DNA of 64,000 nucleotides from positions 1 to 64,000 of the IMG/VR virus record IMGVR_UViG_3300042386_001233. The stretch is one strand, 5' to 3'. Position 1 is the first letter of the stretch. The number at the start of each line of letters is the position of its first letter. The notes beneath the pieces are model-generated. The model was not told the DNA's origin and made no database searches. It saw nothing but the letters and a program-made list of their open reading frames with translations. Source of the DNA: a virus. Of the stretch, positions 1 through 64,000 are shown piece by piece. The position numbers were made by a program, and so were the translations under genes.

Positions 1-830
1 CTATCGCTATTCAAAGTGACGACAAAATAATATGCGGCGGAACTTTCACCTCTTACAACGGAACAACAAGAAATAGAATAATTCGCTTGAACGTAGATGG
101 AAGTTTGGATTCTTCTTTTAATGTTGGTACTGGATTTAATATTAATGTAAATGCTATTGCTATTCAGAGTGACGGAAAAATAATATGCGGAGGAACTTTC
201 ACCTCTTACAACGGAACAACAATAAATAGAATAATTCGCTTGAACGTAGATGGAAGTTTGGATTCTTCTTTTAATGTTGGCATCGGATTTTCCAGCACGG
301 TAAACTCTATCGCTATTCAGAGTGACGGCAAAATAATATGCGGAGGAACTTTCACCTCTTACAACGGAACAACAAGAAATAGGATAGTTCGCCTCAACTC
401 TGATGGCTCGCTAGATTCTACTTTTAGCGTGGGTAGCGGGTTCAACGCCGGTACGGTAAACTCTATCGCTATTCAAAGTGACGGCAAAATAATATGCGGA
501 GGAACTTTCACCTCTTACAACGGAACAACAAGAAATAGGATAGTTCGCCTCAACTCTGATGGCTCGCTAGATTCTACTTTTAGCGTGGGTAGCGGGTTCA
601 ACACCGGTACGGTAAACTCTATCGCTATTCAAAGTGACGACAAAATAATATGCGGCGGAACTTTCACCTCTTACAACGGAACAACAAGAAATAGAATAAT
701 TCGCTTGAACGTAGATGGAAGTTTGGATTCTTCTTTTAATGTTGGCATCGGATTTTCCAGCACGGTAAACTCTATCGCTATTCAGAGTGACGGCAAAATA
801 ATATGCGGCGGAGGTTTTGGCTCTTATAAC
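1..830 (+). repeat. Near-identical direct DNA repeats inside the delta-60 gene
   Basis: Bases 1-127 are repeated exactly at 619-745. Two adjacent 156-bp copies, 301-456 and 457-612, differ at only two positions by eye. A further similar pair lies around 1615-1900 with a 150-bp period. Such identity in coding repeats points to recent duplication or recombination, and could let the protein change length. Confidence 0.85.
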
Positions 831-2021
831 GGAACTATGCTAAGAAGAGTAGTTAGATTAAATTCAGACGGAAATTTGGATTTGACTTTTTTTCCTGGGC
901 CTGACTTTGGGCTCAGTAACACCGTTAATAGAATAGTTATTCAAAGTGACGGTAAAATAATATTTGGAGGAACTTTTACTAGTTTTTCATTTGGTTATTA
1001 TTATGGTATTTATAGCATTAATTCTTATGGGATTAGAAATTATTATTACAGTCATGTTGAGATTTCTTCTGTTTATGCTTTAGTTAGACAGGTTGATGGT
1101 AAGATAGTATGTGGAGGATCTTTCGAGAGCTACAATATCGGTCTTAGTACTGCATATGTTTTTGGCATTGTTCGTTTTAACTCTGATGGAATTGTAGATT
1201 CTTCTTTTAACGCCGGTAGTGGACTTGATATCAACAATGGCGGCCAGATATTGAGTTTGGCTATTCAAAGTGATGGAAAAATAATATGTGCAGGAGGTTT
1301 TTCTACTTTTAATGGAATATCCAGAGAAGATATAGTGCGTCTCAATCCTGACGGCAGCGTAGACAGTTCTTTTAATTGTTTATTGTCTAGTGTTTTGAGC
1401 ACGATATATAAAGTTGTTATTCAAAGTGATGGAAAAATAATCATAGGTGGAAATTTTACAAAATGTGTTGCTCGTCTCAACAATGATGGAACTATAGACT
1501 CTTTTTTTAATGTGGGAAGCGGATTTAATGAGGTGGTGAATGATATAGCTATTCAAAGCGATGGTAAAATAATATGTGTCGGAAGCTTCACCTCTTACAA
1601 CGGGACAACAAGAAATAACATAATTCGCTTGAACGTAGATGGAAGTTTAGATTCTTCTTTTAATGTTGGAACTGGATTTAATGATTCTGTAAACACCATC
1701 GCTATTCAAAGTGATGGAAAAATAATGTGCGGAGGCTTCTTCAGTAGTTACAATGGAGTAGCAAGAAATAGAATAATTCGCTTGAACGTAGATGGAAGTT
1801 TAGATTCTTCTTTTAATGTTGGAACTGGATTTAATGATTCTGTAAACACCATCGCTATTCAAAGTGATGGAAAAATAATGTGCGGAGGCAACTTCTCTAG
1901 TTATAATGAAACTTCTAGGAATAAGATAGCTAGGCTAAACTCTGATGGATCTCTGGACGCAAACTTTATAATTTCAGCATCTGCAAGTTCTGGCCCTGCG
2001 CAAAGGATCATATTATTATAA
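1..2021 (+). CDS. Delta-60 repeat (DUF5122-type) surface/tail protein, 5' partial
   Basis: The reading frame is already open at the first bases (first full codon at position 3), so the start lies upstream; the TTG at 87 is not a credible start. The visible part is about 13 repeats of roughly 50 residues, each with a core like IQSDGKIICGG, then a short loop, RIxRLNxDGSLD, SSFNxGxGFN. This is the delta-60/DUF5122 repeat, predicted to form beta-propeller-like structures and found in secreted adhesins. No enzyme motif is seen. Next to tail genes it is best read as a distal fibre or decoration protein that binds surfaces; that role is inferred. Repeats near 900-1400 are divergent and others almost identical, suggesting recent internal duplication. 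It is followed after 9 bases by the next gene, with an AGGAAAAAGT leader. Confidence 0.8.
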   Translation, partial: IAIQSDDKIICGGTFTSYNGTTRNRIIRLNVDGSLDSSFNVGTGFNINVNAIAIQSDGKIICGGTFTSYNGTTINRIIRLNVDGSLDSSFNVGIGFSSTVNSIAIQSDGKIICGGTFTSYNGTTRNRIVRLNSDGSLDSTFSVGSGFNAGTVNSIAIQSDGKIICGGTFTSYNGTTRNRIVRLNSDGSLDSTFSVGSGFNTGTVNSIAIQSDDKIICGGTFTSYNGTTRNRIIRLNVDGSLDSSFNVGIGFSSTVNSIAIQSDGKIICGGGFGSYNGTMLRRVVRLNSDGNLDLTFFPGPDFGLSNTVNRIVIQSDGKIIFGGTFTSFSFGYYYGIYSINSYGIRNYYYSHVEISSVYALVRQVDGKIVCGGSFESYNIGLSTAYVFGIVRFNSDGIVDSSFNAGSGLDINNGGQILSLAIQSDGKIICAGGFSTFNGISREDIVRLNPDGSVDSSFNCLLSSVLSTIYKVVIQSDGKIIIGGNFTKCVARLNNDGTIDSFFNVGSGFNEVVNDIAIQSDGKIICVGSFTSYNGTTRNNIIRLNVDGSLDSSFNVGTGFNDSVNTIAIQSDGKIMCGGFFSSYNGVARNRIIRLNVDGSLDSSFNVGTGFNDSVNTIAIQSDGKIMCGGNFSSYNETSRNKIARLNSDGSLDANFIISASASSGPAQRIILL

Positions 2022-2030
2022 GGAAAAAGT

Positions 2031-2555
2031 ATGTACATAGAAATAGAAAACGAACAAATAATTAAGCAACACACCACCCTCCCAAATTCTTACAAGAATA
2101 TTTCTAATTTTTTTGCTCTTGAGTCTGAACAACTAGCAGATTTATCCTGGAGCGGAAATCCGGGAATTAAATTTTATCCCTATGTTGAACAGCGTCCTGA
2201 AATCCCAGATAATAGTGTTCTTGTTGGTCCAACATATACGATAGATCATGAAAATCACCGTGTTTTAGGTAGTTTCGAAATTCAACAAGCTCCTCCGCAT
2301 GTTACTAATATTCCAAGATCCATCTCGGCTCGACAGATTCGCATGTGGCTCGTTAAGAACGGCTATTCATTAGCTCAGGTAGAAGCTCAAATTGAGTCTA
2401 TAGAAGATCCGTTACAACGCGATCTAATTAGGGTAGAATGGGAATATGCCCCATATATAGAACGCAATCATCCTTGGTTAGTTCCATTAGCTCAGTCATT
2501 AGGGCTTAGCGAACAACAGATAGATCAAGCTTTTATAGAGGCTTCAGTAATATAA
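2031..2555 (+). CDS. Tail fibre accessory/assembly-like protein
   Basis: A 174-residue protein. The first half (a beta-rich head with a YTIDHENHRVLG segment) has no clear match that I recognise. The second half has the pattern of small phage tail-fibre-associated proteins: SARQIRMWLVKNG, then an amphipathic stretch with 'VEAQIESIEDP', an 'IRVEWEYAPYIERNHPWL' acidic/aromatic segment, and a C-terminal 'LGLSEQQIDQAF' helix. Proteins with this C-terminal layout usually accompany tail fibre genes and are thought to help fibre folding or attachment. It follows the delta-60 protein by 9 bases, so the two are probably co-translated and may act together. The function is inferred from pattern and neighbours. 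Confidence 0.5.
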   Translation: MYIEIENEQIIKQHTTLPNSYKNISNFFALESEQLADLSWSGNPGIKFYPYVEQRPEIPDNSVLVGPTYTIDHENHRVLGSFEIQQAPPHVTNIPRSISARQIRMWLVKNGYSLAQVEAQIESIEDPLQRDLIRVEWEYAPYIERNHPWLVPLAQSLGLSEQQIDQAFIEASVI

Positions 2556-2580
2556 AAACTATTTATTTTTATTAGTTGAT

Positions 2581-2763
2581 TTTTTTAAAAGTATACACAC
2601 CACACATATTAATGGAGAAACTCCTTATCGTATGAATTATGCTGGCATAGGTTATATTTTTAGAGAAGATATTAACTCTCCAGAAGGAGCTTTTGTTCCT
2701 CCTTGTCCTGGAGATGATCATACCTTAAATGAGAATACTGGATTATGGGAACTTCTAAGTTAG
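2581..2763 (+). pseudogene. Remnant or short form of an 'NYAGIGY' phage protein
   Basis: The frame from 2581 to the TAG at 2761 reads ...INGETPYRMNYAGIGYIF..., then PPCPGDDHTLNENTGLWE. This matches, as I recall it, the C-terminal half of a small protein common in marine T4-like phages (R-x-NYAGIGY-T/I-Y/F, D-x-F-x-PP-x-P, then L-x-E-x-T-x-x-W-E). The only ATG in frame is at 2632 and would give a 43-residue protein, with GGAG 14 bases upstream. The family pattern seems to extend upstream of that ATG (INGETPYR), so I favour a truncated gene whose first half is lost; a short functional gene is possible. The remaining spacer to 2843 holds nothing else I can identify. Confidence 0.45.
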
Positions 2764-2843
2764 CCATTTAATTTAAAATCTATCCCCTTCACTATAAGGT
2801 GTATTAAAGACTAGACATTCTATCCTTATAAAAAGGTCAAAAT

Positions 2844-3353
2844 ATGAGTTGGAATATTGAAATTCCTATTATTGTTAGAACACTAATTAATGACTTAAGT
2901 GATAGTCCAACATATAGTGACGAAAGAATTCTTCAAACTATAGTTGTCGCATCTAAATATGTTCAATTTGACATTGTTTTAGATCAAACATATACTATTG
3001 ATGTTACTAATCCGAACATTTCTCCAGATCCAACTGTGAATAATGATAGTATTTTTATTAGTCTTGTGGGACTAAAAGCCGCTTGTATTATCGATCAAAG
3101 TACCTTAAGAACAAAAGCTGCTCTTGAGGGAATTAGGGCAGCACTAGGCCCAGCACAACTATCTGTTGCGGGTAGTTTATCTGGATTCAATCTAATTTTA
3201 GATAAAGGCCCTTGTGCAGCATATGAAGAGCTAACATCTCATTGGGACGTTAGAGAAGCTTCGGCCGTTAGAGCAATTCTTAGTCCGTTTGTTGGTAATA
3301 AATTTGACCCTCGTTCCCTTTATTCCGACAACCGTGGTCGAGATATGATATAG
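2844..3353 (+). CDS. Putative head-tail connector/neck protein
   Basis: A 169-residue, mostly helical protein. It starts with a segment suggesting a short N-terminal helix followed by 'SPTYSDERILQTIVVASKYV', which resembles the start of phage head-tail adaptor or connector proteins of the gp6 type. A central 'LVGLKAACIIDQ' helix and an 'AALEGIRAALGPAQLSVAGSLSG' stretch follow. No catalytic motif is visible. It starts a run of six closely packed genes lying ahead of the tail tube genes, where neck and tail-completion proteins are usually found. The start ATG has an AAAGGTC leader. The assignment rests on position and a weak pattern. Confidence 0.4.
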   Translation: MSWNIEIPIIVRTLINDLSDSPTYSDERILQTIVVASKYVQFDIVLDQTYTIDVTNPNISPDPTVNNDSIFISLVGLKAACIIDQSTLRTKAALEGIRAALGPAQLSVAGSLSGFNLILDKGPCAAYEELTSHWDVREASAVRAILSPFVGNKFDPRSLYSDNRGRDMI

Positions 3354-3363
3354 AAAGAATATT

Positions 3364-4371
3364 ATGCCAGCTGCTAATTACAATTTTATCATAGAACAAG
3401 GTTCTGATTTCGTATTAAATTTTCAATATAATGATCAGGAGAATAGGCCTATTGATTTAAGCTCCAAGTGTATAGTTTTACAATGGCTTACTGACGATGG
3501 GGCTAGTAAAGAGGTTTTTTCTAGTGGTGCTAATGCAAATTATGATATTAATGACTGGTCTATGGTTGGAGATAATACTGGATCTATTAGATTTAGACTA
3601 GCAGCAAATAGAACAAAAGATTTTGTATTTAATACTGCTGTTTATGATTTAGATATTATTACTGTTGGAGATAAACTACGAAACATAAGACTGGCTACCG
3701 GAGTTATTACTTTAGCAAAAAGAAACATCGGATTAGACTCTTGTCCAGTTAATTCTGATCCTAGTATAGATTTAACTACTCCAACAGTTACTATTCCAGG
3801 TACTACTCCTGGTATAACGCCAACTCCAACCATAACATCTGGTCAAGTTGAAGATTTGTGTTTACCAGAAGATTGTTTAAATCTAGATATATACTCAGTA
3901 GTATATACTGGTAGTGGATTAAATATACCAGATCTAGCAACAGTAAGCGGTTCTGTTATTACTACTGATACAAGAGAGATAGAGAATATAGAGATAGCAA
4001 TCAATAAGCTTCAGCACAATAGCCCATCCGATTTATGGTTGATGCTGAGTCCTCCTTCCGGAGACACGGTATTATTATCTGCTAATAGTAAAATACCGTC
4101 ATTTAATAATAATTTTAGCTTTATGTTCTCAAACAAAGCTAATCCTTCAGGATATTTGCATAATATATCTAATGGTGGATTGGCTAATATATATCCTAAA
4201 ACTGATATTATAAACTATAGCGATGAAACTTTAGTATCTGGTTTTGGACAGCTCTTAGGCACTTCTGTAACTGGAGTCTGGAATCTCATAGTCAAAGACA
4301 CAGACCCAATAGGATCAGGACTAATAGATTCTTGGAAACTAATAATAACATACGCAGCCCTATCAGAGTAA
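3364..4371 (+). CDS. Virion protein with C-terminal proprotein-convertase P-domain
   Basis: A 335-residue two-part protein. Residues 1-120 have the layout of a beta-sandwich phage virion domain: a first strand 'FIIEQGSDFVLNFQY', then 'PIDLSSK', later 'NRTKDFVFNTAVYDLDI'. A Thr/Pro-rich linker (about 140-165) joins it to residues 175-335, which read like a P/Homo-B domain: 'IENIEIAINKLQHNSPSDLWLMLSPPSGD', a middle 'FSFMFSN', and the closing 'GVWNLIVKDTDPIGSGLIDSWKL'. P-domains are Ca-stabilised beta-barrels beside subtilisin proteases and in secreted bacterial proteins. No protease domain is present here, so the P-domain probably serves structure or binding. The N-terminal assignment is tentative. 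Confidence 0.6.
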   Translation: MPAANYNFIIEQGSDFVLNFQYNDQENRPIDLSSKCIVLQWLTDDGASKEVFSSGANANYDINDWSMVGDNTGSIRFRLAANRTKDFVFNTAVYDLDIITVGDKLRNIRLATGVITLAKRNIGLDSCPVNSDPSIDLTTPTVTIPGTTPGITPTPTITSGQVEDLCLPEDCLNLDIYSVVYTGSGLNIPDLATVSGSVITTDTREIENIEIAINKLQHNSPSDLWLMLSPPSGDTVLLSANSKIPSFNNNFSFMFSNKANPSGYLHNISNGGLANIYPKTDIINYSDETLVSGFGQLLGTSVTGVWNLIVKDTDPIGSGLIDSWKLIITYAALSE

Positions 4372-4375
4372 TATA

Positions 4376-4585
4376 ATGATATTATTTGCAGAATTTAAAT
4401 ATGGATCAAACGTAACAATAACCACGCCTACTAGAGTAGTTTTCTCTACTCCAGCACCCGGAGACACTGGTGCTCAAAATGTTATCATAAAAAATGAGAA
4501 TATAGCATATTCTTCTAAACTATTTGAATCTGGATATGAGATAAGACAAGAGTCTCCACTATTCTATGGAATCAGGTCGTCATGA
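4376..4585 (+). CDS. Small virion-region protein, unknown
   Basis: A 69-residue protein, beta-rich by eye, with no family that I recognise. It begins 4 bases after the preceding stop and its TGA overlaps the ATG of the next gene (ATGA at 4582), so it is translationally coupled within the neck/connector cluster. Its composition and size suit a small structural or joining protein, but the sequence does not show a function. Confidence 0.55.
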   Translation: MILFAEFKYGSNVTITTPTRVVFSTPAPGDTGAQNVIIKNENIAYSSKLFESGYEIRQESPLFYGIRSS

Positions 4586-5115
4586 GCAATAATCCATATA
4601 TCAATATAATTTCTCCAGAATTTAAAGGATTATTTAATAATGCCATAGATGCACTATTACAACAAACAGCGCTTACTGTTCAATGCCGATTAAGATACTC
4701 TGGACAACAAAACTCTACCTTTTGTCCAAATTGTGTGTTCGATGCGATATCCCAACTATCCTCAAATATTTACAACGGAACAGGATCTAATCCATTTCCA
4801 GAAGGATCAATTTGTCCAGTATGTATGGGCATGGGTATGATGTTAAGTGATAGTTCTGAGCTTGTATCTTTAGCTTGTATTTTTGATAGTAAATATTTTG
4901 TAAATCTATCATCCAAAACGCTCAATATTCCAGCCGGAACAATTCAAACTATTTGTCATACAACTCTACTCCCTAAAATTAGAAACGCCAACGATATTGT
5001 TGTAGACACTACTCTTGAACAGTATGGTAATTACGTATACCAAAGAGCTGGTGATCCAGAACCTATAGGATTTGGGGACAATAGATATATAGCTACGATA
5101 TGGAGCAGAAAATGA
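4582..5115 (+). CDS. Neck-region protein with two CxxC pairs
   Basis: A 177-residue protein. The N-terminal 35 residues look helical (FKGLFNNAIDALLQQ). Two cysteine pairs follow, CPNC at 48-51 and CPVC at 78-81, spaced as in a zinc ribbon, with another cysteine at 35. The C-terminal half is beta-rich and ends in 'RYIATIWSRK'. A zinc-stabilised fold in a head-tail joining or neck protein is plausible. It is coupled to both neighbours by 4-base ATGA overlaps. The exact role is not known. Confidence 0.55.
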   Translation: MSNNPYINIISPEFKGLFNNAIDALLQQTALTVQCRLRYSGQQNSTFCPNCVFDAISQLSSNIYNGTGSNPFPEGSICPVCMGMGMMLSDSSELVSLACIFDSKYFVNLSSKTLNIPAGTIQTICHTTLLPKIRNANDIVVDTTLEQYGNYVYQRAGDPEPIGFGDNRYIATIWSRK

Positions 5116-5753
5116 GATTTGATATTACAATACTAGAGAACAATAGTCAGATAGCCTCCGCTATTATTCATAGCATAAAAGATGTTATTAGTGGGGCTAT
5201 TAAAAAGTCCATGAACAAGATTATAGACGGCGCTAAAGATATCGTATCAGAATCTTTAAGACAAGAACCAGAATACGGATCCTTAATGTCTGGTAAGCTT
5301 AAGGCAGATTTTGGAATACCTAATTCATCTGTTGTTCAAAGAGTGGTTGATGCTTTGGTTAATACTATAACTGTGGCTGATATTCCTATTACAGCCAATA
5401 AAAATGGATTACGTGGTGGATTTGTTTTAACCATGATGAAATCTAGTGATCTTAATGGGGTTATATATCAAGACATCGCTAATGTATCAGATGTTAAAGG
5501 CTATACTCTTCCGTGGTTAGAGTGGCTATTATTACAAAACAATTCTCCAATAATTAAAAACTATGAAGTCAAATATGGCCCATCTCCATACTCTAGATCT
5601 GGTTTAGGAATTATGGTGCCGTCAGATAGTGATTGGAGAGTTCCTCCAGAGTTCGCAGGATCACAAGACGATAACTGGACAACAAGAGCGGTTAATCGTT
5701 CAGAAGACAAAATATATAAACTCATTCAACAATCTATTGAGAAGAATATATGA
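5112..5753 (+). CDS. Putative tail-completion/neck protein
   Basis: A 213-residue protein. I prefer the ATG at 5112 to the one at 5100 because it forms an ATGA overlap with the upstream stop and has GGAG 7 bases upstream. The N-terminal half is helical (IIHSIKDVISGAIKKSMNKIIDGAKDIVSESL). The central segment 'LPWLEWLLLQ' with 'YEVKYGPSPYSRSGLGIM' suggests a compact beta/helix virion domain. The layout (N-terminal helix, then a Gly-rich middle) and position resemble the HK97-gp10-like/tail-completion group, but I cannot confirm this. It is coupled to the next gene by ATGA at 5750. Confidence 0.4.
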   Translation: MRFDITILENNSQIASAIIHSIKDVISGAIKKSMNKIIDGAKDIVSESLRQEPEYGSLMSGKLKADFGIPNSSVVQRVVDALVNTITVADIPITANKNGLRGGFVLTMMKSSDLNGVIYQDIANVSDVKGYTLPWLEWLLLQNNSPIIKNYEVKYGPSPYSRSGLGIMVPSDSDWRVPPEFAGSQDDNWTTRAVNRSEDKIYKLIQQSIEKNI

Positions 5754-6739
5754 CAACACAGTTTAACCATGTACAATCAATAGGTAAAAAAGATAGATTA
5801 TCAGGATTAGAAGATAATCTTAAAAGCTTTTTAGACTGGTCATTTTTACAAATTGGAGGATTTGTTAATGTAAATATACCAACTTCTGGTATTAGTGCCA
5901 CTAAAGGCACTGGATTTCATATTATGAAAAATGTTAACGAGCCATCTAAACCATCAAAAACCTGGGAAGCCCCAAGAAAAGATTGGGTATATGAGAATAG
6001 TTCATCGTTAAATAATCCGGCATCCATATCATATAATCCATATGGTTCGGTAGCGTCAGGACTAAATACTTCTCCAATAGCTTTTTCTGGAGTTTATCTT
6101 AATAGCACATTCTTACCAGCACCATCAGGAAGTGGCAATTATACATATTCTGTTAATTATCCACTGGGACATATAACTTTTCAAAATAACGTAGCATCAA
6201 CTAGTAACGTAACAGTATCCTATAGTCATAGATATATTCAAGTATATAAATCTAGTGATTCTGTATGGTGGAAAGAAATTCAGAAAGAGACATATACTCC
6301 ACAAATTAAACCTAATGGGGATTACAGTATAACTTCCAACCACAGAGCGCAACTTCCTTGCATAATTATTGAATTAATTCCTCGTACCGAGATGATACCA
6401 TACCAGCTAGGAACAACAGAGAATATTGTTATTCAAGATGTGTTTTTACATGTTTTTGCTCAAACGGCTAATCAAAGAAATAATATAATAGATACTTTAT
6501 TGCTTCAAAAGGATAATAGCTTTTGGTTATATGATGTTAGTGCAGTCGTAAAAAATAATGCTTATCCATTAAGTCGTAATGGAGATATTAATCCTGGCGG
6601 ACAGAACTATAATACTCTAGGTTCTAACTTTAAGGATCATTGGAGTACTATTAAAAATGCTACTCTTAGTGAACTAAATAATCTGAGTGCAAGCTTATAC
6701 AATGGTATAGTTAGATGGTCAGTAGAGATTTTTCCATAA
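5750..6739 (+). CDS. Virion structural protein, possibly tail terminator region
   Basis: A 329-residue protein with no recognised enzymatic motif. Residues 1-60 contain 'LEDNLKSFLDWSFLQIGGFVNV'. The middle (about 115-165) is Ser/Tyr/Gly-rich beta sequence with 'YTYSVNYPLGHITFQ', of the kind seen in fibre-like domains that form a strand after a conserved 'YPLGxI' turn. The C-terminal part has 'IVIQDVFLHVFAQT' and ends in 'GIVRWSVEIFP'. It is the last gene of the coupled neck cluster. It is probably a virion component at the head-tail junction or an assembly factor; this is inferred from position only. Confidence 0.4.
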   Translation: MTTQFNHVQSIGKKDRLSGLEDNLKSFLDWSFLQIGGFVNVNIPTSGISATKGTGFHIMKNVNEPSKPSKTWEAPRKDWVYENSSSLNNPASISYNPYGSVASGLNTSPIAFSGVYLNSTFLPAPSGSGNYTYSVNYPLGHITFQNNVASTSNVTVSYSHRYIQVYKSSDSVWWKEIQKETYTPQIKPNGDYSITSNHRAQLPCIIIELIPRTEMIPYQLGTTENIVIQDVFLHVFAQTANQRNNIIDTLLLQKDNSFWLYDVSAVVKNNAYPLSRNGDINPGGQNYNTLGSNFKDHWSTIKNATLSELNNLSASLYNGIVRWSVEIFP

Positions 6740-6772
6740 TAGATATTTATTCAGGACAAGATAGGAATTATT

Positions 6773-7516
6773 ATGATTAATACAAAATGTAAAGAATGTA
6801 TGTTCTCACATTCTGATGGAGAAAAGAACGACAACCCAATATGCTCTAAGAATATTATAGAACAAATAAAGGACATTAAAAATATTAAACAAGAAGATGG
6901 ATTCAATATAATAGAAAATTATGCTTGTAGATATGGTTTTTCCAAGCAAATTTATGAACAGCATAAAGAACAGTGGGATCCGCAGGACTTTGAAAATAGA
7001 ATGTTGGAAAATAGTAGAATAAGGTATTATCTATTATTAGATTGCTATGATCCTGATCTAGATTTTAATCATATATTACAACAGATACCAAAGCTAAATA
7101 TGCCTCCTAAGTCTGTATCTTTTATGTTTCGGAGTTTAAACTTTAGGCCCTTTGTTCAAGAACATCAAGATTTTTTATTATCTAACTACAAGAATATTCG
7201 CTGGAAGGCTCATAACTTTTTGGAAGAAATGTCTTTAGAAGAAGGTATTGATCATATTTTATCTACGAATGCAAAAAATAATGACACATCAATTTTTTTG
7301 GTGTATAATGCTAAAGATTTACAATTTCTGGATCGTGACGTTAACACTATTAACAAAAATATGATTTTATATCAATCACCAATGATAGCGATTATTGACC
7401 GCAATAATACATTATATAGATTAGCTATGTCGTTTGATAATTATAAAGTGGCTAAAACTTTGGGTCCAAATTTGATCCCAGTACTGACTCAAGAAAGCAA
7501 CATAGTATACTATTAG
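6773..7516 (+). CDS. Unknown protein with N-terminal four-cysteine motif
   Basis: A 247-residue protein that I do not recognise. Four cysteines near the N-terminus (C6, C9, C24, C52) could bind zinc or an Fe-S cluster. The rest is alpha/beta with 'RIRYYLLLDCYDPDLDF', 'SIFLVYNAKDLQFLD' and 'MIAIIDRNNTLYRLAMSF', faintly like a glycosyltransferase-type nucleotide-binding fold but with no motif I would rely on. It sits alone between the neck genes and the tail tube genes, with 33-58 base spacers. It may be an assembly factor rather than a virion part. TAGGAA precedes the ATG. Confidence 0.5.
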   Translation: MINTKCKECMFSHSDGEKNDNPICSKNIIEQIKDIKNIKQEDGFNIIENYACRYGFSKQIYEQHKEQWDPQDFENRMLENSRIRYYLLLDCYDPDLDFNHILQQIPKLNMPPKSVSFMFRSLNFRPFVQEHQDFLLSNYKNIRWKAHNFLEEMSLEEGIDHILSTNAKNNDTSIFLVYNAKDLQFLDRDVNTINKNMILYQSPMIAIIDRNNTLYRLAMSFDNYKVAKTLGPNLIPVLTQESNIVYY

Positions 7517-7574
7517 TATTTCATATTATTTGGTGTAAAGTTCTAATACACGCACAATACAATGGGAGTTTCAA

Positions 7575-8789
7575 ATGTCTATTAATAACAGAGTTTATTA
7601 CGCATCACAAGCAGTACAACTAAGACCAGTTAGCCCAGAAGGAACATCATTTGGTTACTGGTATCATCCATTAGCAGTTCAAAGTGTTGGAATGACAACC
7701 AACTTCACTACTGAACAAACTTTCCAATTAGGTACAGTAGAACTTTACGACAATGTTGAAACTATTCCAGAAGTAGAAGTTACAATCAATAAGGTTATTG
7801 ATAGCACAGCACCCCTTTATCTGATGTGCATGGGTGGAAGCGCAGGAATACCAGGAGCACAGAATAAATCACTAGTATCATTATCAAATAATAGAGTTCA
7901 TTTTCGTTTAGGTATTTATGGTGATGATAAGCAATATATTTCAGGTAGTGCAGGAAGTAGCGTATTATGCTCTGGCATGTATCTATCCAGTTTTAACTAT
8001 ACCTTTCCAGTTGACGGTAATGCCACAGAAGAGGTTACATTAGTAGGAAATAGCAAGCTATGGAATACTGGCAATATTCCTGGTGTTCAAAGTGCTAATT
8101 TTGCTGCTGGAACAATGTTTGCTCCAAATGCTAATATTGGAGGAATAACTCCTTCACAGAATAGTGGTATTTTGCGCAGGCAATATCTTAATGTTCAAGG
8201 GTCTGTTCTTCCAACTGGTAGCGGCGGAATTAGAACCCCTAATGGATCAAACGTTCTTCCTCACGTTCAAAATATTACCATTAGTTCTGATCTTGGTCGT
8301 GAAAGTATTAATCAGTTAGGTAAGTTTGGACCATATTGTCGTTATGCTACTTTTCCAATTGAAGTAACAAGCGAATTCGAAATTATTGCCCAAGACGGAG
8401 ACGGAGTAGATGTCAACGACTTCAAGAACGATGTGTTCTGTGGAACCTTAAAGAAAAATCTAGTATACAAAACCATTAGTGTTGCTATATGTGATGATAA
8501 TCATACAAACAATAATAATACTATGATTTTTGATCTTGGAAGTAAAAACACTCTAACATCTGTTAACTATACTGGTGGAGATACCGGCGGCGGTAATGCT
8601 ACGGTGTCATATAGCTTTAGAAATTTTAATAATTTCTTCATAAACGCTAGTGGATCATACAGGTCCGGTATTGCTTTTGCCGATAATGGTGGCGCAGTAT
8701 CTGCTCAGTCTATAGATCTTGTAAACACTGAAGATTCGGCACCAGTCTCATATTTAGATTATAATTCTGGAGATAATAATAATGTCTAA
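7575..8789 (+). CDS. Tail tube protein, paralogue 1
   Basis: A 404-residue protein. It is the first of three tandem homologues that share, in order: NNRVYYASQ at the start, an aromatic 'HPLAVQSVG' segment, 'EVEVTINKVIDSTAPLYL', 'LCSGMYLSS' with 'FPVDGNATEEVTLVGN', 'RYATFPIEVTSEFEIIA', and the closing 'YTGGDTGGGNATVSYSF'. The layout (beta-barrel, a long beta-hairpin, VTLVG) fits phage major tail tube proteins, which polymerise around the tape measure. A GGGAG ribosome binding site lies 7 bases ahead. The last 8 bases overlap the next gene. The C-terminal tail after the GGGNA motif differs among the three copies and may be exposed. Confidence 0.65.
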   Translation: MSINNRVYYASQAVQLRPVSPEGTSFGYWYHPLAVQSVGMTTNFTTEQTFQLGTVELYDNVETIPEVEVTINKVIDSTAPLYLMCMGGSAGIPGAQNKSLVSLSNNRVHFRLGIYGDDKQYISGSAGSSVLCSGMYLSSFNYTFPVDGNATEEVTLVGNSKLWNTGNIPGVQSANFAAGTMFAPNANIGGITPSQNSGILRRQYLNVQGSVLPTGSGGIRTPNGSNVLPHVQNITISSDLGRESINQLGKFGPYCRYATFPIEVTSEFEIIAQDGDGVDVNDFKNDVFCGTLKKNLVYKTISVAICDDNHTNNNNTMIFDLGSKNTLTSVNYTGGDTGGGNATVSYSFRNFNNFFINASGSYRSGIAFADNGGAVSAQSIDLVNTEDSAPVSYLDYNSGDNNNV

Positions 8790-10020
8790 TAAAAGAATTT
8801 TTTACGCTTCACAAAGCATCAACCTTCAGCCTGTATCAACTGGCACTGCTAATCCAATAAATTATAGAAACGCTACTCATTATGTGAAGTATGGTGATGG
8901 AGATAGTTGGGTTGTTCCACTAGGTTTACAAAGCGCTGGTGTTTCAACAACGTTCAATTCTGAGCCAGTATCACAACTCGGTACCCTCCAGATTTATGCT
9001 CAAACAGAAACTTCTCCAGAAGTTGAAGTTACTTTATCAAAGATATTAGATGGCACAGCTCCATTATATTCTATTTGTACAGCTAAAGTTGATCCATCTG
9101 ATGATACAATATTAAGCTCAATCAATGCTGATCTTACTCAAGTGGCTACTAACATGGTTAATGTTCGCATAGCAGTAGCTAGCGATACGGGTGCAGCAGC
9201 AACCGGAACAGCAAAGCACCACACTCTTTGTGAGAGAATGTACCTATCCAGCGTTTCTTTCACATTTCCTGTTGACGGAAATGCCACAGAAGAGGTTACG
9301 CTTGTTGGAACAAATAAGTCGTGGGGCTCTTCGGTAACATTACCGGGAGATGATACTGCTACTCCTTATGGAACTGGTACTGATGCTATTGTTCGTAGAC
9401 AATATATTTCAGTAACAGGAACCGCAACATCTGCTACTCGTGATGAGTATGACAGAATAGACCAAAGCGATCTGCCAGATAATAGTATTTTACCAGTAAA
9501 GTTACCTAGATATAGTATTAATGGAGTTAGTCAGCCCCGCCTACAGAATATTACAGTTAATGCTAGCTTTAATCGTGAAAATATTAATGAGCTCGGTTTC
9601 TTTGGTCCATATTACAAATATACAACTTTCCCTCTTGAAGTTACCAGTGAGTTTGAAGTTATTGCTGTTAGCGGAGACCTCGTCAATGCTAATGATTTTG
9701 AATATCAAGACAACGAGGGGAACGCCGCCTCAGCATTCGATTGCACAACCAAGTATACCAATTTAGCAAATGAAGAAATCGTTATTAAAGTTTGTGGTAT
9801 TACAACAAATGATTCTTTATATCTTGATCTTGGTAAAAAGAACAAGCTAACATCTGTTAACTATACCGGAGGAGATACTGGTGGTGGCAATGCTACGATA
9901 ACTTATAGTTATCAAACATTTAATAAGTTAAACGTAATTCCAGTAGGAACATATGCCGAGTATGTTACCCACGACGGATCAACATCAACAACAGCTACAC
10001 TGCAAAATTATAATTCATAA
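8782..10020 (+). CDS. Tail tube protein, paralogue 2
   Basis: A 412-residue homologue of its neighbours on both sides, with the same ordered motifs: 'KRIFYASQ', 'EVEVTLSKILDGTAPLY', 'FPVDGNATEEVTLVG', 'YKYTTFPLEVTSEFEVIA' and 'YTGGDTGGGNATITYSY'. It differs by an insertion near the N-terminus ('RNATHYVKYGDGDSW') and in the loops. It overlaps the first copy by 8 bases and ends 17 bases before the third. This is most simply one of several tube proteins. Alternatives are an initiator or terminal ring, or a variant used at a different tail position. Confidence 0.62.
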   Translation: MSNKRIFYASQSINLQPVSTGTANPINYRNATHYVKYGDGDSWVVPLGLQSAGVSTTFNSEPVSQLGTLQIYAQTETSPEVEVTLSKILDGTAPLYSICTAKVDPSDDTILSSINADLTQVATNMVNVRIAVASDTGAAATGTAKHHTLCERMYLSSVSFTFPVDGNATEEVTLVGTNKSWGSSVTLPGDDTATPYGTGTDAIVRRQYISVTGTATSATRDEYDRIDQSDLPDNSILPVKLPRYSINGVSQPRLQNITVNASFNRENINELGFFGPYYKYTTFPLEVTSEFEVIAVSGDLVNANDFEYQDNEGNAASAFDCTTKYTNLANEEIVIKVCGITTNDSLYLDLGKKNKLTSVNYTGGDTGGGNATITYSYQTFNKLNVIPVGTYAEYVTHDGSTSTTATLQNYNS

Positions 10021-10037
10021 TTATAGGAGATTTTTAA

Positions 10038-11138
10038 ATGGCGAATAATAATAGAGTTTTTTACGGTTCGCAGGTAGCTCAACTAATGCCAGCCACTACT
10101 GGTAATAACTATACTAGATGGTATCAGCCACTAGGCGTACAAAGTGTTGGATTCACTAGCACTTTTGAAACAGAACAAACCTTTCAGCTTGGAGCTATTG
10201 ATATTTATTCCATTGCTGAGAATGTTCCTAATGTTGAAGCAACAATTTCCAAAGCTTTAGACGGAACATGTCCATTGTACTTAATGTGTATGGGTGGACA
10301 AAGTGGAGTTGCTGGTGCAAATCTAACTTCATTTTCAGCTACAGAAATGAATAATAAGGGTCTTGGTGCTTTAGCAAATAATACTGTTAATTTTAGACTC
10401 GGAATATATAATGATACATCTTCTAATGTTGCTGGAACAACTAGTGACTGGGTTCTATGCTCAGGAATGTATTTATCAAGTTTAAGCTTTACTTTTCCTG
10501 TTGATGGTAATGCAACTGAAGAAGTAACGTTAGTTGGTAATAATAAAAGATGGAGTCAGAACGGCGGCATAGGAGGCAACATGACTGCCGTTGCTCCAAC
10601 AGGCGAATATGCTACAGCCAAGAAACTAGCTCGTCGTCAATTCATTAATGTGAATGGTTCAGTTATGCCAACCGGTAGTGGTGGTCTCCCAACAGGACTA
10701 GCTACTAACATGGAATTGCATTTACAAAATATTAGTATCAATGCTGATCTTGGAAGAGATCAAATTCTTGAGCTAGGATCATTTGCTCCGTATCATAGAT
10801 ATGCTACATTCCCAATTGAAGTTACTAGCGAATTTGAAATTATCGCAACAGAGGGTGACTACGTTAGTGCTAATGACTTCCTATTCCAAAGCGGATGTTC
10901 AGTTCGTTACACCAACATTGGCAACTTCCCTATACAGCTACAAGTATGTGGCAGTGGTACCTCAGATGCTTTAGGCACTTTAGATATTTACCTTGGTAGT
11001 GGTAATCAATTAACATCTGTTAATTATACCGGTGGTGACACTGGTGGTGGTAATGCGTCAGTTTCATATAGCTTTAGAAATTATAATGATTTCTATATCA
11101 AGGCTGTTCATTCGTATTCTGGTGTTCCATCAGTATAA
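10038..11138 (+). CDS. Tail tube protein, paralogue 3
   Basis: A 366-residue third homologue: 'NNRVFYGSQVAQL', 'NVEATISKALDGTCPLYL', 'LCSGMYLSS', 'FPVDGNATEEVTLVGN', 'RYATFPIEVTSEFEIIA', 'YTGGDTGGGNASVSYSF'. It is closer to the first copy than to the second in loops such as 'LMCMGGxSG'. It has its own strong GGAG leader (10026). Which copy is the major tube subunit is not visible from sequence; the strong ribosome sites of copies 1 and 3 favour one of these. Confidence 0.65.
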   Translation: MANNNRVFYGSQVAQLMPATTGNNYTRWYQPLGVQSVGFTSTFETEQTFQLGAIDIYSIAENVPNVEATISKALDGTCPLYLMCMGGQSGVAGANLTSFSATEMNNKGLGALANNTVNFRLGIYNDTSSNVAGTTSDWVLCSGMYLSSLSFTFPVDGNATEEVTLVGNNKRWSQNGGIGGNMTAVAPTGEYATAKKLARRQFINVNGSVMPTGSGGLPTGLATNMELHLQNISINADLGRDQILELGSFAPYHRYATFPIEVTSEFEIIATEGDYVSANDFLFQSGCSVRYTNIGNFPIQLQVCGSGTSDALGTLDIYLGSGNQLTSVNYTGGDTGGGNASVSYSFRNYNDFYIKAVHSYSGVPSV

Positions 11139-11214
11139 AGTTGGTTTACTATAAAAGACGAGTGGTTAATTAATTTATCAATATAGACTTATAGGATTAA
11201 TAAAGGACATAGGA

Positions 11215-11388
11215 ATGGAAGAATTATTGAGTGTGGTTGGTCGTTTGTATGTTGATATGCTTCATGCACAGAAGTATATTGAGAGTATGCAAAACCAACT
11301 CAAAGATAAAGATACGGAAATTATAGCATTAAAATCAAAATTAGCAGGTTCGCCAAAAGACAAGGATAAAAATGCTGAAGAGGTATGA
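11215..11388 (+). CDS. Small coiled-coil protein
   Basis: A 57-residue protein (MEELLSVVGRLYVDM...) with a helical middle that suits a coiled coil ('YIESMQNQLKDKDTEIIALKSKL') and a charged C-terminus. AAGGACATAGG precedes the ATG and the stop overlaps the next start (ATGA at 11385), which supports it as real. It lies between the tail tube and the tape measure, where small assembly proteins occur. The 76 bases before it hold no feature I can identify. Confidence 0.6.
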   Translation: MEELLSVVGRLYVDMLHAQKYIESMQNQLKDKDTEIIALKSKLAGSPKDKDKNAEEV

Positions 11389-12395
11389 GTCAGGAACTAG
11401 AACAGTTTATATATCGTATTATAAGTGGTAAGTTATTATTTAATCATAATAATAAGACATATATTCTTGTTCCTCCTAAGCCCATAGTAAAATATAGGGC
11501 TAATTTATTATATGTTTCTATCTTAAATGATGAAAAATACAATGAATGGATAAGAGCAGAAAATTTGGATAGATATATGACCTTTTTAGAAGTTTGGAAT
11601 AATGAGATGACTAGCTTTGTAGAGAGATCAGAGAAGCAGATAGAGGACTTGAAAGTATCTCTATTCAATAATAGACTTAATAATAAAATGACAACAAGAA
11701 CTCGTAATCAACTAGCTAATCTCAGAAGAAAACTATCCGAACTACAACTAATACGACAAACATACTATGCTCAAACCTTAGAGGGTTATGCTGAAAGCAT
11801 TAAGTATGAGTATATTATTACCAGTACATTATTCTATAATAAGAAAAAAGTATTTGGTAAATTTGGATCATTACAAACATCATATCAAGACTTTACATCA
11901 GTAGTATCAGAAATCAACACCCATGCTTTGCAAACACCAGATTATAGAAGAATTGCAAGATCAGAATTATGGAGATCATTTTGGACAATAGATAAAAACA
12001 ATATTTTTCCTGGGCCAGTTTCATTGTGGACAGAAGAACAACGAACATTAGCCGGATATAGTTCCATGTATGATAGTGTACATGAACATCCAGAAAAGCC
12101 CAACGACTCAGTAATTGATGATGACGATATGCTTGATGGTTGGATGATTAGTCAACGTCGCGCTATGGAGAAGAACAAACTACAAGAATCTATGCTTAAA
12201 ACTAATTCCAAGCTCGGTAAAGCACAAGAAGTATTTATCTTTACAGATAACGAGCAAGGAGTCAAAGAGGTTATGGGTATGAATTCAGAAGAGGCAAATT
12301 TAGCTATTGCACAACGATCTAACATACTAAATAAAGGGCAATCAATAGACCATGCCCGCTTGCCAGACGTTCAAAAAGATTTACTAAATAAATAG
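11385..12395 (+). CDS. Tail-assembly-region protein, possibly chaperone
   Basis: A 336-residue, largely helical, charged protein. Segments include 'YNEWIRAENLDRYMTFLEVWN', a coiled-coil-like stretch (about 75-125) and 'RRIARSELWRSFWTI', a pattern I associate with proteins lying upstream of tape measure genes in large phages. The C-terminus is acidic then basic ('IDDDDMLDGWMISQRRAMEK'). It precedes two further genes and the tape measure gene, the usual place for tail assembly chaperones that bind the ruler protein. It shows no catalytic motif. Role inferred from position. Confidence 0.45.
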   Translation: MSQELEQFIYRIISGKLLFNHNNKTYILVPPKPIVKYRANLLYVSILNDEKYNEWIRAENLDRYMTFLEVWNNEMTSFVERSEKQIEDLKVSLFNNRLNNKMTTRTRNQLANLRRKLSELQLIRQTYYAQTLEGYAESIKYEYIITSTLFYNKKKVFGKFGSLQTSYQDFTSVVSEINTHALQTPDYRRIARSELWRSFWTIDKNNIFPGPVSLWTEEQRTLAGYSSMYDSVHEHPEKPNDSVIDDDDMLDGWMISQRRAMEKNKLQESMLKTNSKLGKAQEVFIFTDNEQGVKEVMGMNSEEANLAIAQRSNILNKGQSIDHARLPDVQKDLLNK

Positions 12396-12405
12396 GATAT
12401 AAAAT

Positions 12406-12693
12406 ATGACAAATTATCAACAGTTACTCTACGACGTAGAAACAAAGTTCAAAACAACAATGATTGGCTCATTAGCCAGATTTGAAGAAACATTTGGTCA
12501 TCTATGGGAAGAAGAAGGACCTGATCAGCAAGAATATTTGGAATCTTGGGAATATACTCGAAATGCTATTCTTAACAACGGGAACAAGCAAATGAGAGCA
12601 GCATTAGATGATTTGTCAGACGCTATATTGGGGTCATATAAAACAAAATATACTTACAAGTTCAACAATAGGAATCATGGAGATAAACAATGA
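12406..12693 (+). CDS. Small tail-assembly-region protein
   Basis: A 95-residue, mostly helical, acidic protein ('SLARFEETFGHLWEEEGPDQQEYLESWEYTR', then 'MRAALDDLSDAILGSY'). It is 10 bases after its upstream neighbour and overlaps the next gene by ATGA at 12690. Size and place match the short tail assembly chaperone of many phages, which is often joined to a longer one by frameshift. I did not find a convincing slippery heptamer here; the two downstream proteins appear separately initiated. Confidence 0.45.
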   Translation: MTNYQQLLYDVETKFKTTMIGSLARFEETFGHLWEEEGPDQQEYLESWEYTRNAILNNGNKQMRAALDDLSDAILGSYKTKYTYKFNNRNHGDKQ

Positions 12694-13592
12694 AGACAAA
12701 GACTTTCAAGGCCACTATCGACGGTAAGGAAAGAGAATTTTTAGTCAAGACACCATCTTTAACTGATCAGAGAGAAGGTCAAAAGGTTTATAATCAAGCC
12801 TTTACTGATGCTATCAAGAGTAAAAGTGTTGTTAGGGCTAAATTAGATGATTTATTAGAAGATCAAGGACTATGGAATGATGAGAAACAGGCTAAGTTCA
12901 CATCACTACAAAGAGATCTGCTAGACGGTGAAAAAAGACTAGCAAAGGGCGGGTTTAGTTTGAACGAAGCCAAAGACCTTGCTATTAAAATGAAGGGCGT
13001 AAGAGATGAAATCAGAGATCTAATCAGTGTTAGAACGTCTTTAGACAACCATAGTGCCGAAGGTCAAGCAGATAATGCTAGATTTAATTATCTGGTATCC
13101 GTATGCGTGGTGTATAGTGATAACAAAGAGCCATATTTTAGGAATATGGAAGACTATTTAAATCGAGCTACTGAAGAAGTTTCTTTATTAGGTGCTCAAA
13201 ATTTGGCTAACATGATTTATGGATTGGACAATGATTATGAGACTAATTTGCCAGAAAATAAATTTTTGAAAAAGTATAGATTCGTTGATGATAAGCTAAG
13301 ACTAATTGATAAGAAGGGCAGATTGGTAGATGCTGATGGCAGACTAATAGACAGCAGTGGCAGATTTATTGATGAAGAAGGCAATTTTGTTGATAAATAT
13401 GGCAATAAGGTTACTTCAGACGGAGATTATATTGTTGAAACAAAACCGTTTTTGGACGACAATGGAAATCCAGTTGTTCTAGAGGAAGAGAAAACAGATG
13501 CACCAGCAACCACTGAGACACCTCCAACACCTCCTCCTGCCCAACCATCTCCTACAGAGGCTCAACCCCCAGTTCAGCCAACTAATAGTTAG
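12690..13592 (+). CDS. Putative tail assembly chaperone with octapeptide repeats
   Basis: A 300-residue protein. Residues 1-190 are helical and charged, starting 'KTFKATIDGKEREFLVKTPS' and containing 'AFTDAIKSKSVVRAKLDDLLEDQGLW'; this resembles proteins annotated as tail assembly chaperones before tape measure genes. Residues about 199-245 form a run of short repeats of the type (K/R)LID-x-x-GR ('RLIDKKGR', 'RLVDADGR', 'RLIDSSGR', 'RFIDEEGN'). The last 45 residues are Pro/Thr/Gln-rich and probably disordered. ATGA coupling to the upstream gene suggests joint expression. It is followed by a terminator and the tape measure gene. Confidence 0.5.
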   Translation: MKTKTFKATIDGKEREFLVKTPSLTDQREGQKVYNQAFTDAIKSKSVVRAKLDDLLEDQGLWNDEKQAKFTSLQRDLLDGEKRLAKGGFSLNEAKDLAIKMKGVRDEIRDLISVRTSLDNHSAEGQADNARFNYLVSVCVVYSDNKEPYFRNMEDYLNRATEEVSLLGAQNLANMIYGLDNDYETNLPENKFLKKYRFVDDKLRLIDKKGRLVDADGRLIDSSGRFIDEEGNFVDKYGNKVTSDGDYIVETKPFLDDNGNPVVLEEEKTDAPATTETPPTPPPAQPSPTEAQPPVQPTNS

Positions 13593-13622
13593 TGTTTTTT
13601 GTTTTATCTTGACTCCTAAAAG

Positions 13623-13664
13623 TATTCCCTGCTCAGACATTGTTTTGGGCCGGGAATATTTTTT
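13623..13664 (+). terminator. Rho-independent terminator between chaperone and tape measure genes
   Basis: A 7-bp stem TATTCCC (13623-13629) / GGGAATA (13652-13658), one mismatch, then 4 more pairs GCTC/GGGC (one G-T), a 12-base loop, and a T-run from 13659. It lies 31 bases after the stop of the upstream gene and 40 bases before the tape measure ATG. It would set lower expression of the ruler protein than of the genes before it. Confidence 0.65.
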
Positions 13665-13703
13665 ATTATTACCAATATCCATCTAACTTAATAATATAAT
13701 TTT

Positions 13704-16700
13704 ATGGCTACAGCTTTTAATTTGACAGCACAACTTAATTTACGCGGTCCAAATAATGTTAACAAGATTGTTGGAGACATTAAGAAACAACTATCTGGCA
13801 TAACTGCTAATGTTAACTTGAAGTTGGACCCTAATGTTGCCAAGAACGTTAAGGCTCTTGATGCTTCGTTAAAATCGTTAAATTCTACATTATCTAGAAC
13901 CTCTACGACAGCAACTTCTGCAGCATCTGCGATATCTTCTTTTGGTAGGGCTGTTAATTCTGTTAGCATAAAAAACATACCGTCACAAATTAATGCCACG
14001 GTATCTAGTATGAATAAGCTAAATAAATCTAGCGGAACCATTGGACAGTCTTTGAATGAAGCAGCAACGGAGATGCAGGAGTTCGGTAAACAAGCAGGAT
14101 TAGCAATTAGACGATTTGCTGCATTTACTGCTGTTACTGGAGTTATTTATAGTTTAACTAATAGTATTAATCAGGGTATTCAGGCTTTTATAGAATATGA
14201 CAAAGAATTAGTTCGTTTACAACAAGTCACAGGTCAAACTGCCGGAGGCTTAAAGCAACTACAAAATTCAATTTCTCAATTAGCAACTGGTTTGGGTGTT
14301 AGTTCAAAAGAATTAACAACAGTATCAGTTACACTAGCACAAGCCGGTTTAAGTGCAAAAGATACCGAAAGAGCCTTAAGAGCATTAGCATTAAGTTCAC
14401 TAGCCCCATCATTTGACGACATGAATGAAACGGTAGAAGGTTCTATTGCTTTGATGAGACAGTTCGGCATTAGTGCTGGACAATTAGAACAAGCCCTAGG
14501 TTCTGTCAACGCTGTTGCTGCTGCGTTCGCCGTAGAAGCCGATGACCTAATTACTGCTATTCAGCGTACCGGCGGTGTGTTTGCTACTGCTAGTAAAGGC
14601 GTTAGTGAAGGAACAGATGCTCTTAATGAATTTATCTCGGTGTTTACTAGCGTGAGAGCAACCACTCGTGAAAGTGCAGAAACTATTGCTACTGGTTTAC
14701 GTACTATCTTTACACGTATTCAGAGAGGTAGCACAATTGATGCCCTTAAGGAGTTCGGTGTTACTCTAACAGACTCAGAGGGCAAATTCGTTGGAGCCTA
14801 TAGAGCCGTACAATTACTAAGTGAAGGATTGTCTAAACTAGATCCAAGAGATATTAAATTTTCTAGAATTGTAGAAGAGTTGGGCGGCTTTAGGCAGATT
14901 GGTAAAGTTATTCCTCTTATCCAACAGTTTTCTGTTGCTCAGAACGCTCTTAAGATAGCACAAACAGGACAATCTTCTTTAGCTAAAGATGCAGCAACAG
15001 CACAATTGTCATTAGCAAATCAAATTCAAAAAGTTCGTGAAGAATTCTTTGCGCTGTTTCGTGAAATTGGACAAAGCAAAGGCTTTCAATCCTTACTCAC
15101 TGGAGTATTAACACTAACAAGAGGACTAATCAAGCTTGCTGATGTTTCAAAGAGTTTGCTACCTGCGTTGAGTGTCGTTTTAGCATTTAAGGGTGCTAGT
15201 GCTTTAACTCAATTTGCTAGCGGTTTCAGCAAGGGTTTCAGGCCGGGTGGTGGTAAACCAGAAAAAGAAAGACCACGATTCGCAGACGGCGGAAGGGTTA
15301 GAAGATTTGCTACTGGTGGTGTAGTGCCCGGTAGTGGTGACAGAGATACTGTTCCAGCTATGCTAACTCCTGGTGAGTTTGTGGTGAGAAAACAAGCAGT
15401 TAAAAGTATTGGAACAGCACATCTACATAGAATAAATAAGCGAGCTAAGGGTGGCCCAATTACAGTAGAAAAATTAAAAGATATTAATCCCAATGCTGTT
15501 CAGCCTGACTATAGAAATACAGAAGAAGCAAAAAATAAAGTAGGAGAAAAAGACCAAACTTGGAGCACATACAGAGATCAAGGCAGGAGAGGGAAGGTCA
15601 GGTCAACAGCTGTTAAATATATGCAGCCAAGAGACGAAGTATACGGAGATGTAGAATACGTACCTATTCCTGATCCTAATAGGTCAGAAGTTGAAAAATA
15701 TTTTGGCAAGATAGTTCTTAAAAAAGGAATTAAGTCTATCAATCCAAAAGATAAGAGAATAAGTACTGCTTATGAAAATTATGCTCAGGATAAAGTAAAA
15801 ACAATAGGAGCTCGGTATAGTGGAGATTATGATCCTTTAGATTTTGAAACCGGAGATGTTAAATTCTATAGTTCTGAAGAAAATATTCAAAAATATGTTT
15901 CGATAAATAAAGTTCTTTCAAAAAGACTCAGACATCAAAATAAAGATAATAGAATTAAATGGCAACCAAACTCTCCAGAACAAAAAGAGTTAGAGCCAAC
16001 AACAATATATCATCCAACAGACTTAACGGAAAATAATAATTTAAAGAAAAGAATTTCAGACTGGATTTTATTATCACAAAATCAAAGAACAACTCAGGCG
16101 ATTAGAGAGGGTGACTCTTTTAGTTTTGGTGGATTAGTTCAAAAATTTGCCGAAGGAGGAGAGGCTGCTAGGATTAGGAGAGTTGGAATTATAGATAGTG
16201 ACGTATTGCGAGATAAGATTAACGCTGAAAAAGTTGCTCAAGGAATGGAGTCAATCGGATCAGATAGTATACAAGACTATACCATACAACTAGCCAAGCT
16301 AGGCGTACAAAAAAGAAAGTCTGGTGACCTCAAAAAGTTTAGAGTTATTGCTGGAGCTGCTGGTAGTGGAAAGAGCAGCTTAGCTACTGGAGTATCTGCT
16401 AATGATAACGCTACTTTGCGAAAAACTATTAGATCTCATATTATAACTCCACAAGATCTGGATAGTGTAGATGAAATTTTAACTATCACAGCAAATGTTA
16501 GTGATGCAAAATTAGAGGGCTATCTTAGAGATGCAGATAGAACATATACCGTCTCATCCTCTACTAAGGCCGAGCAAGATCTAATAAAAAGAAATAAAGA
16601 ATCCAGAGACATCACTGGACAAGGACTTTACGGCAGAGAACCAGGGAAAACAAAGGGCGTTCCTGCAGATTTTGGAGTAGAAGAAGCAACACTAATCGAT

Positions 16701-19700
16701 CAACTAGGATCAAAAAATGTTGTACTAGGAAGAAAAGAAGATGCTGAAGGTAATCTTACAAATAGATTTAGAAGAAAAAGAGAAGATGAATTACCAGAAA
16801 TAGTACAAGCAGAAGGCTTCTATACTGGTGGTTTTGCTCCTCCAACAAGAGGTCACAGAGGCGCTTTTGATACATTGCTAGCAAATGTAATTGCCAAAAA
16901 TCCAAAGGCAACACTAAAAGATATTTTGGTTTCAGTAGCTCCTAATGTTGCGATGGTCGAAGGAAAAGAAGGACTAGAGCACGCTGCTAGATATGGTATT
17001 TTTGATGCTGATTTTAGATCATTATTAGCAGATGTAAACTTTAAAGGAGCTATGATCTCTCAGGATGCACAGTCTACTCCTGGAATACTTCCCAAGGTTA
17101 TGGAAGTTCCTAGCGAAAACAATCGTAGAAAATTTGCTCGACTCAAAGGAGCGATGGCTATTACTTCCGGAAAAGAACAGGGAGTTTTAGGAAAATACGA
17201 GAGAGCAGGAATTGAGGTTACTGACATTCCAAGAATAGAGGATATTAGTGCTACTAAAGTAAGAGAATTATTATTTAGTCAAAATTATACTGAACTTGAT
17301 AAAATAGTTAATCCTGAAGTTGGGGCAATACTTAAAGGTAATCAACCACAGCTTAAAAATAGATCAGTAATGGTTCCTGTTTTATTAGAAGAGCTTCATA
17401 AAGCAGCCGAAGCTAATACTGTTTTAGCTAACCAAAAAGCAGATGATATACTTGCTAATGCTCCTGGCGGTCCATATGCTAATGTTAGTAAAAAATTAAA
17501 AACAGAACACCCAGATATTGCAGCACAAGTTAAGTCTATTAGAGAACAAAGAGATCAGTTTAAGAAGTCTATTTCTGGAGCTAAAGCCCATTCTATTATT
17601 AGTGAATTAGCAGCTGCCTATCCTGAAATTTATGGTATTGATCCTTCTCGTAGAGCAGCAACAGCAGCCGCTAGCATATCAGCAGAAGACGCTAGGTCTC
17701 ATCTAGGAGATAGAGTAAAATCGCTAGTGTCAGGAAGAGGCGCAGCAACTCCAGAACCTTCTCTGCTAGAGAGTATCAAGCAAAATGTTACCAAACAATT
17801 AGCAATTCCAAAGGGTTCAGGTACTTTACCCACAGACTCTAAGACAATTACTAGCGCCTTCTTAAATACCAAGATACCGTCTGATCCAACATTCGGTATG
17901 TTTTCAGGCAAGACTATAGATCCTGGTATAGTAAAGAAAGTTTGGAGACAAACATATCCAGGACTATCAGAAGATAAGACAGCAAGCTATATTGCTTTAA
18001 AAGAATGGCTAGAAGCACAATATAATACTCGTACCGGCGCCAAAACTGAAAAACTGTCTCAGGCCATTCAAGAATCTAAAATGGTTGGATTGGTTGGTAT
18101 GCTACCAATCGGACACGAAAAACTATCTGGCCCATTTACATGGATGCTGGGTAAAAATGCTGCTGGCGAGGATGTTTCCGTTACTGCTTCAATTATAGAA
18201 AGAGGATTGGGCAAACAATACGAGGAAGAGATTAAAAAAGCACAGAGTCACGCTGAACAAGGATCAGAACTTCTAGCTTCTGGACTAGCGTCTAAGATGA
18301 AAAAACGACCAGAGTCTTTAAGATCTCTTGATAAAGCTCAGCTTGAAACTTTAGGTCAGGGAAATATTGAAGGAGCATATGTTGAACAGGCATTAGCCAG
18401 ACTATGGGCCAATTTAGACAATGTTAGTACCAGAACTCGACCAATAGACTACCCAGACGGTCTCGGAGAATCTGCTGAACTATTTCCTGGCATATCTCCA
18501 ACTATGCCGACAGAAGTTAAGAGAACAATTAATAGTGATAGTAGAAGTGATGCCATAGAAGAATTCCAAAGGTATTTCAGACTTATTCATGCAATACCAG
18601 AACCAAAAGCCAAGAAAGAAGCAGTTAAAGCATTAGCTTCAGGCGGAGAAGTACAAAGATTCATGGCTGGTGGAGTAGCAACCAAAACCAGAAAACCAAA
18701 AGAAGTTTTTGGAACTGGAGAAACAGCATTCCCATCAAGAATATCAAAAAAATATGCCGAAGAACAACATTCAGCTAGTGAAAGCTTAAGAGCTAAATTA
18801 TCATGGGATAAGTATCCTAAAGATGAAAGAATAATGGTTAACGAAGATAAGGTACAAGAAGCCTATCAACAACCATTTGATAGAGATAGGTTTACCTCAT
18901 CATTTAAAGAAAAAATTAGTCGTGACTCGCTCTTTGAGAGAATGTCAGATTTTGCTAAGTTTATAGGACTGCCACAAGAAGACTTATCTCTAGCACTACC
19001 ATTACAATTGGATTTTGGAGCAAGCTCAAGAGGGGGTGGGTTGGGAATGTTCTCTGCTGCTGAATTCGGAAAAGGAGCATCTGGAATTAGGCCATATGAA
19101 GGCTATGATCTATCTAAATTTGGATATGGAGAAAAAGAAAAGCAAGAATCTTATGGATTAGAAAAACTTATAGCAGCAAAAGAAAAAGAAATAAAAAAGA
19201 TTAGAAAAACTCCTACTGAAACTTTTGATGATGGTAGTTTCTCTTTTGACAGTGAGGCATTTCAGAAGACTTATATTGAGTTAGATAATCTTAAAAATAG
19301 ATTTTTTAGATTAAAAGACCTAAAACGTGAAGCAGAAAAGGCGGCCCTTGCTGAACAAAATACCATTTCCTCAGCTACTGGTCGTGGAACCATCGGCTTT
19401 GCTCCTTCTATGGGATATGCTTCCACCACACAGAATCACTCGCTATATCATGAAATGACACATCAGCTATTTGAAGGATTAAGAACAAGATCAGCAGAAA
19501 GCTTTACTAAATATAGAGATAGAGTATCGTCTTTATTCTCTGGAGATAATGACGATTTAGCAGATGCTTTTGACTCTTTAACGGCAGTAACAGCAGGCGG
19601 CGGATATACTAGTGCTGATGTTGTATATGGTAGAAGTTATAAGTCAAATAACTTAAGTCAAATACTTTCAAGCTATTATCGTCAGAATCTTGATTCTTCT

Positions 19701-22700
19701 AGGGGCACTACTCCTATTCCTGAAGATATAACAAAAAATCTTGCTAGTTTAAGTACTCAAAGTACAGCTGCTAAAAGAGCTAGAGAGTATAGGCCAATAA
19801 ATCCTCAAGTTAACGAAGCTTTACTTCAAGGAGGTGCTAAGTTTGGAATGACTCAAGAGAAGATTAATAGAATGGAAGATAATGGTAAAGAAGAATTCTT
19901 AACAACTTTAATAGAAAAAGCTCCTCAGCTTGATCAAAATTTACAAGGGATTTTAGATTCTACCTTAACAGAACTATTAAGTGGTGCTGGAATTCAAAGA
20001 CAAAAATATGCTTCAGGAGGCAAAGCTTCAAGAAGAGTAGACTTTGAAGCCGGAGTAGGGCAGTCACCATTCGGAGGTTCGGTATCAAAAAGATTAAGTC
20101 AATCCATTTACAATCTGCAAAAGAACACCGGACTAAGTGATTCAGAATTCAATGAAATTAAAAAGACGGCAGATACATACGGATACAATGAAGAAGAATT
20201 TAAAGAATATTTAGCAAAAAGAATACAAGAGAAGAAGAACAAAGAGGGGTTAAGAACTAATCCATCAGCACTAGCACAGCAGTTGATGCCACAAACAAGG
20301 GTGTCAACACCTAGACAGCTAGCATTAGCACAAGCATTAAAAGACACCTCTAATGATATCGGATATAGACCATCTACTTTAGAAACAATAGCTCAAGCAA
20401 GAACAGACGTTGGTAACGCTACTAGATATGCCGTCGGCGGTATTGCTAAAGTTGGCAAGAAGGAAGACAAACAGTACGGTCAAATTAGCATCACTGAAGA
20501 CGCCGGAATGATTAATGTTGGATATCAAAAGGGTGATAATAGACAAGGATATGCTACTGGTTACAAGATGAGGAATAATCTATATTATGTTGGATTGTCT
20601 AAAGCGACAAAAGGCTATGGACCAAGATTGTATGACGTACTGATGGAAGCTGTAACAGAAAAGGGCGCCATGCTGACATCCGATAGGTCATCAGTCAGTG
20701 AGGATGCAAAACGAGTATGGGAATATTATTTTAAAAATAGGGGTGATGTTAAGAAAACTCCACTTAAACCATCTGATTGGACTGTTAATTCGAATTTAAT
20801 AGATCCAAAACTTTACGGCAAAAAAGAAACTTGGCCCCCAGCAACTGATCCAGCTTGGACATTACAGACAGGTTATAGTAAATCTCCTAAATTAATAACT
20901 AATACTAATGAGGTTATAAGAAAGAGATCAGGTGGTCGCCTTAGTTTTGAAACTGGTGGCACTGTTCCAGCTTTAGTTAGTAATGGAGAAGCTTATATTC
21001 CTCCTAAGATTGCTAAAAGAATTGGTTATAGTAATCTTAATCGTATGAATCAAGCTGACCGTAACGGAATGAGCAAGTTCTCTAGTGGTGGTATTAGTGT
21101 GTTTAAAGGCCCTGGTACCGGTACTAGCGATAGCATTCCTGCTAATTTGCCAGTTGGTAGTTTTATTCTTAGAGAGAAAGCTACTAAGGCTTTGGGTTTT
21201 AATAAAGGAGGTGCTGTACCAGCACAAAGATTTGCTACTGGAGGTGGCGTAACAAGCATGATTATGGAATGGCTGTCATCAGACATGACTGCTAGAACCA
21301 AACCCAAAATGGCTCCAAGACCTGATGTTGTAAACAGGGCGAGTGTTGTTGCTTCTAATGATACCACCAAAGCTTTAGATATTCTTGTTAAATCTCTTAA
21401 TCAATTAGGTTTAAGTGCTGCTAATTCTGCAGATATTTTAAATAAGGGTGGGCAAGTTAGTTATAAAACTATACAAAAGGCTTTAGCTGAAGATATTAAA
21501 AGATTAAAAATTTCAGGAGCAAGCATACAAAGCATAGTTGCAGCAGAAACTACACTTGCTAATATTCGTAAAAAGAGTAAAGAAGAAGTTACTAAACAAA
21601 AAAATATACAAGGATTAACCAGTGCTAGAGGCAACTCTTCTACTAAGATTGTTGGAGGTCAAACAATTGGGGACCTACAAGCTGGTTCTGGTGCTGGACA
21701 ACAAGCAATAGAGACACAAGCCCAGATGCTTGCTGCAGCAAGAATCAGAAGAAGAGGAGGAAAGGTAACAGAAAAACAACGATCTGAAATAATGGAATCA
21801 TCGTACATTGATTCTGCTTCTAGAATTACTGGAATTAAAAAGAAAGAATTTAAAGCTGCTGGAATTAGTGGTGGAGATATTCAAAAATATATAGCTGAAT
21901 CCATGAAGGATCGCAAGAGCTTGGCGCAGATGGATAAGCAGCTAATAGCACTCAAAACTAATGAGTTGACGAATAGCGCTGCCTACATAGCCGCCTCTAA
22001 CGCAGAACAAAAAAGAATGTTGACAGAAGTTCAACAAGCAACGAAAGAAGAAATATCAACTCGCAGAAAGATTATCAACGATCTAGCTGCTCAAAATGGA
22101 ACTAAGGGAGTTGGTGCTGCTGGGTTGAGAGATACTAGAAATAGTCCCATACTTAATCAGATAAAAGGATTTATAAAATCTCCTGGTAAAGTGATGGGTG
22201 GAATATCTGCTGCTGCTGGACTAACTGCTGGTGCTTCTGATATGATTGCGAAAAATATTTATAATATGAGCACAACAGAAGGCCAAGGTAAAGCAGCAAA
22301 AACATCAGCAGCTATTCAATCTTCTGGTACAATTCTTAGCACCGGAATGGCAGCAGCATCACAGATGGCAGCTATACCAGTTATTGGTCCCTATGTTGCT
22401 GCTCTTACTGCTGTTGGAACAGCTGCTGCGGCTGCTGCTGATTATTTTTATGATTTTACCGGTGCTCAAAAGGCTGCCACAGTAGAATTTGAAAGATCAG
22501 TAAGAGCTAAAGAAATTGGAATTGCTATGGATGGTTTGGATAGAGCATTCCAAAATTTTGAAAAAGATATGGGTAATATAACCTTACAAAAGGCTCTAGA
22601 ACAAGCTATTGGTAATACTTCTTCTTTACAAATTAAAGATAATATGGCAGAAAGAGATAATGCCAAAGCAGAGTTTTCTCTAAAGAATAGAAGTTGGTCG

Positions 22701-25700
22701 GATATTTTTAGTGGTAACTTTAAGGGTTCTGCGCAGATGGATGCTCTTGAACAAGGAGCTATGGATAGTGAAATGTCTCAAAAATTATCGCCAATATCCG
22801 ATAAGGCTATGGCGTTATATGATAAACAAATTAGTAGCGGAAAAAGTATAGAAGATATTGTTAATAATGTTCGCACAGGAAATAAAGACGCTGTTAATGC
22901 TGGCGCTGCCGTTGCTTTTAATGCTAATCCCAAATTGTGGTCAGAGTTAGAACAAAAGGTTAAAGCATCAGGAGACGCTTCAGAAGCTAATGTTCTGAAG
23001 ATTAAACGAGGAATTGTTGCTAGAGAACTCTTAACCAATGCAGAATTACAAGCAGCTGTAAAGAGATCCAAATTAGAAAGAGATATGGAGGCTTCTAATA
23101 GAGCTGGTCGTAGATTAGCTGAGACTTTTGATCATATAAGTGAAACTATTGATCAGTCAATTCAGAGAATGCAACGAGAGTCTGAAATTCGTCAAGCACA
23201 AGCTAATGACAGAGTAGAAGCTAGAAGAGGAAATGCCGGTTTTGATGAAAGAGCTGTTAATAATAGAAACGTTGGAGTATTAACAAATCCAAAAGCATAC
23301 CAAAATGATCCTAGACGCATAGAAGAAGCTATTAGAGCAGGAAGCAGTGGTATGTCCCCAGAGCTTGCTCAAAAAATGGCTGGCGGAGCTAGACTAGAAG
23401 CTACTTTGCCTAATGTAATGAGAAATGCGATATCTACAGAACTTAAGAGTAATGCTAGTTTAGGTCTTGATGAAGCAGCTGATGCTGCCAGAAGAAAGGG
23501 AACAGAAGCGATTAGAAATTCTGGATTATCAGAAGCTGATCAAAAAGTTGCTATAGATAAATTAAACGCAAGAATAGAAGATGAAAAAAAGAAAGTACAA
23601 GATAATGAAAAGGGAACCCCAGCAGAACAAGTTGATTCTTTTACTGACTCTATAAGTGATCTTGGTCCAGAAATAGCTAATATATTTGGTAATGCAGGCA
23701 AAAAATTAGATGATATTATCCAAGCCAGACAAGGAATCTATGATACTTTTGCAAAGAATCTTCAAGCCGCTTCAGAAGCTGCTAAAAAAGCACGAGAATT
23801 TTTCAGTAAAGCAAGAGATATAAGATATGACGCTGGAATGGACTTGAGAGAAGCCCAAACTGGCGTAGGAGAAAGCTTCTCTGAGGCAAAAGCTAAATCT
23901 GATAGTAGTATTGCAAGATTAACTGGCGGGGTTACTGATCCTCAAGCTATTGGTAGAAATATTGATGCTTTAATGGCACGGCGTGACCAGCAAATGAAGG
24001 ATAGGGATGCTGCACTATCAAATCCCAATTTAACACAAGATCAACAGAAAGATGCTGCGACTAAATTTGCTAAAGATATTCAGGCTACTAATAATGCATT
24101 AAACGATAATAGAGAAGCATTAGACAAGTTGGCTAATAGCGCTGAAGTAGCGCAAAAAGCTCTAGACGAAGTTAAGAATATTAGAGGATTACAACAAGAT
24201 AGAGAAAACTTTGTTAATCAATTGCTTACAAACACTCCAGAAGAAGCAGACAAACTTAATCAAACCTTTATTAGACTTCAGCGCAACTTGTCTGGTGGAT
24301 TAAATAATGCCTCTAATCAAAGAGATGCCCGCAATGCTTTTAATGATACATTACGTCGCACAGGAAATCTGAGAGAAGCTACTCGCGCCGGAAATACTGT
24401 ATTAGCAGACCAAAGAAAACAAACCCTTCAGTTGATGCAAGATCCTGGATTTAGGGGCATGATGACCCTTAATATGAAGAACCAGGGAATGAATGATCAA
24501 CAGATAGACAAGCGATTCAGAGACCAAGAAGGTATGTTGATGCAGCAAATGGCTATTGAGAGTGGATTGATCAATAATCCAATGGTTAGACAAGCCCTTG
24601 CTGCAAAACAAGACCCTAATGCTGATCCGGCCATGAAACGTGCTGCCGATCAATTCTTGCAGGCCACTGGTTTACAGGCCAAAGCTTCTGAGGAACAAGG
24701 TCGATTAGAATTAGCTAATGTACAGAACTTGCTCGTAACAGCTACCGACGAATTAAGAATGTCTATAGATACCTTAACAACAACCATTAATGGTTCGTTG
24801 GGTAAAGATGGAGAAAGAGTTCCCGGTGTTGCTGGGCCTGTGGTTCCTGTTCCAGCCGGGGCCAGAGGGGTGGCGAGACCACCTCGTCCCATGGCTACTG
24901 GTGGAAAAGTTAAGACTCAGTATGCTAGTACTGGTCAATTAATAGACTTTTCTCCCAAGGGGACTGATACTGTTCCTGCCATGTTAACTCCTGGAGAATT
25001 TGTTGTTAATGCCAGATCGACCGCCAAACATCTACCATTACTAAAAGCTATTAATAGTGGGGCTGGAGTTGATGCTACTTCTAACATGAGTAAAGGTGGA
25101 GTTGTTTATTTGGATAATGGTGGATTAATAGACGAGTTTAGAAAAATAGATGCTAATAAATCCAATTTTTTAGAAGTTGGCGAAATAGATCTTAAAATGA
25201 TTCAATTATTAGATAGAGATAAAGATAATAAAGTTTCCTTTGGAGAATATTCTTCAAGAGTAAAGAGCGATGGTAGTAGTGGATCTTCAAGATCTGGTTC
25301 AGGATCATCGGTTAAGAGTGGATTTAAAGCTCAAGATATGAGTTTTGAACAGTACTATAATAATAGAGCACAAAAATATGCAAAAAGATATCAAGGTACT
25401 GGAGACGAAGTACCAAGAGACACAGATAAATTCGCTAACGGAGGTATGGTTACTCCATATTATTTAGCAGAAGGAACAAATAGACCGCTATCACGACCCG
25501 TTATGGTAGCACTACCTCCCAAAAAAGATCCTATTGAGACTGCAAGAGCTGCTCGTAAACAAGGAGTACCAACTAAGAGAAGGCCATCTTTAGTTCCTGG
25601 AGATCCTAGAGCAAAAGATGCTGAACCTAGCTTTTTTAGATTAGACCTCAATGAAGACGGTATTTTGGACAGAAAAGAAGGATATCCATACCAAGACTTA

Positions 25701-28700
25701 GATAAAGATAAAGATGGAAATATAACACAAGAGGAATGGAAAAATAATGTATTAGCACGAGCAAAGGTTCGTAAGCTAGAAAATACCATAAAAATAATTG
25801 AAAAAGAAATAGCTGAAGGAAAACCTGTTCCTGTAAACTTTGAAGCAATGAAAAGAACACTAGGTTTCGCCAAAATAGATGCAGGTATGGCCGCTGCTCC
25901 TGGTGACAATAAGGCTTTTATCGCTAGACAAAAACGTATTGATGATAATATGAATAAAAGATTATTGGGGGGTGGTTCTATTAATAATCCTGATGGTTCT
26001 TATGTTTTTAATAGAGAACTTAATAAGATTTATGATCGTAGATCAGCTTTTGAAGAAGAAAGAAGAGCACAGAGAGCTAAGGACGAAAACGCAACGGACG
26101 AAGAAATATTTGATCGCACAGTAGAGGCCTATGGGGCTGGAGACTCTAACTATTGGCGCAACAGTATGGGAGTCACCGAACTGCCAAATGTTTATGATAA
26201 TTCTAGAACTTTAGACGTTATTCGCAATGAGAGTGATCTCTCCAGTAAGGGAGATCCTAATGGAGAAAAAACTAGAGCATATATAGACGGATATATACAA
26301 TCACAAGGAGCAAGACAACAAGCGGACAGAGTGGCTCGTGGTATTGGGGCAGAGATTGATTCTCCAGATATTGCCGTAACAGGAACTCAGGGACCAGTAG
26401 ATAATCTTAACTATTTAATAGACCAAAAAGAAAAGGGCAGAGTAGCAGAAAAAGCAGCAAGAGACGAAAACTTTAAACAAGAGAATAAAAATAGAGAAGG
26501 CGCTGATGCAAGACAGGCAAAATTGGATCAAAGAGATAAAGAACTAGGTATAGATACTAGCGGCATTAATCGAGATATATATGAGAGTGGTGGAGGTTTT
26601 TCAAATCAGCCAGGAAGTGGCAGAAAAGTTACGATAGAAGAACAAAAACAAAGAAAAAGAGAAAAGGCTATAGCTGCTAGGTTTTCATTTACAGATAAAA
26701 CAGGTAAATACTCCACTACTGGAACTATTGACAAAGTGGATTTTGAAAAAGGTACTGTTAGAATAGCTAAAATTGATCCAAAAACTGGTGAGCCTATTAC
26801 TAGAACCGTTCCGGTTTTTGCCGATGGCCAAACAGAAGAAGAGATTAAAGCTTCTGGTAGAGATCCCGAAAGATTTAAGGTTGGAGAGAAAGAAGAACAA
26901 GTATACACTACTGTACCCCTAGACAAACTTAGTGACCAGTCCAGAGACAAGGCCAGATCCCATGGTTTGGAAAAAGAAGCAGACAAAGCCAAGGCTGGTG
27001 AAAACTTCTCAATAGGGGAGGCTACTGGCAAAAAGCGTACAATATCTGGTAAAATATTCAGAGTAGACGAAAAGGCCGGAACAGCTGTCGTACAAAGAGA
27101 TAGTGGTAAGCTGGTCACTATACCATTAGAGAAACTTGCTCCAGAGTCTAGAAATATAGCACTAGATCAAGCCAAGACAGCTACTACTGTTACTGATTTA
27201 ACGCAGAAACAAATGGATGCTGATGTTGGTAATATTGATGTTACTTCATCATTACCAGAACCACCAATTCCATTAGCTGAAGACTTTACTGATAGAGCAA
27301 ATGAAGTTCGTCAAGAGACGATGAATAATGCTGCTTTAGAACAGACAAAGATGGATCAGTTGCCGATGATGTCTGAGCCGGTACCAACTTCGGGCACTAT
27401 TGATCCTATTACTGGCAAGGTTGTTGGAAATAATGTTTCTATGGACTTGAATCCAGATGGAACTCGTACACCAGAACAATTAAACATATTAAGTCAGCAA
27501 GCTACCAGAGATGCCGATAGGCGTAATTCTAACGCAAGATATGAGGAGCTTAGAGGTCGATCAAAAGCAGAGGATGCATACGACAGATCATGGCTTGGAG
27601 AAAACTGGCCCAAAGAATGGGGAGGAGTACAAAAACCAAAACGAAGATTAACTACAAAAGAACTAGAAGAACTTGGAGCGATGGAAAGCGAGAGAGGTGT
27701 TCCTGCATTATCAAGATTAGGAGCTAATACACGAGCAGAACAAACAAGAAGATCAGCAGGATTAGACGAAGCACAAATTGAAAGTTTGAGTCAACAAAAA
27801 ACAGAACAGTTTAAAGCTGAACTTGAGAAAAAAAATGACGCAGAAGGTGGGGTGGCTGTTGGACTAGCTGCTCAAAGAGCAGTAGTTCCATTATTGGCTG
27901 GTGCTACAGCTATTGCCGCCGCTCCTGCTTTAGTTCCAGCAGGAATAATTGGGGCTGGACTTACTATTGCTGGGGGTGTTACTGCTAGTTTGGGCGCTAA
28001 TAAATTACAAGATATGGCATTAGAAGGTACGGATTTTGATAAGAGACAAAGAGAATTGGCAGAAAAAAGGCCAGGAGCAACTGCTGTTGGTTCTTTATTG
28101 CCAGGATTACTAACGGGCAATCCACTGACTGGTGCAACCACTATGGGTCGAGCACTAGCAACAAGAGCTGCTAGCGGAGCTACTGAAGCAGCATTAGGGG
28201 CCGGTATCAGAGGAGCAACTAGTGGTGGGGATTTTGGTACTTATGAAGATTTCCGGAATGACTTTCTTTCTGGAGTTATTCTTCCAACGTCTAATTTTGG
28301 AAGTAAGGGATCCAGAAATTATAGTCGTCCAGAAGGTCCAGCAAAACCTACGTCTTTAAAGGATGTTGCAGCAACAGTTAGAGATGAACAACTAGCAATC
28401 AGAGAAGAAAACGTTCTTGCTGGTAATGAGAGAATAGCAACTAAACGAAAACAAGACGAAGTTAGAAAAGCGGCACAAGCAGAACAAAGAATCAAAGATG
28501 AAGTAGAAGCAGTGAAAGAATCAGGAAGAGAAAAGGCTGTTTTTGATTTTATGAAGCCACTCATTACTCGTCCAGATAAGAGTAATAGCCCTATAGTAAA
28601 GGGCGTAGCAGACATGGTACTTAATCATCATAGAGATTTGATGGCTAGAGTAAAATCTAAGGATATATTAGAAAAAGGTCGTGGTCTGAATGATGAGCAG

Positions 28701-31700
28701 ATTACAACACAGCTTACAGATGCTGGAATAGATCCTGAACGAGCAGCAGCTATAGTTAGAAAAAGAACAGAAGCCAATAATAAAGCACAATCTGATCTTG
28801 CTTTGGAAAGAGGAACAAGAAGAGCGGAAGCTAAAGAGAGACTAGATGCTGAATATAGAAAAGAAGTTGAAGGAGTTACAGATCCTAAAGAAACAGCAAA
28901 AATAAAGGCTAGATTCCAAGAACAATTAAATAAAGAAGCTTCTTTGATTGATGTCGATATTAACGACAAGACGTCAGCAAATAAAGCCGGTATAACAGTT
29001 CAAGAGCTGAAACAACAAAGAGCAGCAGAAGCTCAAGCCAAAGATAAAGCAGAGTCTGATAAACTAATACAAGAGTTTGATTCTACTCTAGGATCAAGTA
29101 AGCCAACAACTATTGATAATCTTCCTATGGGAGAACCTCTTGATTTAGGTGTGGACCCGCTTGCGCCAATAACATCTGCCAAAGATAATGCTGCTACTAC
29201 GGCAGCTAGTACAAAACCAGTCGATGCTGCAACAGTAGCAGCAAAAAACCAGACAGTAGTCAAGGCAGCAGAACAAGAAAATACATCTTCGCTACAAACA
29301 TCAGCGATACCGCAGCCCAAACCCTATAATCCTACAGATTATCCTATTATGGATAGTATTATGAGAGGAGGAAAGAACGGCCATTATGGTCCGATGGGTA
29401 CTACTAATATAACAGGTAAACAAAATATTCATGGAATAAGCGGATGGAAAACTAGACTCATACCAAAAGACGACGCGTCTGCAGCAAAAATTAAAGAATT
29501 TTTAGATACTCATCCAGATATAGGGGAATATAAGTTAGCATTAAATGAGGGACCAGTACCAGTATTTAGTGTCTATTTCAAAAAGGGCACCAAAGATGAA
29601 GCACTATCTTTTGCACAAGCTAGTGAAAAAGGACTAAAAGATAGTTTAGATCCTCGTTTATATCAGGGTGCTGATACTCTGCTAGAAGGGACAAATATTT
29701 CCGCAAGATTTGATGCTAGAGATCTAAAGTATGAATCAGCATCATCAATTATAGATAGACAACTAGAGAATTCTCCTTTTAGTAGAGGATTTTTAAAAGC
29801 TGAAGAACTGAATCTACAAATACCTGCATCAAATACGGCAGCTGGGTCAACGGCTAGCAGAGCAATGCCAAGCATTACTGCTGGCACCAGAGGAGTACCA
29901 GATACTGGGTATGTTGATTGGTTAAAAACAAAAAAGTTTTTGGCGAAAGATCCTAAAAAGATAGCTAGTCTAGATGCAGAGATACAAAGAGCTACTAACG
30001 TAGCAGATGATTGGCTAAAAGAAAATATGTCAGACCTCTACAGCTCATCTGCTGAACGAACAACTAGAGAATCAACTACTCAAACCGGTGGGGTAAAACC
30101 ACAACAACAAGCAGTAGTTGAAACAGCAATCAGAGATGCCACAAGCACACCAACCAAATCCGGTTTTGTTCGAGACAAATCGTTATCGACAGACAAAGTA
30201 GATGATCTAGCTTCTGCCGGATTTGGAGTTATAAGTCCAGACCAAGAAGTAGAAAGTGTTATAAGAGGAGCAAGAGAAAATTCTCTTGGCGTTTTAACTA
30301 AACCAGCAGCGTTATTACAGCCAGAAACATACCAAAAATATGCAGACCAACTATTAGAACTAGAAAAATCAGGAAAAATAAAAATAACCAAAGGCGCTTC
30401 ATTTGGTACTAGTGGCCAACCAAGTATATTTGTAGGAAAACCAGAAAATGTAGATACTCTTGCAAAAGCTTTTGAATCTGAAACAGCAAGAACACGAGAA
30501 ATGGGGGTTCCAGCATCAGATGAATTTCACGAAACGGTAGGAAAGGCACTAGGATATAGTAAAGATAGTAGAGAACTATTTAGATTAAGAAAAGATTGGG
30601 ATAAAGCAGGATTAGATATAGATACTATTCAAGATAGATTACAAACTAGCCGTGGTGCTGCTGCTAGATATATGGTATCAGAAATTAATAAGGCCAAAGA
30701 ACAAGCATCAGTCGAGCAAGGAGTAAAAGAATCAACAAACCCGCCCATCAAACCTCCTATTGATGGAGATGAATTTGAATTAGGAAACTTGGGAGATGAA
30801 ACCCCAGAAGAAAAGGCTCGACTAGACGCACTATATCCTCCGGGTTCTGAGGGATTTTTGGGCCCAATAAAGCCAGATAATGTATTACCTGAAGCAAGAG
30901 CAGAATCACAAGCTCGCACAGTCGAAACCAAACCATCCTCTTTTGAACAAAATCCAGAAGACTTTACAAAGCTTATTGATGAAACTCTTTCTCCATTCCC
31001 AGAAGACTTTTTCCCAGATGGTTCTTCAAAACCAAATGCTAGAGTAGAAGCAGAAATTGATAGTAATACAGTAAACGCTTCTTCTCCAGAAGCTTTAAAA
31101 GCCTCTGCAGAAGCTCAACAAAAACTAGCAGCACAAAAATTAGCAGCAAAATCTCCAGAACAAATATCTGTAGAAAAAACATATGGTCCTTTATATAGAG
31201 AAGCTAAAAAAGCCAACGATACAGCAGAGATGGCCAGAATACGATCAGAAGCTAATGCAGAATTTAAGAAACGCTCTCAAGAAGCTTCAACCAGAGCTGA
31301 AGATAAAAAGAATAGTTTCCTTCCTGTTATGGGTAAGGTCTTAAAGATAGCTGCCCCCATTGGAACTGCTATAGGTTATGGATTAGGATCATTATTAACC
31401 AGGGATAAGAGAAAAGAAGAACCTCAAGATCCAGCCTCTAAACTAAAAAATGCCTCTAGTTTACAGGAAGTCTACGATTTAATAAGCGCAAACGATAGGG
31501 GAACAAAAGGCTTTAGCGCAGTAGAAATTGCCATGAAGCTTAGAGAAATAGACCCTAAAGCATATGACAAGAGCGGTGATGAGTATGTTAATCTAGGAGA
31601 ATTGGCAGGAATGCCAGATAGTGCATATGATGCATACTTAGACAGATTGAAAGACAGGGCAGCAACAGCAAAACCCGTCAACTATCCAGATGTTCCATCT

Positions 31701-33068
31701 TTAGACAAAGATAAAAATATTAAACCATCTTTTGGCGCATATATACCATCTCTAGAGAGTACAATGGCTCCTCAACAGTATGGGGCCGGAGTTTATCAGG
31801 GTCCGTCATCCATGCCCACATTTGATTTAACAAAAACTAAGACCGATGCTGCAGCAATGCCAGAAGTTAATGTCAAAGATAATAATGCTGCTCCGATGCC
31901 AGGAACTAAGAAACCAGTAAAGAAAGCTCTCGGGGGTTTAATCTATGCTTCTGAAGGAATGAAGATTCCTAGACCTAATACAATACTATCTAGTTCACAA
32001 TCTAATAGTGGACTATATGATAGATATGCCTCTTCAGTATCACAACCAATAGATATTGGCAAGTCTTCAGAAAATTCTTTTTCAAGATATATAAAATCTG
32101 GTGGTAGAAGAATGTCTGACAACGTCGAGGTTAGACCCAAATTAACAACAGATGAAGTACTACAGTATTTTGAAAACAAAGAAGCAAAAGAACGTCGTGA
32201 AGGTGCTCCTCCTGCTGGCGGTAGGGTTCAATATGCAACTGGTGGAATAGTATACGCAAATAATGGAGCACTAATAAATGCCCAACCAATGGGAACTGAC
32301 ACTGTTCCAGCAATGTTAACTCCTGGCGAGTTTGTTGTCAAAAAAGAACAAGCTCAAAAACACGCTCCAATACTACATGCTATAAATAGTGGAGCATATA
32401 GTAGGGGTGGTATTGTTAATTATTTGGCTAATGGTGGTGTTGTTAATCCAAACTATTTATCGTATGGCGGTTATCCCGACATGGGAGATTTACAAAATCG
32501 TCGCAATCCTTTAAAGGAGATGAGTCAGAGAGTAGCCGAATATAATGCTTCTATGGCTCCTCAACCAGTACCAATGCCCGCTCCAGCACCGGTTCAAGCA
32601 CCCTCTCCAGCACCAGCGGGTGGTGTATCTAGTAATGTTGGTATAGATGTAGCTAATTTACAGTCCATAGTAACTAATTTGCAGAAAACGGTCAATGACT
32701 TTGGAGCATCGATACCTTCACTTTCACAAGTGGCAGAAAGTATGAATACTGGTTTTAGTTCTTTCGTAACAGGAGGATCCCAAATAGGACAAATGTTAAA
32801 TAGCGCTACAGCGGGTCTACAACAAGTTAATCTTCCTGATAGGATTAGACTAGAAGGTTCAGTAAGCAATAACGTAAATATTAACGGTGCTGAAGCAGCC
32901 GCTAGAGTTATGGATACTATGGGTGGGGCTATTCAACAGGGAGCAAATGAACAAATAGGCAGATTCGCAGGAGCTATTAATCGAGGTATTGGTAATTTGG
33001 GTGAAGGAGCATTAGGTCCAGATACTGGTCAAATTATGGGTCAAATAGGTGGTTCAAATTATGTTTAA
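13704..33068 (+). CDS. Giant tape measure protein with embedded enzyme-like modules
   Basis: A 6,454-residue protein. Residues 1-530 match the TP901-type tape measure core ('GTNxNKIVGDI'-like start, 'YDKELVRLQQVTGQT', 'LSSLAPSFDDMNETVEGSIALMRQFG'-type helix, 'TIATGLRTIFTRIQRG'). The motif DTVPAMLTPGEFVV, typical of these proteins, recurs at about 548, 3755 and 6199, with degenerate copies at 2421 and 2476. Between the copies lie modules described in separate entries. Apolar stretches at about 2831-2920 and 4717-4770 could be membrane-active. At about 1.5 A per residue the length would predict up to roughly 0.97 micrometre of tail, less if cargo modules do not span the tube. No ribosome binding site is obvious; a terminator precedes it. 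Tail genes on both sides fit the role. Confidence 0.93.
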   Translation: MATAFNLTAQLNLRGPNNVNKIVGDIKKQLSGITANVNLKLDPNVAKNVKALDASLKSLNSTLSRTSTTATSAASAISSFGRAVNSVSIKNIPSQINATVSSMNKLNKSSGTIGQSLNEAATEMQEFGKQAGLAIRRFAAFTAVTGVIYSLTNSINQGIQAFIEYDKELVRLQQVTGQTAGGLKQLQNSISQLATGLGVSSKELTTVSVTLAQAGLSAKDTERALRALALSSLAPSFDDMNETVEGSIALMRQFGISAGQLEQALGSVNAVAAAFAVEADDLITAIQRTGGVFATASKGVSEGTDALNEFISVFTSVRATTRESAETIATGLRTIFTRIQRGSTIDALKEFGVTLTDSEGKFVGAYRAVQLLSEGLSKLDPRDIKFSRIVEELGGFRQIGKVIPLIQQFSVAQNALKIAQTGQSSLAKDAATAQLSLANQIQKVREEFFALFREIGQSKGFQSLLTGVLTLTRGLIKLADVSKSLLPALSVVLAFKGASALTQFASGFSKGFRPGGGKPEKERPRFADGGRVRRFATGGVVPGSGDRDTVPAMLTPGEFVVRKQAVKSIGTAHLHRINKRAKGGPITVEKLKDINPNAVQPDYRNTEEAKNKVGEKDQTWSTYRDQGRRGKVRSTAVKYMQPRDEVYGDVEYVPIPDPNRSEVEKYFGKIVLKKGIKSINPKDKRISTAYENYAQDKVKTIGARYSGDYDPLDFETGDVKFYSSEENIQKYVSINKVLSKRLRHQNKDNRIKWQPNSPEQKELEPTTIYHPTDLTENNNLKKRISDWILLSQNQRTTQAIREGDSFSFGGLVQKFAEGGEAARIRRVGIIDSDVLRDKINAEKVAQGMESIGSDSIQDYTIQLAKLGVQKRKSGDLKKFRVIAGAAGSGKSSLATGVSANDNATLRKTIRSHIITPQDLDSVDEILTITANVSDAKLEGYLRDADRTYTVSSSTKAEQDLIKRNKESRDITGQGLYGREPGKTKGVPADFGVEEATLIDQLGSKNVVLGRKEDAEGNLTNRFRRKREDELPEIVQAEGFYTGGFAPPTRGHRGAFDTLLANVIAKNPKATLKDILVSVAPNVAMVEGKEGLEHAARYGIFDADFRSLLADVNFKGAMISQDAQSTPGILPKVMEVPSENNRRKFARLKGAMAITSGKEQGVLGKYERAGIEVTDIPRIEDISATKVRELLFSQNYTELDKIVNPEVGAILKGNQPQLKNRSVMVPVLLEELHKAAEANTVLANQKADDILANAPGGPYANVSKKLKTEHPDIAAQVKSIREQRDQFKKSISGAKAHSIISELAAAYPEIYGIDPSRRAATAAASISAEDARSHLGDRVKSLVSGRGAATPEPSLLESIKQNVTKQLAIPKGSGTLPTDSKTITSAFLNTKIPSDPTFGMFSGKTIDPGIVKKVWRQTYPGLSEDKTASYIALKEWLEAQYNTRTGAKTEKLSQAIQESKMVGLVGMLPIGHEKLSGPFTWMLGKNAAGEDVSVTASIIERGLGKQYEEEIKKAQSHAEQGSELLASGLASKMKKRPESLRSLDKAQLETLGQGNIEGAYVEQALARLWANLDNVSTRTRPIDYPDGLGESAELFPGISPTMPTEVKRTINSDSRSDAIEEFQRYFRLIHAIPEPKAKKEAVKALASGGEVQRFMAGGVATKTRKPKEVFGTGETAFPSRISKKYAEEQHSASESLRAKLSWDKYPKDERIMVNEDKVQEAYQQPFDRDRFTSSFKEKISRDSLFERMSDFAKFIGLPQEDLSLALPLQLDFGASSRGGGLGMFSAAEFGKGASGIRPYEGYDLSKFGYGEKEKQESYGLEKLIAAKEKEIKKIRKTPTETFDDGSFSFDSEAFQKTYIELDNLKNRFFRLKDLKREAEKAALAEQNTISSATGRGTIGFAPSMGYASTTQNHSLYHEMTHQLFEGLRTRSAESFTKYRDRVSSLFSGDNDDLADAFDSLTAVTAGGGYTSADVVYGRSYKSNNLSQILSSYYRQNLDSSRGTTPIPEDITKNLASLSTQSTAAKRAREYRPINPQVNEALLQGGAKFGMTQEKINRMEDNGKEEFLTTLIEKAPQLDQNLQGILDSTLTELLSGAGIQRQKYASGGKASRRVDFEAGVGQSPFGGSVSKRLSQSIYNLQKNTGLSDSEFNEIKKTADTYGYNEEEFKEYLAKRIQEKKNKEGLRTNPSALAQQLMPQTRVSTPRQLALAQALKDTSNDIGYRPSTLETIAQARTDVGNATRYAVGGIAKVGKKEDKQYGQISITEDAGMINVGYQKGDNRQGYATGYKMRNNLYYVGLSKATKGYGPRLYDVLMEAVTEKGAMLTSDRSSVSEDAKRVWEYYFKNRGDVKKTPLKPSDWTVNSNLIDPKLYGKKETWPPATDPAWTLQTGYSKSPKLITNTNEVIRKRSGGRLSFETGGTVPALVSNGEAYIPPKIAKRIGYSNLNRMNQADRNGMSKFSSGGISVFKGPGTGTSDSIPANLPVGSFILREKATKALGFNKGGAVPAQRFATGGGVTSMIMEWLSSDMTARTKPKMAPRPDVVNRASVVASNDTTKALDILVKSLNQLGLSAANSADILNKGGQVSYKTIQKALAEDIKRLKISGASIQSIVAAETTLANIRKKSKEEVTKQKNIQGLTSARGNSSTKIVGGQTIGDLQAGSGAGQQAIETQAQMLAAARIRRRGGKVTEKQRSEIMESSYIDSASRITGIKKKEFKAAGISGGDIQKYIAESMKDRKSLAQMDKQLIALKTNELTNSAAYIAASNAEQKRMLTEVQQATKEEISTRRKIINDLAAQNGTKGVGAAGLRDTRNSPILNQIKGFIKSPGKVMGGISAAAGLTAGASDMIAKNIYNMSTTEGQGKAAKTSAAIQSSGTILSTGMAAASQMAAIPVIGPYVAALTAVGTAAAAAADYFYDFTGAQKAATVEFERSVRAKEIGIAMDGLDRAFQNFEKDMGNITLQKALEQAIGNTSSLQIKDNMAERDNAKAEFSLKNRSWSDIFSGNFKGSAQMDALEQGAMDSEMSQKLSPISDKAMALYDKQISSGKSIEDIVNNVRTGNKDAVNAGAAVAFNANPKLWSELEQKVKASGDASEANVLKIKRGIVARELLTNAELQAAVKRSKLERDMEASNRAGRRLAETFDHISETIDQSIQRMQRESEIRQAQANDRVEARRGNAGFDERAVNNRNVGVLTNPKAYQNDPRRIEEAIRAGSSGMSPELAQKMAGGARLEATLPNVMRNAISTELKSNASLGLDEAADAARRKGTEAIRNSGLSEADQKVAIDKLNARIEDEKKKVQDNEKGTPAEQVDSFTDSISDLGPEIANIFGNAGKKLDDIIQARQGIYDTFAKNLQAASEAAKKAREFFSKARDIRYDAGMDLREAQTGVGESFSEAKAKSDSSIARLTGGVTDPQAIGRNIDALMARRDQQMKDRDAALSNPNLTQDQQKDAATKFAKDIQATNNALNDNREALDKLANSAEVAQKALDEVKNIRGLQQDRENFVNQLLTNTPEEADKLNQTFIRLQRNLSGGLNNASNQRDARNAFNDTLRRTGNLREATRAGNTVLADQRKQTLQLMQDPGFRGMMTLNMKNQGMNDQQIDKRFRDQEGMLMQQMAIESGLINNPMVRQALAAKQDPNADPAMKRAADQFLQATGLQAKASEEQGRLELANVQNLLVTATDELRMSIDTLTTTINGSLGKDGERVPGVAGPVVPVPAGARGVARPPRPMATGGKVKTQYASTGQLIDFSPKGTDTVPAMLTPGEFVVNARSTAKHLPLLKAINSGAGVDATSNMSKGGVVYLDNGGLIDEFRKIDANKSNFLEVGEIDLKMIQLLDRDKDNKVSFGEYSSRVKSDGSSGSSRSGSGSSVKSGFKAQDMSFEQYYNNRAQKYAKRYQGTGDEVPRDTDKFANGGMVTPYYLAEGTNRPLSRPVMVALPPKKDPIETARAARKQGVPTKRRPSLVPGDPRAKDAEPSFFRLDLNEDGILDRKEGYPYQDLDKDKDGNITQEEWKNNVLARAKVRKLENTIKIIEKEIAEGKPVPVNFEAMKRTLGFAKIDAGMAAAPGDNKAFIARQKRIDDNMNKRLLGGGSINNPDGSYVFNRELNKIYDRRSAFEEERRAQRAKDENATDEEIFDRTVEAYGAGDSNYWRNSMGVTELPNVYDNSRTLDVIRNESDLSSKGDPNGEKTRAYIDGYIQSQGARQQADRVARGIGAEIDSPDIAVTGTQGPVDNLNYLIDQKEKGRVAEKAARDENFKQENKNREGADARQAKLDQRDKELGIDTSGINRDIYESGGGFSNQPGSGRKVTIEEQKQRKREKAIAARFSFTDKTGKYSTTGTIDKVDFEKGTVRIAKIDPKTGEPITRTVPVFADGQTEEEIKASGRDPERFKVGEKEEQVYTTVPLDKLSDQSRDKARSHGLEKEADKAKAGENFSIGEATGKKRTISGKIFRVDEKAGTAVVQRDSGKLVTIPLEKLAPESRNIALDQAKTATTVTDLTQKQMDADVGNIDVTSSLPEPPIPLAEDFTDRANEVRQETMNNAALEQTKMDQLPMMSEPVPTSGTIDPITGKVVGNNVSMDLNPDGTRTPEQLNILSQQATRDADRRNSNARYEELRGRSKAEDAYDRSWLGENWPKEWGGVQKPKRRLTTKELEELGAMESERGVPALSRLGANTRAEQTRRSAGLDEAQIESLSQQKTEQFKAELEKKNDAEGGVAVGLAAQRAVVPLLAGATAIAAAPALVPAGIIGAGLTIAGGVTASLGANKLQDMALEGTDFDKRQRELAEKRPGATAVGSLLPGLLTGNPLTGATTMGRALATRAASGATEAALGAGIRGATSGGDFGTYEDFRNDFLSGVILPTSNFGSKGSRNYSRPEGPAKPTSLKDVAATVRDEQLAIREENVLAGNERIATKRKQDEVRKAAQAEQRIKDEVEAVKESGREKAVFDFMKPLITRPDKSNSPIVKGVADMVLNHHRDLMARVKSKDILEKGRGLNDEQITTQLTDAGIDPERAAAIVRKRTEANNKAQSDLALERGTRRAEAKERLDAEYRKEVEGVTDPKETAKIKARFQEQLNKEASLIDVDINDKTSANKAGITVQELKQQRAAEAQAKDKAESDKLIQEFDSTLGSSKPTTIDNLPMGEPLDLGVDPLAPITSAKDNAATTAASTKPVDAATVAAKNQTVVKAAEQENTSSLQTSAIPQPKPYNPTDYPIMDSIMRGGKNGHYGPMGTTNITGKQNIHGISGWKTRLIPKDDASAAKIKEFLDTHPDIGEYKLALNEGPVPVFSVYFKKGTKDEALSFAQASEKGLKDSLDPRLYQGADTLLEGTNISARFDARDLKYESASSIIDRQLENSPFSRGFLKAEELNLQIPASNTAAGSTASRAMPSITAGTRGVPDTGYVDWLKTKKFLAKDPKKIASLDAEIQRATNVADDWLKENMSDLYSSSAERTTRESTTQTGGVKPQQQAVVETAIRDATSTPTKSGFVRDKSLSTDKVDDLASAGFGVISPDQEVESVIRGARENSLGVLTKPAALLQPETYQKYADQLLELEKSGKIKITKGASFGTSGQPSIFVGKPENVDTLAKAFESETARTREMGVPASDEFHETVGKALGYSKDSRELFRLRKDWDKAGLDIDTIQDRLQTSRGAAARYMVSEINKAKEQASVEQGVKESTNPPIKPPIDGDEFELGNLGDETPEEKARLDALYPPGSEGFLGPIKPDNVLPEARAESQARTVETKPSSFEQNPEDFTKLIDETLSPFPEDFFPDGSSKPNARVEAEIDSNTVNASSPEALKASAEAQQKLAAQKLAAKSPEQISVEKTYGPLYREAKKANDTAEMARIRSEANAEFKKRSQEASTRAEDKKNSFLPVMGKVLKIAAPIGTAIGYGLGSLLTRDKRKEEPQDPASKLKNASSLQEVYDLISANDRGTKGFSAVEIAMKLREIDPKAYDKSGDEYVNLGELAGMPDSAYDAYLDRLKDRAATAKPVNYPDVPSLDKDKNIKPSFGAYIPSLESTMAPQQYGAGVYQGPSSMPTFDLTKTKTDAAAMPEVNVKDNNAAPMPGTKKPVKKALGGLIYASEGMKIPRPNTILSSSQSNSGLYDRYASSVSQPIDIGKSSENSFSRYIKSGGRRMSDNVEVRPKLTTDEVLQYFENKEAKERREGAPPAGGRVQYATGGIVYANNGALINAQPMGTDTVPAMLTPGEFVVKKEQAQKHAPILHAINSGAYSRGGIVNYLANGGVVNPNYLSYGGYPDMGDLQNRRNPLKEMSQRVAEYNASMAPQPVPMPAPAPVQAPSPAPAGGVSSNVGIDVANLQSIVTNLQKTVNDFGASIPSLSQVAESMNTGFSSFVTGGSQIGQMLNSATAGLQQVNLPDRIRLEGSVSNNVNINGAEAAARVMDTMGGAIQQGANEQIGRFAGAINRGIGNLGEGALGPDTGQIMGQIGGSNYV
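16311..17350 (+). other. Tape measure module: P-loop plus HIGH-type nucleotidyltransferase
   Basis: Residues 884-891 read GAAGSGKS, a Walker A motif after a beta-strand (FRVIA). About 150 residues later comes GGFAPPTRGH (1042-1051), the HIGH-type signature of NMN/pantetheine-phosphate-like adenylyltransferases, and at 1181-1187 ISATKVR, the matching ISSTxxR motif. Kinase and adenylyltransferase halves occur together in NadR-type proteins, but there the adenylyltransferase comes first. The order here is reversed and the P-loop half is short. Activity and substrate are not shown. Confidence 0.72.
18230..18600 (+). other. Tape measure module: possible PD-(D/E)XK nuclease-like fold
   Basis: Residues about 1530-1630: a helix around 'GNIEGAYVEQALARL' (E in the position of the conserved helix-1 glutamate), D1582 in 'PIDYPDGLGE', then E1604-V-K1606 in 'PTEVKRT' before a helix 'SDAIEEFQRYFRLI'. 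The spacing suits a PD-(D/E)XK core. The motif is short and this assignment is weak. Confidence 0.35.
19360..20000 (+). other. Tape measure module: zinc metallopeptidase (HEMTH)
   Basis: HEMTH at residues 1916-1920, inside 'SLYHEMTHQLFEG', is an HExxH zinc-binding motif with the apolar/helix context of gluzincins. A downstream acidic helix ('GKEEFLTTLIEKAP') could supply the third ligand. The module lies between two Gly-Gly linkers (1653 and 2102). A peptidase in a tape measure protein could act on cell-wall peptide or free cargo by cutting the ruler; both are inference. Confidence 0.65.
20436..20783 (+). other. Tape measure module: GNAT acetyltransferase-like
   Basis: Residues about 2245-2360. 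'GYGPRLYDVLMEA' (from 2304) sits where GNAT enzymes bind the pyrophosphate of acetyl-CoA, and is followed by 'LTSDRSSVSEDAKRVWEYY', a pattern seen in small phage GNAT-like proteins. It is flanked by linkers at 2242 and about 2415. Acceptor and activity are unknown. Confidence 0.6.
25125..25740 (+). other. Tape measure module: EF-hand-like calcium loops
   Basis: Loops with EF-hand spacing at residues 3816-3827 (DANKSNFLEVGE), 3837-3848 (DRDKDNKVSFGE), 3981-3992 (DLNEDGILDRKE) and 4000-4011 (DKDKDGNITQEE). The second and fourth have canonical ligands at positions 1, 3, 5, 9 and 12. Another lies at 5955-5966 (DKSGDEYVNLGE, nt 31566-31601). They pair as in true EF-hands. Confidence 0.7.
26676..27180 (+). 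other. Tape measure module: two SHD1-like repeats
   Basis: Residues about 4327-4424 and 4440-4490. Each has a beta-rich part ('FSFTDKTGKYS'; 'KRTISGKIFRVDEK') ending in a (T/V)xPL(D/E)KL motif: 'TVPLDKLSDQSRDKA' and 'TIPLEKLAPESRNIA'. This is the ending of SLA1-homology (SHD1) domains, which are abundant in Planctomycetes proteins. Family assignment is from pattern only. Confidence 0.5.
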
Positions 33069-33088
33069 TCAATATATGAGAATTTATT

Positions 33089-36000
33089 ATGGCAAATAAA
33101 CTGGTAAAAGTTTTTGATAATATAGGATTTAATTTTCAAACCATTAATGGTAAGATTAGTCCTATAAAAATCCTATCTGGATTTAATGGATTAAACCAAA
33201 ATCATGTCGGGTACTATATACCATATATTTGTCGTAACAAAAAACTAGGCCTATTAGAAATTGGTATAGGAGATGTTCAAAATGATGATACCGGCAATGT
33301 AGTAATTAATAAGCATAAAATAGTAGTATCTTCAAACAATAATAATGATGTTAACTTTGGTAACGAAAAAGATAATGAGTTTTTTGTTTTTGCTAATCAA
33401 AATATCTTTAATAGCAGTATCAGCAATGTTGTGGTAATAGATTCAAATACGGTCATAGACAACGTATCCGCTATCTATTTAGCAGATTGCTCGAATCAAC
33501 CAATATCTGTTACACTACCAGAAATATCAAACTCAGAGAATATTGTATTAGAATTTAAAAATATTTCACCAAATTATAATTTATCTATTAGAGACAGTAA
33601 GGATGGTTCGGTATCGATATTAGACGATCAAAAGAGCTATGCTAAACTAGTTCCAACTAATGATTCTTGGGTGTCTTTGGCGGACAATAATACAGAATAC
33701 GTTGGCATCCAATCATCAGACCAGCAGATCTCTGCTCAAAGTTCTCCAACAGGAGACGACTTTTCACTACAATACAAAGAAGGTAGCGACCTTGTTGGGT
33801 CTAATATTTACTGGGATTCAGTTAATAACGACTTATTATTAGGCGCAGACAATAGTACTGACGCTTACTCAGTTATTCCAACATCTGGTAATAGGCCTCT
33901 ATATATTAATCAGAAAAAATTAAATAGCGATTTTGTTGTTTATGGTAGTGGTAATAGGAATTTATTCTTTTCTTATGATGGTAGATTAGGTTTGAATATG
34001 CCTTCGGGATCTCGACCATCTACTATATTTCATATTGTAAATACCGTATGTCAAGAAGGTCTCAGACTAGAAAATCGTAACGCTTGTCACCCAGCAGATA
34101 TCACTTTATTTCATAAGCCTAACTCGGCTATCAACAATGGATCTGTTGTATCACAAATTAACTTGGCTGGTAAAAATACTAGTGGTAATAAAGTAGACTA
34201 CGGAGCTATAGAAGCACTAGCAATTAATACCACATCATCTCTAGAAGAAGGTGGACTACAATTTAAGATTGCTGCCGCATCTACCGGAATAAAAGTTTTT
34301 GATAGTAATTATTCAGCCACTACAGTGGGTTATAGCGGAAATAATTTAACTATTAATCGCACAGGATCAACAGTGGTAAGAAATAACAGTGCCGCTGTTA
34401 GTTTATCTTCTAATAGTGTGAATATAAGTGGATCATCAGTAGCCTTAAGTGCACCTAGTCTAGTATTTGGTAATGCCTCATCCTCCATCAGTGCTCCTGG
34501 TGCTATCTCTGCTGGAGCAATATCTGCAACGTCATTACAGTCAAATAATATAGTCGCCCCAAATATTGGTAGTGGTAGCTTTATTACTACTAACGGAAAT
34601 AATCAATTAGTCGGCAGTACCACAATGTCTGTTAATTCTTTGGGCACCTTAAATCTCCCTATTGCATCAAATAAACTATTGCAAACTACTACTAATGGTG
34701 CAATTACTGGTATTTATTCTACGGATGACTATTTCAGAACAGACGGAGATATTGTCTGGAATAAGTATACGCACAGACTAGTTTCTGCTTGTTTGAAGCA
34801 GATAACATTTATTAATCCTGTTTCTGTTGAAGAATATAGTATTGGGGATCAATTAGCAGTAGTGTTATCGTCATCTACTGTTTATAGAAGAATTGTAGAT
34901 GTTTATATTAATAACAATCTTATTACTGGACTATTAGTTGATCAAGATGTCTCGTCCTCAGATGTTGACGGTATAACAGTATACTCTGTTACTAAGGGTG
35001 GATATCTTGATATGCAAATATCTACCGAGGGTGGAGTAATATCTGACTCTACAAAAAATGTTTTAAGTGCTAGAGCAGGAACAAGCACAACATTTAATAC
35101 ATTACAAAAAGATATAGATTTTTCTGTATACGGTATAGACTCTGTTCCAGCTTTAAAGGTTAAAGCCAATTCTGGTAAAATCAGTATCATTTCTGGCATG
35201 TATCGACCATTTTCGCCCAAGCATGAATTGCCCGCATTTCCAATTGTGGTAACTACTGGCGGCGTTGGTTTATCTAATCTATATTCTTCAGCTAATTTTA
35301 ATTATAGTAATACTCAGAATCTATTTTCTGGTATAGTATCTGATGTTGGGTCTAATGGATTGCCTTCTCATTATGGAACGTATGATCAGAACGGTAATGC
35401 TTCGGAATGGGTAGAAAAACCATACATGCTAGAAAGTAGAGATAAAGAAGAATACGCTGCTGGTGGTTCGTATTCTACTTCAAATGCTTTAGGAGGAAGC
35501 GGTCTCAAACATATTGAGACGTTAACAAGAGCATCTGGCTATTCTTACGTTGGTTTTAGAGTTGCTTCTCTCTACAACACAACAGACCCAACAACCATCT
35601 CTTCAACAGACCAACTATCTATGAGTTTTGTTGGCGTTATTGATCCTCAAAATACCGAAGACGTTTCTACAACATATATAAAAAATGGTGAAACATTTAA
35701 TTCAATAATTATTAATAACCTTGGTGTTGTTGATAATATGTATAGAATTGGTAGATATGAAGTAACTAATAAACAATACTGTCGATTCCTAAATGCTGTG
35801 GCTAAAAATAACGATAGAGGCTTGTATGACTCTAGAATGAGCAGTCAAAATGTTGGTGGTATTAGTCGAATATTTGATGCAGAGTATATCTATACTACTA
35901 AGCCTAATATGGACAATAAGCCCGTATTATTTGTAAACTATTTAAGTGTTATAAGGTTTATAAATTGGCTTCATAATGGAGCTTCTGTAACTATTAGTGA

Positions 36001-36598
36001 GTCAAATATTGACTATAATTTGGATATGGGTGCATATTCCATAATACCTATTGGTACAGACTCATATAATGTTGTTCAATCCTCTTATAGAAAATACTGG
36101 CTACCTAATCTAAATGAGTGGCATAAAGCGGCTTATTTTGAACCAGTAGATGTTAATGCTTATACTGGAACATCAACCGTAATGGTTAAGAGAGAAGATC
36201 CTTATCTTGTTGCCTCTGGTCTAGATTCAGACACTAATAAATTTAAGGAATTATTTGCGAATTTAAGTGTTAGTGGATGGTTATATGTTGATCATTTAAT
36301 TGTCGGAGACGGAACAATACGGTCATCCAAGAGATTTACTGGACTAATTCCATCTACTGGTACTACTACTAATACTCAAAATGTCACAACACAAACTACT
36401 AATAATATTAATTTGCCACCAACCTCATTGGACGATATTATTAATAGCGATAATAATGCTGTAGAAACAACAGCTTCAACAGTATCTGTTGGAACTAGCA
36501 TATCTGGTATCCCACTAAGAAGAGCTCAAGATACTGATTGTGTTGAAAATCCACCTTGGTTCTGCAATCCTAATAATACTGGTCCAAGTTTATTTTAG
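33089..36598 (+). CDS. Tail fibre-like protein with permuted SUMF1/FGE-like domain
   Basis: A 1,169-residue protein directly after the tape measure. Residues 1-200 are a beta-rich start; about 270-560 is fibre-like Ser/Asn/Gly-rich sequence ('INLAGKNTSGNKVDYGAIEALA'-type segments). At 634-705 is a module shared with the next gene (VTKGGYLxMQ ... DIDFSVYG ... SGMY). Residues 753-826 carry the second half of a SUMF1/FGE domain ('YGTYDQNGNASEW', GGS, 'GFRVAS'), and 884-1020 the first half ('GRYEVTNKQYCRFLN', 'RFINWLHNG', 'WLPNLNEWHKAAY'). This is the reverse of the normal order. The catalytic cysteine pair of true FGE is missing, so it is probably a ligand-binding fold. Confidence 0.7.
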   Translation: MANKLVKVFDNIGFNFQTINGKISPIKILSGFNGLNQNHVGYYIPYICRNKKLGLLEIGIGDVQNDDTGNVVINKHKIVVSSNNNNDVNFGNEKDNEFFVFANQNIFNSSISNVVVIDSNTVIDNVSAIYLADCSNQPISVTLPEISNSENIVLEFKNISPNYNLSIRDSKDGSVSILDDQKSYAKLVPTNDSWVSLADNNTEYVGIQSSDQQISAQSSPTGDDFSLQYKEGSDLVGSNIYWDSVNNDLLLGADNSTDAYSVIPTSGNRPLYINQKKLNSDFVVYGSGNRNLFFSYDGRLGLNMPSGSRPSTIFHIVNTVCQEGLRLENRNACHPADITLFHKPNSAINNGSVVSQINLAGKNTSGNKVDYGAIEALAINTTSSLEEGGLQFKIAAASTGIKVFDSNYSATTVGYSGNNLTINRTGSTVVRNNSAAVSLSSNSVNISGSSVALSAPSLVFGNASSSISAPGAISAGAISATSLQSNNIVAPNIGSGSFITTNGNNQLVGSTTMSVNSLGTLNLPIASNKLLQTTTNGAITGIYSTDDYFRTDGDIVWNKYTHRLVSACLKQITFINPVSVEEYSIGDQLAVVLSSSTVYRRIVDVYINNNLITGLLVDQDVSSSDVDGITVYSVTKGGYLDMQISTEGGVISDSTKNVLSARAGTSTTFNTLQKDIDFSVYGIDSVPALKVKANSGKISIISGMYRPFSPKHELPAFPIVVTTGGVGLSNLYSSANFNYSNTQNLFSGIVSDVGSNGLPSHYGTYDQNGNASEWVEKPYMLESRDKEEYAAGGSYSTSNALGGSGLKHIETLTRASGYSYVGFRVASLYNTTDPTTISSTDQLSMSFVGVIDPQNTEDVSTTYIKNGETFNSIIINNLGVVDNMYRIGRYEVTNKQYCRFLNAVAKNNDRGLYDSRMSSQNVGGISRIFDAEYIYTTKPNMDNKPVLFVNYLSVIRFINWLHNGASVTISESNIDYNLDMGAYSIIPIGTDSYNVVQSSYRKYWLPNLNEWHKAAYFEPVDVNAYTGTSTVMVKREDPYLVASGLDSDTNKFKELFANLSVSGWLYVDHLIVGDGTIRSSKRFTGLIPSTGTTTNTQNVTTQTTNNINLPPTSLDDIINSDNNAVETTASTVSVGTSISGIPLRRAQDTDCVENPPWFCNPNNTGPSLF

Positions 36599-36617
36599 AA
36601 AAAATTAAGGAATAATT

Positions 36618-39110
36618 ATGAGTACGCCATGGTACACAATATTCGGTCCTAGGTCTTGGCCAGGAGTAGAAATCAATACCGGCAATAAAAAGATAGATGC
36701 CGTATACTATAATTTATTGAGCAACAACAATGTTCAGTTAGCTGCTAGCGGAGTTATGTGGCTAGTTGCTGGTACTGGGATTAGAATGATTACTCCTGGT
36801 TATGTTGATGTTAGTGGGCTAAGAGCACATACTCTCCTTTTTAAGGACTCAAAGAGAATTGACAATAGTGGAAATATTATACCAACATATAGTGGAAGTA
36901 TAGGATCTGTAGCATATAAATACGATGATCATAATCTTGCTGGTATTCCTAGTGACGAATTAGTGTATAATAGCGGTCTTGGTAAGTTAACTATGCCATC
37001 TAAAGACATTGGTTTATTATATGTCAGTAGAGGTAATGTTGACGATGGAGCAGCCCCAACAAAAGAGTTTGGCTCATTCTCAGATATTGTTCCAGTGCCA
37101 AGAAAAGTTATTACAAGTACAGAGCCGGGTGTTCCTCCAACAATTATTCCTTCTTATGTTGCTGTAAATACTCATGCTATATTTAGTAGCGGAGTATCTA
37201 TTTATCCTAATTTAGAAAGCTATAAAGGAAGCATTCTGACCCATATGGGTTCTGGTAATAAGGTAGAGTGGACAAGTGCTCCGTATTTGAAAGCAGATGG
37301 AGCAACGTGGACTAGATTTCCAAAGAGGCCAATATATATTGATGGAGACAGAGTAATCTTCTATACAACAAGGCCTTCGTGGGCGCAAGACTGGGTTAAT
37401 AGTCCAACACTTGAAAGTCTGGCAACAGAATTTGGCAATGGCGAAGATACCATAGAACTAATAACATCGCTAGATAGATCTGTTACACATGTGAAGTTCG
37501 CAACAACTATTCTCTACGGTGTTGGAGATGTTCAGTCAGGAGATGGTCCAGATTTATTAACTCCACTCAACTCGCTATTTACTCCTGTAACATTTACAGA
37601 TCCTGACGAAACAGACCCAGACGCTCCGCAAGCAGCAGGATATGCTGTTAAAATTTGTAGTCCAAAACCTTGGGATGGCTCATCATCAAAAGTTGATGTT
37701 AATGGATATGCGTTTTCTGTTACCAAGGGCGCTTATCTAAGTATGCAACTATCTCCAGATGCTACCGATAGATTTAATTGTATTGATAATTTCCCTAATA
37801 GTCCATTTAGATTTAAGCCAAGTACATCTAATAATATCAGTATAAGGCCTAATGTTAATACTGGTTTTAATTTACTAGCAGAGAATATTGACTTTATGGT
37901 TTTTGGCCAGCGGAAGACAAGCTTTAATAATTATGAAGAAGGAGTATTTGGTCTAGATAATAGTCTAACTCCAACTGGTTTGACACCAGCTTTTAAGGTA
38001 GATGCTAATATTCCTAATGCCGCAAGTGGCAGTATAGAGTCTGGCATTTATTATATTAAATATTTAGATAGAGCAAGACTAAATCCTTCTGGATGGAATT
38101 ATGATACTAATCCCAAGATTACGATAAACGCTAACTCTGCACATAGGATATCGTCGTTAGCTACTGGCATTAATACTGGGTTGGGATTATATGCTGATTT
38201 AACAGTAAGCGGAATAACATATAGTACTCAGGTTATGGCTGATAAAATTTTCTTGAATCCTAAGCCAACAGATGACAACTCTAGTATTTATATTGCTAAT
38301 TCTTTACTTACTCTTGATAGGTCTGGTAGGATTATTTCTCGTATTCCAAGACAAAATCCAACAGTCCCATCAGCACCAAGTGGCATAAGGTTAGACCCAG
38401 GTCACACCAACGGTATAGGCAACACAGAAGTTTCTCTAGTATGGACAGCACCAGAAAGCGACGGTAGAAGTGCTTTATTAGACTATGTTTTACAATTTTC
38501 TAGTAATAATGGAGAAACGTGGACAGACTTACCCAATAATTTATATAGTATAGATAGAGCATCAGATATTACTCCATTAGCAACAATTGTTGGACTATCT
38601 CCATTAGTCTCATACCGATTCAGAGTGGCTGCACAAAACGGTATTGGCCTTGGAGATTACTCAAATGCTTCAACTTCAATTACTCCTGGTTCTGAAGTTC
38701 CAAAACGACCAGATAGTTTAGTTGCTAGTAGAGCATTTGATGAAACTTTGTATTCAAACATAACGCTATCTTGGGATGCTCCTCAAGCAGGAGCAGACGA
38801 TGTATTAGGATATGTTATTGAAGAATCAACAGACAATGGAGCCACTTGGCAATATTATAACCTTCTAACTGCCTTAATATCTTCAACGTCAGAATTAATA
38901 TCTGGAACTGAGTCTGCGTTAGATTATGCTTATAGAGTATCAGCATGGAATTCTTATGGTCAAAGTGCTTTCTCTTATGTTTATGTTCAAGGTAATGTTA
39001 TTGACGAAGTTGATCCAGAAGAAGCTGCTAGACAAGAAGAAAAAGCTAATGACGTTTTAAGTAATTGGGATTTCGGTAAAGTACTATTCACAGGAGTATG
39101 CCCCACATGA
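36618..39110 (+). CDS. Tail protein with two FN3 domains
   Basis: An 830-residue protein. Residues 1-360 are beta-rich and unassigned (start 'TPWYTIFGPRSWPGVEIN'). Residues about 368-475 share a module with the upstream protein ('VTKGAYLSMQ', 'NIDFMVFG', 'SGIYY'). Residues about 585-690 and 695-795 are fibronectin type III domains: 'PSAPSGIRL', 'VSLVWTAPESDG', 'YRFRVAAQN'; then 'ITLSWDAPQAG', 'YVIEESTDNG', 'YAYRVSAWNSYG'. FN3 domains are common on phage tails and bind cell-surface sugars or support other domains. An acidic helix ends the protein. Its stop overlaps the next start. Confidence 0.7.
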   Translation: MSTPWYTIFGPRSWPGVEINTGNKKIDAVYYNLLSNNNVQLAASGVMWLVAGTGIRMITPGYVDVSGLRAHTLLFKDSKRIDNSGNIIPTYSGSIGSVAYKYDDHNLAGIPSDELVYNSGLGKLTMPSKDIGLLYVSRGNVDDGAAPTKEFGSFSDIVPVPRKVITSTEPGVPPTIIPSYVAVNTHAIFSSGVSIYPNLESYKGSILTHMGSGNKVEWTSAPYLKADGATWTRFPKRPIYIDGDRVIFYTTRPSWAQDWVNSPTLESLATEFGNGEDTIELITSLDRSVTHVKFATTILYGVGDVQSGDGPDLLTPLNSLFTPVTFTDPDETDPDAPQAAGYAVKICSPKPWDGSSSKVDVNGYAFSVTKGAYLSMQLSPDATDRFNCIDNFPNSPFRFKPSTSNNISIRPNVNTGFNLLAENIDFMVFGQRKTSFNNYEEGVFGLDNSLTPTGLTPAFKVDANIPNAASGSIESGIYYIKYLDRARLNPSGWNYDTNPKITINANSAHRISSLATGINTGLGLYADLTVSGITYSTQVMADKIFLNPKPTDDNSSIYIANSLLTLDRSGRIISRIPRQNPTVPSAPSGIRLDPGHTNGIGNTEVSLVWTAPESDGRSALLDYVLQFSSNNGETWTDLPNNLYSIDRASDITPLATIVGLSPLVSYRFRVAAQNGIGLGDYSNASTSITPGSEVPKRPDSLVASRAFDETLYSNITLSWDAPQAGADDVLGYVIEESTDNGATWQYYNLLTALISSTSELISGTESALDYAYRVSAWNSYGQSAFSYVYVQGNVIDEVDPEEAARQEEKANDVLSNWDFGKVLFTGVCPT

Positions 39111-39676
39111 GCCTTTTATTATTCAAAAGAGACGAAACAGGATTAGGCCACCCAGCACCAGAGCAATTATCTATTGGAGAAATTGTTATTAATAGTGTTA
39201 CTGGTAAGTTATATACCAAGCTAGTAGATGGTTCTGTTATAGAATTTATAGGACAAAAAATTTGCTTTGATCCTCTTCCAGAAATATTAACATATTATGA
39301 AAATGCTCTTATTTCTAATGATATAGTGAATAGTTTTTGTTGCACTGGTGCGTTATTAGAATTTGAGGTTAAAAAATTAAAGTTAGAGCCGTCCCCGTAT
39401 TCTTTTAGATTAACAGAACTAACAAGTAATGCTGCTCCACAAGATATTGCTATACAGGATGCCAAATTTTCAGTGTATACAGAATCCACTCCAGCTGTAC
39501 CACCAAGTACAACTCCAACTTCTATAACCTATAGAAAAGCTATTGTGCCAATTAATTTAGCAATAACTCTAAATACCCAAGGTATTAGTTTATTTAAATT
39601 TGCTGTTATAGGAGATCCTGGTAGACCACCACTAATAGAAAAAATTATCACCATCAGATGCCAAGAAGCCGTATAG
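39107..39676 (+). CDS. Tail protein with Mtd-N-like start
   Basis: A 189-residue protein. I choose ATG 39107, which overlaps the upstream TGA (ATGA), over ATG 39098. The start reads 'LLFKRDETGLGHPAPEQLSIGEIVINSVTGKLYTK' in part, with the PxxxQLxxGEIxINxxxGKLYxK pattern of N-terminal attachment domains found in Mtd-type and many other tail fibre proteins. The remainder is beta-rich with no known domain. It is probably a small fibre or the attachment part for the repeat proteins that follow. Neighbours on both sides are tail fibre-like. Confidence 0.55.
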   Translation: MSLLLFKRDETGLGHPAPEQLSIGEIVINSVTGKLYTKLVDGSVIEFIGQKICFDPLPEILTYYENALISNDIVNSFCCTGALLEFEVKKLKLEPSPYSFRLTELTSNAAPQDIAIQDAKFSVYTESTPAVPPSTTPTSITYRKAIVPINLAITLNTQGISLFKFAVIGDPGRPPLIEKIITIRCQEAV

Positions 39677-39686
39677 GATAACTCTT

Positions 39687-40574
39687 ATGATAAATACTAT
39701 TAATCATAGTTTAGAAGAAGGCGAGGCCGGATTATTGCTTCGCTTTAATGTTGACTTAGCACAGCTCAAAAAAAGAGATCAGTATATTGTACAGTTTGAC
39801 TCTCCGGTTTCTTTACCATATGATCCTCCTATTTCTCTGTCCTATACGCCAGATCCTCCGTCATATTCTATTATTAATAGTGGAGGAATTATTCCTCAAA
39901 TTTTTGTTAAGATCAAATCTCTTCATAGAGCAGAGACTAAGACCTTGCTTAGATTAACTATTAAAGATATCTATAATACTATATTGTATGTTGATTACTT
40001 ATTAATAATTTGCTCTCCACAGTCTACACTTAAATTTGAAGCATCACTACTACCATCAAATATCTCAGGAAATGTTGGAGATAATGGTGGTAGTAAAATA
40101 AAGTTAGCACAACCCAATACCATTAGATTAGATGTTGGAATGTCAGTTACCGGTCCTGGTCTATCAAGTACTATATCTTATGCTATCAAGAGAATAGAAA
40201 CTGCTGATACTATTGAATTAGATAAATTAGTACCAACATTTGACAACAGAACAATAAGTGGAACATTTACTTTTACCAGAACCACAGGATGCGTAGACCC
40301 TAGCTCATTGGCGCTAAGGTCATCTCAGCCAGTATATACGATCTTAGATTTTAGTAATAATTGGACATATGAAATTGGTAATAGAATTATTGCTCAATTT
40401 ATTGTGGAAAATAAAGAAGATAATTTAGATACTATAGTATTATTGCCAATTAAAAATGCTTCTTTATTAAATAATCCTGATAACTCGGCTGCTATACCAA
40501 GTGTTTCCATAATTAAGGCTGGTGGCAGAGTTATGAATGATTCTCAGTGTTTATCTGGACTGGTTTTTAGTTAA
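39687..40574 (+). CDS. Unknown beta-rich tail-region protein
   Basis: A 295-residue protein that I do not recognise. It is beta-rich, with segments such as 'LLRLTIKDIYNTILYVDYLLIICSP' and a middle stretch 'IRLDVGMSVTGPGLSS' with 'IKRIETADTIELDK' like the repeat of phage fibre or beta-helix proteins that read 'V-x-G-M-x-V-x-G-x-G-I'. It ends in 'RVMNDSQCLSGLVFS'. It lies 10 bases after its neighbour and before a candidate promoter. A virion role is inferred from position. Confidence 0.45.
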   Translation: MINTINHSLEEGEAGLLLRFNVDLAQLKKRDQYIVQFDSPVSLPYDPPISLSYTPDPPSYSIINSGGIIPQIFVKIKSLHRAETKTLLRLTIKDIYNTILYVDYLLIICSPQSTLKFEASLLPSNISGNVGDNGGSKIKLAQPNTIRLDVGMSVTGPGLSSTISYAIKRIETADTIELDKLVPTFDNRTISGTFTFTRTTGCVDPSSLALRSSQPVYTILDFSNNWTYEIGNRIIAQFIVENKEDNLDTIVLLPIKNASLLNNPDNSAAIPSVSIIKAGGRVMNDSQCLSGLVFS

Positions 40575-40603
40575 TTGACAAATAGCATGGTGTAATTAAT
40601 TAT
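40575..40603 (+). promoter_or_regulatory. Candidate sigma70-type promoter
   Basis: A perfect TTGACA (40575-40580), 17 bases, then AATTAT (4 of 6 match to TATAAT). It sits in one of the few real gaps of this block (55 bases), 27 bases ahead of the ATG at 40630. In AT-rich DNA such matches also occur by chance. Confidence 0.3.
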
Positions 40604-40629
40604 GAGTTTCCATATTTTGAGTAAATAAT

Positions 40630-41829
40630 ATGATTATAAATAGCCAATTTTTTATTACATACTACATCGGCCAAGAACCTCTGCCGCTTAAAACCATACC
40701 AGCGTCTTTGGCTCCTAATAGTATCGGACGCATAGAGTACGACACTTTTATGCAGGCCATAGACACTATTTATGGAAGTCAGACTCTTGATGGTTCTATA
40801 CCTAAATTTTGGACAAGAAGAACCCAGGCTGTTGATATACTAGGAAATATTAAATACTTTTATGAGCCACACCCAGATTCTACATTATCACAATTAGATA
40901 GTAAGTCATCTTATTATTTTATTGTTAGAGACACTACAGCAATTCCTGTGAGAGTTCCTTCTATTGGTGGGCTGTTATTAGGATTTACAGACGCTAATAA
41001 GCTACCCAACGTACTAGCAGAAAGCATACCAAATACTAAACTCTCTGATGATAGTAAATACTCATTCTCTCCAAGGATTGAAAATTTACAGCCTTATGAA
41101 GAATATAAATATGAGTTTAAAACAGTTAATGCAAATTGGCCGGTAAGCATTAGCACAATATCCGGTATAATCAAACCGTCAACAGATAAAATTTCAATTC
41201 AAAGTAATGTTGGTTTTTGTCCCAGTACTGGCAATTGTGACACTAATGTTATGCCCTTTTCATTACCAGAAGTGTGTGCTCTTTCTAGTTCTGACAATAA
41301 GAGCATCACAATGCAGCTATCAGTAGTTCCACTGTCCTATGTCGGCATGGAGGTATTAAGTAATCAGTTTACTGTTGAATGTCAAGACTGTTTACCCAAA
41401 CCGTTCATAGCAATTTCTGGGAAATCTCCCTCTTTGGTGCTAGAGCCTGTAGCAGACGATGCCGAGCCCGCATCATATTCTTTTGAATTGATTACTAAGA
41501 ATTTAGAATTAGACAAAGAATATTCTTATAGTATTGAAGTATTAAGATCAGAGTGGCCTTTTGTATTTACCAATCCAACATCTGGCAATATTACGGTAAA
41601 ATCATCAACAGATAAGCCTCTATTAGATGGTAAAATGTTTTTCTGTCCAGCAACAGGGCTATGTCCACCAAATACAAATGGTGTCCTCCCCTATACTGTT
41701 CCATCATATCCAAAGTTTTTAACTGGAGCAGCAACCTATAGTGTTACTCTAAGGGCTGTATTAGATTCTTCTGAGTGCGACACAGAAACTGTGTATAGTT
41801 TACCCATCACCATATCTTATAAAAATTAA
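40630..41829 (+). CDS. Cysteine-repeat tail protein, two repeats
   Basis: A 399-residue protein. Residues 1-130 form a separate N-terminal domain ('FFITYYIGQEPLP', 'ALIDTIYGSQTLDGSIPKFW'-type segment). Two copies of an about 130-residue repeat follow, each with Y-x-Y-x(3-5)-NWP or EWP, x-SG-x-I, FCPxTGxC, PY or PF, a conserved hydrophobic strand, and (first copy only) C-x-x-CLP. The pattern suggests an Ig-like beta-sandwich held by disulphides or metal. It is the first of three neighbouring genes built from this repeat. I know no named family; the role is probably fibre or surface decoration. Confidence 0.6.
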   Translation: MIINSQFFITYYIGQEPLPLKTIPASLAPNSIGRIEYDTFMQAIDTIYGSQTLDGSIPKFWTRRTQAVDILGNIKYFYEPHPDSTLSQLDSKSSYYFIVRDTTAIPVRVPSIGGLLLGFTDANKLPNVLAESIPNTKLSDDSKYSFSPRIENLQPYEEYKYEFKTVNANWPVSISTISGIIKPSTDKISIQSNVGFCPSTGNCDTNVMPFSLPEVCALSSSDNKSITMQLSVVPLSYVGMEVLSNQFTVECQDCLPKPFIAISGKSPSLVLEPVADDAEPASYSFELITKNLELDKEYSYSIEVLRSEWPFVFTNPTSGNITVKSSTDKPLLDGKMFFCPATGLCPPNTNGVLPYTVPSYPKFLTGAATYSVTLRAVLDSSECDTETVYSLPITISYKN

Positions 41830-41835
41830 ATTATC

Positions 41836-43125
41836 ATGAGTACAGAAAATTATCCATCAAACGATCCCAGACTTGAGAGTTTAGCTGATACTAACCCGTC
41901 TCCTTCGGTACCGCCAACACCAACTGAAAATCATATCAGAGACGTTGCTCTTTCAGTAAAGGGATTAATTAAAAGATTGGAATATAAATATGTTGTAGAG
42001 AGTCTTGGGGCCAACTGGCCCGTAGCTATTGTTCCTGTGTCCGGATCTTTTGTAGCAGAGTCGAAGACAGAAACACTTAATGTCAAAGCTATTTTTTGTC
42101 CCAACTTTATTTTATGTCCATCTGGTAGTGCTGATGTTCTTCCATATAATCGTAATTATAGTTATGGAGTAGAAAATAAATTATTATTCACAACTATCAG
42201 GCTTAAAGTTTCAGAGCTAGATTCAAATACTGACTTTATATACGGTACCCCAGTAGCTTTGTCATGTGCTAATTGTCTGCCTGAAGTTGGTCCCAAAATA
42301 ACATTACCTGATAGTATAACCCTTGATAATAAAACCCAAAACAGTATTATGGTTAGTGGACTAGCTAGTGGCATATCTCCAGACACCCGGTATTCTTATC
42401 GTTATAAAGTATTAGACGCAACATGGCCAGTTTCGCTTTATCCTTTAAGTGGAACTATTAAGAGCGCCACAGAAACAGTATCTGTACCAAGTCAATTAGT
42501 GTTTTGTGAAACATCAGGAAATTATCAAACTGACATGTGTGGAACTCCTAAAGAAAAGAGAGCAACACTAAGCTTAGAACTAACACCATTAGCAGCAGAT
42601 ACTGAAACAGTATCGATTCTATCTGTTAATAGTAGTAAAATTATTAGTAACGATATGATTGCGAATTGTGATGATTGTATTCCGTATCCAGAATTACAAA
42701 TATCAGCCTCACCATTAAATACTAGTAAATCTGATAGAATTAGTATTAGCGGATCCATAAAAAATCTGAAAGTAAACCATCTATATAACTATAGTTTAGA
42801 AAATATTGATTCTAATTGGCCATTATATGTCGGATCCAGATCAGGAACAATAACACCAACATCGCCTGAAGATATATCTCTGAGTTTTGTCGGAGAATTT
42901 TGCAAAACGCCAGCTCTTTGTCCTTCTGGATCATCGGCTGTAATACCATATTCTACAGTTGTTAATGGTACTAACGCCTATACGTCATTTAAGCTTAAGC
43001 TGGTTGACCCGGCGATTACAGGCTCCTATTATAGTAATAACATTAGGGTCTACTGTAGCGACTGCTCTCAGAGTTTTATGCCTGTTTTAGTATCATCCCA
43101 GGTTTCAGATAACCCCACTTGTTAA
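41836..43125 (+). CDS. Cysteine-repeat tail protein, three repeats
   Basis: A 429-residue protein, beginning 6 bases after the last stop. A short Ser/Pro/Asn-rich start is followed by three copies of the repeat: 'ANWPVAIVPVSGSF', 'FCPNFILCPSG', 'SCANCLPE'; 'ATWPVSLYPLSGTI', 'FCETSGNYQ', 'NCDDCIPY'; 'SNWPLYVGSRSGTI', 'FCKTPALCPSG', 'YCSDCSQS'. The copy order and spacing match the neighbouring genes, so they arose by duplication. No signal peptide is visible. Structural or adhesive role inferred. Confidence 0.6.
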   Translation: MSTENYPSNDPRLESLADTNPSPSVPPTPTENHIRDVALSVKGLIKRLEYKYVVESLGANWPVAIVPVSGSFVAESKTETLNVKAIFCPNFILCPSGSADVLPYNRNYSYGVENKLLFTTIRLKVSELDSNTDFIYGTPVALSCANCLPEVGPKITLPDSITLDNKTQNSIMVSGLASGISPDTRYSYRYKVLDATWPVSLYPLSGTIKSATETVSVPSQLVFCETSGNYQTDMCGTPKEKRATLSLELTPLAADTETVSILSVNSSKIISNDMIANCDDCIPYPELQISASPLNTSKSDRISISGSIKNLKVNHLYNYSLENIDSNWPLYVGSRSGTITPTSPEDISLSFVGEFCKTPALCPSGSSAVIPYSTVVNGTNAYTSFKLKLVDPAITGSYYSNNIRVYCSDCSQSFMPVLVSSQVSDNPTC

Positions 43126-43138
43126 TAAGGTATAATAA

Positions 43139-45454
43139 ATGTCAAATGTTAAAAGCATAGGAATTAAAGTTAGTGGATTAAGTCCACTAGATACATATAA
43201 TTATACATTTTCAAATAAGGGAGGAAATTGGCCAGTTAAACTATCTCCATTATCTGGATCTTTCAAGTCCAATTCTATAGGCAACGTATATGAGATTAGA
43301 TCATATGTAGAATTTTGTGCAACAACGGGGCTATGTCCTCCGGGAGCAACTAACGTTTTATACAATGCTCCATATATTGATAGTAATGCTGGTGCCTCTG
43401 TAGACAGAACAACACTGTATTCTGTAATAGGCTTATCTCTAGTATCAGCAGCAACGTCTGAAAAAGTCTTAGATACTCAAGCACTAATAGAGTGCGAAAA
43501 TTGCTTACCAAACATCTCTCTAACAGCAGAAGAAAATATCGTGTTAGATGAGTCATCATTAAATACCAGACAAATAGCTACAGCAGTCAATGGTTTGATT
43601 CCCAACCAATCTTATACATATGTCTTTACATCAATCGATAGTAATTGGCCAGTAAAAGTAACTCCAGTTTCTGGCACTATTCGCTCATCAGCCGATTCTG
43701 CTAATATTAAGAGTCTAGTAACTCTTTGTGCCAATTCTGGAGATTGTGCTAATGGATTGTTTTTTGTTCCAACACAAAATTGTGATGCTGGTCAGAGCCC
43801 GTTCTCAGCTATCAAGCTTACAGTATCTCCAGTAAATAGTAGCCTACAAGAGCCCGTATCCGCTGATTTTACCGTATCTTGTGATAATTGTATTCCTAAA
43901 TTATCATTAATTTTACCATCTACCGTTAAACTTGATAGATTATCTAAGAATAAAACTTCTATAAATTTAGTAGCATCCAATCTTAAGCTTGGAAAACAAT
44001 ATGTTTATCATATTAATAGTGTAGATGCTAATTGGCCAGCTATTGTTACCCCCATTAGTGGTAAGCTAACTGCACATTATGATAGTATGAACATCCCACT
44101 GACTGTTACATTATGTCCATCAACAGGACTATGCCCATCAGCCAGCAGCGACGTAATAGACTATAGTATAGACAGTAACTGCTTATTAGGCTATTCAAAT
44201 ATGGAGAGGTATGTTAGATTTAATGCTGATATTTCTGGAAATGAGTGTGATAGCGGATACGACAAAACCTATAGCAATGATGTAACGGTATCTTGTGTTG
44301 ATTGTTTGCCAAGAGCCAAAGTCTCTATTCCAAGCATAATGCTCTTATCTTCTGAGGATAAAAACGTAAATACCTTTACTTCTGATATAACCGATCTAGC
44401 TCCTGGACAAAAATATGAATATTCATTTAAATCAGTAGATAGTAACTGGCCCACACTGGTATATCCTATAACTGGTATTATTAGCACAGAATCAACATCA
44501 ATATCATTATCATCTAGAATAACATTTTGCAGATCAACGGGTCTATGTGAGAATGCTGAAAATCTTTTAGATTATACCTTTGATAATAGCAGTTTATATA
44601 GTGAGGGTCTTGAGAGATATTCTTCCATCGTTTTAGAGATTAAACCAGTAGACTGTTCATCTATACCGGTTTCTACAAGCAATACCATGCTAGTTAGATG
44701 TGACGGCTGTTTGCCAGTAGCATCTCTAACTCACTCATCCAATAGTGCTATTCTCTCTAGTCCAGGAATAAACAGATTCCAACTATCAACATCTGCTCAA
44801 AACCTAATTCCCGGAGAAACTTATTCATACGGAGTTAACTATGTTGATAGTAACTGGCCAACAATTGTGTCTAAACAATCTGGTGAATTTGTAGCTGTAT
44901 CTTCTAATAAAAATATCTTAACTGAATTGCAGTTCTGTTTTCCTAGCGGTACTTGTTCTCAAAATCCTGTTGATGTGATGCCATATAGAGTTAGTCCGAT
45001 TACTGCTAATACTAATAAATATGCTGTTATTAATCTTTCTATTACTGACACTACTAGCTCAAGTAGTCCTACTATTAGCGATGACTTCACACTAACCTGT
45101 TCAAATTGCCTACCAAATATTAATTACACTATGGCATTTTCTGGCAGTCCAACATTAGTACTACCAAGCAATTGTTGTTCTGGTAATCAAGTTATGAGAG
45201 TAAATATTGGCGGAGCTATTGCTGGAGATATTCATAATTATGTTCTATCTTCATCTTCTCCAAACGTATCATTCATGCCAACCAGCGGACAGATAATTTT
45301 CAAACAAGGCGGTTCTGGTACTATTGTTAGCATGATGAGCACATCACTAAGTAGTGAAACATCAGCAATAGCACAATGCAAGTTAACTAATGTTAGTTCT
45401 AATATTGAGACTGTAGACTTTTTGGTTATCAAATGCGGAACGAATGCCTGCTAA
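43139..45454 (+). CDS. Cysteine-repeat tail protein, six repeats
   Basis: A 771-residue protein made almost wholly of the repeat, starting within the first copy. Copies 1-5 contain NWPV/NWPA/NWPT with SG or TG, (F/L)C-x(3)-G-x-C, and C-(D/E/V/S/G)-(N/D/G)-C-(L/I)-P; the sixth is divergent ('PNVSFMPTSGQIIF', ending KCGTNAC). The NWP and CxxCLP positions are the best conserved, with about 125 residues between copies. The lack of any other domain suggests a rod made of beta-sandwich beads. AAGG lies 11 bases ahead of the start. Confidence 0.62.
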   Translation: MSNVKSIGIKVSGLSPLDTYNYTFSNKGGNWPVKLSPLSGSFKSNSIGNVYEIRSYVEFCATTGLCPPGATNVLYNAPYIDSNAGASVDRTTLYSVIGLSLVSAATSEKVLDTQALIECENCLPNISLTAEENIVLDESSLNTRQIATAVNGLIPNQSYTYVFTSIDSNWPVKVTPVSGTIRSSADSANIKSLVTLCANSGDCANGLFFVPTQNCDAGQSPFSAIKLTVSPVNSSLQEPVSADFTVSCDNCIPKLSLILPSTVKLDRLSKNKTSINLVASNLKLGKQYVYHINSVDANWPAIVTPISGKLTAHYDSMNIPLTVTLCPSTGLCPSASSDVIDYSIDSNCLLGYSNMERYVRFNADISGNECDSGYDKTYSNDVTVSCVDCLPRAKVSIPSIMLLSSEDKNVNTFTSDITDLAPGQKYEYSFKSVDSNWPTLVYPITGIISTESTSISLSSRITFCRSTGLCENAENLLDYTFDNSSLYSEGLERYSSIVLEIKPVDCSSIPVSTSNTMLVRCDGCLPVASLTHSSNSAILSSPGINRFQLSTSAQNLIPGETYSYGVNYVDSNWPTIVSKQSGEFVAVSSNKNILTELQFCFPSGTCSQNPVDVMPYRVSPITANTNKYAVINLSITDTTSSSSPTISDDFTLTCSNCLPNINYTMAFSGSPTLVLPSNCCSGNQVMRVNIGGAIAGDIHNYVLSSSSPNVSFMPTSGQIIFKQGGSGTIVSMMSTSLSSETSAIAQCKLTNVSSNIETVDFLVIKCGTNAC

Positions 45455-45481
45455 TTATATAGACACAAGAGGATTTTGATA

Positions 45482-48400
45482 ATGCTAGATATTATAGGAT
45501 TAAATTCCGCAAACTATAACAATTGTATAGAATGGAGATATATCCCAGGAGATTTAACTACTGTTGGATATAACGGAGGTCCAAGTCAATACAATACATA
45601 TGATCAGTCTGGTAATATCTGGGAGTGGACAGAAGAGTTTGATACTATCAGTGTTGGCGGAAACGATTACTATTATAGAAGAATTCGAGGAGGTTCTTTT
45701 AGGGATAGTGCTCAAACTTTATCTTCTTTGTATACTCATTCAAGACATATTCCCGGTAGTGCCGAAGCAGACAATAATCTTGTTATTAAGGATAATATTG
45801 GTTTTAGGTTGATTTCTAGTGGAAATCCTTTATCTCTACAGCATTTTGTTAATGTTGGAGATATCAACAATTCTCCTCTGGTATTGACCGGAGATTATGC
45901 TGGTTCATATGGTTCTGTTAATTACGAGTATTTAATAAATCAAATACCTGTAACTAATGATGATTATGTAGTTTTTTTAAATACTGTTGATTCTAATGGG
46001 ACTAGGATTCAACTAAGCGAAACCTTCAATGCCTCTGGTCAATCTACTGCAAATAATCAAAATGTATTATATCATTTTTATATGTCTTCTGATCAAAGAG
46101 GTGGCATAGAGTTTAATAGTGGTGAAGTTGTTGGTAGAAAATATAAATCTAAAAGTAATATGGGCAATAAGCCTGTAAATTTTATTACTTGGTATATGGC
46201 TGCAAGTTATTGCAACTGGCTACATAACAAGGTTTCTGATCCAGATACTACCACAACTAATACGGGGGCTTATGACTTATCGTTAGATGATAATCTTATA
46301 GTTCGCGCTAATGATAGTTATTATAGCTTGCCGTCGGACAATGAATGGTTCAAAGCCGCTTATTACAAGGGCGGTTCATCAGATGCCGGTTATTGGACTT
46401 ATGCAACAAGGTCAGATTCTGATCCAACATGTATTGATGTTGACGAAAACGGAATAGGCCCATGGCAAAAATCTCAAGATTATGTTAGTATACCATTAAA
46501 TAATTTGGTTATCGGTAATAGTTATACTGTTAATTTCGAAATATCAAAAACATCACCGTATTCTGTAGATCTAGATAAGAATAGCTATTCTTTCATCGCT
46601 TCTGCTCCTACTGAGAGTGTTGTTGTTTGTGTCACTAAATATTTAATAGTAGATTTTGCTATTATAATATACTCATTAACAAATAATAATTCTGGACTAC
46701 TTGAATCTGTTGATTCTGTAGTTTTACAATGCTCTTCTAGAAATTCTTGTAAACTTACTCGCACCCCAACTCCTACTAAAACTGTTACTCCAACACCAGC
46801 AGCTAGTCAGAGTCCTACTCCAACAATAACTCCTACTCCGTCGAGAACTCCAACAATAACGCCAACAATTACAGTTACCTCAACTGCTACTCCAACAGTT
46901 ACTCGAACAGTAACGCCCACCCCGTCTCTTACAGCTTCTGAAACTGCTACTCCGACAGCCACAAGAACATCCACTCCCACGCCAACACCAACAATTACTG
47001 TAACAAGAACAGTAACCCCAACCATAACAGTAACTAGAAGCGAAACACCAACTCCAACAGTAACTAAAACAACAACACCAACTCCAACAGTAACTAAAAC
47101 AACAACACCAACCCCAGCAGCTAGTCAAACACCAACGCCAACTGTTACTCCAACAATAACAGCATCTAGAACCCCAACCACTACAGCTACTCCAACCATT
47201 ACCATTACTCCTAGTATTACTATAACTAGAAGCGAAACACCGACTCCAACAGTTACTAGAACAAATACTAGAACTCCAACAGTAACACCATCAGTAACAG
47301 CTTCATTAACTCCAACTATAACAGTAACTAAAACAACAACACCAACAGTTACTCCAACAGTCACCCCTACTCCATCAAGACCATTTGCTTTTGTCAGCAC
47401 ATGGAATACATTAAGTACTAGTACTGGTAGTAGTACGACTAGTCGAATTAAACTACCATTAATATTAGGTGGTACTTATAACTTTATTGTTAACTGGGGA
47501 GATGGAAATAGTAATAATATAACATCTTGGAACCAATCCGAGGTGACTCATACGTATGCTAGTACTGGTATTAAAACCATAACTATTACTGGAACTATCA
47601 AAGGATGGGAATTTAATAATAGTGGAGATAGATTAAAGATTACTAATATTAGCAATTGGGGTCCGTTGGATATGAATGTGACTGGCAGTTCCAGAAACTT
47701 TAATGGTTGTGCTAATTTAAATATTACTACTGGAGGATCTCCAGTTATGCCAACCAATTGTACTGGTATGTTTGAGGGTTGTAGTGCTCTTGTTGGAGTT
47801 GGCATTAACGATTTTAATATGGCGACCGTAACCAATACTTCATATATGTTCTCTTCTTGTTCGCTTTTTAATGCTCCAATTAATAATTGGAATACTAGTA
47901 GCGTAACTAATATGAGTGGCATGTTCTTTGAAGCTATTAGCTTTAATCAGCAAATAGGAACTTGGAATACTAGTAGAGTTACTAATATGAGCAGCATGTT
48001 TAATGGGGCTTCAGGTTTTAATCAGCCATTAAATACTTGGAATACTTCAGCAGTAACTAATATGAGTAGCATGTTTACTAGTACAGGGCAGTATAATCAA
48101 AGCATGAGCAGTTGGGACACCAGCAAGGTTACTAATATGAGTAGCATGTTTCTCAATGCTTTATCTTTTAATCAAGATATTAGTATGTGGAATATATCAT
48201 TAGTGGTATCTATGAATGATATGTTAAGAGGTACCAGTTTTAATCAAACCAACTACCATGCTTTACTTACTTCTTGGGGTAGTAGTACTACCCCCACTCA
48301 AAACAATGTTACTCTTGCTGTTGATCAAGAATATTCTTCAATAAATGCTACAATAGTAAGTAGAAGACTATATTTAATAAATACTAAGGGTTGGAATATT

Positions 48401-49228
48401 ATTGATTATGGTAATGAAACTAGTATGATAGTTAGATATAATAGTACAAATATTACTTGGCAGGTTAATAACGGTTGGCAATGGACGAATGAATTATACT
48501 CTATATTAAAACCACAAAATGATACCATAGTAGAAGTTAACTGGGGAAATGGACAAAATTTTGTATATAATTCGAGTAATGCTATATTAGCAGGAGTCTA
48601 TTCTCCTACTTATGCTGCTAGTACTACATATACCATTAGAATAACAAAAAGGAGTGGTACTGGACTTATTGAACTTGGCCCTTCTGCAAATCATACTGCC
48701 GGTCAGACGTATGGTATGCCACAATATTATACTCCATTTCAAAATAGCGTAACTGCCATAGATAGATTTGGTAGTAATATTAAACTTAGATCTGGAGAAA
48801 ATCACTTCGCCTATTATAATAATCTGGTTTCTGTTTCTAGTACGGACGCACCTATTAATCCATCAGATAATTCCTACCGTAATATCTTTCTTAACTGTTC
48901 AAACTTTGTTGGAACTGGTTTGAACAATTGGAATACTAGCTCTATAACTAATATGTTTGGTGCATTTCAGAATAATTCTAGTTTCACTTTTGATTTGAGA
49001 AACTGGAATTTATCTAATGTTACAGATATGGGTCAGATGCTGTTGAACGCTACTAGTTTTGGTACCGGCAACTACAGTTTTCTGTTGCAGCACTTAAATG
49101 ACAATAATACTAAAAATAATGTTCCTTTAAGAAGTAGTTCTAGATATTTTAATCAAGCCAGCGTAACTTCTGCAAGAGCGTCTTTGGTGGCAAGAGGATG
49201 GACTATTATCGATTTAGGAGCAATATAA
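45482..49228 (+). CDS. Large adhesin: permuted SUMF1-like, Pro/Thr stalk, BspA/DUF285 repeats
   Basis: A 1,248-residue protein; ATG 45482 (AGAGG about 8 bases ahead) is preferred to TTG 45476. Residues 28-110 hold the SUMF1 C-terminal half ('YNTYDQSGNIWEW', 'RIRGGSF', 'GFRLIS'), about 130-310 the N-terminal half ('FITWYMAASYCNWLHN', 'LPSDNEWFKAAYY', 'YWTYATRSDSDP'): permuted order. A divergent cysteine-repeat copy ends near 425. Residues 427-633 are a Pro/Thr stalk. About 635-980 has a WGDGN-type beta domain then at least five DUF285/BspA repeats ('W(N/D)TSxVTNMSxMF', 'FNQ'); a second, weaker set is at about 1110-1248. DUF285 and SUMF1 folds bind ligands, so host adhesion is likely. The stop overlaps the next start (TAATG). 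Confidence 0.72.
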   Translation: MLDIIGLNSANYNNCIEWRYIPGDLTTVGYNGGPSQYNTYDQSGNIWEWTEEFDTISVGGNDYYYRRIRGGSFRDSAQTLSSLYTHSRHIPGSAEADNNLVIKDNIGFRLISSGNPLSLQHFVNVGDINNSPLVLTGDYAGSYGSVNYEYLINQIPVTNDDYVVFLNTVDSNGTRIQLSETFNASGQSTANNQNVLYHFYMSSDQRGGIEFNSGEVVGRKYKSKSNMGNKPVNFITWYMAASYCNWLHNKVSDPDTTTTNTGAYDLSLDDNLIVRANDSYYSLPSDNEWFKAAYYKGGSSDAGYWTYATRSDSDPTCIDVDENGIGPWQKSQDYVSIPLNNLVIGNSYTVNFEISKTSPYSVDLDKNSYSFIASAPTESVVVCVTKYLIVDFAIIIYSLTNNNSGLLESVDSVVLQCSSRNSCKLTRTPTPTKTVTPTPAASQSPTPTITPTPSRTPTITPTITVTSTATPTVTRTVTPTPSLTASETATPTATRTSTPTPTPTITVTRTVTPTITVTRSETPTPTVTKTTTPTPTVTKTTTPTPAASQTPTPTVTPTITASRTPTTTATPTITITPSITITRSETPTPTVTRTNTRTPTVTPSVTASLTPTITVTKTTTPTVTPTVTPTPSRPFAFVSTWNTLSTSTGSSTTSRIKLPLILGGTYNFIVNWGDGNSNNITSWNQSEVTHTYASTGIKTITITGTIKGWEFNNSGDRLKITNISNWGPLDMNVTGSSRNFNGCANLNITTGGSPVMPTNCTGMFEGCSALVGVGINDFNMATVTNTSYMFSSCSLFNAPINNWNTSSVTNMSGMFFEAISFNQQIGTWNTSRVTNMSSMFNGASGFNQPLNTWNTSAVTNMSSMFTSTGQYNQSMSSWDTSKVTNMSSMFLNALSFNQDISMWNISLVVSMNDMLRGTSFNQTNYHALLTSWGSSTTPTQNNVTLAVDQEYSSINATIVSRRLYLINTKGWNIIDYGNETSMIVRYNSTNITWQVNNGWQWTNELYSILKPQNDTIVEVNWGNGQNFVYNSSNAILAGVYSPTYAASTTYTIRITKRSGTGLIELGPSANHTAGQTYGMPQYYTPFQNSVTAIDRFGSNIKLRSGENHFAYYNNLVSVSSTDAPINPSDNSYRNIFLNCSNFVGTGLNNWNTSSITNMFGAFQNNSSFTFDLRNWNLSNVTDMGQMLLNATSFGTGNYSFLLQHLNDNNTKNNVPLRSSSRYFNQASVTSARASLVARGWTIIDLGAI
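46762..47382 (+). repeat. Pro/Thr-rich tandem repeat, stalk of adhesin
   Basis: About 620 bases encoding T-P-T-(V/I)-T-x-T type units ('TPTPTVTKTTTPT', 'TVTRTVTPT'). One stretch of about 39 bases (47045 and on) is repeated head to tail at 47084. It should be an extended rod and is a likely site of length change by recombination. Confidence 0.85.
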
Positions 49229-49674
49229 TGAGATTAATAAACAATATTAGCAAATACATGTATTACTATATATCGGAGAATCAAAGCTACGGGTTTCTTA
49301 ATTTTGGACAACAACTAGAGACAAATAAAAATATTGTTTCTTTTTTATCAGTTGAAGAATGGAAAAATCATATTAATACTGAACTAGCAACAGATATTTG
49401 GCTGAATGAAGATTTAAAAAAGGAACTAGAAGAGCAAACTAAAGATACAGCAAAACATAGCGATGTTGGATATTTAACAGCTTACAACTTTAGACTACCA
49501 GTAAATGAAGAAACTGATTCTAAGCTTAATCAACTATTATCGTCCAACACAGATCCTGTGCGGATAACTGCTATGTCGGGTGACGTTTATACTCTAAGCA
49601 AAGCCGATCTAATATCTTTGATTGATCAATATACAAAAGACAAACCCTTATATCTAGCTATGGTAGAGAAATAA
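49228..49674 (+). CDS. Unknown tail-region protein
   Basis: A 148-residue protein; ATG 49228 (TAATG overlap with the upstream stop, GGAG at 49218) is preferred to ATG 49198 inside the neighbour. It has an aromatic N-terminus ('ISKYMYYYISENQSYGFLNFG'), a charged helical middle ('WLNEDLKKELEEQTKD') and 'VRITAMSGDVYTLSKADLISLIDQ'. I know no family. It lies between two permuted-SUMF1 proteins and may be an accessory or assembly factor for them, by analogy with small genes beside fibre genes. Confidence 0.5.
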   Translation: MRLINNISKYMYYYISENQSYGFLNFGQQLETNKNIVSFLSVEEWKNHINTELATDIWLNEDLKKELEEQTKDTAKHSDVGYLTAYNFRLPVNEETDSKLNQLLSSNTDPVRITAMSGDVYTLSKADLISLIDQYTKDKPLYLAMVEK

Positions 49675-49675
49675 T

Positions 49676-51226
49676 ATGTTATTAACTTGCAATAGTGCTA
49701 ATTACGGAAGCAGAGCAGACTGGAATACGTTAGATGGCAACGTATCAACAGTTGGCTCTAATGGTAAAAGTAGCTACTATGGCACTTTTGATCAAACTGG
49801 AAATGTTAATGAGCTATTAGACACTATTAGCGGTAGCTATCCTGTGGTCCGTGGAGGCTCTTTTAATAACGACCAAACCTATCTAACTAAAACATGGTTT
49901 AGCACCCAGGCTCTGGATGGGAAAAGTAGCAATATAGGATTCAGAATAGCAAAAGCATCTTCAAGCATAGATTCCACAAACTACGTATTAGTTGAAAATG
50001 CTGAAAATAATGGAGATAGTAGCAATAATGATTTTGGTAGAGTTAATTATAGTTATCAAATAAAAAAATATTTAGTAACAAATAGTGAATATGTAGAGTT
50101 TTTGAATGCCATTTCTACTAAACCAAATGGATTAGAATTATGGCGTGCTGATATGGGAGACCCTAATAGGAGAGGTGGTATAAGCCGCACTTTAGTTAAC
50201 ACATCATATGTCTATGCCGCTCTGCCAAACATGGGAAACAAGCCAGTCAATTATATCAATTGGTTTAATGCTGTTAGGTACATCAACTGGCTTCATAATG
50301 GTAAGCTTACTGGAACACCAACAGCTGGAACCACAGAAAGTGGTGTTTATACATTATCTAATAATATAATTCAGGGTACTAATAAGCCATCACCAGCTAA
50401 TAAAAATTCATACTGGCTTCCTTCTGAAGATGAGTGGTATAAAGCAGCATACTATGACCCTAATAAAAACGGACTTGGTTTACCAGGATACTGGACTTAT
50501 GCAACAATGTCTGATTCTGTTCCTGATGCTGCTGTTGTTGATGCGGCAGGAACAGCAAACAATACATATAGTAATCCTAATATTTGTATTAGCCCCACAC
50601 CAACCCCAACAGTTACGCCGTCTATTACGGCGTCTCCAACAGTTACTCCTAGTATAACGGTGTCGTTATCTTCAACAGCAACTGTTACTCCAACAGTAAC
50701 TCCAACTATAACTATTACATCTAGTGTTACTCCTACTAAAACACCTACTAAAACACCAACCATGACTCGCAGTTTAACTCCAACACCAAGCCTAACTGCT
50801 AGTGTTAGTCCTAGTATTACTGTTTCAATATCTCCGACCAGAACCCCTACAATGACTAGGACTCTAACTCCAACAGTTACTCCTACTGCTAGTGTCACGG
50901 TTACTCCTTCAAAAAGTTTATGTGCTCAGAAGAAATTAGGAGAATTATTATATCAAAGTGCTGTTTATGTAAATGATGACATTCAAGTATTACATAAAGG
51001 ATTTTTATTACAAGGTAAATTATCTCCAAACGTTAGTTTACTATCTGAGCAACCTAATGCTTCTCCAACGCCGACCAATACTGTTAGTCCAACGAATACT
51101 CCAACCATAACAGTTACCAGAACGTTAACGGCAACCCCTACCCTAACTAGAACATTAACGCCAACTCCTACCACAACAAGTACACTGACACCAACACCAA
51201 CTCCTACTCCGTCATCTAGCGGTTAG
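49676..51226 (+). CDS. Permuted SUMF1-like protein with Pro/Thr stalks
   Basis: A 516-residue protein, nearest to the minimal form of the permuted domain. Residues 26-90: 'VGSNGKSSYYGTFDQTGN', 'VRGGSF', 'GFRIAKAS' (canonical C-terminal half). Residues about 125-285: 'KKYLVTNSEYVEFLNA', 'YINWFNAVRYINWLHNG', 'WLPSEDEWYKAAYYDP', 'GYWTYATMSDSVPD' (canonical N-terminal half). Two Pro/Thr repeat stalks (about 306-413 and 462-516) flank a 48-residue segment. FGE catalytic cysteines are lacking. It would be a short, lectin-like tip on a stalk; function inferred. Confidence 0.7.
   Translation: MLLTCNSANYGSRADWNTLDGNVSTVGSNGKSSYYGTFDQTGNVNELLDTISGSYPVVRGGSFNNDQTYLTKTWFSTQALDGKSSNIGFRIAKASSSIDSTNYVLVENAENNGDSSNNDFGRVNYSYQIKKYLVTNSEYVEFLNAISTKPNGLELWRADMGDPNRRGGISRTLVNTSYVYAALPNMGNKPVNYINWFNAVRYINWLHNGKLTGTPTAGTTESGVYTLSNNIIQGTNKPSPANKNSYWLPSEDEWYKAAYYDPNKNGLGLPGYWTYATMSDSVPDAAVVDAAGTANNTYSNPNICISPTPTPTVTPSITASPTVTPSITVSLSSTATVTPTVTPTITITSSVTPTKTPTKTPTMTRSLTPTPSLTASVSPSITVSISPTRTPTMTRTLTPTVTPTASVTVTPSKSLCAQKKLGELLYQSAVYVNDDIQVLHKGFLLQGKLSPNVSLLSEQPNASPTPTNTVSPTNTPTITVTRTLTATPTLTRTLTPTPTTTSTLTPTPTPTPSSSG
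50592..50913 (+). repeat. Pro/Thr-rich repeat
   Basis: Codes for units such as 'TPTVTPSITASPTVTPSITV' and 'TPTKTPTMTRSLTPTPS'. The reverse-strand frames here are only complements of the repeat. Confidence 0.8.
51061..51222 (+). repeat. Pro/Thr-rich repeat, C-terminal stalk
   Basis: Codes for 'SPTPTNTVSPTNTPTITVT' and similar up to the stop; second stalk of the same protein, after a 48-residue non-repeat insert. Confidence 0.8.
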
Positions 51227-51251
51227 TATTTATACAAGGACTTAGGACTTT

Positions 51252-53282
51252 ATGGTATATTCTCAAGACTTTTTAGACGCTACATTAGATAATATTAATA
51301 ATATAACAGCTATGACTGCAGGATCAACATCGAATGGTCCGGTCGTACAGGTGTTGTTCAATGGTAGCGGGGTTCATAGTGTGGGCGGACCAACACCATT
51401 TGTTGAAATATCAACATCTGTTGAAAGCAATTCTGTTGGTATTCCAGAATCAACAACTACCAAAATAACACTAACTGGTAAAATTGTTAGACCACAAGCA
51501 GCTAGTGCCACAGGTAGTGGTATTAGTCATGTATTGAGCGGTATTAAGGGTTTAGAGAATTTATTTAAACCAGATTCTTTTGGTAACTTTGAAATTACAT
51601 GTAATTCTAGTAGTGCTGGATCAAGTTCATCTACTCCTAGTAATCTTTATGGTATTAGTGGAGTTAAGGTTGTTAGTATAGATATTGGTAAAACTAGTGA
51701 TAATTGGGTACAGACAGCTGACTATACGATAGTATTAGAAGGATACAAAAGCGCAATATCAGGTTATTCTGTAAAGGGATTAGTCGATTCATGGAGTGTA
51801 GAATCATTAGAAGACTATACATATAGTAATTTTACAATTAATGGAATAACACAAAAACTAGAATATCATAACCCCAACTTAAAACCGACAGCACCATCAC
51901 CTAGTGCTCCACAACCAGTTCAAACCCAATCTGGAGGATCTAGTGGAGGAATGAGTCCGAATATTAATAATGCTACATTAAATGTTGTTAGTATTCCACA
52001 ATTTAAAGTTAGTCATACTGTTAGCGCGATTGGAATACCAAGTGGCACTGGTTCTAATACTGGTTTAATGAATTCGGTCTATTTAAATGCTAAAAACTGG
52101 GTAGAATCTAGACTAAATCTTAGTTTAACAGCCAATACCAGCATCCCTAGTGGCGTAATTTCTCTTAACGGATCGTCTACCCCTCCGTATCATTTAGCTA
52201 CAGGATATCTATATAATCATATTCGTAATACTAATTTTAGTATAATGGAAGGCAAATATGAAGTAGTAGATAATTGGATAGCTATGCCAACAGGTATTGG
52301 TTTCGTAGAAGACTACTCTATAGATATGTCTACTGACGAAAAATATCTTCATACTATTAGTGTTAAAGGAGAAATTAGAGGATTATCTTTAGGCGGTCTT
52401 TTTGGTGGTTCTGGTCATACTCATGTGACTACAGGAAATCAGATTAATATTCCTCTGATAACAGGATATGGAGGAACCGCAGGTGGTGCACTAAGTCATA
52501 CTGTTCCAGATGTTACACCATTAACAGGAAGTCAAGCAGGAACTATAACATCAAATAAATATCAAAACGCATTAAGTGGATGGATATATGATATTAAACC
52601 ATATTTATATCGTAGAGCTTGCGTAGCTATGAGTACTGCTGATAGAACTGTTGGATATGTTGCTCCATACAGCGTCGGCTCGGCTGCTCAACCACCCAAT
52701 AATCCTGTTTATGCTAAGCACGGTTTATTAAATATTATTCCAGTATCAACTTCAGAATCTCATAATACTCGTAAAGGTACTATTTCTTATTCTTATGATT
52801 TTAATAATAAGTTCACTATGATTAGTGGAGTAATTGCAGAAAGCGTAAACATAGAAGATAGTGGTCCGGTTGATGTTATAGGAGAAGCTTTCGTATTAGG
52901 TCGTGCTCTTGGGCCGGTTTTACAAAACCTTGGAACAAAAACCACAGCAAAAAAGAGCGTATCTATAGAAGTTACTGTTGTTCCACCATCTAGTTTGGCC
53001 GGATTTTTCATGCAGAATAATGTTTGTCCATTGTGGACAGGAGGAACAATATTTACTACTATTACAGGCATATTGGAGGCTTTAAAACCATTCGGAGATA
53101 GAGCATCATCATTTATTGGAAGTTCTGCTGTTACTCGTGTGGGAAGCGCAACCAACGCCGAGGGACAAGTATTCGTATCTCAAGACAACCAAAGTTGGGA
53201 TCCTACTAATGGGAAATATGTTCGCTCTGTTGCTTGGAATTATCAACAATGTACAAATTCTAGGAACTGGTTAAATCACTAA
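51252..53282 (+). CDS. Putative tail-tip/baseplate structural protein
   Basis: A 676-residue protein, beta-rich, with no catalytic motif. It shows two domain-like parts joined by a Pro/Ser/Gly linker at about 215-240 ('APSPSAPQPVQTQSGGSSGG'). The first part has 'VVSIDIGKTSDNWVQTADYTIVLEG', the second 'IMEGKYEVVDNWIAMPTG' and 'FVEDYSIDMSTDEKYLHTISVKGEI', both typical of strands with a conserved turn in distal tail or hub-like proteins. It precedes the hub-like gene by 2 bases. Place and beta-content suit a distal tail protein; family not proven. Confidence 0.45.
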   Translation: MVYSQDFLDATLDNINNITAMTAGSTSNGPVVQVLFNGSGVHSVGGPTPFVEISTSVESNSVGIPESTTTKITLTGKIVRPQAASATGSGISHVLSGIKGLENLFKPDSFGNFEITCNSSSAGSSSSTPSNLYGISGVKVVSIDIGKTSDNWVQTADYTIVLEGYKSAISGYSVKGLVDSWSVESLEDYTYSNFTINGITQKLEYHNPNLKPTAPSPSAPQPVQTQSGGSSGGMSPNINNATLNVVSIPQFKVSHTVSAIGIPSGTGSNTGLMNSVYLNAKNWVESRLNLSLTANTSIPSGVISLNGSSTPPYHLATGYLYNHIRNTNFSIMEGKYEVVDNWIAMPTGIGFVEDYSIDMSTDEKYLHTISVKGEIRGLSLGGLFGGSGHTHVTTGNQINIPLITGYGGTAGGALSHTVPDVTPLTGSQAGTITSNKYQNALSGWIYDIKPYLYRRACVAMSTADRTVGYVAPYSVGSAAQPPNNPVYAKHGLLNIIPVSTSESHNTRKGTISYSYDFNNKFTMISGVIAESVNIEDSGPVDVIGEAFVLGRALGPVLQNLGTKTTAKKSVSIEVTVVPPSSLAGFFMQNNVCPLWTGGTIFTTITGILEALKPFGDRASSFIGSSAVTRVGSATNAEGQVFVSQDNQSWDPTNGKYVRSVAWNYQQCTNSRNWLNH

Positions 53283-53284
53283 TT

Positions 53285-56200
53285 ATGCCAACAAGACCGT
53301 GTAGTTCTGAACCTAAACAGATTGCTCAAACATTATTTTTAGGAGCTAGCGTAGCCAGCTATAGCACTAATATTGGTTGGGGTAGTCAACCATCTCAAAT
53401 TACTGTTAATCTTATAGAGGATGAAGTTGCACCAAAATGTTTGCCAAATACGAATGGAAATCCTACTGGTCAAACATATAATCAGTTTGTTGCGTCGTCT
53501 CATGGCAGTACAGATGATCATTATCATACTTGTGCTGGTGCGAGTAACATTGATTGTTATATTGACAAGTATACTGGAGCAGCCGCTACTTCAACTACTC
53601 CTGTTGAAAATCGTATTTTACCAGGAAAAGTTTACTATAATTTAGACTCTACTACTGGCACCTTAAAATCTCGCTATTGGAAAAAGCCAGATCCAGGATT
53701 TTTTGGAAATAGCACAAAAATAGACAGAGCAGGAGCTGATCAAACTGCTGGAACAATAACCTATAAATATGATATTATTGATACTCCTGTTTATTTTAAA
53801 ATGGGTAATTTTACTTTTGGTGGTTTTGTACAATCTTGGTCAAGAAATTTAAATAGTGGAGGAAAACAATACAGTGTTATAATTAATGGTCCATCAGCTA
53901 TTTTAAAATCTTGTTATGTCATAGTAGATAAATTTACTGGAGCTATTTTTAGCAGAAACACAAATTCATATTATGGTACTCCTAAAAATTATACCAAAGT
54001 TAATTCTGATGTTACTTATGATAGTACCCTTTTACAAAGGGGGATTTTGCCTAATGTTTTTAATGCTTATGGTTTTTTAGAGTCTTTTGGAATAAATAGC
54101 TTTGGTGGTTCTGGCAAAAACGAAAATGGTATTAGTATCAACTATATTTTAGGGGCACTATCAGTATTAACATCAGTTGCTCCAGGAACTAGTCAAACAT
54201 TATGGGCTACTGGAACAGTTCTACCACGATCAGCCTTTTCACCATTTGGACGAATAGTGTCAAAATGTATGGCAAAAGACAAAGCAGATACTGAGTTATA
54301 TGACAATATAACAAATGGTTTTTCTTCATTTGGAGTTATTCCACCCCAACCGGCTAACATGGGCGCTCCTAATACTGAAGGTCGTGATAGATGTCAATTT
54401 GTTTTGGATTTAAATGATCTAATTTACTCAGATACTAACAGAACAATCAAAAGACTTCCGGATGATATTAGAATAACTGGGCCAGTAATGAGTATCATGG
54501 ACCTGATCGATACTGTTGCTGAAAAAACAGGACAAGACATTTTTATAGAAATGGTTCCCACTATTTTTAATAGTGTTGTTACCCATGTTATTAAAGTCAA
54601 GACTATATCTCGTTTACAACAACCTAGGCCCAACATTATTGAAAACACAATAAAAAAAATGGAATGTGAGGGATATTATATATCCTCAAACTCTTTTGGA
54701 AAAGAAAAAAATGAAACTCCAGCACGAGCCATGATTATTGGTGGACAACAACAAAGGTTATATCAGGTTAAAAGCTATAGATTAGCATATTCTCAATCTA
54801 ATTTTATTTATAATCCTAAAACTGGTTCTTTTGTCAACTATAGAGTATATAACCAGCCAGTTACTACTGCTTCTTCATTAGCACCATTTAATAATGCTAA
54901 TCAGTATGGTCATGGGAAAATAAAACCTGCAAATTTTTGTACTACTCGTAATAAGCCGTTAACAGATTATCTAAATAGCGACTACGATTTTTCTTATCAC
55001 GATATTGTTAACGACGAAGATAAGATTGTTGGAGCATCGGCTACTTTTACGTCTGGAGATAGTACATGGGCAGATACAAACGAAACAGGTAGTGGACTAA
55101 ATTGCATTCACGGTAATTATGCTAGCACTATAAAACTAAGACCTAACAATGCTCCGACCGCAAGTGAAGATAGATGGATACCATTATATATGGATACTAT
55201 CTGTCCATTTTTTGGATTTGTGAACGACGACACTGCTACAATTTCTGTTAATTCAACAAATTCTGATACAAATACTGATCAGAGAAGAATTCGTCCAGTA
55301 TGGTTAGATGCATGGACCGGACAAATCAATGTTGTAATCAATGTTAGCGAATTACCAGAACTAAACGTAAGTTTAACCAAAGCTAGTCTTGGCTCAAGTT
55401 TTACCCTACCATATAGCAACACCCGTTCTATACCCGGTGGGCAAAAAATATTTAATAGTACCGGAGAACTTAGTTCTCTACCAAATACTGAATATTTTTA
55501 TATCACAGAATCTGAAATAAGAGCAGCATTAGCTGGTTTTGATAATTTTTTAGTTTATTGTTTATCTAAAACATACAAGCCAGATCTTATAGAAATGGTT
55601 AGAAGGGCGTATTTTTTACAAACAAAAAACAAACTTACAGGATTGGGAGTTAGTGCTGCTGAAGCTGATTCAATAGCACATAAAGAAACAGATTGGTATT
55701 GGAAATTAATGGGTGGGAATATAGGCGGCGACTCATTATATCCAGTGCCTATTAGTCCAGATAAAAGCGATGGAAGTCAGTATATTCAAGAAAAGGCATT
55801 ACAAGATCTAAAGTTATTACATAAATTTGTAAGCGAAGTTGGTAAGCATTATGGTAAAAAATACATGGTTACAGCATGGAATTTACAAGCTTATAAAGAC
55901 GAAAGTTTATTTGGCGCTGCTTTTAGTACAACCCAGGGATATGGTTATATTTTTTCTGGAGATGGTAAGCTAACATATAACTATACTCCAACCAACGATG
56001 GAGCTTGGGAAGAATATGGTAATATTATTGATGATAGTATTGTTGTTGGAAGTCCAGAGTGGTATTCTATAACAGATGAACAGGGAAAAATTAAGCCATT
56101 ACTAGGATATAATAATAATTATAATTTTGATCATGTTAGATATGCAAAATGTGTAACTGCTAATAATGCTAATTTTAGGAATGTCAACAATGAGTGGAAT

Positions 56201-59200
56201 CAGTCAAAAGCTAATCCATATTTTAGCTTTAATACTTGGCTTACTTTACAAGAGGCTAAGAGAACAAATTGTTCTGACACTTATGTTTTCCCATCATTGG
56301 ATACATCGTCATTATCTAGTTCTGATTATATTGTGGTTAATCAAAAGGGCCAACAAACAGCTACTCATAGTATTGTGCCGAGAAATGCTGGCGGATCATT
56401 TGGCACAATCACATTAAGCAACGAGCTGCGTTCTTATAATGCTTGGGGAGAGGAGCTTAAAACAAGAAACTCAGATGGGGCAGCGGTGCCGTTACCAAAA
56501 TCTAAAATATATCTACCAACAACAGTAGAAGAAGATTATGTTTTCTTGGACCCTGTAAATAGAGAGTATGCAAAAATACTTATTGATTCTCCTGGTTTAA
56601 ATCTATATTTATCTAGTGAGGAAAATGCAAAAGATCCCAACAGAACAGTAATTGCTAATGTTGCGGCAGAAGATCTTATTGTTTATTTAAAAACCCACTC
56701 AGTTTATGATTATGAGTGGATAAGGTTCATGTTGAGTTATATTGTTCCTATGAGTCCTACTCAGACAATTTTGGGAGGAGATATATTGTATGGCACCTTA
56801 GCTGCTTCCAGTAATACTACGGCTAATAATGTTGAACTAGCGCCCAAAGCTGCTCACCCATTTTTTGCAGCAATACCTATTAAGTCAAATGTATGTGTTT
56901 ATGGTCCATGGACAAATTATCCAAACATATTAGGAACGGCTATTTTCCCCACGGCTTCCAGTTTTGATCAAAGTACTTCTCTGCCACCCACCTGCACAGT
57001 TAGTACTTTTTCTACAACAGCAGACGCAGCAGGGAAAGCAGTTAATAATATGATTACTGCTACTGAAATTGAGGTTCAGGATGATTTTGTGCCATGGAAC
57101 TATGGAGGTATGTATAATCTAGATATTGCAGCATTTAAAGAGATTGAAACCAAGGTTAATTATCAGACTATCATAGAGACCGCACAGGTAGAAATGCCAG
57201 GACTCCCATTATTTAATTTGGGCGGATCTTTCGTTTATGCCAATATAAACCTAAATTATCAAACATTAACAACCGGCACTTTTGCCTATACCCAAACTAC
57301 CTATAATCCATCTGTTTTGGTTGATTTAACATATGCTGGCGGTACTATGGTTTATAATCCTAATTCAACTAGCGATGTCACTTTCGCATATGCTGTTATA
57401 GACCTAAAACAAAATACTGGTTATACTGAAGGTCCAATTATTAGCAGTATTCAAACTTCTATTGGACAACAGGGTATTAGCACAACATATACGTTTAGAA
57501 CATATACTAGAAAAATTGGATTGTTCAATAAAGAAGAAAATGATCGATTAAAAAAATTAGCTAAAATAAACATGCAAAGAAATAAACAAATAGCTAATCT
57601 TAGTGTTCAAATGCAAAACATTAAGCAACAACAGCTTAAATTCATGACCGACGAAAGACTTAATAAAGCAGAGTTTGGTAGTGGGGACTTATCATCCAAA
57701 CTATATGGTTGGAGTCCTAGCATGGTTATTATTGCACAAGCTAGGCCCTATATCGAAGAACCATTAAGAACTCCTAAATATATTGAAGACTTTACTTTAA
57801 ATAGCAATCCCGGAGGTTTGGGTACTCAACCAGGAACCCCTACTAACTGGAATGTGCCACACGGAAGTGATGATGGAGATTCGTCATCAGAAAAACAAGG
57901 ATTTTTAACAACTAGTAATAATGACACTTTTTTAAAGAGTACTGGACGCATTACTTCTACAGTTCAACTCTATGAAAGAAAAGAAGTTAATGGACAGCTA
58001 GACAAAGATTATGGTATGCAATCTGCTATGAGTTTGGATGGACTATTATCTCCAATATCTTTTTATCCAACAGATAAAAATGCAACGTTTAATTACTCAT
58101 TACACGATACTGCTCGATGTCCATTTTGCAAAGGAACCAAAATTAGAAAAATTGAGCTTGTTCATTATGTAAGTGATGGAACAAAAAGCAAAGGAATCAT
58201 AGATATAACATGCGACAAATGCACATATCTGAATAAAAAATTAAATGCTGTTTTGAATGTGGAAAATAGTGATGTTCCAATTAATCTAATTACTTTAAAT
58301 CCTATTGTTGTTCCAAAAGGAGAATTTAAGAATAGCAATAGTCAGAATTATAGCGGCAACCATCCTGATAATTTACATGGAGACCTATCTAATGTCGGAG
58401 GATATAGTGGCAAAACAAGATATTTCAGAGACAGATTACGACATTGTATAGAAATTGTAGCAAGAGGGTCTGTTCCTCAGTCAAAAGCCGGGTATGCTTT
58501 AGAAACTAGCCGTAACGTTAATGAGGCTAGTAGCAATATTACTACTGATAAATATAATTTAGATTATCATCATCAAGATATTATGCTTAGTCATATGAGA
58601 AGTAAATATGGAGATAATATTAATAATACTTTAGTACATGAAACTAATCAAAGATTTATTGGTTTGCGTGGTCCTCTAGTATTACATTCTTGGGGATATG
58701 ATCAAGATGGATATCCAGCCCCAAATGCTTCTGACGAACCATATGAATTTGACTCTTATGGTCGTCCTATGAGATTTAAGATAAAGATTAATCGTGGAAC
58801 AACGCCTAAAAAATATAAATCACTAAATATTGGAGATGCTTTTTCATTATCAGCAGCAAATACAGAACCTATCTATGCTAAAACGTTTAATAGACAATAT
58901 ATTCCAAGTACAGTATCAGACAATACTGATGTTTATCCTGTAGAAGTAACAAATGACTTGAGGGTTAATGGCGGGTTTGATCCCGCTCAAGGATATACTG
59001 GAGATATTATTGGTAAAACACAAAAGTGGAACGGTAGCCGTTGGAGTGACAAGGTTGTTACTAATGACTTTTATTTAAACTGGGCAGAAAGACCCGATTT
59101 GTGGAAAGTTGGTCCAATTGATTTAGTGTGGGACGAAGAAAGAAAAGTTTGGGCTGGAGGTAGCGGAGGAGAGGAGTTAATGCCTCCATACGTTATGACG

Positions 59201-59698
59201 AACAGTAATGACATTAGTTCACTAGATGACTTTTTAAAAAAACGCAAAAAGAAAAAGGCCTCATACCAGCATATTTATGCAACACTAGAAGAAGATTTAA
59301 TTAAACAAACAGATTTTGATGAAACTTATGCTACAAGAGCTTTTATTGATGATATAGAATATTCGAAAGATCCATTGCTTAGTGGATATAGGCGCTTAAT
59401 ATATATTAAAGATAAATGTGGATATACTGCTCCAAGAGGAACAAAGCTTCTGTGCAGATATAATAGAATCACTGGATTTTATGAACCAATCAGTAAACCT
59501 GTTATTATGGCTAAAGGATCAATCGCTAGCAGCAACAAAGCAACAATAGAGTTACACTATGTTCAAGGCAGAAGATCAAGCACAGTACCAACAGTTTTGA
59601 TGGACTATACAAACCCAATGGCATTTACAACAAACACAGGATCAGTAGGAATGTTTACTTTTATTAATGGAATGTGGACTTTAATTTCTATCAAATAA
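53285..59698 (+). CDS. Very large baseplate/tail hub-like protein with zinc ribbon
   Basis: A 2,137-residue protein. The start 'LFLGASVASYSTNIGWGSQPSQITVNLIEDE' in part, then 'YFKMGNFTFGGFVQSW' and 'IIDTVAEKTGQDIFIEM'-like segments, resemble the first two domains of tail hub proteins of the gpD/gp27 group. Residues 740-960 are an alpha/beta insert ('LVYCLSKTYKPDLIEMVRRAYFLQ', 'HKFVSEVGKHYGKKYMV'). About 1415-1470 is a coiled coil. CPFC (1612-1615) and CDKC (1643-1646) form a zinc ribbon. The C-terminal 400 residues include charged repeats and 'DFLKKRKKKKASYQ'. Length is far above usual hubs, so extra domains have been added. Hub function is an inference. Confidence 0.6.
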   Translation: MPTRPCSSEPKQIAQTLFLGASVASYSTNIGWGSQPSQITVNLIEDEVAPKCLPNTNGNPTGQTYNQFVASSHGSTDDHYHTCAGASNIDCYIDKYTGAAATSTTPVENRILPGKVYYNLDSTTGTLKSRYWKKPDPGFFGNSTKIDRAGADQTAGTITYKYDIIDTPVYFKMGNFTFGGFVQSWSRNLNSGGKQYSVIINGPSAILKSCYVIVDKFTGAIFSRNTNSYYGTPKNYTKVNSDVTYDSTLLQRGILPNVFNAYGFLESFGINSFGGSGKNENGISINYILGALSVLTSVAPGTSQTLWATGTVLPRSAFSPFGRIVSKCMAKDKADTELYDNITNGFSSFGVIPPQPANMGAPNTEGRDRCQFVLDLNDLIYSDTNRTIKRLPDDIRITGPVMSIMDLIDTVAEKTGQDIFIEMVPTIFNSVVTHVIKVKTISRLQQPRPNIIENTIKKMECEGYYISSNSFGKEKNETPARAMIIGGQQQRLYQVKSYRLAYSQSNFIYNPKTGSFVNYRVYNQPVTTASSLAPFNNANQYGHGKIKPANFCTTRNKPLTDYLNSDYDFSYHDIVNDEDKIVGASATFTSGDSTWADTNETGSGLNCIHGNYASTIKLRPNNAPTASEDRWIPLYMDTICPFFGFVNDDTATISVNSTNSDTNTDQRRIRPVWLDAWTGQINVVINVSELPELNVSLTKASLGSSFTLPYSNTRSIPGGQKIFNSTGELSSLPNTEYFYITESEIRAALAGFDNFLVYCLSKTYKPDLIEMVRRAYFLQTKNKLTGLGVSAAEADSIAHKETDWYWKLMGGNIGGDSLYPVPISPDKSDGSQYIQEKALQDLKLLHKFVSEVGKHYGKKYMVTAWNLQAYKDESLFGAAFSTTQGYGYIFSGDGKLTYNYTPTNDGAWEEYGNIIDDSIVVGSPEWYSITDEQGKIKPLLGYNNNYNFDHVRYAKCVTANNANFRNVNNEWNQSKANPYFSFNTWLTLQEAKRTNCSDTYVFPSLDTSSLSSSDYIVVNQKGQQTATHSIVPRNAGGSFGTITLSNELRSYNAWGEELKTRNSDGAAVPLPKSKIYLPTTVEEDYVFLDPVNREYAKILIDSPGLNLYLSSEENAKDPNRTVIANVAAEDLIVYLKTHSVYDYEWIRFMLSYIVPMSPTQTILGGDILYGTLAASSNTTANNVELAPKAAHPFFAAIPIKSNVCVYGPWTNYPNILGTAIFPTASSFDQSTSLPPTCTVSTFSTTADAAGKAVNNMITATEIEVQDDFVPWNYGGMYNLDIAAFKEIETKVNYQTIIETAQVEMPGLPLFNLGGSFVYANINLNYQTLTTGTFAYTQTTYNPSVLVDLTYAGGTMVYNPNSTSDVTFAYAVIDLKQNTGYTEGPIISSIQTSIGQQGISTTYTFRTYTRKIGLFNKEENDRLKKLAKINMQRNKQIANLSVQMQNIKQQQLKFMTDERLNKAEFGSGDLSSKLYGWSPSMVIIAQARPYIEEPLRTPKYIEDFTLNSNPGGLGTQPGTPTNWNVPHGSDDGDSSSEKQGFLTTSNNDTFLKSTGRITSTVQLYERKEVNGQLDKDYGMQSAMSLDGLLSPISFYPTDKNATFNYSLHDTARCPFCKGTKIRKIELVHYVSDGTKSKGIIDITCDKCTYLNKKLNAVLNVENSDVPINLITLNPIVVPKGEFKNSNSQNYSGNHPDNLHGDLSNVGGYSGKTRYFRDRLRHCIEIVARGSVPQSKAGYALETSRNVNEASSNITTDKYNLDYHHQDIMLSHMRSKYGDNINNTLVHETNQRFIGLRGPLVLHSWGYDQDGYPAPNASDEPYEFDSYGRPMRFKIKINRGTTPKKYKSLNIGDAFSLSAANTEPIYAKTFNRQYIPSTVSDNTDVYPVEVTNDLRVNGGFDPAQGYTGDIIGKTQKWNGSRWSDKVVTNDFYLNWAERPDLWKVGPIDLVWDEERKVWAGGSGGEELMPPYVMTNSNDISSLDDFLKKRKKKKASYQHIYATLEEDLIKQTDFDETYATRAFIDDIEYSKDPLLSGYRRLIYIKDKCGYTAPRGTKLLCRYNRITGFYEPISKPVIMAKGSIASSNKATIELHYVQGRRSSTVPTVLMDYTNPMAFTTNTGSVGMFTFINGMWTLISIK

Positions 59699-59701
59699 TC
59701 A

Positions 59702-62700
59702 ATGCTATCATCTAGACTAATAGATACGACTGATAAATGTAATATTATTCAAACATCGTTAATAGACGACTTGTACCCATATACAATATCTTCTGATGGA
59801 TCCACTATTGACTATAGTAGTGCGACTCCTCCATTAAGTCCTAGTCAGACAATATCTTACAATAGGCTGCCAGCAATAGGAACTTTAGCGACTCAGTCTT
59901 ATTCAGATATTAATAGCGATGGTATGGTCGATTGTTGGTTACCAGTTATAGTAGATAGTGATACCTATGTTGATAATAAGATGCTCTCTGATGATGGTAG
60001 CTATGCAAACGCTAATCCTGCTTTGTCAAGTGGTCGTTTGGGAATAGAAAACTTTCTGTCTTTTACTCCAAATTTTCGTAATTTTTCTAGTCCTGGACAA
60101 ATGTCGATTGATTGGTTGTTGAATCGTCACAATATACCATATGCTGTATACTATGGCATAATGTGCTGGGTCAGACGTAATGGTACTGCTAATGTTATGA
60201 CCATAGGGGGTTCTTCAGCAAAACTAGAAACATTCCCTAAAGGAACAAGACTAAAACATTCATCAAGACCAAATGATATATTAATTAAAATTGATAATAA
60301 TACACTATATCTTGTTAATAGTCAAAGATATACTATTGGTACATCAATAACATATAATGATGAAAACACCTTTATACTTGAAGCTGGTACTATATCTCCT
60401 GATAGTTATTCATTAGCAGATAAAACAATAAGAGAAACATGGACATCGTCATCCACCACAACCTCAACAGAAAATGTTGATGGTTTTTCAATATCTGGCT
60501 TAACTAATAATGTTAGACTATGGATTCCCGACGGAGATTGTATTTTTTACTATGAATCAGACTCAGAAAAAACAATAGCAGAACTTGCTGGTGTGCCAAC
60601 AAATGGTTTCATTTCTCCTTGCTTAACAAGATATTATACTAATATATATCGCATATTAACATTAGATCAACCAAGAAGTTTTGCCAGAAAGAATTTGAAA
60701 ACTTCGAGATGTTATAGAAAATTAGCCCATGCACTAAGCACTAGTCCATTTATTGGGGAGTTTGCCATAAGAGCACTAGATTGCAGTACTGTCAAAACTA
60801 TTGTTAACACATATATAGCCGACAGTGCATCGTCAAATAATATTGATAGAGAAAAAACTCTTTTAAAAACCGCACTTAAAGATATTAGCTTATATTTACA
60901 AAAAACAATAACAACTGGCAGTGGAACCTCTAATACTGGAGTATATGTCGATACTAAGCCTTCCCCATATAGTTTAAATAATAATTTAATATGTAATAAA
61001 AATCAGCTATTTAATAAACTAATAACAAAATATGGTGCAAGCCTTTTGATATCGTCCGGTCCTGCCACAATCAGCGCAAAGAGTTCTTTGTTTAAAGATA
61101 ATTCTGGAGTAGCAATTACTCAGGGTATGGATTACTATTGTCCTAAAAATACTACTAATTCCATAATATCTAATAATCAAAAAATAGTTTATGATGGTAC
61201 CACAATACAAACAGTAATGAGTAGTACAAACTCTAGCATATCTATACGAGATACCGTTAGTGGAAGAGAAACCGTATCGATACCACTTTATGATATGGCA
61301 AAACCAGATGTCAATGGAAATAGTACTTTGTTTCGTCCAAAACTAACTCATTTAGGCTATATTGATAGACAATTTATGTCCAATGGAGCGTTATACAATC
61401 CAGAGAACAATTTGAGTAATCGTAGTTTGGTATACAAGTATGCTATGAAAACTAATTCTTTTTTAGATGAGTCAGCAACTCTTAAGCCAGATCCATCTTT
61501 AGTAAAAGGAGAAGAAGCCGGTCCAGAATTAGATGCTATGGATTTGGTATTAAACGTAAGAGATACAGACAGCTTATTGTTGCCTGAGCCGTATGTAGAG
61601 AATCAGATGTCTTTTTATTGGGAAAAACTATCTGGCCCAGAAGAATGTGAATTTATAGAGAACAATGGAGGATTTACTAATACCGCTAGACCCTCCAATA
61701 CTACTGCTAATAGTAGATATATACAGCTTAAAATTAAAAATTGTGGTAAATATATTCTACAATGTACTATTAATTCTCCCTTTGGAACATTTAAAAAACA
61801 AAAGACGATTTATGTCTATGATGGTGCTGATCTGATGGAGCAGCGATTTGCTATTAGTGGAGGAGGATATAGAGTAGCATATGTGAATAATCAGATGGTC
61901 AATCAATGGTATGACCAAAATACTCAAACATGGAGTCTTGTTCCAACCATAGCAGCGAATAACCCAGAATTTCAACCTATCTATATTAATAAAGACAATT
62001 TAAGAGTGAGATGTAGTAAATTTAATAGGGTTGCTATTAGTCAGATAGGTGCGGTATTTGTTCCAATTAGTACGGGTTTTACAGTTAGGGAATTTATTGG
62101 GATGATAGGATCAGTACCTGAAACAGAGGTTGTTAAATTAGATGAGCTGTATAAATTCTCAACAAAAAGAGCATTTACACAAACAGCCTCTGCAAATTTA
62201 AGCATAACTTATAATTTAGAATCTAACACAATAGCCAAAATTTCATCAATATATATTGAAAAAATACGAAGTAATATCTCTGGATGTGAACAGTGCTATA
62301 GTTTGTATGAGCCTAAATTACGAGCAGTAAAAACTATGGTATTTACCGGCGCTAGTAGAGTTAGGGCTGTTAGGTATAGTCGTATTAATAAAGCCCCAGA
62401 GGGTTTCTTGTTCTATAAATATAAAAGTCAGGCCGGACCAGGACTAATATCTGCTGCTACGATTGAGACGGTAAGTTTTGGATATCCAGATATAACAACA
62501 GCACAATCTCCACCCGTAAAAACATACGGAGGGTATAATAATAATGTTATTAATAGTTTTAATATTCAAAATAATATTAATAGCACTGTTTATAGCTCTA
62601 CCATTCCTGGTTTATCAAGGCCAACATCAAATACTGGAGATTCTATATCGTTGGCTGCCGCACAACCATCAACACTCCCTCCTGTAACGGGTTTTCCTTT

Positions 62701-64000
62701 GGATGCGGTTAATGATCAAAGTTCAGCTAAGCACAAACTATGTTATCAACGACAATTGCCATATGTTGGCGGTGGGCCTATAACATTTAATAAAGGAGTT
62801 TTACACCCCAACAGCGGATGGATACCACATACCTCTAGTGATTATGCTATTCACGCTAATCGTAGTAGTGTTTTAAAATTTAATCCAGGAGCCAGAAGCA
62901 CCTTTAGTTTTATTGGTCCAAAATTATCTAATATTAGCTCAACATCGGCAAATATTTCTGATAATGTTGTTGAGCCAAATACTTTGTCTAGCTCTGTTGA
63001 ACTAAGAATAGCTCCAAATGTTCAATGGAACCCCGCATGCGAATGTGAAGCAAGTGAGGGGGCTGATATAGAACTGTATAACAATAATCAAAAGCATAAA
63101 GAGTCTATCGATACAACAACAAATAGATCATCTCATGGTTATAGATACTTGAACGGAGGACAACCAAAACCGATAGAACGAACAGCACTAACTAATGAAG
63201 CAACATATAATGATGAATTTGGAACAGATCAGGACGATGATACTTTTACGTATTCTTTTGCTGTAACCGGACCAGCATCAGTACCCAGCGAAGTTAATGG
63301 TAGCGACGGCAAAAAACATTTACGAATTCCAACGGTACAAGATTTTGGCATAAAAGATATTGAGGTCAAGCTAAATTTTTTGAACTATATCAATACTAAA
63401 AATCTCGTGATATGGCTTGAAGTTCAGCCTGATGGTACAGAGTTGCGGTCTCGCAAAGCGAATAACTTGGGAATATATCCTTCTCCAATAAGGGCTTCGC
63501 AAAAATTTTTAGATCAAACTATTCCATCTCCCATTGTTTCTGGAACTTCGTATCAACCAGGGTCGTCTTCTTCTCTACTATATAATAATATTCCCAATAC
63601 TAAAATAGCAAATTATTTAGATGGTTTACTTAATGCTGAAAATGATGTTCCTGGTGGACCATTAAGGCTATTATTATTGAATCAAGAACATATAGAAAAT
63701 AATGGATATAATTTTAGCGTTAAATTTACTGACAATGCTTCTAAATATAATGTTCTATATGATCAAAATATCGTAACTGGAACACCAGCAACTACAGCAA
63801 CATTCTTTCCATTAAACCAGCTCGCAGACATAGATAAACAACAAAATATAATTAGACATAACGGAACAGTTAAACCATCCCTAGCAGCCAATTCATACTC
63901 TGATAGACAATCTTGTGAATTTAGTAAAGTCTTGCGAAATAATAGATTAAATATTACAGCAGCTAGTTTTAGCAAATTCAATACTAACACTTTATTTAGA
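59702..64000 (+). CDS. Very large virion structural protein with PKD-like domain, 3' partial
   Basis: The frame from ATG 59702 is open to the last base (1,433 codons); the stop is outside. It begins 4 bases after the hub-like gene, without a strong ribosome site. Residues about 130-260 are beta-rich ('YAVYYGIMCWVRRNG'). Around 624-708 lies a PKD-like beta-sandwich: 'YVENQMSFYWEKLSGPEECEF', 'YIQLKIKNCGKYILQCTI', 'VYDG'. Around 1215-1250 'FGIKDIEVKLNFLNYINTKNLVIWLEVQPDG' in part looks like the first strands of a P-domain. Two cysteine pairs (CEQC, CECE) occur. It is likely a tail-tip or fibre protein that continues the hub complex. Confidence 0.6.
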   Translation, partial: MLSSRLIDTTDKCNIIQTSLIDDLYPYTISSDGSTIDYSSATPPLSPSQTISYNRLPAIGTLATQSYSDINSDGMVDCWLPVIVDSDTYVDNKMLSDDGSYANANPALSSGRLGIENFLSFTPNFRNFSSPGQMSIDWLLNRHNIPYAVYYGIMCWVRRNGTANVMTIGGSSAKLETFPKGTRLKHSSRPNDILIKIDNNTLYLVNSQRYTIGTSITYNDENTFILEAGTISPDSYSLADKTIRETWTSSSTTTSTENVDGFSISGLTNNVRLWIPDGDCIFYYESDSEKTIAELAGVPTNGFISPCLTRYYTNIYRILTLDQPRSFARKNLKTSRCYRKLAHALSTSPFIGEFAIRALDCSTVKTIVNTYIADSASSNNIDREKTLLKTALKDISLYLQKTITTGSGTSNTGVYVDTKPSPYSLNNNLICNKNQLFNKLITKYGASLLISSGPATISAKSSLFKDNSGVAITQGMDYYCPKNTTNSIISNNQKIVYDGTTIQTVMSSTNSSISIRDTVSGRETVSIPLYDMAKPDVNGNSTLFRPKLTHLGYIDRQFMSNGALYNPENNLSNRSLVYKYAMKTNSFLDESATLKPDPSLVKGEEAGPELDAMDLVLNVRDTDSLLLPEPYVENQMSFYWEKLSGPEECEFIENNGGFTNTARPSNTTANSRYIQLKIKNCGKYILQCTINSPFGTFKKQKTIYVYDGADLMEQRFAISGGGYRVAYVNNQMVNQWYDQNTQTWSLVPTIAANNPEFQPIYINKDNLRVRCSKFNRVAISQIGAVFVPISTGFTVREFIGMIGSVPETEVVKLDELYKFSTKRAFTQTASANLSITYNLESNTIAKISSIYIEKIRSNISGCEQCYSLYEPKLRAVKTMVFTGASRVRAVRYSRINKAPEGFLFYKYKSQAGPGLISAATIETVSFGYPDITTAQSPPVKTYGGYNNNVINSFNIQNNINSTVYSSTIPGLSRPTSNTGDSISLAAAQPSTLPPVTGFPLDAVNDQSSAKHKLCYQRQLPYVGGGPITFNKGVLHPNSGWIPHTSSDYAIHANRSSVLKFNPGARSTFSFIGPKLSNISSTSANISDNVVEPNTLSSSVELRIAPNVQWNPACECEASEGADIELYNNNQKHKESIDTTTNRSSHGYRYLNGGQPKPIERTALTNEATYNDEFGTDQDDDTFTYSFAVTGPASVPSEVNGSDGKKHLRIPTVQDFGIKDIEVKLNFLNYINTKNLVIWLEVQPDGTELRSRKANNLGIYPSPIRASQKFLDQTIPSPIVSGTSYQPGSSSSLLYNNIPNTKIANYLDGLLNAENDVPGGPLRLLLLNQEHIENNGYNFSVKFTDNASKYNVLYDQNIVTGTPATTATFFPLNQLADIDKQQNIIRHNGTVKPSLAANSYSDRQSCEFSKVLRNNRLNITAASFSKFNTNTLFR

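Follow-up and report, generated by a model that had tools for sequence, protein, structure and literature searches.

Circularly permuted SUMF1/FGE-type domains in the tail module of a large uncultured phage

Described relatives of the domain

Variable ligand binding, including that by the DGR proteins, has one of its main scaffolds in the C-type-lectin/FGE superfold, and several described members of this superfold can be compared directly with the phage domains that we analyze here. Canonical bacterial copies of the SUMF1/FGE domain (PF03781), e.g. those of the verrucomicrobial loci L115 and L093, share the same residues and predicted fold with the phage domains and are their nearest neighbors in trees; however, they run from the N-terminal half (N-half) to the C-terminal half (C-half), whereas in the phage domains the cut lies between the two halves and the former termini are linked. 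FGE itself (SUMF1; PDB: 1y1e, 2aft) and its paralogue SUMF2 (PDB: 1y4j) belong to the same fold family, as indicated by profile matches and by a structure search with a canonical control, but FGE is an enzyme that relies on a catalytic cysteine pair and has the canonical order, while the phage domains lack those cysteines and have the reversed order. TvpA of Treponema denticola (PDB: 2y3c), one of the Mtd/TvpA C-type-lectin-fold proteins, has an FGE-type fold with the same variable loop in the C-half. Proteins of this type are unpermuted and diversified by a DGR reverse transcriptase, whereas the phage domains are permuted and no RVT_1 domain was found in the 12 phage records searched.

Circular permutation as such is known from natural families, such as concanavalin A and the legume lectins, or the swaposins, and the phage domains reflect the same kind of evolutionary event, although in their case the family has several cut points. 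We know of no case among the named natural permutants (concanavalin A/legume lectins, swaposins, DNA methylases) that has an FGE/C-type-lectin fold. A preliminary description of this DNA had likewise known of no described permuted SUMF1 family, and none emerged from Pfam, PHROG, NCBIfam or the literature searched: Pfam and PHROG gave matches only to models in the canonical order, and these in two non-collinear pieces, NCBIfam held no record for the domain, and a literature coverage without preprints and most subscription papers yielded no permuted family of the SUMF1/FGE or C-type-lectin fold. A published survey of 224 jumbo phages (PMC7824862) mentions circularly permuted DNA methylases in such phages and reports having found no FGS (PF03781) domains. 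The 244-kb phage described below, with four PF03781 domains, and a relative with about ten contrast with that survey. The fold that they display is known, but the topology of its chain ends is new and recurrent.

Permuted domains in the tail module

The window (the entire stretch of 64,000 bases that was analyzed) corresponds to bases 1-64000 of a 243,821-base virus record. It codes for a tail tape-measure protein of 6454 residues (13704..33068, + strand; PF10145 PhageMin_Tail, E = 6e-21, along with EF-hands), which places the neighboring genes in a tail module. Several tail-type proteins are encoded in succession downstream of it, and three of these match PF03781. The first of these, a 1169-residue protein encoded directly downstream of the tape-measure gene (33089..36598, +), contains an internal domain whose C-half (VGSNGLPSHYGTYDQNGN...GGSY...GFR; 35285..35569, +; half-domain HMM E = 2e-18; PF03781 profile positions 156-253) is encoded ahead of its N-half (EVTNKQYCRFLN...NWLHNG...LPNLNEWHKAAY; 35678..36154, +; E = 2e-45; profile positions 35-126). 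An FN3-containing minor-tail-like protein (36618..39110, +; PF00041 and PHROG minor tail protein matches) separates it from the other permuted-domain genes. The second, of 1248 residues (45482..49228, +), begins with the domain (C-half 45497..45817, +, E = 3e-27, profile positions 172-254; N-half 45842..46453, +, E = 3e-59, profile positions 36-139) and continues through a further stretch into a Thr/Pro stalk and DUF285/PARCEL-type repeats (best stretch 47753..48079, +; PF03382 E = 1.9e-66; TIGR02167 E = 2e-16). The third, of 516 residues (49676..51226, +), combines an N-terminal domain (C-half 49688..49951, +, E = 2e-29, profile positions 161-255; N-half 49979..50560, +, ending GYWTYATMSDSVP..., E = 1e-65, profile positions 35-128) with a Thr/Pro stalk. 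The tail module around the permuted-domain genes thus also includes FN3 domains, Thr/Pro stalks and DUF285/PARCEL repeats. A fourth such protein is encoded in the same record outside the window (240770-242794). No RNA families were found in the window.

A search of the whole record with PF03781 recovered exactly eight matches, namely the two halves in each of the four proteins, with the C-half first in every case (profile positions ~130/172-254 ahead of 35-~169); none of the four has the canonical linear order, and their domains align with each other end to end. The whole-protein scores of the three window proteins (48.9-55.4) lie well above the curated cut-off of 23.3. Half-domain HMMs run over every frame of at least 20 codons found no further N- or C-half in the window, and gave zero matches in five codon-shuffled windows. 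Hence, no canonical partner is hidden upstream of the permuted domains, and we rejected the idea that canonical halves had been missed upstream or out of frame.

The reversed order that the preliminary description had read in the proteins starting at 45482, 49676 and 33089 was thus recovered by the half-domain HMM check that it had proposed: all three frames are open and give C then N, as do the fourth gene and many other virus contigs. Two of its details needed adjustment. The cut does not fall directly between YWTYATxSDSVP and VGSNG; the main cut lies some 20 residues upstream of VGSNG, in the loop that connects 'xxGDG' to 'NSANY'. Similarly, the gap of 40-60 residues between the halves holds as a distance from motif to motif, but the C-to-N linker, measured between the edges of the HMM matches, usually has 6-16 residues (about 33 in the protein starting at 33089).

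We then compared a profile of 88 natural permuted domains with one of 77 canonical bacterial domains. Without rotation only the N-half aligns (180-182 columns, score 522). Upon stepwise rotation of the permuted profile there is a single smooth peak at 98-102 columns, where 272 of the 293 canonical positions are aligned with a score of 704, implying that essentially the whole domain has been retained and that its order alone is altered. Both halves are complete and become collinear with their homologs after one rotation. Consistent with this, profile matches to the solved chains of FGE, SUMF2, TvpA and CarF are non-collinear; for instance, in CarF (PDB: 5aoh) profile positions 175-261 match residues 76-163, while positions 29-92 match residues 199-263. 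The SUMF1/FGE domains of the window and its relatives are therefore true circular permutations and not two fragments.

Structure prediction points the same way. An AF2 model of residues 1-298 of the protein starting at 49676, computed from an alignment of permuted sequences only, has a single compact fold (mean pLDDT 96.1, pTM 0.93), comparable to a canonical control from a verrucomicrobial MAG (pLDDT 93.7, pTM 0.93). After rotation 272 residues of the two models align with 40% identity and 86% agreement in secondary structure. In Foldseek searches against the PDB the canonical control recovered full-length TvpA, CarF, FGE, SUMF2 and EgtB (E about 1e-11 to 1e-7), with E of about 1e-11 to 1e-8 and TM-scores of 0.5-0.66 over 310-350 columns for TvpA, CarF and FGE. 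The permuted model recovered the same proteins in pieces only (TvpA: 102 columns, TM 0.23, probability 0.99), as expected of a permuted chain given that Foldseek is a sequential aligner; a search of BFVD with it gave no match, which is likewise expected with such an aligner and with phages that are uncultured. Permuted proteins are easily missed, since annotation that depends on linear order, like sequential structure searches, catches only half of each domain.

A reading in which each half stands on its own as a half-domain, or pairs in trans or by domain swapping with neighboring chains, has to be considered since tail fibers are often trimeric and since canonical tandem arrays in bacteria also set a C-half beside the N-half of a different domain. 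Across the family, permuted domains occur singly or in arrays of the form CNCN, CNCNCN and CNCNCNCN. Of 203 C-to-N linkers, a few of which belong to cellular array junctions, 202 span 6-16 residues. The spacing between an N-half and the C-half that follows it in an array is far less uniform, at about 70 to more than 700 residues, which identifies CN as the unit. Moreover, every single-domain chain has exactly one complete complement of halves, the isolated 298-residue chain is predicted to be one compact domain, and in one protein (L265) a permuted domain resumes after a canonical domain nested within it. We accordingly regard independent or trans-paired halves as very unlikely. That the permuted halves pack into one FGE-type domain, which the preliminary description had proposed to check by structure prediction, is well supported by the predicted models, the rotated profile and the secondary-structure match to the canonical control.

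A probable role in surface binding

The absence of the catalytic FGE cysteines, another claim of the preliminary description, was borne out in the 88 permuted domains: the aligned columns are mainly occupied by S/D/N/T and L/I, cysteine is not among the commonest residues there, and the cysteine pair that follows the GGS motif in FGE was not found. This makes FGE chemistry unlikely. PF03781 includes copper and iron enzymes, and membership in the family might by itself suggest an active metal-dependent enzyme, FGE-like, EgtB-like or other, in which the permutation is incidental; the composition of these columns, together with the location of the genes in a tail module alongside those for FN3 and Thr/Pro-stalk proteins, renders this highly improbable.

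The most variable stretch of the permuted domains is the segment of the C-half between GGS and GFR (3.16 bits of entropy per column versus 1.84 overall), whose counterpart in the alignment is the end of TvpA that contains its variable region. It is at this end that the DGR variable proteins are diversified. As TvpA is also among the closest solved structures, the domain could be viewed as a DGR-diversified variable protein of the Mtd/TvpA type, but we give this little credence: no RVT_1 match was obtained in the 243.8-kb record or its 11 relatives (records that may be incomplete), and the permutation has moved the variable segment away from the C-terminus. Any selected diversification would hence proceed without an obvious DGR.

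Taken together, the tail module context, the missing FGE cysteines and the TvpA-like variable segment favor tail adhesins that bind the host surface. The proteins are very probably phage tail or adhesin components with a non-catalytic, truly circularly permuted binding domain of the SUMF1/FGE type (C-type-lectin superfold), and the permuted domain itself is likely to bind a host-surface receptor, plausibly in a lectin-like manner. The variable loop of the C-half, the counterpart of the variable region of TvpA, would make the contact with the host surface, and permutation would shift the attachment points of the stalks and neighboring domains relative to this binding face. We hypothesize that such re-anchoring is what makes permutation advantageous.

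Distribution and apparent re-cutting

To survey the family we scanned IMG/VR and classified the matches with the half-domain HMMs; most of the virus records so covered are fragments. Permuted domains were found in ~119 distinct ORF sequences, some of which represent the same gene truncated at a locus edge, and ~90 domains remained upon removal of near-copies. One scan alone recovered them in 57 metagenome samples, on at least 69 virus contigs. A single record, from a relative of this phage, contains up to about 10, and the 244-kb phage has four PF03781 domains, all of them permuted. An artefact of assembly or gene calling (an inversion, or two joined gene fragments) would be conceivable in metagenomic assemblies, but its chance is negligible given the same arrangement in four genes of the record and in those 69 contigs and 57 samples, the long open frames, the conserved motifs and zero leftover halves. 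The preliminary description had already argued against an assembly error from the recurrence of the order in three genes.

The permuted order appears to be confined to viruses in these searches. The permuted-domain profile gave single full-length matches in virus records (about positions 2-302 of 303, up to 424 bits), while its 24 strongest matches among 392 genomes of the phylum to which a planctomycete MAG belongs were essentially to the N-half only (best 218 bits), with no permuted domain among the strongest matches in this one phylum. The 80 best cellular loci displayed canonical NC, NCNC or NCNCNC orders only. Among the viruses, nine other records with permuted domains code for a full-length terminase 74-96% identical to that of this phage and two more have a partial terminase match at the record end, whereas cultured phages reach at most 26% identity among the matches listed. 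This indicates that one coherent group of uncultured large phages holds much of the family. Searches of 50,697 phage records by tblastn, with two different permuted domains as queries, detected no cultured relative. A cyanophage origin was rejected, the photosystem reaction-centre gene being absent from 19 records.

In a tree of 107 rows 47 permuted domains form one set (SH-aLRT 100), and a mixture-model tree of 60 rows has one supported split (98/93), which separates permuted from canonical domains with the exception of L182, at the canonical edge. L182 may reflect either an early branch from a single origin of the permutation or a second origin. The direction from canonical to permuted is suggested by the canonical order outside these phages (in the best cellular loci and in one phylum) rather than by the root of the tree.

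The permuted part of the tree includes two further cut points, at differing places, and it seems that the domain has been re-permuted there. The domains of L021-L023 start with 'YAMYATRSNSAP' and end with 'DEWYKAAYY'; those of L219 and L291 start near 'YWxPSxDEW' and end with 'GAYPLxGAxSGI' ahead of a Thr/Pro stalk, and L291 combines this type with a main-type permuted domain in one polypeptide. Every cut falls within canonical positions of about 130-198, suggesting that the scaffold tolerates new termini within this segment and that phages exploit this repeatedly. Canonical copies also co-occur with permuted ones: a permuted domain of L265 has a complete canonical domain nested within its N-half, suggesting that the canonical termini lie close together, and in the L244 record a permuted domain is followed by a canonical one. 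On balance, we favor the view that these domains are the first branch of the FGE/C-type-lectin fold with a natural circular permutation, an adhesin module confined to one group of large uncultured phages, in which the domain has been cut and rejoined in at least three ways (the main type, L021-L023 and L219/L291), can nest a canonical copy, and has recurrently re-anchored a variable binding face on tails.

The most likely route, we infer, would start with duplication of a canonical domain into a tandem NC-NC array, from which loss of the first N-half and the last C-half would leave C-N. The old termini would then be joined by a linker of 6-16 residues, with the new termini in the 'xxGDG | NSANY' loop, and the permuted module would subsequently have spread, duplicated and been re-cut elsewhere in the same segment of the chain within one large-phage group. 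With canonical, permuted, re-permuted, nested and C-N-C forms all coexisting, this route of duplication and trimming is directly testable. The C-N-C form, found in L349-L351 as C-(about 150 residues)-N-C, resembles an intermediate, and in bacterial canonical arrays the C-to-N linkers measure 5-16 residues in 10 of 18 cases, much like the linker of the permuted domains.

Nested and interrupted forms of the FGE domain

At one of the scanned loci (L265:2-8566, frame residues 628-1205) a permuted FGE domain, in which the C-half is encoded before the N-half, encloses within its N-half an FGE domain of canonical order. The permuted domains of L274, L275, L154 and L287 carry insertions of roughly 60-270 residues, either in the N-half or at the C-to-N junction, suggesting that their loops tolerate inserted domains. 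Loci L349-L351 (e.g. L351:6497-8590) display the order C-half, about 150 possibly Ig-like residues, N-half and C-half; this C-N-C form is a possible intermediate between the permuted and canonical orders.

Repeat-containing proteins

Behind its permuted FGE domain, the phage tail-module protein encoded at 45482-49228 contains DUF285/PARCEL-type repeats (about 47753-48650; PF03382, E 1.9e-66; also TIGR02167), whose names come from surface proteins of Mycoplasma and Listeria. The 43139-45454 product contains about five copies of a unit of about 130 residues (xNWPxxVxPxSG ... CxxxGLC ... CxxCLP).

Tape-measure protein and putative sugar-metabolism genes

The very long tape-measure protein (13704-33068; 6454 aa) contains EF-hands and, by eye, stretches resembling enzyme motifs (GGFAPPTRGH, the P-loop AGAAGSGKSS and HEMTH); Pfam recovered PhageMin_Tail, the EF-hands and a weak holin-like match, and nothing beyond these. 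At L009:1-5553 (G000:224000-229552), putative sugar-metabolism genes picked out by eye, namely glucosamine-fructose-6-phosphate aminotransferase-like, GDP-fucose synthase-like and GDP-mannose dehydratase-like, adjoin packaging genes of the same phage.
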